A stretch of DNA of 34,570 nucleotides from an uncultured Paracoccaceae bacterium (GTDB taxonomy: Bacteria > Pseudomonadota > Alphaproteobacteria > Rhodobacterales > Rhodobacteraceae), in the NCBI GenBank assembly GCA_937864535.1, contig CALMJS010000027.1, forward strand, positions 1 through 34,570. Direction: 5' to 3'. Below the pieces are notes generated by a model. That model worked only from the letters and a program-made list of their open reading frames with translations. It had not been told where the DNA came from and made no database searches. Every line of letters begins with the position of its first letter. Within the stretch, counting starts at the first letter, position 1. Positions 1 through 34,570 of the stretch are shown here, piece after piece. Position numbers and translations under genes: made by a program.

Positions 1-618
1 AAGGTCGGCGTGATCTCGACGATCAACGGCGATGCCAACATCGGCTTCTACAAGGAACTGGCCGCGCAGGGCGTGTCGGCGGACACCATCCCCGTCGTCG
101 CCTTCTCGGTCGGTGAAGAGGAACTCTCGGGTCTCGACACCTCGAACCTCGTCGGCCACCTCGCAGCCTGGAACTACTTCCAGTCCGCAGATACTCCGGA
201 AAACGCCGCCTTTATCGAAGCCTGGAAGGCCTACATCGGCGACGACAAGCGCGTGACCAACGACCCGATGGAAGCCCACTACATCGGTTTCAACATGTGG
301 GTTCAGGCTGTCGAACAGGTCGGCTCGACCGACGTGGACGCTGTGATCGACGCCCTGCCGGGCCAGACCTTCCCGAACCTGACCGGCGGCATGGCTGAAA
401 TGTTGCCGAACCACCACCTGACCAAGCCGGTTCTGATCGGCGAAATCCTTGCCGATGGCCAGTTCGACATCATCAGCCAGACCGAGCCGGTCGCTGGCGA
501 CGCCTGGACCGACTTCCTGCCGGAATCGGCTGTGCTGGAATCGGACTGGGTCGAGCTGAAGTGCGGCATGTACAACACGCAGACCTCGACCTGCGTTCAG
601 CTGACTTCGAACTACTAA
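1..618 (+). CDS. urtA: Urea ABC transporter substrate-binding protein, C-terminal part (5' truncated)
   Basis: The reading frame is open from base 1 (K-V-G-V-I-S-T-I), so the gene begins before the window; about 205 C-terminal residues are visible, and the GTG at base 10 is an internal Val codon. The protein would bind urea in the periplasm and deliver it to UrtBC. The visible part has the type I periplasmic-binding fold of the amide/urea family, with segments such as NLVGHLAAWNYFQS, DPMEAHYIGFNMW and MYNTQTSTCVQLTSNY, the usual end of UrtA. The identification is supported by urtB, urtC, urtD and urtE directly downstream in the canonical order. It could in principle be a short-chain amide-binding relative (FmdD/AmiC type), but the five-gene context makes urea the most likely ligand. 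Confidence 0.9.
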   Translation, partial: KVGVISTINGDANIGFYKELAAQGVSADTIPVVAFSVGEEELSGLDTSNLVGHLAAWNYFQSADTPENAAFIEAWKAYIGDDKRVTNDPMEAHYIGFNMWVQAVEQVGSTDVDAVIDALPGQTFPNLTGGMAEMLPNHHLTKPVLIGEILADGQFDIISQTEPVAGDAWTDFLPESAVLESDWVELKCGMYNTQTSTCVQLTSNY

Positions 619-645
619 GTCTCTGAGACTGATTAGGTAAATACT

Positions 646-674
646 GCCGGGGGCGGAACCCGCCTCCGGCTTTT
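646..674 (+). terminator. Hairpin with short T-run between urtA and urtB
   Basis: An 11-bp stem (GCCGGGGGCGG at 646-656, CCGCCTCCGGC at 660-670, one G-T wobble) with loop AAC is followed by TTTT. It lies 28 nt after the urtA stop. It probably acts as a partial terminator or as a 3' stabiliser of the urtA message, which would let the binding protein be made in excess over the membrane subunits. That role is inferred; the hairpin is seen directly. Confidence 0.65.
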
Positions 675-699
675 CAACGACCTGCGATAGGACGCGCCC

Positions 700-2634
700 A
701 TGCTCCGTGCCCTCTTGCTTGCCTTTGCGGTTGTCTGGACCGCAGTCAGCGCAGGCGCCCAAGATCTTCAGTCGGTGTTACAGGAAAACCCTGACCTCTA
801 CGCAAACCCCTCGCGCCGAACGACCGAAGACGCCGTTGCCGCCCTCGTGGCTTCGGATCTGCCCGCCGTTCCGGTCTTCTTGGAAAAATGGCAGGCCAAG
901 GACGTCTGGCAGCGCAGTGACGGTCAGTTTTTCTACGTGACCGGCAACGGCCCTTATACGCTGATCGACATCACCTCCGGGGCCGAGGTCGGCACCGCCG
1001 ACAAGGCGCAGATGACGCAGATCAAGCCCAATTCCGGCGTCCGCGCCGTGATCGGTTCGGCCTTGGTGCGGTTCCAGTTGTTGGACGACGACATGGCCCG
1101 CCGGTCCGCCGCGCTTGACGCGATCGCCCGGGATGGGACCGCCGATCACCTCGACCCGCTTGCGGCGTCTATCGCCGAAGAACCCGATCCGGCCCTGAAA
1201 CAGCGCAAGGAACGGCTCTTGGCGCTGCTCACGGCGCGTTTTGGCACCACCACCGACGCACGTGTCGCCGCCATCGACAGCCTGTCCGATGACATTAGCG
1301 TCGATGTCCGCGCGGTCCTGAACCAGATCCTGAGCAGCCAAAGCGCGGTCGCCGCCTCCTTGCCCGAGGGCACCAATGTCGCCCGCATCCGCGAGCCGGG
1401 CAGGGACATGACCATCAACGAGGCCTATGCCGAACTGGCCGCCGCGGGGCTGGCGCAATCGACGGTCAGTGACGAGATCCTGACCAAGGCTCTGGTCGAC
1501 AACATCCGGAACGGCACCGTGGCGGGCACCCCGGTCGTGACGCTGAACACCAACGAGGCCCGCGTTGCCGCCTATCGTCTCCTGGTCGAGGCTGGCAAGG
1601 CGCAGCCCTTTGTCCCGCAGGACGCGCGCCAAGCCGCCGTCGAGGCGCATGTTTTCTACGATGCCTACGTGGAAAAGGACGCGGCTGTCACCGATGCCGC
1701 CGATGCCGCGCTGACGGCGATCACCCTGCGTGTGGGCGTGATGCAGACCGCCGACCTCGCGCTCGATGCGATCTCGCTCGCGTCCATCTACTTCCTCGCC
1801 GCGATTGGCCTCGCCGTCACCTTCGGGGTGATGGGGGTGATCAACATGGCGCATGGCGAATTCATCATGATGGGGGCCTATACCGGCTATGTGATCCAGC
1901 AGATCGTGCCGGACTACACCCTGTCACTGATCATCGCACTGCCAGTCGCCTTTGCGGTGACCTTCGGCGCAGGTGTGACGATGGAGCGGTTGGTGATCCG
2001 CCACCTCTACAAACGTCCGCTTGAAACCTTGCTGGCCACCTTCGGCATCTCCATCGCGCTGCAACAATTGGCCAAGAATATCTTTGGCACGCAGGCCCGC
2101 CCGCTGACCTCGCCCGCGTGGCTGGATGGTGCTCTGGTCTTTAACGATGTCGTCGGGATCAGTTACATCCGGATCGCGATTTTCGTACTCGCCTTGCTGT
2201 TCCTCGGCCTGATCCTCTTCATCCTCAAACGCACCCGTCTGGGCCTCGAGGTCCGCGCCGTGACTCAAAACCCCGGCATGGCGGCCTCGATGGGGATCAA
2301 CCCGGACCGGATCAACATGCTGACCTTCGGCCTCGGCTCCGGGATCGCCGGTATCGCTGGCGTCGCCATCGGCCTCTACGCCAAGGTCACCAGCGAAATG
2401 GGCACGGATTACATCGTGCAATCCTTCATGACCGTGGTGGTTGGCGGTGTCGGGAACGTCTGGGGCACTCTCGCCGGGGCCTCGCTGATCGGCTTCCTGC
2501 AAAAAGGGATCGAATTCTTCAATCCCTCCAATACCCTGGCCGCCCAGACCTATATGATCCTCTTTATCATCGTTTTCATCCAATTCCGGCCCAAGGGCAT
2601 CGTCGCCCTCAAAGGTCGCGCCGCGGGGAACTGA
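700..2634 (+). CDS. urtB: Urea ABC transporter permease UrtB with large N-terminal exported domain
   Basis: 644 residues. A signal peptide (MLRALLLAFAVVWTAVSAGA) is followed by a soluble domain of roughly 320 residues. A LivH-type permease starts near residue 350 (SIYFLAAIGLAVTFGVMG, then INMAHGEFIMMGAYTGY) and ends with the GPLAGASLIGFLQ-like segment and FRPKGIVALKGR. UrtB forms the inner-membrane channel with UrtC. Long UrtB proteins with this N-terminal part are common in Proteobacteria, whereas cyanobacterial UrtB is essentially the permease alone. The function of the extra domain is not known to me; it contains helical repeats rich in Ala and Asp. The ATG at 700 directly begins the signal peptide and follows a weak Shine-Dalgarno-like GATAGGA. 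Second gene of the urt operon. Confidence 0.92.
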   Translation: MLRALLLAFAVVWTAVSAGAQDLQSVLQENPDLYANPSRRTTEDAVAALVASDLPAVPVFLEKWQAKDVWQRSDGQFFYVTGNGPYTLIDITSGAEVGTADKAQMTQIKPNSGVRAVIGSALVRFQLLDDDMARRSAALDAIARDGTADHLDPLAASIAEEPDPALKQRKERLLALLTARFGTTTDARVAAIDSLSDDISVDVRAVLNQILSSQSAVAASLPEGTNVARIREPGRDMTINEAYAELAAAGLAQSTVSDEILTKALVDNIRNGTVAGTPVVTLNTNEARVAAYRLLVEAGKAQPFVPQDARQAAVEAHVFYDAYVEKDAAVTDAADAALTAITLRVGVMQTADLALDAISLASIYFLAAIGLAVTFGVMGVINMAHGEFIMMGAYTGYVIQQIVPDYTLSLIIALPVAFAVTFGAGVTMERLVIRHLYKRPLETLLATFGISIALQQLAKNIFGTQARPLTSPAWLDGALVFNDVVGISYIRIAIFVLALLFLGLILFILKRTRLGLEVRAVTQNPGMAASMGINPDRINMLTFGLGSGIAGIAGVAIGLYAKVTSEMGTDYIVQSFMTVVVGGVGNVWGTLAGASLIGFLQKGIEFFNPSNTLAAQTYMILFIIVFIQFRPKGIVALKGRAAGN

Positions 2635-2647
2635 GGATGCTACCACT

Positions 2648-2720
2648 TTCATCTTTCCAGAAATACCTCGGGGGGTGCGGGGGGCTGGCCCCCCGCGTCG
2701 GTCGGATTGCGCAGCAATCC
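2648..2720. repeat. Dispersed Rhodobacterales intergenic element, copy A, with two hairpins
   Basis: Between urtB and urtC, read on the minus strand, is the core seen at three other places in the window (ggtattt..ggaaagatga; here 2650-2671). It is followed on + by a GC hairpin around 2680-2694 (GGGGGC/GCCCCC) and a second perfect hairpin GGATTGC-GCA-GCAATCC at 2704-2720, immediately before the urtC ribosome-binding site. No gene is present here. The element may be a transcript-processing or attenuation structure inside the operon. Confidence 0.6.
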
Positions 2721-2737
2721 GAAAAAGGAGCACGCCC

Positions 2738-3958
2738 ATGACCCGCACACCACTCTTCGCCAATCGCTCGGTTCTGATCGTCCTGCTGGTTCTGGCGCTC
2801 TTTACCGTCTTCGTGACCTTGGCGTCGCAGGCGACCGGCTTTGGCTGGATCTCCACGTCCTTTGTGAAAACTCTCGGCAAAACGCTGTGCCTGTGCCTGA
2901 TCGCCATCGCGATGGATGTGGTCTGGGGCTATTGCGGTATCCTTAGCCTCGGGCATTTCGCCTTCTTTGGCATCGGCGGTTATGCCGTCGGCATGTGGCT
3001 GATGTATGCCCGCACCGAACAGATCGTGGCCGGCTCTCTCGCCGGTCAGGCTCTCCCTGCCACGCCCGAGGAAATCAGCGCCGCCATCGGCACGCAAATC
3101 TTCGGCGTCGTCGGCTCGTCCGAGTTTCCGCCGATCTGGGCTTTTGCCCATTCGCTGCCGCTGCAACTCTTGGCCGTGGTGATCGTGCCGGGCCTCTTGG
3201 CGCTGGTTTTTGGCTGGCTGGCGTTCCGCAGCCGCGTGACAGGCGTCTATCTGTCGATCCTGACGCAGGCGATGACGCTGGCGCTGGCGCTCTACCTGTT
3301 CCAGAATGACAGCGGTTTGCGCGGCAACAACGGATTGTCGGGCCTGCAGAACATCCCCGGCCTCGACGCCTGGGGGCAGGACTGGATTTCGATTGTGTTC
3401 TTCTGGGCCTCGGCGCTGGCGCTTGGTCTGGGGTACCTCCTGTTTTCCTGGGTCGTCTCGGGCAAGATGGGCAGCGTGATCCGCGCCATTCGCGACGATG
3501 AGGCCCGCGTGCGGTTCCTAGGCTATCACGTTGAATCCTATAAACTCTTTGTCTTTACCATCACGGCGATGGTGGCGGCTGTGGCGGGGGCGCTCTATTA
3601 CCCGCAGGCCGGGATCATCAACCCGGCAGAAATCGCGCCGATTGCCTCGATCTACCTTGCCGTTTGGGTGGCGATCGGTGGGCGGGGGCGTCTTTATGGC
3701 GCGGCCATTGGTGCGGTTTTTGTGTCGCTGGCCTCGTCCTGGTTCACGGGCGGCGGCGCACCGGATATCGATCTGGGTTTCTACAAACTGGTTTGGACCG
3801 ACTGGTGGCTGGTGCTCTTGGGTCTGTCGTTTGTCGCCGTCACGCTGTTTTTCCCCCAAGGTATCGGCGGTCTGTTCGATTTTGTCGCCGTCAAGCGTCA
3901 GGGCGATTTCGGCCCCGATGACGGGAGCTGGCGTAGTGAAGAAGGAGAGGCAAAATGA
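2738..3958 (+). CDS. urtC: Urea ABC transporter permease UrtC
   Basis: 406 residues, LivM-type permease and second channel subunit for urea. Membrane segments run through the protein: the first near residues 10-30 (SVLIVLLVLALFTVFVTLA), then the conserved DVVWGYCGILSLGHFAFFGIGGYAVGMWLMY. The loop FRSRVTGVYLSILTQAMTLAL matches the family's EAA-like cytoplasmic region. The ATG at 2738 is chosen because AAAAAGGAG (2722-2730) precedes it; the frame extends upstream to 2675 only through the hairpin repeat, which is unlikely to be coding. The stop overlaps the urtD start by 4 nt, indicating translational coupling. Confidence 0.93.
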   Translation: MTRTPLFANRSVLIVLLVLALFTVFVTLASQATGFGWISTSFVKTLGKTLCLCLIAIAMDVVWGYCGILSLGHFAFFGIGGYAVGMWLMYARTEQIVAGSLAGQALPATPEEISAAIGTQIFGVVGSSEFPPIWAFAHSLPLQLLAVVIVPGLLALVFGWLAFRSRVTGVYLSILTQAMTLALALYLFQNDSGLRGNNGLSGLQNIPGLDAWGQDWISIVFFWASALALGLGYLLFSWVVSGKMGSVIRAIRDDEARVRFLGYHVESYKLFVFTITAMVAAVAGALYYPQAGIINPAEIAPIASIYLAVWVAIGGRGRLYGAAIGAVFVSLASSWFTGGGAPDIDLGFYKLVWTDWWLVLLGLSFVAVTLFFPQGIGGLFDFVAVKRQGDFGPDDGSWRSEEGEAK

Positions 3959-4695
3959 CCACGCTCCTCGAGGTCTCTGGCGTTTCGGTCACCTTTGACG
4001 GGTTCCGCGCCATCAACAATCTGTCCATTTCCATTGGCGAGCCTGAACTGCGGGCGGTCATCGGTCCCAATGGCGCAGGCAAAACCACCTTTATGGATAT
4101 CATCACCGGCAAGACCAAGCCGGATTCGGGCCATGTTCTGTGGGGCGAAAAATCGCTCAACCTGCTGGGCATGTCCGAGAGCCGGATTGCCCGCGAAGGG
4201 ATCGGCCGCAAGTTCCAGAAACCGACCGTGTTCGAGGCGCAGACCGTGCGCGAAAACCTCGCGATGGCGCTCCGCAACGATCGTGGGCCGTTTGATGTGC
4301 TGTTCTACAAGCGCAGCCAGCGCGACAGCACCCGCATTCTGGAACTGGCCGAAGAGATCGGCCTGCTGGATCAACTGGCCCGCAAGGCGGGCGAACTCAG
4401 TCATGGGCAAAAGCAGTGGCTGGAAATCGGCATGCTCTTGGCTCAGGACCCTCGGTTGCTGCTGGTGGACGAACCGGCGGCGGGCATGACACCGGCCGAG
4501 CGGGAACAGACCACCGATCTGTTGAAACGGGCGGCCGAAACCCGTGCGGTCGTTGTGGTGGAACACGATATGGAATTCGTGCGCCGCCTCAATTGCAAGG
4601 TGACCGTGCTGCATGAAGGGTCGGTTCTGGCCGAAGGCAGTTTGGACCACGTGACCAAAAACCCCGAAGTCATCGAAGTTTATCTGGGGCGCTAA
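3955..4695 (+). CDS. urtD: Urea ABC transporter ATP-binding protein UrtD
   Basis: 246 residues, LivG-type ATPase that powers urea import from the cytoplasmic face. Seen in order: Walker A GPNGAGKTT (about residues 38-46), the family-typical GIGRKFQKPTVFEAQTV, signature LSHGQKQWLEIGM, Walker B LLLVDEPAAGMT and the H-loop EHDMEFV. The start ATG overlaps the urtC stop (ATGA), and the gene ends one base before urtE begins. Length is normal for the family. Confidence 0.94.
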   Translation: MTTLLEVSGVSVTFDGFRAINNLSISIGEPELRAVIGPNGAGKTTFMDIITGKTKPDSGHVLWGEKSLNLLGMSESRIAREGIGRKFQKPTVFEAQTVRENLAMALRNDRGPFDVLFYKRSQRDSTRILELAEEIGLLDQLARKAGELSHGQKQWLEIGMLLAQDPRLLLVDEPAAGMTPAEREQTTDLLKRAAETRAVVVVEHDMEFVRRLNCKVTVLHEGSVLAEGSLDHVTKNPEVIEVYLGR

Positions 4696-4696
4696 G

Positions 4697-5392
4697 ATGC
4701 TGGAAATTGAAAACCTGACGCTCAAATACGGGCAGAGCCAGATTTTGCACGGTATTTCCCTGACGGCCAAGCCGGGGCAGGTGACGGCTGTCATGGGGAC
4801 GAACGGCGTGGGAAAAACCAGCCTGCTCAAGGCGATAGCGGGCCGTCACCCCTATGATAAGGGCACGATCCGGCTGGACGGCAAACCGCTGGACCATCTG
4901 ACGGCCTTTGGCGCGGCGCGCGCGGGCATCGCCTATGTGCCGCAAGGCCGCGAGGTGTTCCCGCTGATGTCCGTGCAGGAAAACCTCGAGAGTGGGTTTG
5001 CCTGTCTGGACCGGACCGAACGCGGGGTGCCGGACAAGATTTTTGAACTCTTCCCGATCCTCAAGGAATTCCTGCATCGTCGGGGCGGCGATTTGTCGGG
5101 CGGGCAGCAACAGCAACTGGCGATTGCCCGTGCGTTGATCACCCGGCCCCGGGTGTTACTGCTCGATGAACCGACCGAGGGTATCCAGCCCAACATCATC
5201 CAGCAGATCGGGCGCGTGATTGCCCAATTGCGCGACGAGGGCGAAATCGCGGTTGTTCTGGTTGAACAGTATTTCGATTTTGCCTTTGGGCTGGCGGATG
5301 AATTCTATGCCATCAACCGGGGCGAAGTTGTGCTGAACGAGGGCAAGGCAACACTCAGCCGCGAACGTCTGCTGGAGCGGGTCTCGATCTAA
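4697..5392 (+). CDS. urtE: Urea ABC transporter ATP-binding protein UrtE
   Basis: 231 residues, LivF-type ATPase, partner of UrtD. It has Walker A GTNGVGKTS, a Q-loop region AYVPQGREVFPLMSV, signature LSGGQQQQLAIARAL, Walker B VLLLDEPTEGIQP and switch region VLVEQYFDFAF. The start follows the urtD stop by one base. This is the last gene of the urt operon; no urease genes follow, and kdsA begins 61 bp downstream with its own ribosome-binding site. Confidence 0.94.
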   Translation: MLEIENLTLKYGQSQILHGISLTAKPGQVTAVMGTNGVGKTSLLKAIAGRHPYDKGTIRLDGKPLDHLTAFGAARAGIAYVPQGREVFPLMSVQENLESGFACLDRTERGVPDKIFELFPILKEFLHRRGGDLSGGQQQQLAIARALITRPRVLLLDEPTEGIQPNIIQQIGRVIAQLRDEGEIAVVLVEQYFDFAFGLADEFYAINRGEVVLNEGKATLSRERLLERVSI

Positions 5393-5453
5393 CCGGCGAT
5401 AGACGCCAGCGGTCAGACTGCCTATATGGGGCCTATCGATGAGGAGAGGCCCC

Positions 5454-6272
5454 ATGCAGCATGTCACCGTTGGAAATGTTCAGTTCGGCAATGATCTGCC
5501 CTTTGCGCTGATCGCGGGGCCTTGCCAGCTTGAGAGCCTCGACCACGCGCGAATGCTGGCTGAACGGATCGCCGCGGCCTGTGACGCGGTTGGCATCGGC
5601 TTTGTGTTCAAGGGGTCCTATGACAAGGCGAACCGCTCGTCCTTGGGCGGCAAGCGGGGTCTGGGCGCGGAAAAAGGCCTAGAGATTCTGGGCCGTATTC
5701 GTGACGAATTCGGCTGCCCGGTGATCACCGACGTGCATGAGACCCACCACTGCGCGATGGCCGCCGAGGTGGTCGATATCCTGCAAATTCCGGCGTTTCT
5801 GTGCCGTCAGACCGATCTGTTGCTGGCCGCTGGCGAAACCGGCAAGGCGATCAACGTGAAAAAGGGCCAGTTTCTGGCCCCGTGGGACATGAAAAACGTC
5901 GCCGCCAAGATCGAGAGCACCGGAAATACCAATATCCTGCTGTGCGAACGCGGCACGTCCTTTGGCTATAACACCCTGGTCAGCGATTTTCGCGGTCTGC
6001 CGGTGATGGCCGAGACCGGCTATCCGGTGGTGTTTGATGCGACCCATTCCGTGCAACAGCCCGGCGGGAACGGCAATTCCTCGGGCGGGGATCGCCGGAT
6101 GGTGCCGCCCTTGGCCCGTGCGGCGGTGGCGGTAGGCTGCGCCGCGCTGTTCATCGAAACGCACGAAGACCCCGATAACGCGCCCAGCGATGGCCCGAAT
6201 ATGGTGCGCATCGAAGAGTTGCAGCCGCTCTTGGCGCAATTGCGGGTGCTCGACCGGGTGATCAAGGGCTAA
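5454..6272 (+). CDS. kdsA: 3-deoxy-8-phosphooctulonate synthase (KDO8P synthase)
   Basis: 272 residues. Condenses phosphoenolpyruvate with arabinose 5-phosphate to Kdo-8-phosphate, the precursor of the lipopolysaccharide inner-core sugar; cytoplasmic. Family motifs are all present: IAGPCQLES (residues 20-28), [49 protein letters not shown] and [11 protein letters not shown]. Cys24 in GPC is the ligand that marks the metal-dependent class, as in Aquifex; E. coli has Asn there. ATG 5454 is preferred over an upstream in-frame ATG (5439) because GAGGAG at 5441-5446 is well placed for it. It ends 3 bp from the converging dnaE2 stop, so no terminator fits between them. Confidence 0.95.
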
Positions 6273-6275
6273 GGC

Positions 6276-9200
6276 CTAGTGGAAATCCCGGCTCTTGGGG
6301 ATCACCCGCACATCGCGCGGGTGACGGGCGGCCGGGGCGGGCAGGGGTTTGGCCACCTCATCCGCACGGGCCAGTTGCACCGCCATCCCATCGGGGGCCA
6401 ACCGCAACAGCGCGTCTGAACGGTCCTCCAGATGCTGGGCGATGACATGGATGATGTCGCCCTCGCGTTGGAGATAGCCATGCACCACCAGCAGGCGCGC
6501 CTGCATGATGACCTTGCGGTATTCGGCCATGACCTTGGGCCAGACCACGATATTCGCCGCGCCGGTCTCATCCTCGAGCGTGATGAAACACACCCCTTTG
6601 GCGGTGCCGGGGCGCTGACGGATCAAAACCAGCCCTGCCAGCTTGACCCGACCAGTGACCCCCAAGTGAGGCAAATCCGCCGTCGTGCGATAGCCCTGCC
6701 GGTGCAGACTGGCCCGCAGGAACCGCATCGGATGCGCCTTGAGCGATAGTCTCAGCGTCTGATAATCGGCGACCACCTGTTCACAGACGGGCATCTGGGG
6801 CAGGGCGACCGTGGGCTCTTCGCCCTCGTCGCGGGTCTCGCTGAACAGTGGCAGGTCCGGCGCATCGCGCAGCGACTTTGCCTCCCACAGGGCCTGACGA
6901 CGGTCGATGAACAGCGACCTCATGGCGTCCGCCTCGGCCAGACGGCGGATATGTGCGGCGCTCAGCCCCGCCTCTTGCAGCGATTTGATGTCGCGAAACG
7001 GTGCCTCGCGTCCGGCGATCAGCCGCGCCGCTGCCGCGATGGGAAACCCGCCGATCTGCCGAAACCCCAGCCGCACGGCCCAGCCGCCGGCCTGCGGCTC
7101 TAGCGTGCAATCCCAGTCGGAATAGTTCACATCCGGCGGATAGACAGCGACGCCATGATCCCGCGCATCCCGCACGATCTGGGCGGGCGCGTAAAATCCC
7201 ATCGGCTGAGAGTTCAGGAGCGCCGCGCAAAACACCGCAGGATAATGACATTTCAGCCAACTGGACACATAGACCAGATGGGCGAAACTGGCGGCATGGC
7301 TCTCGGGAAAGCCGTAGTCCCCAAAGCCCTTGATCTGGTCGAAACAGCGCCGCGCAAAGTCCGGATCATAGCCGCGCCCCACCATGCGCCCGACCATTTT
7401 TTCTTCGAGCTGACCAATCGTTCCCCGGCTGCGAAAGGTCGCCATCGCCTTGCGCAGATCATTGGCCTCTTTTGAACTGAACTCTGCCGCCTCGATCGCG
7501 ATTTTCATCGCCTGTTCCTGAAAAATTGGCACGCCAAAGGTCCGGCCCAGAATGGATTTCAATTCTTCTGGGTCGTGCGGTGGTGCGGGCGAGGGGTAGA
7601 TCACCGGTTCCTCGCCATTGCGGCGGCGCAGATAGGGATGCACCATGTCGCCCTGGATCGGTCCGGGCCGCACGATCGCGACCTGCACGACCAGATCGTA
7701 AAACTCTCGCGGGCGCAGCCGGGGCAGCATGTTCATCTGGGCCCGGCTTTCTACCTGGAACACCCCGATACTATCCCCGCGGCACAGCATCTCATAGACG
7801 CGCGGGTCCTCGCGCGGGGTGGTCGCCAGCGTCAGGTCCTGCCCGTAATGCGCTGACATCAAATCGAAACTCTTGCGAATGCAGGTCAGCATCCCCAGCG
7901 CCAGAATATCCACCTTGAGAATGCCCAAGGCATCGATGTCATCCTTGTCCCACTCGATAAAGCTGCGATCCGCCATCGCCCCGTTGCCAATCGGAACCGT
8001 GTCGATCAACGGCCGTTCGGTCAGGATGAACCCGCCGACATGCTGCGACAAATGCCGGGGCATCCCGATCATCTGCCGCGCAATCGCCAAGGTCCGCCGC
8101 AGCAGCGGATCGCTCAGGTCCAGCCCTGCCTGTTTGACATGGGTCTCGCTCACATCGGTGCCCCACGATCCCCAGACTGTCCGGGCCAAGGCGCTGGTCA
8201 CATCCTCGGATAGGCCCATGACCTTGCCCACTTCGCGAATGGCGCTGCGGGGCCGGTAATGGATCACCGTCGCGCATAGACCCGCCCGGTCGCGCCCGTA
8301 TTTGGCATAGATATGCTGGATGACCTCCTCGCGGCGTTCATGTTCGAAATCGACGTCGATATCGGGCGGCTCCTTGCGCTCTTCACTGATAAACCGTTCG
8401 AACAGCAATTGATGCTGGGCAGGGTCCACGGCGGTAATCCCCAGCACATAACACACGGCAGAGTTCGCCGCAGAGCCGCGCCCCTGACAGAGGATCGGCG
8501 GGGTGCTGCCGTGGCGGGCAAAATGGATAATATCGTGAATGGTCAAAAAATACCGGGCAATATCCAGTTTTTCGATCATCGAAAGTTCTTTTTCCAAAAC
8601 TTTTCGAACCGCCTGCGGCACCCCATCGGGATAGCGCCACGCGGCCCCGGCCCAGGTCAACTCGGCCAGATACTCTTGCGGGCTGCGCCCCTGTGGCACG
8701 ACCTCTTGCGGATATTCATAGGCCAACTCGCGCAGGGAAAACCGGATGCTATCGGCCACGGCCCGCGCGGCACTGATCGCATGTGGCCATTCGGCAAACA
8801 GCCGCGCCATCTCTTCGGGCGATTTCAGATGCCGCTCGGCGTTGGGCTCCAGCAGGTATCCCGCCTCGTCCAACCGGACCTTTTCGCGGATGCAGGTCAT
8901 CACATCCTGCAGGGGCCGACGGTCTGCCGCATGATAGAGCACGTCATTGGTCGCCAGAATGCTCGTCCCGCAGCGCTCGGCGATGGCGTCCAACCGGTTG
9001 ATCCGCGCACGGTCGTCCCCCCGATAGAGCCAGGCCGCCGCGACATGCCTTAACCCCGCCAAGGCCTTGCGCAGCTGTCGCAAACGCCCCTCCCAGCCGG
9101 TCAACCGCTCCGGTGGCACAACGATCAGCCGCAGCCCCTCGGCATGCTCCGCCAGATCGTTCAGCGTCAGATCACAGCGCCCCTTTTCCTGCCATTCGCC

Positions 9201-9590
9201 CTCCAGCCCCCGCATCTTGCCGCGAGACAGCAGCCGCGACAGCCGCCCATAGGCCTCGCGGTCTATGGGATAGGCCAAAAACTGGTCCCCCTCCGCCAGC
9301 ACGATCCGGCAGCCAACCAGCGGCCGCACCTGTGCCTTTTCCGCTTCGACCTGCAAACGCACCACGCCCGCCAGCGTGTTCCAATCCGCCAGCCCCACCG
9401 CGTCATAGCCCAATATCCAGGCCTGCGCCGCTATCTCGGCCGCTTCTGACGCTCCGCGCAAAAACGAAAAACACGATGCCAGCCCCAGCTCGACAAAGCG
9501 CGCGCGCGGGTTGGGGGTAAACCCGCCGTCCTCCGGCAGGCTACGCGTGGGGGGATGTTTCTCCACCTCAGGCATGGCGCCCCCGTGCAT
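6276..9590 (-). CDS. dnaE2: Error-prone DNA polymerase DnaE2 (ImuC)
   Basis: 1104 residues from the ATG at 9590; a second ATG at 9575 gives 1099. C-family polymerase that performs mutagenic translesion synthesis with ImuA and ImuB. Order: N-terminal PHP-like domain (VELGLASCFSFLRGAS onward), the GRGSAANS loop (371-377), catalytic PPDIDVDF (408-415, Asp412 and Asp414) and the third Asp in KVDIL (Asp561), a helix-hairpin-helix region, a C-terminal OB fold (around 985-1065) and the conserved end ARHPRDVRVIPKSRDFH. Last gene of the imuA-imuB-dnaE2 operon. The dispersed repeat (copy B) occupies the 5' gap, and its GGAAAG could act as the Shine-Dalgarno for the 9590 start, which is why I keep it. 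Confidence 0.95.
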   Translation of the reverse strand: MHGGAMPEVEKHPPTRSLPEDGGFTPNPRARFVELGLASCFSFLRGASEAAEIAAQAWILGYDAVGLADWNTLAGVVRLQVEAEKAQVRPLVGCRIVLAEGDQFLAYPIDREAYGRLSRLLSRGKMRGLEGEWQEKGRCDLTLNDLAEHAEGLRLIVVPPERLTGWEGRLRQLRKALAGLRHVAAAWLYRGDDRARINRLDAIAERCGTSILATNDVLYHAADRRPLQDVMTCIREKVRLDEAGYLLEPNAERHLKSPEEMARLFAEWPHAISAARAVADSIRFSLRELAYEYPQEVVPQGRSPQEYLAELTWAGAAWRYPDGVPQAVRKVLEKELSMIEKLDIARYFLTIHDIIHFARHGSTPPILCQGRGSAANSAVCYVLGITAVDPAQHQLLFERFISEERKEPPDIDVDFEHERREEVIQHIYAKYGRDRAGLCATVIHYRPRSAIREVGKVMGLSEDVTSALARTVWGSWGTDVSETHVKQAGLDLSDPLLRRTLAIARQMIGMPRHLSQHVGGFILTERPLIDTVPIGNGAMADRSFIEWDKDDIDALGILKVDILALGMLTCIRKSFDLMSAHYGQDLTLATTPREDPRVYEMLCRGDSIGVFQVESRAQMNMLPRLRPREFYDLVVQVAIVRPGPIQGDMVHPYLRRRNGEEPVIYPSPAPPHDPEELKSILGRTFGVPIFQEQAMKIAIEAAEFSSKEANDLRKAMATFRSRGTIGQLEEKMVGRMVGRGYDPDFARRCFDQIKGFGDYGFPESHAASFAHLVYVSSWLKCHYPAVFCAALLNSQPMGFYAPAQIVRDARDHGVAVYPPDVNYSDWDCTLEPQAGGWAVRLGFRQIGGFPIAAAARLIAGREAPFRDIKSLQEAGLSAAHIRRLAEADAMRSLFIDRRQALWEAKSLRDAPDLPLFSETRDEGEEPTVALPQMPVCEQVVADYQTLRLSLKAHPMRFLRASLHRQGYRTTADLPHLGVTGRVKLAGLVLIRQRPGTAKGVCFITLEDETGAANIVVWPKVMAEYRKVIMQARLLVVHGYLQREGDIIHVIAQHLEDRSDALLRLAPDGMAVQLARADEVAKPLPAPAARHPRDVRVIPKSRDFH

Positions 9591-9647
9591 TCATCTTTCC
9601 CAAAATACCTCGGGGGAGTCCCGCAGGGACGGGGGCAGAGCCCCCTC
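9591..9647 (-). repeat. Dispersed intergenic element, copy B
   Basis: Lies between imuB and dnaE2. Its minus-strand sequence is nearly identical (two mismatches in about 57 nt) to copy C at 13415-13471. It contains GGGGGC-TCT-GCCCCC-like and GTCCC-TGC-GGGAC inverted repeats followed by GAGGTATTT and GGAAAGATGA. It sits inside an operon, so full termination here would separate dnaE2 from imuAB. Confidence 0.7.
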
Positions 9648-9659
9648 GTGCACGGGGGA

Positions 9660-11306
9660 TCATGGGAACATCCCGTGCAAAAACCAGCGCGGCTCGTTGC
9701 CGCGCCCGTCGCCGATCACCCCCTCGCGGTAAATCCACAGCCGCAGCCCGTGCTGATCCTCGACCCGGTAATAATCGCGCAGCCGGGTGCCGGGGCGATC
9801 CGCCCACCATTCCGGGGCGATCCGCTCGGGTCCGGCAAAGCGGCTGACCCGGTGCACCTGCCGCCGCCAGACAAACTGCGCCGGGGGGCCTTCGGGCACT
9901 GCATAGAGAACGCGGACCTCTTCGGGGTGATCCAGCATGCGCAGCGGGCGTAGCGCGATCAGCGGTGCCACGGGCGGCTCTCCGGCCAAGGCGGGCCGCC
10001 ACGCCTCGGCCCGTTCCGGGATGTGCCGCGCGACGGGGGCGGGGCGCAGAATGGCGCTGCGTCCGAATTTCGCGCTCAGCCGGTCCACCAATTCGGCCAG
10101 CTCTGTTCCATCCTCGACCTTGCCGTCCAGCCGGTGCTGCGTGCGGTCCATTTTTTCGACCACGGGCGCGGCCAGTGTGATCAGGTCAAACCCGTAGCCC
10201 GGATCGATCTGGTCCAGCTTGCCCTCAAAGAGCCGCACCAAATGCCGCGCATCCCGGCTGGGCAGGGAAACCGCCACAGTGATAGAGGATACCAGACCAT
10301 CGGTGCGAAACACCGTCACCGTCAGCCGCCGCGCCCCGAGGCCCGCCGCCTCCAGGTCCGCGCAGAGCTGCGCCGCCAGTTCGGGCAGCCAATCGGCGGG
10401 GTCCTGTACGGGTTCGGGCAGGCGGGCATCGACGCAAAACCGCGGCGGATCATCCGGCGCCTCCAGCGGTTCGGCCAGACGGCCCATCATCTGATCCAGC
10501 CGCATCAAGGGGTTGTCGGCCAAGGGCGTGCGGGCGAAACGACGCGCCAGCGACAGCCGCGGGACCGCACTCAGTTCGCCAATGGTTTTCAGGCCCAGCC
10601 GGTTCAGCAAGAGCGCTGTTTCGGCCCTGATCCGCAGCGCCCGTACCGGCAGCGGCGCGATCGTGGCGCTAAGGTCGGCATCCGCGCAGACCGGACGCAC
10701 GCCGCCATATCGCGCCAGCGCCCATGCCGCGCCGATGGTGGGGGCAATGGCGGCGCAAGAGGACAGGCCCAGACAGGACAGCCGCCCCTCGATATCGGTC
10801 AGCATCGCCGCCTCGCCGCCAAACAGATGGTCGCAGCCGGTGGTGTCCAGAAAAATACCATCCGCCCCATCCACCGCCGACCATGGCGACCAGCGGCGCA
10901 GCCAGAGCATCAACTGGTGCAGCGCGGCGCGATCTCCCGGCAGATCGGCGTAATCGACCCGCAGTTGCGGGCAGAGCGCGCGCATATCCACGACCCGCGC
11001 CCCGATCTGCACCCCGGCCCGTTCTGCGGCGCGGCTGGTGGCATGGACCTGCGCGCCTTGTGGTTTGTCCACCGCCAGAACCAAGGGCAGATCATCGGGC
11101 GGGGCATCGCCGTGGCGCGCCGCCGTGATCAGCCAGCGCTCCATGGCAAAGCGTGGCAGCCAGAGCGATAGAATGCGCCGCCCGCCCGGGGATTTGGCAG
11201 GGTTTGGCACCCAGTCCGGCGCAGGGGTCGACAGCCCCTCTGTCAGGGTGCGCACGACCTGCTCCAGCCGCTGTTCAGAGATGTCTTTGGGAAATCCCGC
11301 GCTCAT
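9660..11306 (-). CDS. imuB: ImuB, catalytically inactive Y-family polymerase-like mutasome subunit
   Basis: 548 residues. ImuB bridges the beta clamp, ImuA and DnaE2 in the damage-inducible mutasome. The Y-family fold is visible (ILSLWLPRFAMERW at the start of the palm, then VDGADGIFLDTTGCDHLFGGE where active enzymes have the SIDE-containing motif). The acidic catalytic set of DinB/UmuC is not present: the first motif lacks Asp and SIDE is absent, as expected for ImuB. The C-terminal part (LRMLDHPEEVRVL, WADRPGTRLRDYYRVEDQHGLRLWIYREG) is typical of the family. Starts 15 bp after imuA; GGGG lies 7 nt before the ATG at 11306. Confidence 0.93.
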   Translation of the reverse strand: MSAGFPKDISEQRLEQVVRTLTEGLSTPAPDWVPNPAKSPGGRRILSLWLPRFAMERWLITAARHGDAPPDDLPLVLAVDKPQGAQVHATSRAAERAGVQIGARVVDMRALCPQLRVDYADLPGDRAALHQLMLWLRRWSPWSAVDGADGIFLDTTGCDHLFGGEAAMLTDIEGRLSCLGLSSCAAIAPTIGAAWALARYGGVRPVCADADLSATIAPLPVRALRIRAETALLLNRLGLKTIGELSAVPRLSLARRFARTPLADNPLMRLDQMMGRLAEPLEAPDDPPRFCVDARLPEPVQDPADWLPELAAQLCADLEAAGLGARRLTVTVFRTDGLVSSITVAVSLPSRDARHLVRLFEGKLDQIDPGYGFDLITLAAPVVEKMDRTQHRLDGKVEDGTELAELVDRLSAKFGRSAILRPAPVARHIPERAEAWRPALAGEPPVAPLIALRPLRMLDHPEEVRVLYAVPEGPPAQFVWRRQVHRVSRFAGPERIAPEWWADRPGTRLRDYYRVEDQHGLRLWIYREGVIGDGRGNEPRWFLHGMFP

Positions 11307-11321
11307 GCCAGACCCCTATCG

Positions 11322-11960
11322 TCAGGACAGAGCCTGTGCGGCGGGCAGCGATTGGGATTCCATGCCCAGATCCAGCCTGAGCGCCCCCTCTTCGAGCCGC
11401 GCAACCCACGTCCCGGTTTTGTCCCAGCGACTGCGAAACCGTTCGGCCCGCCACATCGGATCGCCGGGGGCGCGGGCGTCATCGGGGTGGCGCAGCGCTG
11501 GCAGGGAGCGTAGCCGCCAGCGGTCCCGCGCCGCACTCAGCCCCGCCTGCGCCGCCCGGCGGATCAGCCATGCGGGGACATTCTGTGCCTCTGACCGCAG
11601 GGCCAGACGTTTGGTCGCGGTGAAATCCAGCGCCTGCGGGTCCCCCCAGACTTCACCCAGCACACCGCCAAGGGCGCGGCACCGCAGCCCTTCTTCCATG
11701 GCCCAGAGCACGTCAACGGGGCGGGAGACATCCACATGCAGGATGCGAAACGGGCGCGGGAGACCGGCCAGACAGGGGCGGCCGGTTTCCTTGCGCGAGA
11801 GGCGGTCCTGAATCCACAGCAGCGGTTTTTCGGCGTCCAGATGCGCCAGCACAAAGGCGACCGCCGCCGCATCGACCGCGCGATCGGCATGCACCTCTGA
11901 CAGGGTGGCGGGCTGGGACGCGGGGGGACGTGGTTTCGACAGGGGACGCAGACGGGACAT
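11322..11960 (-). CDS. imuA: ImuA, RecA/SulA-like mutasome subunit
   Basis: 212 residues, first gene of the SOS mutasome operon; required together with ImuB and DnaE2 for damage-induced mutagenesis. Recognised from family segments such as LLWIQDRLSRKETGRP, FRILHVDVSRPVDVLWAMEEGLRC, GGVLGEVWGDPQALDFTATKRLALRSE and the middle AARDRWRLRSLPA. The frame is open upstream to 12170, but the ATG at 11960 is taken as start because the LexA operator lies just upstream at 11978-11992 and the extra residues have no family character. No strong Shine-Dalgarno is visible (GGTGCCCGCC precedes the ATG). Confidence 0.9.
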   Translation of the reverse strand: MSRLRPLSKPRPPASQPATLSEVHADRAVDAAAVAFVLAHLDAEKPLLWIQDRLSRKETGRPCLAGLPRPFRILHVDVSRPVDVLWAMEEGLRCRALGGVLGEVWGDPQALDFTATKRLALRSEAQNVPAWLIRRAAQAGLSAARDRWRLRSLPALRHPDDARAPGDPMWRAERFRSRWDKTGTWVARLEEGALRLDLGMESQSLPAAQALS

Positions 11961-11977
11961 GGCGGGCACCGGAGTTT

Positions 11978-11992
11978 GTTCTCTTTTTGTTC
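11978..11992 (-). promoter_or_regulatory. LexA (SOS) box of the imuA-imuB-dnaE2 operon
   Basis: GTTCTCTTTTTGTTC on +, GAAC-N7-GAAC on -, is an exact match to the alphaproteobacterial direct-repeat SOS operator GTTC-N7-GTTC. Its inner edge is 17 bp before the imuA ATG, so LexA would cover the promoter or transcription start. The gene content (SOS mutasome) agrees with the site. Confidence 0.85.
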
Positions 11993-12084
11993 TAATCCGA
12001 GTCGGGCGCTGCGTCAAATCCTGCGGGCTGTTGACCTTGGGTGCATAAGGATGATGATTGCGCCCAGAGATGAGGGAGGCGGAT

Positions 12085-13413
12085 ATGCGGACAGGGACTG
12101 CGGTGGCAGTGCTTTTGGCGTTGGGGTACGGGCAAACGGCCCTAGCAAACGGGCTGCCTGCCGCCATCACCGAGGACGATTACGCACCGGTTCGCGCCGA
12201 AGAGGCCGCGCTTGGCCAGTTGTTGTTCTATGATCCCATTCTGTCGGGCAACAAAGAGGTCGCCTGCGCCACCTGTCACCATCCGGCCTTGGGAACAGGG
12301 GATGGGCTGTCCCTGCCGATGGGGGATGGCGGCATGGGGCTCGGGCCGGATCGGGTGGTGGATGCGAACAATCCGCCCGAACAACGGGTGCCTCGCAACG
12401 CGCAGCCGCTGTTCAATCTGGGGGCCAAAGAGTTCAAGGTCCTGTTCCATGATGGCCGCATCGAAGAGGACGCAACCCGCCCCTATGGGCTGCGCACCCC
12501 GCTGGACGAAGACATGCTGCAGGGGTTCGATTCGCTGCTCTCGGCGCAGACGATGTTCCCGGTCCTCAGCAACGATGAAATGGCCGGACATTATTCCGAG
12601 AGCGAGATCGCGACCGCGGTGCGCCAAGGGCGTCTGACCGGACCGGGCGGAGCCTGGGATCTGATCGCGCGGCGGGTTGCCCAGATCCCGGCCTATGCGG
12701 ACCAGTTCCGCGCCGTCTACGGGATCGAACCCGACCAGATCGCCTTTACCGATATTTCGAATGCCATTGCCGCGTTTATGGCGTTCGAATGGCGTTCGGA
12801 CACCGCGCCGTTCGATGCCTATCTGCGCGGGCAGGGGGATCTGTCCGACGCGGCGCTGCGGGGGATGGAGCTGTTCTATGGCGAGGCGGGGTGCAGCGCC
12901 TGTCATGGCGGCAAGTTCCAGACCGACCACGGATTCCACGCGATGGGCGTGCCGCAACTGGGCCCCGGCAAGGGCGCAAGGTTCGAAACCCATGCCCGCG
13001 ATGACGGGCGGTTCCGGGTGACGGGACATCCAGAGGATGCCTATGCGTTCCGCACGCCCTCGCTGCGCAATGTGGCCCTGACCGGACCCTATGGGCATTC
13101 CGGCGCCTATGCGACGCTGGACGGGTTTGTGGTGGCGCATCTGGACCCGCTGGCCGCGCTGGAGGTCTACGACCGCACGCAGGTGGTGCTGCCCGCGATG
13201 GAGGTTGCGGATTGGCGGGTGATGGACGATCCAGAGGCCGTCGCGGCGATCAAGGCTGCCGTTACGGTCCAGCCGGTCGATCTGTCGCCGGACGAGATCG
13301 CGGAATTGCTGGCGTTTCTGGAGAGTCTGACCGATCCGATTGCCCCGGTCGGCCGGCTGGGGGTGCCTGCGACAGTGCCAAGCGGGCTGACGGTTCCAAA
13401 TCCTGTCAAGTGA
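12085..13413 (+). CDS. Exported di-heme cytochrome c peroxidase / MauG-family protein
   Basis: 442 residues. Signal peptide MRTGTAVAVLLALGYGQTALA, so the protein is periplasmic. Two c-type haem motifs: CATCH at 61-65 (followed by a second His) and CSACH at 270-274. The spacing and the segments GQLLFYDPILSGN, FHDGRI, FRTPSLRNVALTGPYGHSGAYATLDGFV match the bacterial cytochrome c peroxidase/MauG family, which reduces hydrogen peroxide or oxidises protein substrates. Which of these it does cannot be read from the sequence. ATG 12085 is chosen because GAGGGAGG (12072-12079) precedes it and the signal peptide begins there; an upstream in-frame ATG at 12058 lacks both. Its haem attachment would need the Ccm proteins encoded 5 kb downstream. 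Confidence 0.88.
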   Translation: MRTGTAVAVLLALGYGQTALANGLPAAITEDDYAPVRAEEAALGQLLFYDPILSGNKEVACATCHHPALGTGDGLSLPMGDGGMGLGPDRVVDANNPPEQRVPRNAQPLFNLGAKEFKVLFHDGRIEEDATRPYGLRTPLDEDMLQGFDSLLSAQTMFPVLSNDEMAGHYSESEIATAVRQGRLTGPGGAWDLIARRVAQIPAYADQFRAVYGIEPDQIAFTDISNAIAAFMAFEWRSDTAPFDAYLRGQGDLSDAALRGMELFYGEAGCSACHGGKFQTDHGFHAMGVPQLGPGKGARFETHARDDGRFRVTGHPEDAYAFRTPSLRNVALTGPYGHSGAYATLDGFVVAHLDPLAALEVYDRTQVVLPAMEVADWRVMDDPEAVAAIKAAVTVQPVDLSPDEIAELLAFLESLTDPIAPVGRLGVPATVPSGLTVPNPVK

Positions 13414-13414
13414 A

Positions 13415-13473
13415 GAGGGGGCTCTGCCCCCGTCCCTGCGGGACTCCCCCGAGGTATTTGAGGAAAGATGAAA
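13415..13473 (+). repeat. Dispersed intergenic element, copy C
   Basis: Immediately after the peroxidase stop: GAGGGGGCTCTGCCCCCG, GTCCC-TGC-GGGAC, then GAGGTATTTGAGGAAAGATGA. It matches copy B (9591-9647, opposite strand) with two mismatches over about 57 nt. It is followed directly by a strong terminator. Confidence 0.7.
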
Positions 13474-13477
13474 TGAA

Positions 13478-13503
13478 AAAGCCCCCGGAAAACGGGGGCT
13501 TTG
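13478..13503. terminator. Bidirectional rho-independent terminator
   Basis: AAAGCCCCCG (13479-13488) pairs with CGGGGGCTTT (13494-13503) around a GAAAA loop, with A-rich and T-rich flanks on both sides. It lies between the converging peroxidase gene (+) and the VPLPA-CTERM gene (-) and can stop both. Confidence 0.88.
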
Positions 13504-13521
13504 GGATTTTGGTCGTGCTGA

Positions 13522-14313
13522 TTAGCGACGCTTGCGGCGCAGGGCGGCAAAACCGCCAAGGCCGACCAGCATGAGCGGCAGCGAGGCCGGCAGCGGGACG
13601 CTGGGCAGCGGTTCGACGGTGCCGTTGCGGGCGGAGAACAGGTAGCGGCCAGCGGTGCCGATGTTGGAGCCGGCGACCAGCGAGTTGGTGCCGCCATCGA
13701 GGAAAGCCCCCGAGACCATCGAGCCGAGCAACTGATAGAACGTCCCGGCATCGCCGGTGCTGTTGGAGTAGCCAACGGTCGCACCGCCGTGATCCCAGTC
13801 GATATTCGCATAGTTCAGTTCGATGTCGAAGTTGCCGACGCCGGTGTCAGACCGGTCGATCAGGACAATCTGGAAGCTGTTGAGCGCAGAGGACTCGCCC
13901 GCGCCATATTCGCCGACGTTCAGATAGTTTGCCGCAAAGGCGGCGTGGCCGTCGGCGGTGCCGCTGCCATAGGTCACAGGCGACCCCGCATAGCGGGTAT
14001 CGATGTCGGACAGGAAGCCGGCGATGATCGGTTCGCTGGTCGAGCCGTTGACGCTGAAGGGGATGTAGGTGCCGCTGGCCGCGTTAAAGGTCACGTTGCC
14101 ATTGTTGTTCACGAACAGCTGGCTGTAGGTGGCGCCAAAGAAATTGACATTGAAACCGATGTTCACGGCACTGGTGTACCCGTCATCGTTGGCGGCGAGT
14201 GTGTTGCTATCGAAGCCGGCTCGAATGGTGTTCGCCTGTGCGGCAACGGCCGAAACGGCCAGGGCTGCGGCGATCACAAAGGATCTGACGAGCGAGGTCT
14301 TGAGATTGATCAT
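13522..14313 (-). CDS. NIDO-like secreted protein with VPLPA-CTERM sorting tail
   Basis: 263 residues. N-terminal signal peptide (MINLKTSLVRSFVIAAALA, cut after AQA); the C-terminus has the tripartite sorting signal VPLPASLPLMLVGLGG, a short hydrophobic helix and RRKRR. VPLPA-CTERM tails are typical of Rhodobacterales and are thought to be processed by an exosortase; none is encoded here. The middle resembles a nidogen (NIDO) domain: GFNVNFFGATYSQLFVNNNG, FLSDIDTR, NSFQIVLIDRSD, FDIELNY..IDW. Such proteins are likely displayed at the surface or released with exopolysaccharide. GGAG lies 8 nt before the ATG. The ligand or role is unknown. Confidence 0.85.
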   Translation of the reverse strand: MINLKTSLVRSFVIAAALAVSAVAAQANTIRAGFDSNTLAANDDGYTSAVNIGFNVNFFGATYSQLFVNNNGNVTFNAASGTYIPFSVNGSTSEPIIAGFLSDIDTRYAGSPVTYGSGTADGHAAFAANYLNVGEYGAGESSALNSFQIVLIDRSDTGVGNFDIELNYANIDWDHGGATVGYSNSTGDAGTFYQLLGSMVSGAFLDGGTNSLVAGSNIGTAGRYLFSARNGTVEPLPSVPLPASLPLMLVGLGGFAALRRKRR

Positions 14314-14716
14314 TGGTAAACTCCGAAACTACTACGTTGACGCCCCCGATACGTCTATCGGATAGCCAAATCGTCCATATGGGTCAATTATTTTCGAAAA
14401 AGATTATTAATTTCCGAGGATTGTAGATACATTTCGTGTTTATGATATGAAATTATCATGTGTTTTTGGGATACCCTTGCCACGATGGTCCTGTCGACAG
14501 GGGAGAGGGGCCGGTGTGCGGATAATCGCGGCGGCGTGATTCTACGGCATCCGGGGGGCGGCGGTGCCCTGAATGCTGTCGCGGGTGGCGGATAACAATA
14601 CCCGCGAGGATTTGAACGGTTCGTTCGCTGCTGTGGTTGCCATTCCGGTCGCTCCGGCATAACGTGCCGCGACTTTTGCGGGGGTGGTCCCGCCTGACCA
14701 GACGAAGGAGCGCCCG
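14314..14716. other. Divergent intergenic region between the VPLPA-CTERM gene and yajC
   Basis: No gene seen in about 400 bp. The half next to the VPLPA-CTERM gene (14360-14465) is conspicuously AT-rich and holds an inverted repeat ATGATA-N6-TATCAT at 14442-14459, a reasonable operator candidate. A 12-bp perfect palindrome CCTGTCGACAGG lies at 14490-14501. The remainder is ordinary high-GC sequence leading to the yajC promoter. Confidence 0.5.
14637..14665 (+). promoter_or_regulatory. Possible sigma-70-type promoter for yajC-secDF
   Basis: TTGCCA (14637-14642), a 17-nt spacer and TAACGT (14660-14665) lie about 50 nt before the yajC ATG. The -35 is good (5 of 6) but the -10 matches only 3 of 6, so this is a weak prediction. 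Confidence 0.3.
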
Positions 14717-15001
14717 ATGGAGGCCATTCAAGGTATTGTCCCGTTTATTCTGATTTTCGGGATCATGTATTTCCTGTTGATCCGTCCGCAGCAGAAAAAA
14801 GTGAAAGAGCATCAGGAGATGGTCAAGGCACTGCGCCGCGGCGATCAGGTGATCACGCAGGGCGGCATTCTGGCCAAGGTGACCAAGGTCAAGGATGACA
14901 ACGAAGTCGAGGTCGAAATCGCGTCGGGCGTCAACGTGCGCATCGTCCGTTCGACCATCACCCAGGTGGTGAGCAAGACCGAACCGGCTGCCAACAGCTA
15001 A
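14717..15001 (+). CDS. yajC: Preprotein translocase subunit YajC
   Basis: 94 residues with one N-terminal transmembrane helix (GIVPFILIFGIMYFLLIRPQ) followed by the family signature RPQQKKVKEHQEM and a small cytoplasmic domain (GDQVITQGGILAKVTKV). YajC associates with SecDF in the holo-translocon. ATG 14717 follows GAAGGAG at 14704-14710 with good spacing; the in-frame codon at 14684 lacks this. First gene of a yajC-secD-secF run, 19 bp before secD. Confidence 0.94.
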   Translation: MEAIQGIVPFILIFGIMYFLLIRPQQKKVKEHQEMVKALRRGDQVITQGGILAKVTKVKDDNEVEVEIASGVNVRIVRSTITQVVSKTEPAANS

Positions 15002-15020
15002 TCGACGAGAGACCCCCGGC

Positions 15021-16682
15021 ATGTTGCATATCGCCCGCTACAAGCAGGTGTTGATCCTTCTGGCTTGTTTGGCCGGGGTTCTCTTCACGCTGCCCAATTT
15101 CTTTTACTCCCGCGTCGAACGGCACAACGATGCGATCACCGCCCAGGAGGCTGGTCGCACGGATGCCGAGATCGAGGCGGATGCGGCGCTCTGGCCGTCG
15201 TTCTTGCCCAGTGCCTTGGTCAACCTCGGCCTCGACCTGCGGGGCGGTGCGCATCTGCTGGCCGAAGTGAAGGTGGCCGACGTTTACGCGACGACCATGG
15301 ATGCCATGTGGCCCGAGGTGCGGGATGTTCTGGCAGCCGAGCGGGACGCTATCGGCTTTGTCACCCGCGAAGAGGCGGAGCCGGGTCTGCTCAAGGTGCG
15401 GATCTCCAAGGCCGATGGTGTGGAACGCGCGCTGGAAGTGGTGCGCGGCTTGGCGCAGCCGGTGGTGACACTGACCGGGGCAGGGCAGTCCAATATCGTC
15501 GTGTCGGCAGAGGGGCCGGTTTTGACGGTGCAGCTGTCCGATGCGGAAAAACAGGCCAGCGATGACCGCACGGTCAAGCAGGCCCTGGAAATCATTCGCC
15601 GACGGATTGACGCGGCGGGGACCCGCGAACCGGCGATCCAGCGCGTCGGCGACAGCCGTATCCTGATCCAGGTGCCGGGCGCGAAATCGGCGCAGGAGCT
15701 CAAGGGGTGGATCGGCACGACCGCCCAACTGGGGTTCCATGGTGTTGTCGGTCGGACCACGAATGCCTCGACAGAGCCGGGGGCGGGGAATTTCCTTGCG
15801 GCCTCGGTCAATGAAGAAGGCGTTTATTACGTGCTGGAACGCACGTCCGTGGTGACGGGCGAAGAGCTGGTGGATGCGCAGCCGAGCTTTGACCAGAACG
15901 GTCAACCGGCAGTCAGTTTCCGGTTCAATCCGGCTGGTGCCCGCAAATTCGGCGTCTATACCTCGGAAAACATCGGTGCGCCCTTTGCGATCGTGCTGGA
16001 TGACGAAGTGATCAGCGCGCCGACGATCCAGACGGCAATCACCGGCGGCAGCGGTATCATCACCGGCAATTTCACCATCGAAGAGTCGACCAACCTCGCG
16101 GTTTTGCTGCGGGCAGGGGCTCTGCCGGCGGGTCTGGATTTCCTCGAAGAACGGACCATCGGACCGGAACTGGGGGCGGATTCGATCCGGGCGGGCCAGA
16201 TGGCTGCGCTGGTCGGCTTTATCGCGGTAATGGCGTTCATGGCGTTGACCTACGGCTGGTTCGGCTGGATTGCCAACCTTGCGCTGATCCTGAACATGAC
16301 GATGATCATGGGGGCGCTGTCGCTCTTGGGGGCGACGCTGACACTGCCGGGGATTGCCGGGATCGTGCTGACCATGGGCATGGCTGTGGATGCCAACGTG
16401 CTGGTGTTCGAACGGGTCCGCGAAGAGATGAAGGTCGTCAAAGGACCGGCGCGCGCCATCGAATTGGGCTATGATCGGGCGATGTCGGCGATTGTCGACG
16501 CAAACCTGACGACGATCATTACCGCGGCGATCCTGTGGTTCGTCGGCTCTGGCCCCGTGCGCGGTTTCGCGACAACGCTCGGTATCGGGATCGTGACCTC
16601 GGTCTTTACCGCGATCTTTGTCACCCGCCTGTTCATTGTATGGTGGTTCCAACGCCGCCGCCCCAAAACCCTAGAGATTTGA
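15021..16682 (+). CDS. secD: Protein translocase subunit SecD
   Basis: 553 residues, inner-membrane RND-type protein that uses the proton gradient to help pull secreted proteins to the periplasm. One N-terminal helix (residues 7-27), the motif LGLDLRGGAHLL, a large periplasmic P1 domain, then the five C-terminal helices with LTLPGIAGIVLTMGMAVDAN and VLVFERVREE, where the Asp of VDAN is the conserved residue for proton coupling. Ends two bases before secF. Normal length. Confidence 0.96.
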   Translation: MLHIARYKQVLILLACLAGVLFTLPNFFYSRVERHNDAITAQEAGRTDAEIEADAALWPSFLPSALVNLGLDLRGGAHLLAEVKVADVYATTMDAMWPEVRDVLAAERDAIGFVTREEAEPGLLKVRISKADGVERALEVVRGLAQPVVTLTGAGQSNIVVSAEGPVLTVQLSDAEKQASDDRTVKQALEIIRRRIDAAGTREPAIQRVGDSRILIQVPGAKSAQELKGWIGTTAQLGFHGVVGRTTNASTEPGAGNFLAASVNEEGVYYVLERTSVVTGEELVDAQPSFDQNGQPAVSFRFNPAGARKFGVYTSENIGAPFAIVLDDEVISAPTIQTAITGGSGIITGNFTIEESTNLAVLLRAGALPAGLDFLEERTIGPELGADSIRAGQMAALVGFIAVMAFMALTYGWFGWIANLALILNMTMIMGALSLLGATLTLPGIAGIVLTMGMAVDANVLVFERVREEMKVVKGPARAIELGYDRAMSAIVDANLTTIITAAILWFVGSGPVRGFATTLGIGIVTSVFTAIFVTRLFIVWWFQRRRPKTLEI

Positions 16683-16684
16683 TC

Positions 16685-17653
16685 ATGCGGCTGCGTCTTA
16701 TTCCTGATAACACCAACATCAACTTTTTCGGCTATGCCAAGGTGACGTTCGGCGGCTCTATCCTGCTGCTGATCGCCTCTGCTGTGCTGTTCGTGGTGAT
16801 GGGACTGAATTTCGGCATCGATTTCCGCGGTGGCACCACGATCCGGACCGATAGCACGACCGAAGTCGACGTTGGCGTCTATCGCGCCGCCGTCGAAGAG
16901 CTGGGTCTGGGGGATGTCGTCGTCACGCAAGTGTTCGACCCGACCTTTGACGCCGATCAGCACGTGGCGATGATCCGTATCCAGGCCCAAGACGGCCAGG
17001 AGTCGATTGGCGAGGAGACAGTCGCGCAGATCGAGGCCGCGCTCTTGGCGGTCGATCCGGCCGTGACCTTTGCCAGTGTCGAATCCGTCGGGCCCAAGGT
17101 GTCTGGCGAATTGATCCAGACCGCCGTCTATGCGGTGCTGGGCGCGGTTGCGGCGATCGTTCTCTATATCTGGGTGCGGTTTGAATGGCAGTTCGCCTTG
17201 GGCGCTGTGGTCGCGCTGGCGCATGACGTCGGTCTGACCATTGGCCTGTGGGCGCTGTTCCAGATCAAGTTCGACCTCGCCACGATTGCGGCGCTGTTGA
17301 CCATTGTTGGCTATTCGATCAACGACACGGTGGTGGTGTTTGACCGCGCCCGCGAAAATCTGGTCAAGTTCAAGCAGATGCCGCTGGTTGACGTGCTGAA
17401 CCTGTCGGCGAACGAAACCCTGAGCCGGACGATGATGACCTCGGGCACCACGTTGATTGCCCTGCTGGCGCTGCTGGTTCTGGGCGGGGATGTGATCCGC
17501 GGGTTCGTGTTCGCGATCACTTGGGGGATTTTGGTTGGCACCTATTCGTCGATCTACATCGCCAAGAACATCGTGCTGATGCTGGGGGTCAAACGCGACT
17601 GGAGCAAAGAGAAAAAGCCCAGCGGCAACCAGTTCATGGATATCGATGCGTGA
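16685..17653 (+). CDS. secF: Protein translocase subunit SecF
   Basis: 322 residues. SecF partner of SecD: N-terminal helix, the signature LNFGIDFRGGTTIRTD, periplasmic domain, and a C-terminal membrane part with TIVGYSINDTVVVFDRAREN. Start ATG at 16685, two bases after the secD stop; the frame continues upstream inside secD but without family character. No strong Shine-Dalgarno, consistent with coupling to secD. Confidence 0.96.
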   Translation: MRLRLIPDNTNINFFGYAKVTFGGSILLLIASAVLFVVMGLNFGIDFRGGTTIRTDSTTEVDVGVYRAAVEELGLGDVVVTQVFDPTFDADQHVAMIRIQAQDGQESIGEETVAQIEAALLAVDPAVTFASVESVGPKVSGELIQTAVYAVLGAVAAIVLYIWVRFEWQFALGAVVALAHDVGLTIGLWALFQIKFDLATIAALLTIVGYSINDTVVVFDRARENLVKFKQMPLVDVLNLSANETLSRTMMTSGTTLIALLALLVLGGDVIRGFVFAITWGILVGTYSSIYIAKNIVLMLGVKRDWSKEKKPSGNQFMDIDA

Positions 17654-17654
17654 T

Positions 17655-17713
17655 TTGTCGGGCCCCTTTCGGGGCCCGATGCCTCCGGCGGTGGTATTTT
17701 GGGAAAGATGAAA
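17655..17713 (+). repeat. Dispersed intergenic element, copy D, with terminator-like hairpin
   Basis: After secF: a perfect hairpin TCGGGCCCC-TTTC-GGGGCCCGA (17658-17679) without a proper T-run, then the shared core GGTGGTATTTTGGGAAAGATGAA. In this copy the GGAAAGATGAAAGG end runs into the ribosome-binding site of the next gene, so the element forms the leader of the Mth938-like gene. Confidence 0.65.
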
Positions 17714-17723
17714 GGGCGTGCCG

Positions 17724-18077
17724 ATGCGGTTGACCGAGGTTGATTATTCCGATGCCAAGCCGGTTGAAGGCTATGGTCCGGGGTTTTTCCGGATCGGCGG
17801 CGAGGTTCATGAGGGCCCGATTGTCGTGACGGCCTGGTCGGTGACGCCATGGGGCGGATATGAGGATACGGCAGCTCTGACGGATCTGGCAGGCGCGGCG
17901 GATGTGGTGTTTGTCGGGACCGGTGCGCAAATCGCCCATATTCCGGCGTCATTGCGGGTGGCCTGCGAAGAGGCGGGCGTGGGCGTCGAGATCATGTCGA
18001 GCCCGGCGGCCTGTCGGACCTATAACGTGCTGGTTTCGGAAGGGCGCCGCGTCGCTTTGGCGCTGTTGCCGGTCTAA
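17724..18077 (+). CDS. Mth938-like domain protein (DUF498 family), 117 residues
   Basis: 117 residues, soluble. The sequence (GYGPGFFRIGGEVHEG at the front, ADVVFVGTGAQ, GVGVEIMSSPAACRTYNVLVSEGRRVALALLPV at the end) matches the Mth938-like family, whose mitochondrial member NDUFAF3 is a complex I assembly factor. The bacterial role is not established. The position between secDF and the ccm/hel genes is the same as that of the 117-residue ORF I recall from Rhodobacter capsulatus. ATG 17724 is chosen over GTG 17718; AAAGGG (17711-17716) lies 7 nt before the ATG. Confidence 0.85.
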   Translation: MRLTEVDYSDAKPVEGYGPGFFRIGGEVHEGPIVVTAWSVTPWGGYEDTAALTDLAGAADVVFVGTGAQIAHIPASLRVACEEAGVGVEIMSSPAACRTYNVLVSEGRRVALALLPV

Positions 18078-18114
18078 GCTTTCGCCGTGCACAGCAATCG
18101 GGTAGGTCAAAGCC

Positions 18115-18735
18115 ATGACACTGACGGTAACGGATTTGACTGTGGCGCGTGGCGGCCTGCCGGTTCTGGCGGGGCTCTCGTTTTCTGTGGAGCCGGGGCA
18201 GGTGCTGGTGCTGCGCGGGGCCAACGGGATTGGCAAGACCACGCTGTTGCGGACCTTGGCTGGATTGCAGCCTGCGGTATCGGGACAGATTGTCATGCCC
18301 GAGGACCAGGCGGCCTATGCCAGTCATGCCGATGGCGTCAAGGCCCAGCTCACCGTTGCGGAGAATCTGGCGTTCTGGGCCGAGGTCCATGGGCAGAGCG
18401 TGACCGAGGAGATTTTTGCCATCTTTGATCTGCTGGACCTGCGTCACCGACAGGCGGGAACCCTGTCCGCCGGGCAAAAGCGCCGTTTGGGGCTGGCACG
18501 GCTGGGCGTGATCGGTCGCCCGATTTTGCTACTGGATGAGCCGACGGTGTCGCTGGACCGGTTTTCGGTGAAACTCTTTGCGGATTTCATTCGGGATCGC
18601 CACTTGGCCACAGGCGGGGTGGCGGTGATTGCCACCCATATCGACCTTGGCCTCGAGGCGCGGGAACTGGATCTGGAGCCCTATCGGGCAAGGCCGGGCG
18701 ATGTAACCGGTAGCAGCGACGAGGCGTTTTTGTGA
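18115..18735 (+). CDS. ccmA: Cytochrome c maturation ATP-binding protein CcmA
   Basis: 206 residues, ATPase of the CcmAB complex that frees holo-CcmE from CcmC during haem delivery. Walker A GANGIGKTT, Q-loop area (DQAAYASHADGVK), signature LSAGQKRRLGLARL, Walker B ILLLDEPTVSLD, and H-loop IATHIDLGLE are all present. Equivalent to HelA of Rhodobacter capsulatus. Its stop overlaps the ccmB GTG start. Confidence 0.95.
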   Translation: MTLTVTDLTVARGGLPVLAGLSFSVEPGQVLVLRGANGIGKTTLLRTLAGLQPAVSGQIVMPEDQAAYASHADGVKAQLTVAENLAFWAEVHGQSVTEEIFAIFDLLDLRHRQAGTLSAGQKRRLGLARLGVIGRPILLLDEPTVSLDRFSVKLFADFIRDRHLATGGVAVIATHIDLGLEARELDLEPYRARPGDVTGSSDEAFL

Positions 18736-19388
18736 AGGCGCTGCTGCTCAGGGATTTGCGACTGGCGGTTCGGGCCGGCGGCGGCTTTGGCCTCGGGCTG
18801 GCGTTTTTCCTGATTGTCGTGGTGCTGGTGCCCTTTGGCGTCGGACCAAAGACCGAGGTTCTGACCCCGATTGCGGGAGGGATTCTCTGGATTGCCGCGC
18901 TGCTGGCGTGCCTGTTGTCACTGGACCGGATTTTCGCGCTCGATCACGAGGACGGGTCATTGGCGTTGCTGGCGACCTCGCCGTTGCCGATGGAGGGCGT
19001 CGCGCTGATCAAGGCGCTGGCGCATTGGCTGACCACTGGATTGCCGCTGACGCTCGCGGCGCCGGCGCTGGGCATATTGTTGCATCTGGACGGCGGGGCC
19101 TATGGCTATCTGGTCGCCTCGCTGGCGCTGGGAACGCCTGCGTTGTCGATGATCGGCACCTTTGGCGCGGCGCTGACGGTGGGGTTGAAACGCGGCGGGC
19201 TGTTGATGTCGTTGCTGGTTCTGCCACTCTATGTCCCGACGTTGATCTTTGGCGCCGAGGCTGTACGCCGCGGGACCGAGGCGATGGAGGTCACCACGCC
19301 GTTCATCATGCTGGGGGGCATTACCGCGGGCGTTTTCGCGCTCTTGCCCTTTGCCGCAGCGGCGGCATTACGGATCAATCTTCGGTGA
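18732..19388 (+). CDS. ccmB: Cytochrome c maturation membrane protein CcmB
   Basis: 218 residues with six predicted membrane segments; begins MKALLLRDLRLAVRAGGGFG, typical of CcmB/HelB. Family segments include ALDHEDGSLALLATSPLPM and LPLYVPTLIFGAEAV. Start codon is GTG in a GTGA overlap with the ccmA stop. With CcmA it forms an ABC-type complex acting on CcmC-CcmE. Confidence 0.94.
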   Translation: MKALLLRDLRLAVRAGGGFGLGLAFFLIVVVLVPFGVGPKTEVLTPIAGGILWIAALLACLLSLDRIFALDHEDGSLALLATSPLPMEGVALIKALAHWLTTGLPLTLAAPALGILLHLDGGAYGYLVASLALGTPALSMIGTFGAALTVGLKRGGLLMSLLVLPLYVPTLIFGAEAVRRGTEAMEVTTPFIMLGGITAGVFALLPFAAAAALRINLR

Positions 19389-19429
19389 GCGGCCTTGGCC
19401 GTGCCGTCATGGGAGGATAATTGGGTCAC

Positions 19430-20158
19430 ATGTCGATCTGGGAATATGCCAACCCGAAAAAATTCATGGCCACCACCGCGCCGGTGGTGCCGTGGATCTT
19501 TGGCCTGTCGCTGGTCCTGCTGGCTGTCGGCCTGTTCTGGGGTCTGTTTCTGACGCCCGCCGCCGAGAATTTCGGCGCGACGGTCAAAATTCTCTTTGTC
19601 CACGTCCCCAGCGCCCTGATGGCGATCAATGCGTGGCTGATGATGCTGGTGGCTTCGCTGATCTGGCTGGTTCGGCGTCACCATGTGTCTGCATTGGCTG
19701 CCAAGGCTGCGGCGCCGATCGGCATGGTGATGACGCTGATTGCACTGGTTACCGGCGCGATCTGGGGCCAACCGACTTGGGGCACATGGTGGGAGTGGGA
19801 GCCGCGCCTGACGGCGTTCCTGATCCTGTTCCTGTTCTATATCGGCTATATGGCGCTCTGGGCGGCGATCGAGGACCCGGATACGGCGGCGGACCTTACG
19901 GGGGTTTTGTGTCTGGTGGGATCGGTGTTTGCGGTGCTGTCGCGCTATGCGGTCCGGTTCTGGTCGCAGGGCCTGCATCAGGACTCGACGTTTTCGGCGG
20001 ATAAGGAAACCCATATCGACATGGCCTATTGGTATCCGTCGGTGATTTGCATGCTGGGGTTTGTGCTGTTGTTCGTCGCCCTCGTGTTGATGCGCACGCA
20101 TACGGAAATTCGGCTCAGACGCGCTTCGGCGCTGGAAACCCGTGCACGGAGAGCATGA
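19430..20158 (+). CDS. ccmC: Haem-handling protein CcmC
   Basis: 242 residues from ATG 19430 (MSIWEYANP, the usual CcmC start). A TTG at 19421 is better spaced from GGGAGG (19411-19416) and would add three residues. Six membrane segments. The WWD haem-binding loop reads WGTWWEWEPRLT, whereas the family consensus is WGTWWVWDARLT-like, so the acidic residue after the last Trp is Glu instead of Asp. The two axial-ligand histidines are present (VHVPSA and GLHQDSTF). CcmC loads haem on CcmE, which is not encoded in this window. Overlaps ccmD by 4 nt. Confidence 0.93.
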   Translation: MSIWEYANPKKFMATTAPVVPWIFGLSLVLLAVGLFWGLFLTPAAENFGATVKILFVHVPSALMAINAWLMMLVASLIWLVRRHHVSALAAKAAAPIGMVMTLIALVTGAIWGQPTWGTWWEWEPRLTAFLILFLFYIGYMALWAAIEDPDTAADLTGVLCLVGSVFAVLSRYAVRFWSQGLHQDSTFSADKETHIDMAYWYPSVICMLGFVLLFVALVLMRTHTEIRLRRASALETRARRA

Positions 20159-20304
20159 TGATTGATCTGGGAAAACACACCGCCAGCGTCCTGAGCGCCT
20201 ATGGCGTCACGATTGTCCTCTTGGCGGCGTTGATCGGCGTGACGCTGGTACAGGCGCGGCGGGCCAAGGCACGTTTGGCGCAGGTGGAGGCGGACAATGG
20301 CTAA
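20155..20304 (+). CDS. ccmD: Haem exporter protein CcmD
   Basis: 49 residues, small single-pass membrane protein that stabilises the CcmABC-CcmE complex. One helix (SVLSAYGVTIVLLAALIGVTL) followed by the positively charged ARRAKARLAQVEA tail typical of CcmD. Two adjacent ATGs (20155 and 20158) are possible; 20155 overlaps the ccmC stop. It overlaps ccmG by 8 nt. Corresponds to the small ORF between helC and helX in Rhodobacter. Confidence 0.9.
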   Translation: MMIDLGKHTASVLSAYGVTIVLLAALIGVTLVQARRAKARLAQVEADNG

Positions 20305-20845
20305 GCTGCCCTTGCTCTCGGTCATTCCGCTGGTGGCCTTTGCCGGAATTGCGGGTCTGTTTCTGGGGGGCATGTACCTCAAGGATCGGCCGGGGAATGA
20401 ACTGCCCTCGACGCTGATTGGCCAGCAGGCTCCGGTCCTTTCCGGCGAGGCGATCACGGGAACCGACCTGCTGACGGCTGCCGATCTGGCGGCGGGTGAG
20501 GTGACGGTGGTCAATTTCTGGGCGAGCTGGTGTCCGCCGTGCAAAGTGGAGCATCCGGTCCTGCTGCAGATGGCGGCGGATGGCGTTCGTGTCGCCGGCG
20601 TCAATTTCCGCGACGAAGCGGCAGCGGCGGCCGAGTATCTGGCCAAGGAAGGCAATCCGTTCTTTGCGACCGGATTTGACCCGCGCGGCCGTGTCAGCAT
20701 CGACTGGGGCGTTACCGCGCCGCCCGAGACCTTTATCATTGATGGCGATGGAACGATCCTGTTCCGGTTTGCCGGACCGCTGGTTGGCACCGATTACGAG
20801 GATCGGTTTGTGCCTGCCCTAGAGGCGGCGCTGAACGGCGAGTGA
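20297..20845 (+). CDS. ccmG: Periplasmic thioredoxin-like protein CcmG (DsbE/HelX)
   Basis: 182 residues. N-terminal membrane anchor (LLSVIPLVAFAGIAGLFLGG) and a periplasmic thioredoxin fold with active site WASWCPPCKVEHP and the cis-Pro region TAPPETFIIDGDG. Reduces apocytochrome c cysteines before haem ligation. Last gene of the ccmABCDG run; it ends directly against the stop of the convergent gene, with no room for a terminator. CcmE, F, H and I must lie elsewhere. Confidence 0.95.
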   Translation: MAKLPLLSVIPLVAFAGIAGLFLGGMYLKDRPGNELPSTLIGQQAPVLSGEAITGTDLLTAADLAAGEVTVVNFWASWCPPCKVEHPVLLQMAADGVRVAGVNFRDEAAAAAEYLAKEGNPFFATGFDPRGRVSIDWGVTAPPETFIIDGDGTILFRFAGPLVGTDYEDRFVPALEAALNGE

Positions 20846-21304
20846 TCAGCAGGCCATAGCGGCCTGCACCCCGTATTCCATCGCGGCGCGGTGCGCCATG
20901 CTGGTCAGATCATAGCGCAGGGCGGGCTCTCCGACCTCGAGCACGACGAGCAGATCAACCGCCTCCAGCTCGCAATCTTGGAGATGTGCTGCGCTATAGA
21001 TAAACACATCATCGATGATTTTATCTGACTGCGAACTGACGGCGATATCGGGGTAGTCCTCGGCGCGTTCCTCGGTCAGGACGGCAAAGCCATTCGCGGC
21101 CTCGATACAGTCGCGCCATTCGCTGGCGTCCTGTCCCCAGATATTGACCTGTACGCAGCTACCTACGGCAAACACCTCGGCCAGACCGCGCCGCCAGCGG
21201 TCGGTCGTTTCCTCATGGGCGATCAGCACCACCGCATAGGCCCGGTTTTCGGGCAGTCGCGGGAAGCCTTGGTCGGCCGGGATCTTGATGTGGGCAAGCT
21301 GCAT
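20846..21304 (-). CDS. Uncharacterised protein, 152 residues
   Basis: I do not recognise this family with confidence. The protein is soluble, acidic and has no signal peptide or membrane segment; it begins MQLAHIKIPADQGFPRLPENRAY and contains YAVVLIAHEET, NIWGQDASEWRDCIEAANGF and DLLVVLEVGEPALRYDLTSM. ATG 21304 is preferred to ATG 21310 because AGAGG lies 7 nt before it. It converges with ccmG and diverges from the Hint-domain gene across a GANTC-rich gap, so it may be cell-cycle regulated (inference). Confidence 0.65.
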   Translation of the reverse strand: MQLAHIKIPADQGFPRLPENRAYAVVLIAHEETTDRWRRGLAEVFAVGSCVQVNIWGQDASEWRDCIEAANGFAVLTEERAEDYPDIAVSSQSDKIIDDVFIYSAAHLQDCELEAVDLLVVLEVGEPALRYDLTSMAHRAAMEYGVQAAMAC

Positions 21305-21316
21305 ATCCATACCTCT

Positions 21317-21417
21317 GAGTCACCATTACAGAGGGGATTCTTCAAACCGGATTCGGGGGTTATCCTGTGGACAGAGTCAAAGGAGTCAGGGGTAAGCCTG
21401 TGGATAAAATGTGAATC
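21317..21417. promoter_or_regulatory. GANTC cluster with DnaA box (possible CcrM/GcrA/DnaA-controlled region)
   Basis: Six GANTC sites (starts at 21317, 21336, 21350, 21374, 21383, 21413) in 101 bp, the target of the alphaproteobacterial cell-cycle methylase CcrM. A perfect DnaA box (TTATCCACA on -, 21399-21407) lies among them. The box is part of a 15-nt imperfect direct repeat (21359-21373 and 21392-21406) spaced 33 bp, about three helical turns. It occupies the divergent promoter region of the two flanking genes. Confidence 0.55.
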
Positions 21418-21525
21418 CCTCGCTGCACCTGCACCATTGATCCGCGCGACACGCTTTTGGCTATCTAAGACCTACTCTTGCGTCGGTCGTAACCGATACG
21501 ACACAGCCAGATGCGGAGGTAGGTC

Positions 21526-22554
21526 ATGCCGATGTCGCAAAAGTGGGTTTGGTACAGTTCCAGTTGCTGGCCGGGGTTTGATCCTGCGGCTCACGATAAC
21601 CTGTGTACTGGTGGCAATGGTCTGGCGTTGGACCCGCAGGCGCTGGTCTGCCCCGCCCCCGAGGCCGAGTGTCACTGGCTGGGCGGCCGTGTCGCAGGGG
21701 CCGATTTCGGGCGTTACCCCAAGGAGGTCGGATTGTTCGCCAATTCGACCGTGGTTATGGATGGGATGGTCTTTGGCGGGCTTCGGCTTGAGGTGACGCT
21801 CTTTACCGATGGAACTTGGGGCGCGGTCCTTCTGGATGATGCTCTCCCGCATGTCGGGGCCGAGCGTTTGGGGGCTGTCGTGCTGGACGGCTATGACAGC
21901 CGCGATTATTGCGCAAGCCTTCCCCGCGCCGAGGCACAATTCGTCTGCTACACGGCGGGGACTCTGATCGAGACACCCAGCGGGCCGCGTCGGGTTGAAA
22001 TGCTTAAACACGGCGATCAGGTCCTGACGGTGGACCACGGTGCGCAACAAATCCGCTGGACCGGACGGCGCAAGGTATCGGGCCGTGGTGCCTCTGCTCC
22101 GATCGTCATCGACGCCGGTGCCTTGGGCAATAGTGCGGCGGTTGTGGTGTCACCGACCCACCGGATTGTTCTGGACGGGCCGATGGTGTCACTGATCTTT
22201 GGCGTCGAACAGGTGCTGGTCGAAGCGCAGCATCTGGTGAACGGGACGTCTGTCCGTCAAATGGGGTTTGCCGAGGTGGATTATGTCCACTTTGTCTGCG
22301 ACCGCCACGAGATCGTCGCGCTCCACGGTCTGCTGTCCGAGAGCCTGCTGCCGAGCAAGGAGACGCTGGAGGTGTTGCCACGCCGCGATCGCAATCGGTT
22401 GCTGCGTGCCGTTCCGGAACTGCGGCACGGGTTTGCCGCCTATGGACCGGCTGCCCGGATGTGCCTGACGGGGGAGGAAGCCGCGGTTCTGTTGGCGGCA
22501 ACTGGACATCGAACCCCGGCCCAAGCAAAAGGCCAGCGCGTGGCGCTGGCCTAG
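21526..22554 (+). CDS. Hint (hedgehog/intein)-domain protein
   Basis: 342 residues. An N-terminal region of about 138 residues (Cys-rich start, then FGRYPKEVGLFANSTVVMDG and VLLDDALPHVG) precedes a Hint module beginning at Cys141: CYTAGTLIETPSGPRRV, then GDQVLTVDHGAQQIRWTGRR, the block-B-like SPTHRI (Thr211, His212) and HFVCDRHEIVALHG. Hint-domain proteins of this type are numerous in Rhodobacterales and are often linked to secreted or toxin-like proteins; their processing activity is mostly unproved. No signal peptide is visible. ATG 21526 follows GGAGG at 21513-21517; a second ATG (21532) is possible. Confidence 0.82.
   Translation: MPMSQKWVWYSSSCWPGFDPAAHDNLCTGGNGLALDPQALVCPAPEAECHWLGGRVAGADFGRYPKEVGLFANSTVVMDGMVFGGLRLEVTLFTDGTWGAVLLDDALPHVGAERLGAVVLDGYDSRDYCASLPRAEAQFVCYTAGTLIETPSGPRRVEMLKHGDQVLTVDHGAQQIRWTGRRKVSGRGASAPIVIDAGALGNSAAVVVSPTHRIVLDGPMVSLIFGVEQVLVEAQHLVNGTSVRQMGFAEVDYVHFVCDRHEIVALHGLLSESLLPSKETLEVLPRRDRNRLLRAVPELRHGFAAYGPAARMCLTGEEAAVLLAATGHRTPAQAKGQRVALA
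22530..22552. terminator. Hairpin overlapping the 3' end of the Hint gene
   Basis: AGGCCAGCG (22530-22538) pairs perfectly with CGCTGGCCT (22544-22552), and AAAA precedes it. It covers the last codons and the stop codon. On the minus strand it is followed by TTTT, so it would act as terminator for the convergent VPLPA-CTERM gene. Confidence 0.65.
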
Positions 22555-22566
22555 AAGAGTCAGACG

Positions 22567-23211
22567 TTACCGGCGACGTTTGCGTAGCGCAGCGCCAGCC
22601 AAGAGCGCCGACCCCAGCAGCGGCAAGCCAGCAGGCAGCGGCACAGCCGGAAGCTGTGGCTCTGACGGATTGGTCTCGAACACCACGTTTTCGCCGGTGA
22701 TGCTCAGTTGATAGCCGTAGGTTCTGATGGTGCCGTCCACGGGCGTGCCCTGATAGCCGGTGATAAAGGTCTGCGGATCAAGCCCGTAGTAATCGCAACA
22801 CAGACCAATCATCGCCAGATAGGTTCCGCTGGCAAGCGTGGTCGACAGATAGGGATCAAGCGACGAGATCGAGCCGTCGTCGAACCCCTGCTCGCCGGTG
22901 TCATCGTCGCTCTCGGACAGGTAGTCGCTGGTGGTCAGCGAGCCGTCATACGAAAATAGCGCCATATAGAGGTCGGGTTCATTCGTCGCCACCCCAAATC
23001 CGTATCCGAAAAAGTCGAGCGTGGTCAGCCCGCCAGAAGTCGAAAAGATGACCTGGTCCATGATGACGTAGCGGTCGATTTCTTCGTTCTCGGCAATGAA
23101 TTCTTCGTGCGCCACGACATCACCGACGTAAACAACAGTCACGGCTTGCGCTTGGGCGGCGGTGAGGAGGGCGAGCGATGTAAGGGCTGCGACCTTGGGG
23201 AGCGAGATCAT
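22567..23211 (-). CDS. Secreted protein with VPLPA-CTERM sorting tail (DVUA0089-like)
   Basis: 214 residues from ATG 23211, preceded by GAAAGG at good spacing; an upstream in-frame ATG (23253) would bury the signal peptide. Signal peptide MISLPKVAALTSLALLTAAQ, cut near AQA. The body (YMALFSYDGSL, SESDDDTGEQGFDDGSISS, LDPYLSTTLASGTYLAMIGL, YGYQLSITGENV) resembles the DVUA0089-type domain found in many PEP-CTERM-like proteins, with an acidic stretch that may bind calcium. The C-terminus has VPLPAGLPLLGSALLAGAAL plus RKRRR. Probably sorted to the surface by an exosortase encoded elsewhere. Confidence 0.8.
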   Translation of the reverse strand: MISLPKVAALTSLALLTAAQAQAVTVVYVGDVVAHEEFIAENEEIDRYVIMDQVIFSTSGGLTTLDFFGYGFGVATNEPDLYMALFSYDGSLTTSDYLSESDDDTGEQGFDDGSISSLDPYLSTTLASGTYLAMIGLCCDYYGLDPQTFITGYQGTPVDGTIRTYGYQLSITGENVVFETNPSEPQLPAVPLPAGLPLLGSALLAGAALRKRRR

Positions 23212-23249
23212 GTATAGCCTTTCGGTGGTATTTATATGCGAAAGTGTAG

Positions 23250-23264
23250 TCACAACCTTTGTGA
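23250..23264 (-). promoter_or_regulatory. Inverted repeat TCACAA-CCT-TTGTGA upstream of VPLPA-CTERM gene
   Basis: A perfect 6-3-6 inverted repeat centred about 46 nt before the ATG at 23211. Seven bases further out lies GTTAAC-TATTG-GTCAAC (23271-23287), a 6-5-6 inverted repeat with one mismatch. Both are plausible operators; the regulator is unknown. Confidence 0.4.
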
Positions 23265-23339
23265 TGCCGCGTTAACTATTGGTCAACCTTTTTCATTCTG
23301 GCCTGTCGCAATTCCCGCTGGCGCTGTGTCCGGAAAACA

Positions 23340-23385
23340 AAAAGCCCCGTCAGAGACTGACGCATTCCGTCTGGTGGGAGTTCTG
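23340..23385 (+). repeat. 46-nt island-edge repeat, left copy
   Basis: AAAAGCCCCGTC, then GACTGACGCATTCCG and TGGTGGGAGTTCTG, separated by 3 and 2 variable bases relative to the right copy (33112-33157, minus strand). In this copy CGTCAG-AGA-CTGACG forms a 6-bp hairpin. Read on -, that hairpin is followed by GGGGCTTTTTGTTTT, so it may also act as a terminator in that direction. Confidence 0.75.
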
Positions 23386-23393
23386 CAACAAAA

Positions 23394-23430
23394 GGCCTGT
23401 CGCGCACGTCGCGGCAGGCTCTTGTTTTTT
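23394..23430 (+). terminator. Rho-independent terminator just inside the left repeat
   Basis: GCCTGTCGCG (23395-23404) pairs with CGCGGCAGGC (23410-23419, one G-T wobble) around loop CACGT, followed by TCTTGTTTTTT. No protein gene on + ends before it, so it would terminate either read-through or a short untranslated transcript that includes the 46-nt repeat. Confidence 0.75.
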
Positions 23431-23693
23431 ATAGATATTCGCGTGACGCTGACAGGCGCTTTCTGATGCCCTTCTCCGAGAAAATTTTCTCGGACGCATT
23501 TTTCTTGGCGTTTTCGAAGATTTCCGTTTCGTAAACGAAGGCTATAGCCAATCTCTCTTTCGGACAAGGCTTGAACCCATCCAGACGGATAGGCTTGCGG
23601 GAAATCTCCCGCATTAACTTCATCATCGCGCAACAGCATGTAATCAGGTCGAAGATTCGACTTGAGGCTGGACCGCGTTTGCCCGAGGTCCAG

Positions 23694-26153
23694 ATGTCCG
23701 GCTTGCCTACTTTCAATTTCAAACTGCCTCAGATCTATCCTGGCTCTGGGACTCATCACCTGAACACCTGCGCAAACCCTGATTGCACCAACTTCGGCCA
23801 TCCGCTCACCGGGCGCGCCGAACGGGTCGCGGAATGGTCGGCCAAGATCCCGAACATCACGCCTGAGCAAACCAGGCTGGTGATGATCCATGGGCCGGGC
23901 GCCTACAAGCTCTCGGGGTCGGAACCCAAGTTCAAGCGTGTCACCAAGGCTTTCCAATATCAAAACGACCCGCATGTGTGGTCGGATCAGCGCTCCATCC
24001 GATGCTTGGGCCATACCTCCGATGGAAGGGTGTGCGACTCCGGCTTTTCGATTCTGTCTCCAGATCATCTCGAGGAAGAGATCATCCGGTTGCGAAACAT
24101 GAATGGTGTTCTCGACGGCCCCTGCTGTGGTGCATGTGGCACGCGAGTTCTGGAAGATCCGGACGAGTTCGCGCTGGATGGGTTTCACGAGAGGTCGAAA
24201 GACCGCAAGGGCAAGGCGCTGAAGAAGAAGGCGAACCCGACCGGCCTACGGATTGTTCACAGTCCTTGCAGGGGGAAGAAGGGCGCTCGCTTCACGATCT
24301 CCCTGCCTCATGCGGGACAAAAGCAGAGCTCGGACAATATCCGCGTGCTTGGGGCTGTTCTGAACAGCGCGGGAATCGGAGATATTCAGCGCATCATCGG
24401 CGTTGCCGCGACCGGCAAGAAAATCGGCATGTCTCGGATATACGACCGCATTCTCTGGCTGGAGGCTGTCCTCCTTGCCTACGAGCGCGAAATGCTGCGC
24501 CGTTGGAAGGCGGCGATCGAGAAGTCTGGCGAACCCGTCGAGCATATCCTTTGCCATGACGACCAAGTCTTCACGGTCAACTGGGAAACTTCAAGCGACC
24601 GCCGGAATACCCAGCTGAACTGCGCCATCACGGCTGACGTGGTGAGCGGATATGTCTTCCGTGCGGATTTCGACTTCAATCCGATGGTCACTCCCCTGGA
24701 TGTCTTCCGTGCAGCTTACCTGGATGAAAACGGCCAGCCGCAAAATCTGGAAGAGCACTATACAGGCGGGAAGATCACATCGGCGCCGAAATTCTCCTGG
24801 CAACGCCCTACTGGCGGCCTTCATGAACCTCAGTTCTTTGCGGCATGTGTGAACGCCTACAAGGTATTCAGGGATAAAGCCCGGCGGACGATGCCGGAAA
24901 CGACAGATGTCGAAAAGGCAGCCAAAGAACATGTGATCGACCAGGCCAATGGCGCCATCAAGACCATCGAGACGATCGCCCACGACTGGTTCGGTTTTCC
25001 CGTGGATAAGTCCCATGAGCGCGGATCGTTCAAGGGCTCAACCACCAGGGATATCTACACGAAAGCGGCGCATTTCGTTCTGGTGCGGGAACTCTTGCCT
25101 TTCGGCAAGATCACCTTGACCACAGAACGAGAGGCGGCGCTGCCGAATATTCTGCCGCACATTTTCCAGCAGGAGATCAAGGAAGACCGGTTCTGCTGGA
25201 TGGCGATGGCTTTCAACAAGACCGCGACCAAGCCCGAGCGACTGAGCAAGATCAAGATCTATCGGAAAAAGCGCAGTCAATTCCTGAATGAGGCCATGTA
25301 TGACGGCATCTTCACCGAGCAGACCGACAGCCGAACCATTTCCGAATCCTTCATCCAGAAATTCATGAAGGTAGCGACGCGCGATGAAGAACGTACCCTG
25401 CCTTTCCAGATATCGAATTATGAAATCGAGTCATTCCCCAAGGTCTGGGTTCACGCACCAACGCAGGCGAGCGGGGAAATCGACAAGACGGTCGGATTCC
25501 CAATCTTGCCCAGAGCGCTGCGCCGGGAGCTCAAGAAAATTCCATTCAACGCCGAGACGCTCTCGGATGAGATGAGATCCGAGCTCGCGCCCTGGGTCTA
25601 CAAGGCCACCTTGCAGCCGGTGAGCAGCTTCATGAACGCCCTTCGAGAGCGCCTGAGCGCCGCACAGCGCACAGGCGGCGGTGGAGCACGCATGACCGGC
25701 ACATACATCCAGGGGGCCATCTACAACCCAAGGATTCTCATCGCGCTGGTGAACATCTTCCGCGTTCATTACAACTTCTTCGAACCGAGGCCTTACGCCA
25801 GTCCATTCGACGAGATCGATGACATGATCGATCCCCCGAAGATGACTCCGAGATCTCTGAAAATGCCTGGCACCGATCAGGTCATCGACTTGCCGCCAAA
25901 GATCCGCCGGACCCCAGCTCGCGCGACGCCGGCGATGCGTCTTGGAATGGATGCCGTCACGAAGCGGAAGAACGGCGCCGATGATGTTCCCGACATTCAT
26001 CGTGTGCTCTATCGGCCATGGATATTCGCGAACACCCAGTTCTTTGCCAAGTTCGAGCGATCCCGAAACCGGACGACGAAGGCGCAGTGCAGGAAACCCG
26101 TAAGTAACCCCCAGACCTCGAGAAAGAACGCTGTTCCGAGCTTGCGCCGCTGA
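23694..26153 (+). CDS. Large DDE-transposase-like protein with zinc-ribbon cysteines
   Basis: 819 residues from ATG 23694, which has GAGG 8 nt upstream; a TTG at 23571 would add 41 residues. The N-terminal third holds cysteine pairs suggesting zinc ribbons (C26/C31, C104/C114, C144-C145-C148, C192). A helical segment (NIRVLGAVLNSAGIGDIQRI to RIYDRILWLEAV, about 215-260) looks like an IS1-type helix-turn-helix. A DDE-like core follows: HDDQVFTVNW (288-297), ITADVVSGYVFRADFD, and GKITLTTERE (471-480). The end (NPRILIALVNIFRVHYNFFEP, RATPAMRLGMD) resembles the C-terminus of IS1/IS1595-type transposases. The third catalytic acidic residue cannot be placed with confidence: TLQPVSSFMNALRER has Ser where I would expect Asp or Glu. 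It may be an active transposase or a domesticated relative. The exact family is not recognised. Confidence 0.6.
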   Translation: MSGLPTFNFKLPQIYPGSGTHHLNTCANPDCTNFGHPLTGRAERVAEWSAKIPNITPEQTRLVMIHGPGAYKLSGSEPKFKRVTKAFQYQNDPHVWSDQRSIRCLGHTSDGRVCDSGFSILSPDHLEEEIIRLRNMNGVLDGPCCGACGTRVLEDPDEFALDGFHERSKDRKGKALKKKANPTGLRIVHSPCRGKKGARFTISLPHAGQKQSSDNIRVLGAVLNSAGIGDIQRIIGVAATGKKIGMSRIYDRILWLEAVLLAYEREMLRRWKAAIEKSGEPVEHILCHDDQVFTVNWETSSDRRNTQLNCAITADVVSGYVFRADFDFNPMVTPLDVFRAAYLDENGQPQNLEEHYTGGKITSAPKFSWQRPTGGLHEPQFFAACVNAYKVFRDKARRTMPETTDVEKAAKEHVIDQANGAIKTIETIAHDWFGFPVDKSHERGSFKGSTTRDIYTKAAHFVLVRELLPFGKITLTTEREAALPNILPHIFQQEIKEDRFCWMAMAFNKTATKPERLSKIKIYRKKRSQFLNEAMYDGIFTEQTDSRTISESFIQKFMKVATRDEERTLPFQISNYEIESFPKVWVHAPTQASGEIDKTVGFPILPRALRRELKKIPFNAETLSDEMRSELAPWVYKATLQPVSSFMNALRERLSAAQRTGGGGARMTGTYIQGAIYNPRILIALVNIFRVHYNFFEPRPYASPFDEIDDMIDPPKMTPRSLKMPGTDQVIDLPPKIRRTPARATPAMRLGMDAVTKRKNGADDVPDIHRVLYRPWIFANTQFFAKFERSRNRTTKAQCRKPVSNPQTSRKNAVPSLRR

Positions 26154-26355
26154 GCGCAAGATGCTCTTTTCTCCCACATATTATTTCCAGATTAGGTGGG
26201 CGCGACCCACCTCCTGAGGGAGTGGTGTGGACAGCCCGCCGAGCAGCCTGATGGTGGGGACTTAACGCCTTGCCGACGTGGACTTCGGCGCGCTATCCCT
26301 CCGGAAAAGCAACAATTTCAAGCCGTTTTAAGCTTGCAAGACCGAGGAAACGAGA
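26154..26355. other. Intergenic region before hsdM
   Basis: About 200 bp with a 7-bp hairpin AGGTGGG-CGCGA-CCCACCT (26194-26212) that lacks a T-run, and an AT-rich stretch at 26310-26340 just before the hsdM ribosome-binding site that probably holds the operon promoter. No small controller (C-protein) gene is present. Confidence 0.4.
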
Positions 26356-28377
26356 TTGGCTGAGGCGCAGATCAAAAACACTTCACTGGCGGATTTCATC
26401 TGGAAGAACGCAGATGATCTCTGGGGCAACTTCAAGCATGTCGAGTTCGGCAAAATCATCCTGCCATTCACCCTGCTGCGCCGTCTGGAATGCGTTCTCG
26501 AACCGACCCGTGCACAGGTCCAGGAAACCGTGAAGTCACTCTCAGGTACTGGCATCGACCTCGACGTCATCTTGCGCCAGCAGACCGGATATCCGTTCTA
26601 CAACACCTCGAATTACTCCCTGGCCAGCTTGGGCGCGACGCGCACCCGCCAGAACCTCGAGGATTACATCTCGCAGTTCTCTGAAAACGCGCGCGTCATT
26701 TTCGAACAGTTCGACTTCGTCAACACCCTGGCCCGCATGGACAAGGCAGGCGTGCTCTACAAGATCTGCCTGAACTTCTCGGCTATTGACCTGCATCCCG
26801 ATGCGGTGCCCGAGCGTGTGATGTCCAACGTCTACGAACACCTGATCCGCCGCTTCGGCGCCGAGGTGAACGAGGCCGCCGAGGACTTCATGACGCCCCG
26901 CGATGTGGTTCACCTTGCCATCGAACTCCTGCTTGATCCGGATGACCAGCTATTCATCGACAACCCTGGCCTGATCCGCACGCTTTATGATCCGACCTGC
27001 GGCACCGGTGGTTTCCTGTCGGACGGCATGGAGCATGTTCGCAGTCTCCAGGACCGGTATTCCATCGCTCCGGTGATCGTGCCCTATGGTCAGGAACTTG
27101 AACCTGAGACCCACGCAGTCTGCCTTGCAGGTATGCTTCTCAAGACGCTGGAATCCGATCCTGGTCGAGATCTGTCGAAGAACATTAAGCTGGGCTCCAC
27201 GCTTTCGGCCGATAAGCACCGAGATGAGAAGTTCCATTACTGTGTCTCCAACCCACCCTTTGGCAAAAAGTGGGAGATGGACGCGGATGCCGTGACCAAG
27301 GAACATCTGGAGCAAAAGTTCGAAGGTCGTTTTGGCCCCAAGCTCCCGCGCGTGTCTGATGGATCGATGCTGTTCCTGCTACATCTTCTGTCCAAGCTGG
27401 AAGACCCCGAAAAGGGCGGCGGCCGCGCGGCCATCGTTCTGTCGGGCTCGCCGCTGTTCAACGGCAACGCGGGCCAAGGTGAATCCGAAATCCGCCGCCA
27501 CTTGCTGGAACAGGATGTGGTCGAGGCCATCATCGCCCTGCCGACCGAGATCTTCTTCCGCACGGGCATCGGCACCTACATCTGGATCTTGTCCAACAAG
27601 AAGCCTGAGCACCGCAAGGGCAAGGTTCAGCTCATCAACGCGACCGAGCTTTATGAATCGATGCGCAAGTCGGAGGGCAACAAGCGGCGCCGCGTGGGCG
27701 AGGACCAGACCGCAGAAATCGTGCGGATGTATTCCGAGTTCGTGGCCAGCAAGCAAAGCTTGATCCTTGACAGCACTGAATTCGGCTATCGCCGCATCAA
27801 GATTCTGCGCCCCCTGCGCAAGAAGATGGTGATTTCACCCGAAGGCCTGGCCGCGCTTGCGGAAGAAACCGCATGGTCCAAACGCAACGAAGATCAAAAG
27901 ACCGGCTGGATCGAGACCTTCGATGCCGTCATGGGTCATTCCGATGACTGGCACTGGATGGAAGCCTTCGCCAAGAAAGCCGCCAAGGACAACGCAGACC
28001 TGGGTAAGGTGGATGCTGCGCTGATCAAGGCGTTCCAGAAATCCTTCTCCGTCCATGATCCGGATATCGCGGCCGTGTTCGACAAGAAGGGCCAGATTAT
28101 TCCTGACGATGACCTGACCGACTACGAGAACGTGCCACTCGGTACCGACATCCGCGATTACCTTGCCGCCGAGGTGCTGCCCCATGCCGAGGATGCCTAT
28201 ATCGACGACACCTTCCGCGATGAGACGGACGGCGGGATTGGCGTTGTAGGCTATGAAATCAACTTCAACCGCTATTTCTACGAATACCAGCCGCCACGCG
28301 ATCTGGAAGACATCGATGCCGAGTTGAAGGCCGTAGAGGCCGAGATCGCGGGGATGCTGGCGGAGGTGACGGAATGA
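26356..28377 (+). CDS. hsdM: Type I restriction-modification DNA methyltransferase subunit HsdM
   Basis: 673 residues. N6-adenine methyltransferase and core of the HsdM2S methylase and HsdR2M2S nuclease. N-terminal HsdM_N helical domain (TSLADFIWKNADDLWGNF), TPRDVV (180-185), SAM-binding motif I DPTCGTGGFL (from Asp212) and catalytic NPPF (299-302) are present, and the C-terminus has the coiled EIDAELKAVEAEI-like tail. Start is TTG at 26356: GAGGAAA (26344-26350) precedes it and MAEAQIKNTSLADFIW is the usual N-terminus, while no ATG is available until well inside the domain. Its stop overlaps hsdS (ATGA). Confidence 0.96.
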   Translation: MAEAQIKNTSLADFIWKNADDLWGNFKHVEFGKIILPFTLLRRLECVLEPTRAQVQETVKSLSGTGIDLDVILRQQTGYPFYNTSNYSLASLGATRTRQNLEDYISQFSENARVIFEQFDFVNTLARMDKAGVLYKICLNFSAIDLHPDAVPERVMSNVYEHLIRRFGAEVNEAAEDFMTPRDVVHLAIELLLDPDDQLFIDNPGLIRTLYDPTCGTGGFLSDGMEHVRSLQDRYSIAPVIVPYGQELEPETHAVCLAGMLLKTLESDPGRDLSKNIKLGSTLSADKHRDEKFHYCVSNPPFGKKWEMDADAVTKEHLEQKFEGRFGPKLPRVSDGSMLFLLHLLSKLEDPEKGGGRAAIVLSGSPLFNGNAGQGESEIRRHLLEQDVVEAIIALPTEIFFRTGIGTYIWILSNKKPEHRKGKVQLINATELYESMRKSEGNKRRRVGEDQTAEIVRMYSEFVASKQSLILDSTEFGYRRIKILRPLRKKMVISPEGLAALAEETAWSKRNEDQKTGWIETFDAVMGHSDDWHWMEAFAKKAAKDNADLGKVDAALIKAFQKSFSVHDPDIAAVFDKKGQIIPDDDLTDYENVPLGTDIRDYLAAEVLPHAEDAYIDDTFRDETDGGIGVVGYEINFNRYFYEYQPPRDLEDIDAELKAVEAEIAGMLAEVTE

Positions 28378-29684
28378 ATTTCTCGGAACAGAGAATTGCA
28401 AGGTGTGATCCGAACTGGAAAAGGCAGCGCATCAAACACCATATAAGTCAATTGTACGGCGGCGGTACGCCTGCGACCACGGAAACGTCTTTCTGGACCA
28501 ACGGAACAATTCCGTGGGTATCTTCCAAGGACATGAAGGTCGCTCGTCTTTACGAAACGGAAGACTATATTACCCCTGAGGCGGTGGACCGATCTGCATC
28601 CAACACAGTGGAAGCAGGGGCAATCTTGATGGTTGTTAGATCAGGTATTCTAAAGCACTCCATTCCCGTAGCTATCAACACAGTCAAAGTTGCAATCAAC
28701 CAAGACATTAAAGCCTTGGTCTTGAGTGAAAGCTTGGATACCGAATTCTTTTACTACTGGATCACTGGCCAACAAAAAGATCTCCTATTGGAGTGGGGGC
28801 AGCTCGGAGCCACTGTCGACAGCCTTAATGTTGAAATTCTTAGGAACACGGTCATTCCGCTTCCCGAAAAGTCACACCAAAGGCTGGTGGTTTCATACCT
28901 TGACCGCGAGACCGCGCGGATTGATGGGTTGATCGAGAAGAAGGGCCGGTTCATCGAGCTTCTGAAAGAAAAGCGCGCCGCCGTGATCACCCACGCGGTG
29001 ACCAAGGGTATTGATGCAGGTGTGCCGATGAAGAATTCAGGTGTTTTTTGGATCGGTAAGCATCCCCAGGAATGGTCCGTTTGCAAACTGAATTTGCGCT
29101 ATACTGTTGAGTTGGGAAAGATGCTGGATGAAAAGAAGATCGCCGGTGTGCATCTGACACCTTATCTGCGCAATAGGGACGTCCAGTGGGGTAGTATCAA
29201 CACTACCGATCTTCCAGAAATGGACATTCATCCGAGTGAGGTATCGAGATACACCCTGAAGCGAGGCGACCTATTGGTTTGTGAAGGCGGCGACGTCGGA
29301 AGGTCTGCCATCTGGGCAGGTGATGAGGACATCTATGCTTACCAAAAAGCGCTCCACAGACTTCGAGTCAGGGATCGTTCAAAAGACGATGCCGAATTTC
29401 TCTTATACTGCCTTTCTGCGGCAAAATTGTGCGGAGCCTTCGAGGAAAGGGAAGCAAAGTCGACCATCTCCCACCTCACGGCAGAAGCTTTTCGAACATA
29501 TCTCTTCCCTTTTCCTCCTCTTCAAGAACAGAAGCGCATTGTTGAGTTCCTGAATGTATCGGTCAGCAAAATTGACCGCCTGATCGCCACCACCAACCGC
29601 AGCATCGAGCTTCTCAAAGAGAAACGCTCGGCACTGATCACCGCTGCCGTGACCGGCAAGATTGACGTGAGGAACGCGGCATGA
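28374..29684 (+). CDS. hsdS: Type I restriction-modification specificity subunit HsdS
   Basis: 436 residues. Two target-recognition domains (about 15-170 and 220-380), each followed by a conserved helix. The first helix reads YLDRETARIDGLIEKK...IELLKEKRAAVITHAVTKGID and the second FLNVSVSKIDRLIATTN...IELLKEKRSALITAAVTGKID. TRD1 carries GGGTPATTETSFW...IPWVSSKDM and TRD2 carries YLRNRDVQWGSI. The subunit sets the bipartite methylation site; the site itself cannot be read from sequence. TRD codons are clearly richer in A/T than hsdM and hsdR, as usual for exchanged TRDs. Overlaps hsdM and hsdR by 4 nt each. Confidence 0.95.
   Translation: MNFSEQRIARCDPNWKRQRIKHHISQLYGGGTPATTETSFWTNGTIPWVSSKDMKVARLYETEDYITPEAVDRSASNTVEAGAILMVVRSGILKHSIPVAINTVKVAINQDIKALVLSESLDTEFFYYWITGQQKDLLLEWGQLGATVDSLNVEILRNTVIPLPEKSHQRLVVSYLDRETARIDGLIEKKGRFIELLKEKRAAVITHAVTKGIDAGVPMKNSGVFWIGKHPQEWSVCKLNLRYTVELGKMLDEKKIAGVHLTPYLRNRDVQWGSINTTDLPEMDIHPSEVSRYTLKRGDLLVCEGGDVGRSAIWAGDEDIYAYQKALHRLRVRDRSKDDAEFLLYCLSAAKLCGAFEEREAKSTISHLTAEAFRTYLFPFPPLQEQKRIVEFLNVSVSKIDRLIATTNRSIELLKEKRSALITAAVTGKIDVRNAA
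28953..29016 (+). repeat. Conserved-helix direct repeat in hsdS, copy 1
   Basis: Encodes IELLKEKRAAVITHAVTKGID; related at the DNA level to 29604-29667. Such repeats allow recombination that swaps TRDs within or between hsdS genes. Confidence 0.8.
29604..29667 (+). repeat. Conserved-helix direct repeat in hsdS, copy 2
   Basis: Encodes IELLKEKRSALITAAVTGKID; 651 bp downstream of copy 1 in the same orientation and frame. Confidence 0.8.
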
Positions 29685-32600
29685 GCGATCTGCATCATGA
29701 AAAGCACCTCGAGGCTTATGTCGTCGAGAAACTCGCCGCGCAAGGTTGGCTGGTTGGCGACAGCACGGGATATAACCAGGACTACGCACTCTACCCCGAA
29801 GACCTCGAAGCATGGCTGAAGGCCACGCAAGGGCCAAAGTGGGACAAGCTGGCCGCCATGAACGGCGCCAAGACCCTTGACGTGGTGATGAAGCGCCTTG
29901 AGGCCGCACTGGAGAAGGACGGCATGATGCATGTCCTGCGCCGCGGCTTCAACATCGCCGGCTGCGGGCATCTGGACCTGTCAGAGGCGGCACCAGAGGA
30001 TCAGCGCAACGCCGATGTGCTCCATCGCTATGCCTCCAACCGCCTGCGCGTGGTGCCGCAGCTGAAATACCATCCAGGCCGCGAACTGGCGATCGATCTG
30101 GGGTTCTTCCTAAATGGCCTGCCCTTGGCCACGGTCGAGCTAAAGACCGATTTCACCCAATCGGTTGAACATGCCAAGAACCAGTATCGCAACGACCGTT
30201 TGCCGGTCGATCCGATCTCGAAACGCAAACACCCGCTGTTGACCTTCAAACGCGGCGCCGTCGTGCATTTCGCCATGTCGGACAGCGAGATCTGGATGAC
30301 GACGAAACTGGCGGGCGAAAATACCTTCTTCCTGCCCTTCAACCAGGGCTTTGACGGACACGGCGGCAACCCGCCCCGTGAAGATGGCGAATACCCCGTG
30401 GCCTATTTCTGGGAAACCATCTGTCGCCCTGACAACTTCCTGCGGATCTTCCACAGCTTCGTCTATGTCGAGAAGAAGAACGTGGTCGACCTGAAGGGCA
30501 ACTGGACCGTCAAGGAAACTCTTATCTTCCCGCGGTATCACCAATTCGATGCGGTGAACGCGATGATCTCGGACGCCAAGGAGAAGGGTCCTGGGCAGGC
30601 ATATCTGTGCGAACACAGCGCAGGATCAGGAAAAACCTCGACCATCGCATGGACCGCGCATGACCTGATCAAGCTGCGCCGCGATGACGGTACGCCGATC
30701 TTTGATGCGGCGATCATCGTCACCGACCGCAATGTTCTGGATGGGCAGTTGCAGGACGCCGTCCAACAGATCGACCACCAGAGCGGGCTGATTGCCGCCA
30801 TCGACCGCGAGAAATCCTCGAAGTCGAAAAGCGAGCAGTTGACCGAGGCAATGACCAAGGGCACGCCCATCATCGTGGTGACGATCCAGACCTTCCCCTT
30901 TGCCATGGAAGCGATCCTGACCGAGAAGTCACTGAAGGATAAAAACTTCGCGGTGATCATCGACGAAGCGCATACCTCGCAGACTGGCAACACCGCGTCG
31001 AAGCTTCAGGCGACGCTGGCGCTTTCGTCGAAAACCGACTTGTCGACAATGACCGTCGAAGACCTGTTGCTGGAAATCCAGCGGTCGCGGAAGCGGCCGG
31101 CCAACGTCTCGCATTTCGCCTTTACGGCGACGCCGAAGCACTCGACCATGATGCTCTTTGGACGCCCAGCAGACCCGACGATGCCCGCGTCCGACGACAA
31201 CCTTCCGGTGTCCTTCCACAAGTATGAAATGCGACAGGCGATCGATGAAGGGTTCATTCTGGACGTCCTGAAGGGATACGTTCCCTACAAGACGGCATTC
31301 AATCTGGGTAAGGAACTGGTTGACGAGAAGCGTGTGGATGGCAAGGCCGCCAAGCGCGCGCTCGCAGCCTGGATGGCGCTCCACCCGACGAACGTGACCC
31401 AGAAGGTCCAGTTCATCATGGAGCACTTTTCCAAGAACGTGGCGCATCGTCTGGATGGCAAGGCCAAGGCCATGGTGGTTACCAGCTCCCGTGCGTCCGC
31501 TGTGCGCTACAAGAAGGCCTTCGACGCCTTCATTGAAGCCAACCCAGCCTACAAGGAAATCCGCGCCCTGGTGGCCTTCTCTGGCAAGCTGACCGGTAAG
31601 GAGGTCATGCATCCCAATGATGACCTCTTGAAGGATGACATCTTCACCATCGACGAAGATGCCGAGTTCTCCGAAGGCAACATGAATCCAGGAATTGGCG
31701 GACAGGATCTGCGGATTGCATTCGACCGGCCCGAATACCGCGTCATGCTGGTTGCCAACAAATTCCAGACAGGCTTCGACCAACCGAAGCTGGTCGCCAT
31801 GTATATCGACAAGAAGATCGCGAATGCGGTCGAAATCGTGCAAACCCTGTCGCGCCTGAACCGGACCTTCCCTGGTAAGGACCAGGTCTTCATCATCGAC
31901 TTCGTCAATGACCCGGACACCGTGCAAGCGGCATTCGCGCAGTATGACAGCGGCGCCAAGGTGGAGAAGGTTCAGGATATCAATGTCATTTATGACATGA
32001 AGGACAAGCTCGACGCGCATGGCATCTACGATGACGCCCATGTCGCGAAGTTTCAAACTGCGCGCTACCAGACGGCGGCCGCCTTTGCTGCTCATGGCGA
32101 TAGCGAGCACAAAGCAATGTTCGCAGCGACACAGGAACCCACGGATTGCTTCAATTCTCGCCTCAAGGCGCTTCGAAAAGTGGCCCAGAAGGCGGAGGAT
32201 GACTTCGAGCTCGCTCGGACGCTGGGCAACCAGGACGGCATGAAGAGAGCCGACCACGAAAGGCAGCAGGTGGCTGAGGCGATCGGGCAGATGACCGAGT
32301 TCAAAACCGGTTTGGCGCGCTTCTCACGCACCTATTCTTATATTGCACAGTTGATCGACCTCGGAGATCCGGGATTGGAAAGCTATGCCGCGTTCGCAAA
32401 ACTTCTTGCGAACCGCCTCGACGGGCTTCCACCGGAGAGCATCGACCTTCGCGGCATTACCTTGACGGGATACGATATCAAGGCTCGCGAAGACTCTGGC
32501 GGCGAAGGAGGAGATGAGGAAACCTCGGATGGTGTTTTGCAGCCAATCACCCCTGGTGGCTCTACCAAGCCGGGGGCGGTCCCGGTCTATATCCGCGAGA

Positions 32601-32911
32601 TCATCGAGAAGTTGAATGGGATTTTTGGCGAAGCGACCCCGCTCAGCGACCGGATCGATTTCGTGAACCAGATCGCCAACATCACGCGCGAAAACGTCCA
32701 TGTGATGGCGCAGGTCGAGAAGAACAGCAAGGATCAGGCCCTGAAGGGGAATCTCCCTGGTGCAGTGGAAGCCGCAGTCGCTCGGGCAATGTCGTCACAT
32801 GCGACCTTGGCTACGATGCTTCTGAAGGCCGACAAGCAAGGCTTGGGCCTCTTGAATGCGATGATCTACGATCTGCTGAAAGATGGTGGCTCGCTTGATC
32901 TTCGAGGATAA
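29681..32911 (+). CDS. hsdR: Type I restriction endonuclease subunit HsdR
   Basis: 1076 residues. Cuts unmethylated DNA after ATP-driven translocation. PD-(D/E)XK nuclease: Asp139 in AIDLGFFLNG, Glu153 and Lys155 in VELK, then a QY motif (KNQYRNDR). SF2 motor: Walker A EHSAGSGKTS (Lys318), DEAH box VIIDEAHTSQ (428-431), FTATPKH, and motifs V-VI GFDQPKLVAMYIDKK and TLSRLNRTFPGKD. The C-terminal helical part binds the methylase. All catalytic residues seem intact, so restriction is probably active. Start ATG 29681 overlaps the hsdS stop. No terminator follows on +. Confidence 0.95.
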   Translation: MSDLHHEKHLEAYVVEKLAAQGWLVGDSTGYNQDYALYPEDLEAWLKATQGPKWDKLAAMNGAKTLDVVMKRLEAALEKDGMMHVLRRGFNIAGCGHLDLSEAAPEDQRNADVLHRYASNRLRVVPQLKYHPGRELAIDLGFFLNGLPLATVELKTDFTQSVEHAKNQYRNDRLPVDPISKRKHPLLTFKRGAVVHFAMSDSEIWMTTKLAGENTFFLPFNQGFDGHGGNPPREDGEYPVAYFWETICRPDNFLRIFHSFVYVEKKNVVDLKGNWTVKETLIFPRYHQFDAVNAMISDAKEKGPGQAYLCEHSAGSGKTSTIAWTAHDLIKLRRDDGTPIFDAAIIVTDRNVLDGQLQDAVQQIDHQSGLIAAIDREKSSKSKSEQLTEAMTKGTPIIVVTIQTFPFAMEAILTEKSLKDKNFAVIIDEAHTSQTGNTASKLQATLALSSKTDLSTMTVEDLLLEIQRSRKRPANVSHFAFTATPKHSTMMLFGRPADPTMPASDDNLPVSFHKYEMRQAIDEGFILDVLKGYVPYKTAFNLGKELVDEKRVDGKAAKRALAAWMALHPTNVTQKVQFIMEHFSKNVAHRLDGKAKAMVVTSSRASAVRYKKAFDAFIEANPAYKEIRALVAFSGKLTGKEVMHPNDDLLKDDIFTIDEDAEFSEGNMNPGIGGQDLRIAFDRPEYRVMLVANKFQTGFDQPKLVAMYIDKKIANAVEIVQTLSRLNRTFPGKDQVFIIDFVNDPDTVQAAFAQYDSGAKVEKVQDINVIYDMKDKLDAHGIYDDAHVAKFQTARYQTAAAFAAHGDSEHKAMFAATQEPTDCFNSRLKALRKVAQKAEDDFELARTLGNQDGMKRADHERQQVAEAIGQMTEFKTGLARFSRTYSYIAQLIDLGDPGLESYAAFAKLLANRLDGLPPESIDLRGITLTGYDIKAREDSGGEGGDEETSDGVLQPITPGGSTKPGAVPVYIREIIEKLNGIFGEATPLSDRIDFVNQIANITRENVHVMAQVEKNSKDQALKGNLPGAVEAAVARAMSSHATLATMLLKADKQGLGLLNAMIYDLLKDGGSLDLRG

Positions 32912-33039
32912 GGGCGTGAGTACAAGAATTGTCTCGTCCTGAGTGAAATCTGAGGGTGACATCCATACTTAATCTTGGCTGCCTCGGATCGAAGCCCATT
33001 ACTCTGCGAAGGTCATACGACTGAACGCCGTTTCAAGTC

Positions 33040-33090
33040 CTTGATTAAAAATGAAATTGGGCCCGAGAGCACAATGCTCTCGGGCCCAAT
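33040..33090 (-). terminator. Strong rho-independent terminator downstream of acnA
   Basis: A perfect 16-bp stem (33056-33071 with 33075-33090; GGGCCCGAGAGCA/TGCTCTCGGGCCC plus ATT/AAT) with a 3-nt loop. On the minus strand it is followed by TTCATTTTTAATC, giving termination of acnA. On + no T-run follows. Confidence 0.85.
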
Positions 33091-33111
33091 CGATTCTCGG
33101 CTTGTTAAATT

Positions 33112-33157
33112 CAGAACTCCCACCACGCGGAATGCGTCAGTCAGAGACGGGGCTTTT
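33112..33157 (-). repeat. 46-nt island-edge repeat, right copy
   Basis: Minus-strand sequence AAAAGCCCCGTC-TCT-GACTGACGCATTCCG-CG-TGGTGGGAGTTCTG in three blocks, differing from the left copy (23340-23385) at 5 positions. It starts 20 nt after the acnA stop and precedes the acnA terminator, so it lies in the acnA 3' untranslated region. Confidence 0.75.
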
Positions 33158-33176
33158 CTATTTCTATGCCAAGACC

Positions 33177-34570
33177 TTAGGACTTGGCGAGGTTGCGCAG
33201 CACGTAGTGCAGAACGCCGCCGTTTTCGATGTATTCGATTTCCGGAGCGGTATCGATCCGGCACTTGATGTCGATGACCTTGGTCGAACCGTCGGCAAAG
33301 GTGATCTCTGCCTGCAGGACTTCCAGCGGCTTGACGCTGTCCAGACCCTTGATGGTGACGGTTTCGTCGCCCGTCAGGCCCAGCGATTTGCGGTTGTCGC
33401 CGTTGGTGAATTCGAACGGAACAACGCCCATGCCAACGAGGTTCGAACGGTGGATACGTTCAAAGGACTCTGCGATCACAGCTTTGACGCCGAGCAGGGC
33501 GGTGCCTTTGGCGGCCCAGTCACGCGACGAACCCGCGCCGTATTCGATCCCTGCAAAGATCACCAGCGGCGTGCCGTTGTCCTGATAGTCCATCGAGGCA
33601 TCGTAGATCGAGGTCTGCTCGCCGTTCGGGCCCTTGGTGTAACCGCCCTCAACGCCGTCCAGCATCTCGTTCTTGATGCGGATGTTGGCAAAGGTGCCGC
33701 GCATCATGACTTCGTGGTTGCCACGGCGCGAACCGTAGCTGTTAAAGTCCTTCACGGCCACCTGACGTTCCGACAGGAACTTGCCTGCCGGGGTGGTCGC
33801 CTTGAACGAGCCAGCCGGACTGATGTGGTCGGTGGTGATCATATCGCCGAGGATCGCCAGAACCTTGGCGCCTTCGACGTTCTTGATCGTGCCCTTTTCC
33901 GGGGACATGCCCTGGAAATACGGCGGGTTAGCGATATAGGTCGAGGACGCCGGCCAGTCGTAGGTTTCGCCTTCGGTGGTTTCAACGGCCTGCCACTTGG
34001 CATCGCCCTTGAACACGTCGGCGTACTTCTTGAGGAAGGCCTCGCGGGTCACGGTCTTTTCAACCAGTTCCGCGATTTCCGCGTCGGTCGGCCAGATGTC
34101 CTTGAGATAGACGTCCTTGCCATCGGCGGATTGGCCGATCGGGTCCTTGGTCAGGTCGATGTTCATATCACCAGCGATCGCATAGGCGACAACCAGCGGC
34201 GGCGACGCCAGGAAGTTGGCGCGAACGTCCGGCGAAATCCGGCCTTCAAAGTTGCGGTTGCCCGACAGAACGGCAGCCGCGACCAGATCGTTTTCGTTGA
34301 TCGCCTTGGAGATTTCCGGGGTGCCGAGCGGACCGGAGTTCCCGATACAGGTCGTGCAGCCGAAGCCAACGATGTTAAAGCCCAGAGCGTCCAGATCGTC
34401 CTGCAGGTTTGCGGCCTTCAGGTACTCTTCTACCACCTGCGAGCCCGGTGCCAGCGAGGTTTTCACCCACGGCTTGGACTGGAGACCCAATGCGCGCGCC
34501 TTGCGGGCCACGAGGCCAGCGCCGATCAGCACATAGGGGTTCGAGGTGTTGGTGCAGGAGGTGATCGAGG
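33177..34570 (-). CDS. acnA: Aconitate hydratase AcnA, C-terminal half (5' truncated by window)
   Basis: 463 C-terminal residues are visible; the frame stays open to base 34570, so the start lies outside the window. Interconverts citrate and isocitrate in the TCA cycle with a [4Fe-4S] cluster. The cluster ligands are present: Cys in SITSCTNTSNPY (34539-34568 region) and the pair in GFGCTTCIGNSGPL. Also visible are the swivel-domain features DMITTDHISPAG, NSYGSRRGNHEVMMRGTF and YGAGSSRDWAAKG, of the AcnA/IRP type. The C-terminus IEYIENGGVLHYVLRNLAKS is normal, so the neighbouring island did not disrupt the coding sequence. Confidence 0.97.
   Translation of the reverse strand, partial: SITSCTNTSNPYVLIGAGLVARKARALGLQSKPWVKTSLAPGSQVVEEYLKAANLQDDLDALGFNIVGFGCTTCIGNSGPLGTPEISKAINENDLVAAAVLSGNRNFEGRISPDVRANFLASPPLVVAYAIAGDMNIDLTKDPIGQSADGKDVYLKDIWPTDAEIAELVEKTVTREAFLKKYADVFKGDAKWQAVETTEGETYDWPASSTYIANPPYFQGMSPEKGTIKNVEGAKVLAILGDMITTDHISPAGSFKATTPAGKFLSERQVAVKDFNSYGSRRGNHEVMMRGTFANIRIKNEMLDGVEGGYTKGPNGEQTSIYDASMDYQDNGTPLVIFAGIEYGAGSSRDWAAKGTALLGVKAVIAESFERIHRSNLVGMGVVPFEFTNGDNRKSLGLTGDETVTIKGLDSVKPLEVLQAEITFADGSTKVIDIKCRIDTAPEIEYIENGGVLHYVLRNLAKS

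What the first reader, a model, noticed from the sequence alone, without database searches (positions are those of the whole stretch)
23340..33157. Type I restriction-modification operon packaged with a transposase-like gene between inverted 46-nt repeats
Seen: a 9.8-kb block with only a transposase-like gene and hsdMSR, bounded by related 46-nt sequences in inverted orientation, between conserved core genes (ccm region and acnA). Known: type I R-M genes move between genomes, but are usually carried by integrase islands or plasmids. Inference: this may be a compact transposon whose cargo is a whole restriction system.
Basis: partly seen in the sequence, partly recalled or inferred. Interest (0 to 1): 0.7.

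Follow-up and report, generated by a model that had tools for sequence, protein, structure and literature searches.

The report
Transposon in terminators carrying restriction systems
A 9.8-kb jumping element has landed inside the transcription stop signal behind a housekeeping gene and carries a whole DNA-restriction system; most of its relatives that could be delimited chose the same kind of landing site, and several carry other anti-virus systems, which suggests a little-described shuttle for bacterial immunity.

Summary
The block is a real, intact-looking transposon: 23358-33139 (9,782 bp), 28-bp terminal inverted repeats, a perfect 9-bp target duplication (GTCAGAGAC), one 819-aa transposase and a complete hsdMSR operon. 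It is the two halves of the palindromic intrinsic terminator of acnA, split at its loop. Related genomes keep an acnA terminator there, without the element.

The transposase has no Pfam family. Of 32 relatives with both ends called (the window's element included), 26 have an exact 9-bp duplication and 23 lie in a centred hairpin within the top 1% of local controls. Among distant relatives (about 20% identical; Pseudomonadota and one Firmicute), 9 of 11 have the duplication and 6 of 10 tested have the hairpin. Most sites follow a stop codon.

Cargo lies between transposase and right end and differs between close relatives: type I, IIG, NotI-type and other R-M genes, CBASS, GmrSD/HEPN, a toxin-antitoxin pair, but also metal-resistance-like, efflux and metabolic genes.

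The listings of ten searches of an open-access library showed no DDE-type transposon described with this target rule. ISfinder and subscription journals were not searched.

The parts
23338..23348 (.). left half of the split host (acnA) intrinsic terminator (CAAAAAGCCCC)
   Evidence: sequence; the rebuilt empty site forms a 12-bp stem, 0 of 200 local control windows have an equal stem score; by folding energy 6 of 200 are as low
23349..23357 (.). 9-bp target-site duplication, left copy GTCAGAGAC
23358..33139 (.). the transposon, 9,782 bp, GC 0.56
   Evidence: TIR + TSD; GC
23358..23385 (+). left terminal inverted repeat TGACGCATTCCG...TGGTGGGAGTTCTG
   Evidence: consensus TGRCGCATTCCGNNNNNTGGGA shared with relatives
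23390..23431 (.). terminator-like hairpin just inside the left end, found in both directions
23694..26153 (+). transposase, 819 aa from the ATG at 23694 (frame open from TTG 23571); no Pfam family; Cys-rich N-terminal part and a predicted core with strand/helix order like an RNase H fold (D289 in a strand at 283-296, E478 at the end of a strand at 472-478; E595 invariant in alignment A5)
26356..28377 (+). hsdM, type I methyltransferase subunit, 673 aa
   Evidence: Pfam N6_Mtase 4.5e-53, HsdM_N; PADLOC MTase_I 1.5e-254
28374..29684 (+). hsdS, specificity subunit, 436 aa
   Evidence: Pfam Methylase_S, 2 stretches; PADLOC Specificity_I 2.6e-137
29681..32911 (+). hsdR, restriction/translocase subunit, 1,076 aa
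   Evidence: Pfam HSDR_N, SWI2_SNF2, T1R_D3-like; PADLOC REase_I 4.9e-37
33044..33090 (-). strong hairpin (16-bp perfect stem) and T-rich tract just inside the right end, facing transcription that enters from acnA: a candidate replacement terminator
   Evidence: (I17)
33112..33139 (-). right terminal inverted repeat
33140..33148 (.). 9-bp target-site duplication, right copy GTCAGAGAC
33149..33157 (.). right half of the split acnA terminator (GGGGCTTTT)
33177..34568 (-). acnA (3' part; runs off the contig): the gene whose terminator was hit
   Evidence: NCBIfam AcnA model NF006757 above cut-off

Best explanation
This is one member of a widespread family of cargo-carrying transposons that prefer to insert into intrinsic (Rho-independent) transcription terminators.

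Shown by sequence: a single large transposase; TIRs starting TGACGCATTCCG in this clade; a 9-bp duplication that in most copies is centred on the loop of a terminator-like hairpin; a cargo slot between transposase and right end, here holding hsdMSR; and terminator-like hairpins just inside one or both ends in many copies.

Inferred mechanism: the transposase makes cuts staggered by 9 nt, centred on the dyad of the terminator. It recognises the dyad plus the flanking A- and T-tracts (a structure or DNA shape) rather than a fixed sequence. Insertion splits the host terminator, but the inward-facing terminator that the element brings ends the upstream gene's transcript just inside the element. 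The landing is therefore nearly neutral for the host, and the cargo is insulated. Restriction, CBASS and toxin-antitoxin cargo would pay for or enforce retention of the element.
For: Window: TIR pair and perfect 9-bp duplication. The empty site rebuilt from the two flanks is AAAAAGCCCC-GTCAGAGAC-GGGGCTTTT; 0 of 200 local control windows has an equal stem score.

32 elements of the main clade with both ends called: 25 of 32 exact 9-bp duplications, 26 with the boundary of L105 corrected. Ends called from the TIR profile alone, without using the duplication, give the same 32 pairs; 23 are exact as called and 26 when the boundary may slide by up to 2 bases. Outside the 9 elements used to build the profile, 17 of 23 are exact with that slide. 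23 of 32 sites are in the top 1% of local windows for a centred stem, 24 in the top 5%; by folding energy alone 12 are in the top 1% and 23 in the top 5%.

85 ends: A is 0.45-0.72 at positions -24 to -17 and G+C dominates -15 to -8. A-runs of 4 or more: 50 of 85 ends against 136 of 4,250 control positions.

35 of 37 sites have enough flank: 25 lie within 100 nt behind an ORF (150 aa or more) reading towards them (control 66 of 700); 5 lie inside such an ORF (control 561 of 700).

Distant relatives, about 20% identical to the window protein: ends called in 11 of 17 loci tried; 9 of 11 have an exact 9-bp duplication, and 6 of the 10 tested have a top-1% stem, including a Pontibacillus plasmid.

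Hairpin + T-tract just inside the ends: left 23 of 38, right 17 of 38, both 11 of 38; control windows 92 of 1,520.

Modular cargo. Orthologous acnA terminators. Predicted fold, mean pLDDT 82; the four best PDB matches are chains of the DDE transposase ISCth4, all weak.
Against: 9 of 32 sites are not in the top 1% for a stem: L089, L093, L094, L100, L105, L108, L124, L129, L133. L100 and L108 do fold into bulged hairpins of low energy (6 and 0 of 200 controls as low). Six of 32 have no exact duplication even with sliding: L089, L094, L107, L126, L129, L133.

Among distant relatives L171 (8 of 200), L174, L181 and L182 give no top-1% stem, L182 has no exact duplication, and L180 has terminator-like halves but no duplication (it was not).

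In one search ends were ranked with a bonus for a matching duplication (removes this for the main clade; the distant set was chosen with the duplication in the score).

15 of 38 left ends and 21 of 38 right ends show no inner hairpin by the criterion used, so terminator replacement is not universal.

Foldseek found no PDB match at E <= 0.001, and the best four have TM-scores of 0.10-0.21. Sequence profiles found no PDB relative. The catalytic assignment is from alignment and predicted secondary structure only. No transposition has been observed. The genome has one copy.
Confidence: 0.87

Rival explanations
1. An ordinary insertion sequence with no target rule that happens to be found in terminators because insertions elsewhere are purged: selection, not targeting.
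For: 5 of 35 sites are inside ORFs against 561 of 700 controls, as purging would also give.
Against: Purging explains intergenic sites, but not centring on the hairpin dyad, the A-tract/GC-block profile at -24 to -8 over 85 ends, or 23 of 32 sites in the top 1% of local windows for a centred stem (the control windows were drawn from the whole flanks, not from intergenic DNA only, which leaves this rival some room). Six of 10 tested relatives about 20% identical show the same.
Confidence: 0.08
2. The repeats are only two chance or duplicated acnA-type terminators, and hsdMSR arrived by another route (integrase island, homologous recombination) next to an old transposase gene.
For: Part of the repeat is indeed terminator sequence. 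Only one TIR pair exists in the genome.
Against: The TIR core TGACGCATTCCGNNNNNTGGGA is shared with relatives at unrelated sites. There is an exact 9-bp duplication. ORF calling shows nothing large between the TIRs but the transposase and hsdMSR. Cargo of other kinds occupies the same slot in relatives.
Confidence: 0.03
3. Target choice is transcriptional rather than structural: the transposase follows RNA polymerase or a hybrid formed at terminators and needs active termination, not the DNA dyad.
For: 25 of 35 sites lie just behind stop codons of ORFs reading towards them. Terminators are where polymerase pauses (recalled).
Against: The site is centred on the dyad, and A-tracts occur outside both left and right ends, so symmetry matters; but bidirectional terminators would look the same. 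Not separable with the tools here.
Confidence: 0.3

Closest known systems
IS1 / IS1595-type DDE insertion sequences
   Same: Five of six shorter relatives scanned hit the N-terminal part of the NCBIfam IS1 model (E down to 1.5e-11) and all six hit the IS1/IS1595 zinc-binding domain model at E <= 0.012. A 9-bp duplication is typical of IS1 (recalled).
   Different: The window protein and two long relatives scanned have no such hit. The window protein is 819 aa (IS1 transposase is far shorter, recalled). Many of these elements carry cargo and most choose terminators.
Group IIC (bacterial C) introns
   Same: Insert at Rho-independent terminators, which limits harm to the host (PMC8919778, passages read).
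   Different: Retroelements that insert just after the terminator. Here a DNA transposon with TIRs and a 9-bp duplication inserts at the loop, and the large ORFs of the element are accounted for without a reverse transcriptase.
Tn7 and Tn7-like transposons
   Same: Cargo-rich, with a large diversity of defence systems (PMC8649781, search listing with start of abstract); safe site just behind glmS (PMC2918618, search listing with start of abstract).
   Different: Tn7 uses TnsABC+D and one conserved gene end. Here one transposase gene, no Tns genes, and terminators of different genes.
IS186
   Same: Prefers G/C-block palindromes of the kind found in terminators (recalled, no call).
   Different: IS4-family IS without this transposase or cargo (recalled).
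IS-linked movement of R-M systems (PaeR7I)
   Same: An R-M system moved within a genome, linked to IS (PMC3031569, search listing with start of abstract).
   Different: There a laboratory event; here a unit transposon with hsdMSR as internal cargo.
'Insertion element protein' linked to dfrG in staphylococci and enterococci
   Same: Plasmid and phage records of Staphylococcus and Enterococcus hold a protein 23.7% identical over 99% of the L170 transposase, in some records named insertion element protein, once seen next to dfrG. A paper reports an insertion element protein as apparently always linked to dfrG (PMC8638950, passages); that it is the same protein is presumed, not checked.
   Different: Different cargo. 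Its ends and target were not examined here.

Membership tests
Unit DNA transposon | terminal inverted repeats with target-site duplication | tested here: met
   28-bp TIRs, perfect 9-bp TSD
Unit DNA transposon | encodes a transposase whose relatives lie in elements with the same kind of ends | tested here: met
   32 elements with both ends called, the window's included; 11 distant ones with their own TIRs
Unit DNA transposon | transposes | not testable with these tools
   only comparative evidence; one copy in the genome
DDE (RNase H-like) transposase | conserved acidic triad on an RNase H fold | tested here: inconclusive
   AF2 model pLDDT 82 with the strand/helix order expected; D289, D/E478, E595 conserved; best PDB matches are DDE transposases but E > 0.001 and TM-scores of the best four 0.10-0.21
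IS1/IS1595 family | NCBIfam model score above cut-off | tested here: not met
   window protein no relevant hit; shorter relatives hit only the N-terminal zinc part, all below the whole-protein IS1 cut-off, though L174 reaches the domain cut-off of NF050000 (28.5 against 28)
Type I restriction-modification system | hsdM, hsdS and hsdR genes, intact | tested here: met
Type I restriction-modification system | restriction and methylation activity | not testable with these tools
   needs an assay
Composite transposon | two flanking copies of an IS | tested here: not met
   one transposase gene of this kind in the genome; large ORFs of the element are transposase and hsdMSR
Tn7-like transposon | TnsA/B/C(/D) genes | tested here: not met
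   the large ORFs besides the transposase are hsdMSR; transposase has no Pfam match
Group IIC intron | reverse transcriptase/maturase ORF | tested here: not met
   the large ORFs of the element are transposase and hsdMSR
Integrase-borne island | tyrosine or serine integrase at one end | tested here: not met
   no integrase hit among the scanned ORFs of the element

The most novel reading that the evidence does not exclude
A trans-phylum family of DDE-type transposons has evolved structural recognition of intrinsic terminators as universal, sequence-independent safe harbours, brings its own inward-facing terminators to repair the damage, and serves as a shuttle that moves single complete immune operons (type I, IIG and type II R-M, CBASS, GmrSD/HEPN, toxin-antitoxin) between bacteria.
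Probability: 0.6. Interest if true: 0.87.

Novelty: new variant of a known kind. Interest (0 to 1): 0.77.

Why it matters
Terminators are common in bacterial genomes and lie in non-coding DNA, so a transposase that finds them by shape would be a general safe-harbour inserter. The family also gives a concrete vehicle for single restriction, CBASS or toxin-antitoxin operons that lie between core genes without an integrase island. The rule gives a search recipe: TIR, 9-bp duplication, terminator halves. That would let one find and delimit cargo by its target rather than by its genes, and it makes the open question of how lone immune operons move directly testable.

Tried and rejected
Pfam, NCBIfam and PADLOC scans of the window transposase gave no family. 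Single-protein scans of genome contigs and viral contigs gave no relative, and viral contigs with the alignment gave none. Plasmids with the window protein: 1 weak record. Phages: no match with the window protein; 2 records with the L170 protein. The first structure (5 sequences) was useless, pLDDT 40; the second with 25 sequences was good. Sequence search of the PDB: none. Foldseek in viral models: nothing at E <= 0.001. Genome searches in the classes of two distant relatives added little (6 of 78 and 7 of 312 genomes); L210-L212 could not be delimited. L175, L178 and L179 gave no convincing ends; L176 was fetched but not tried.

Considered and rejected: TIR of 46 or 53 nt (the outer part is target); a 3-bp duplication (my first reading, in notebook entry 1, replaced once relatives fixed the TIR start); composite transposon; integrase island; chance repeats.

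Counting choices. One search looked at 55 loci: the window, the 52, and L067 and L069. The 32 are those where I accepted both ends; 23 were dropped, nearly all for lack of one end, and L121 because its ends scored poorly although a 9-mer matched. Of the 20 regions, eight (L061-L066, L071, L073) are the same genomes as L099, L093, L095, L108, L105, L114, L125, L133 and were not counted twice; ten others (L068, L070, L072, L074-L080) are fragments or degraded copies or weak hits and were not carried on (in one search L072 showed a 9 of 9 and L074 an 8 of 9 duplication with poor TIRs). Some of the 32 are degraded copies (L124, L126, L129, L133). L107 has two copies of its left end with the same flank; I took the outer one. 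The left boundary was moved by one base in L100 and L110 after seeing the duplication, and for L105. In one search the boundaries could slide by one base to maximise the match. The 85 ends include 15 left-only and 6 right-only loci, of which three pairs look like two halves of one element. Control windows for stems were drawn from whole flanks, coding DNA included. One search read L049 at the wrong place; one search corrects this.
Full report
What is there. The longest inverted repeat listed for the region pairs 23333-23385 with 33112-33164, 53 nt at 85%. Comparison with relatives fixes the start of the terminal repeat at TGACGCATTCCG: the element runs from 23358 to 33139, 9,782 bp, and is flanked by GTCAGAGAC on both sides. 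Outside the 9-bp duplication lie ...ACAAAAAGCCCC on the left and GGGGCTTTT... on the right. Rejoined with one copy of the duplication they make AAAAAGCCCCGTCAGAGACGGGGCTTTT, a 12-bp stem with an AGA loop between A- and T-tracts: an intrinsic terminator whose centre is 33 nt from the end of the acnA frame. Inside lie one transposase frame (23694-26153, 819 aa) and hsdM, hsdS and hsdR, all open. The genome has one transposase gene of this kind and one pair of ends. G+C of the element is 0.56, against 0.60-0.68 in most 1-kb windows to its left.

Empty site. In blastn of the two end regions against the acnA loci of the window and 29 other genomes, the repeat was found only in the window's own locus. 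A script found a hairpin and T-tract within 126 nt after acnA in 25 of the 29. Its four misses were L035, L041, L049 and L059; L049 had been read inside acnA by mistake. Read again, L035, L041 and L049 show a G+C-rich hairpin with T-tract by eye, L059 does not. In two same-genus genomes (L034, L035) the terminator follows a similar ATAGAAAT stretch and is followed by a homologue of window 20393-21307. These are orthologous sites, not base-identical empty alleles.

The family. The transposase has no match in Pfam or PADLOC and no relevant one in NCBIfam. Searched as a protein it was found in 21 of 394 family genomes, the window's own included. An alignment of five copies found 52 loci in GTDB species genomes, by their titles mostly Rhodobacteraceae (family of several genera recalled) with a few other Alphaproteobacteria. 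In the class sample 3 of 385 genomes matched, one being the window's own; in the phylum sample 19 of 398, own genome included. These wider samples and plasmids revealed shorter relatives (577-647 aa in most copies with ends called, about 20% identical to the window protein): Alphaproteobacteria, other Pseudomonadota and a Pontibacillus plasmid. One such protein (L170) matches 131 plasmid records, 90 of them Enterococcus and 9 Staphylococcus, named hypothetical or insertion element protein where annotated in the rows shown. The shorter relatives hit the IS1/IS1595 zinc-binding models, nearly always below cut-off. A 25-sequence model of the window protein has mean pLDDT 82. Its best PDB matches are chains of the ISCth4 transposase, with Tn5 and Mu transposases lower in the list, but none reaches E 0.001 and the TM-scores of the best four are 0.10-0.21. 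D289 and E595 are invariant in the 25 sequences of A5, and position 478 is E in the main clade and D in L119 and the shorter relatives shown. I take these as the likely catalytic acids; this is inference.

Target rule. Of 55 loci of the main clade 32 have both ends called (see the counting choices). 25 of 32 have an exact 9-bp duplication and 28 at least 8 of 9; L105 becomes a 26th when its boundary is corrected, but without a strong stem. Because one search gave a bonus for a matching duplication, I repeated the end-calling from the TIR profile alone: the same 32 pairs come out, 23 exact as called and 26 with a slide of up to 2 bases; 17 of 23 (with that slide) outside the nine elements that made the profile. 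23 of 32 sites have a centred stem that at most 2 of 200 windows from the same locus equal (24 at most 10 of 200); by folding energy 12 of 32 are in the top 1% and 23 in the top 5%. Over 85 ends the flank reads, from outside to inside, A-rich (0.45-0.72 at -24 to -17), then G+C (-15 to -8), then the rest of the duplication; A-runs of 4 or more occur in 50 of 85 ends against 136 of 4,250 control positions, and of 5 or more in 34 of 85 against 34 of 4,250. Three pairs of loci from the same assemblies carry the same 9-mer on their two sides (L118/L127, L122/L135, L116/L130; flanks), so they are probably halves of single elements. Of 17 distant loci tried, 11 gave ends; 9 of 11 have the exact 9-bp duplication and 6 of the 10 tested a top-1% stem (L169, L170, L172, L173, L177, L183); L171, L174, L181 and L182 do not, and L180 has terminator-like halves without a duplication. 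In this distant set the duplication was part of the score by which ends were chosen. Exceptions in the main clade are L089, L093, L094, L100, L105, L108, L124, L129 and L133 for the stem.

Consequences for the host. Of the 35 sites with enough flank (of 37, five of them distant), 25 lie within 100 nt behind the stop of an ORF of at least 150 aa that reads towards them, against 66 of 700 control positions; 5 lie inside such an ORF against 561 of 700. A hairpin followed by a T-tract lies within 24-170 nt inside the left end in 23 of 38 elements and inside the right end in 17 of 38 (both in 11), against 92 of 1,520 control windows; more face inward (left 20, right 12) than outward (left 7, right 6), that is, most would stop transcription that enters through the broken host terminator. 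In the window the right-hand one faces acnA. I infer replacement of the terminator; no transcript data were available.

Cargo. Cargo sits between the transposase and the right end. L088 (10.9 kb, AcrB-type efflux) and L097/L099 (2.87 kb, no cargo) align over the first 2.7 kb at about 89% and then part; L108, L109 and L111 behave likewise; L069 and L110 share a transposase + CBASS element over most of their length at two different sites. Profile hits: window type I R-M; L125 hsdM fragment; L091 type IIG MmeI-like enzyme with a DEAD helicase and a T5orf172 protein; L110 and L127 CBASS with cyclase, E2 and phospholipase or SAVED-HNH effector, with L069 and L133 sharing these by DNA alignment; L105 GmrSD_N (PADLOC NsnA / PD-T4-2_A) with HEPN; L090 Schlafen AlbA_2; L095 a HEPN hit below Pfam's cut-off. 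Not defence: L088 efflux, L107 AidB-like/HpaB, L111 and L134 pyridine-nucleotide oxidoreductases (MerA-like by my reading of the neighbouring frames), L136 acyltransferase, L114 GNAT. The ORFs scanned from L103, L108 and L132 gave no family. Distant relatives: L169 N6-methylase + specificity subunit, L170 D12 methylase + NotI-type endonuclease, L172 N6/N4 methylase + a protein without family, L177 Gp49/HTH pair, L173 weak hydrolase hit below cut-off, L174 none; cargo of L171, L180 and L183 was not scanned. Of the 32 elements 19 have something besides the transposase by my count; 7 of these carry profile- or alignment-supported defence genes (window, L091, L105, L110, L125, L133, L069) and 2 more (L090, L095) are suggestive. 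L067, L129 and parts of others were not scanned. Enrichment for defence was not tested against a background.

How it probably works. See the best explanation. Shown: anatomy, 9-bp duplication, the dyad-centred target preference, cargo slot, inner terminators in many copies. Inferred: recognition by shape or cruciform, terminator replacement, and retention through restriction or toxin-antitoxin cargo.

Known or new. DDE transposons, R-M mobility linked to IS, defence cargo (Tn7-like) and terminator-targeting group IIC introns are known (PMC3031569 and PMC8649781 seen in search listings with the start of their abstracts; PMC8919778 passages). The listings of the ten library searches showed no paper on a DDE-type transposon with this target rule; I opened passages of three papers only. 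The library holds open-access papers only, and ISfinder could not be searched. I therefore call it a new variant of a known kind.

Noticed in passing
window 22567-23253 (-): Left neighbour of the element is a VPLPA/PEP-CTERM-like protein (NCBIfam FDP_fam, DVUA0089 family); the next gene (21526-22554) is a Hint-domain protein. Neither belongs to the element.
   Followed up: partly
L118/L127, L122/L135, L116/L130: Three pairs of loci from the same assemblies carry the same 9-mer on opposite flanks, so each pair is probably one element broken by the assembly.
   Followed up: partly
L101, L104, L113 (9769-9771 onward): Closely similar transposases in three Aliiroseovarius genomes with three different left flanks, all A-tract plus G+C block; no right end found within 10 kb, so they may be much larger elements.
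   Followed up: no
L133/L073 5068-8983 and L129: Elements that have lost most of the transposase but keep both TIRs and a CBASS or unscanned cargo: candidates for non-autonomous, cargo-only transposons.
   Followed up: no
L184 5899-7851, and plasmid hits: A distant relative of the transposase, annotated as hypothetical, sits next to dfrG on an Enterococcus plasmid; a paper reports an insertion element protein as apparently always linked to dfrG in S. aureus (PMC8638950, passages). Its ends and target were not examined.
   Followed up: no
L180 7827-13908: Acidovorax plasmid copy whose two flanks look like halves of terminators but do not share a duplication, as if two insertions had recombined.
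   Followed up: no
L179 7953-16354: Polaromonas plasmid copy followed by an AAA-domain protein, an HNH endonuclease, a YrhA-family protein and a hypothetical: a possible undescribed defence operon as cargo; ends not found.
   Followed up: no
L107 9417 and 9716: Two copies of the left end with the same flank 299 bp apart, as if the end and its target half had been duplicated in tandem.
   Followed up: no
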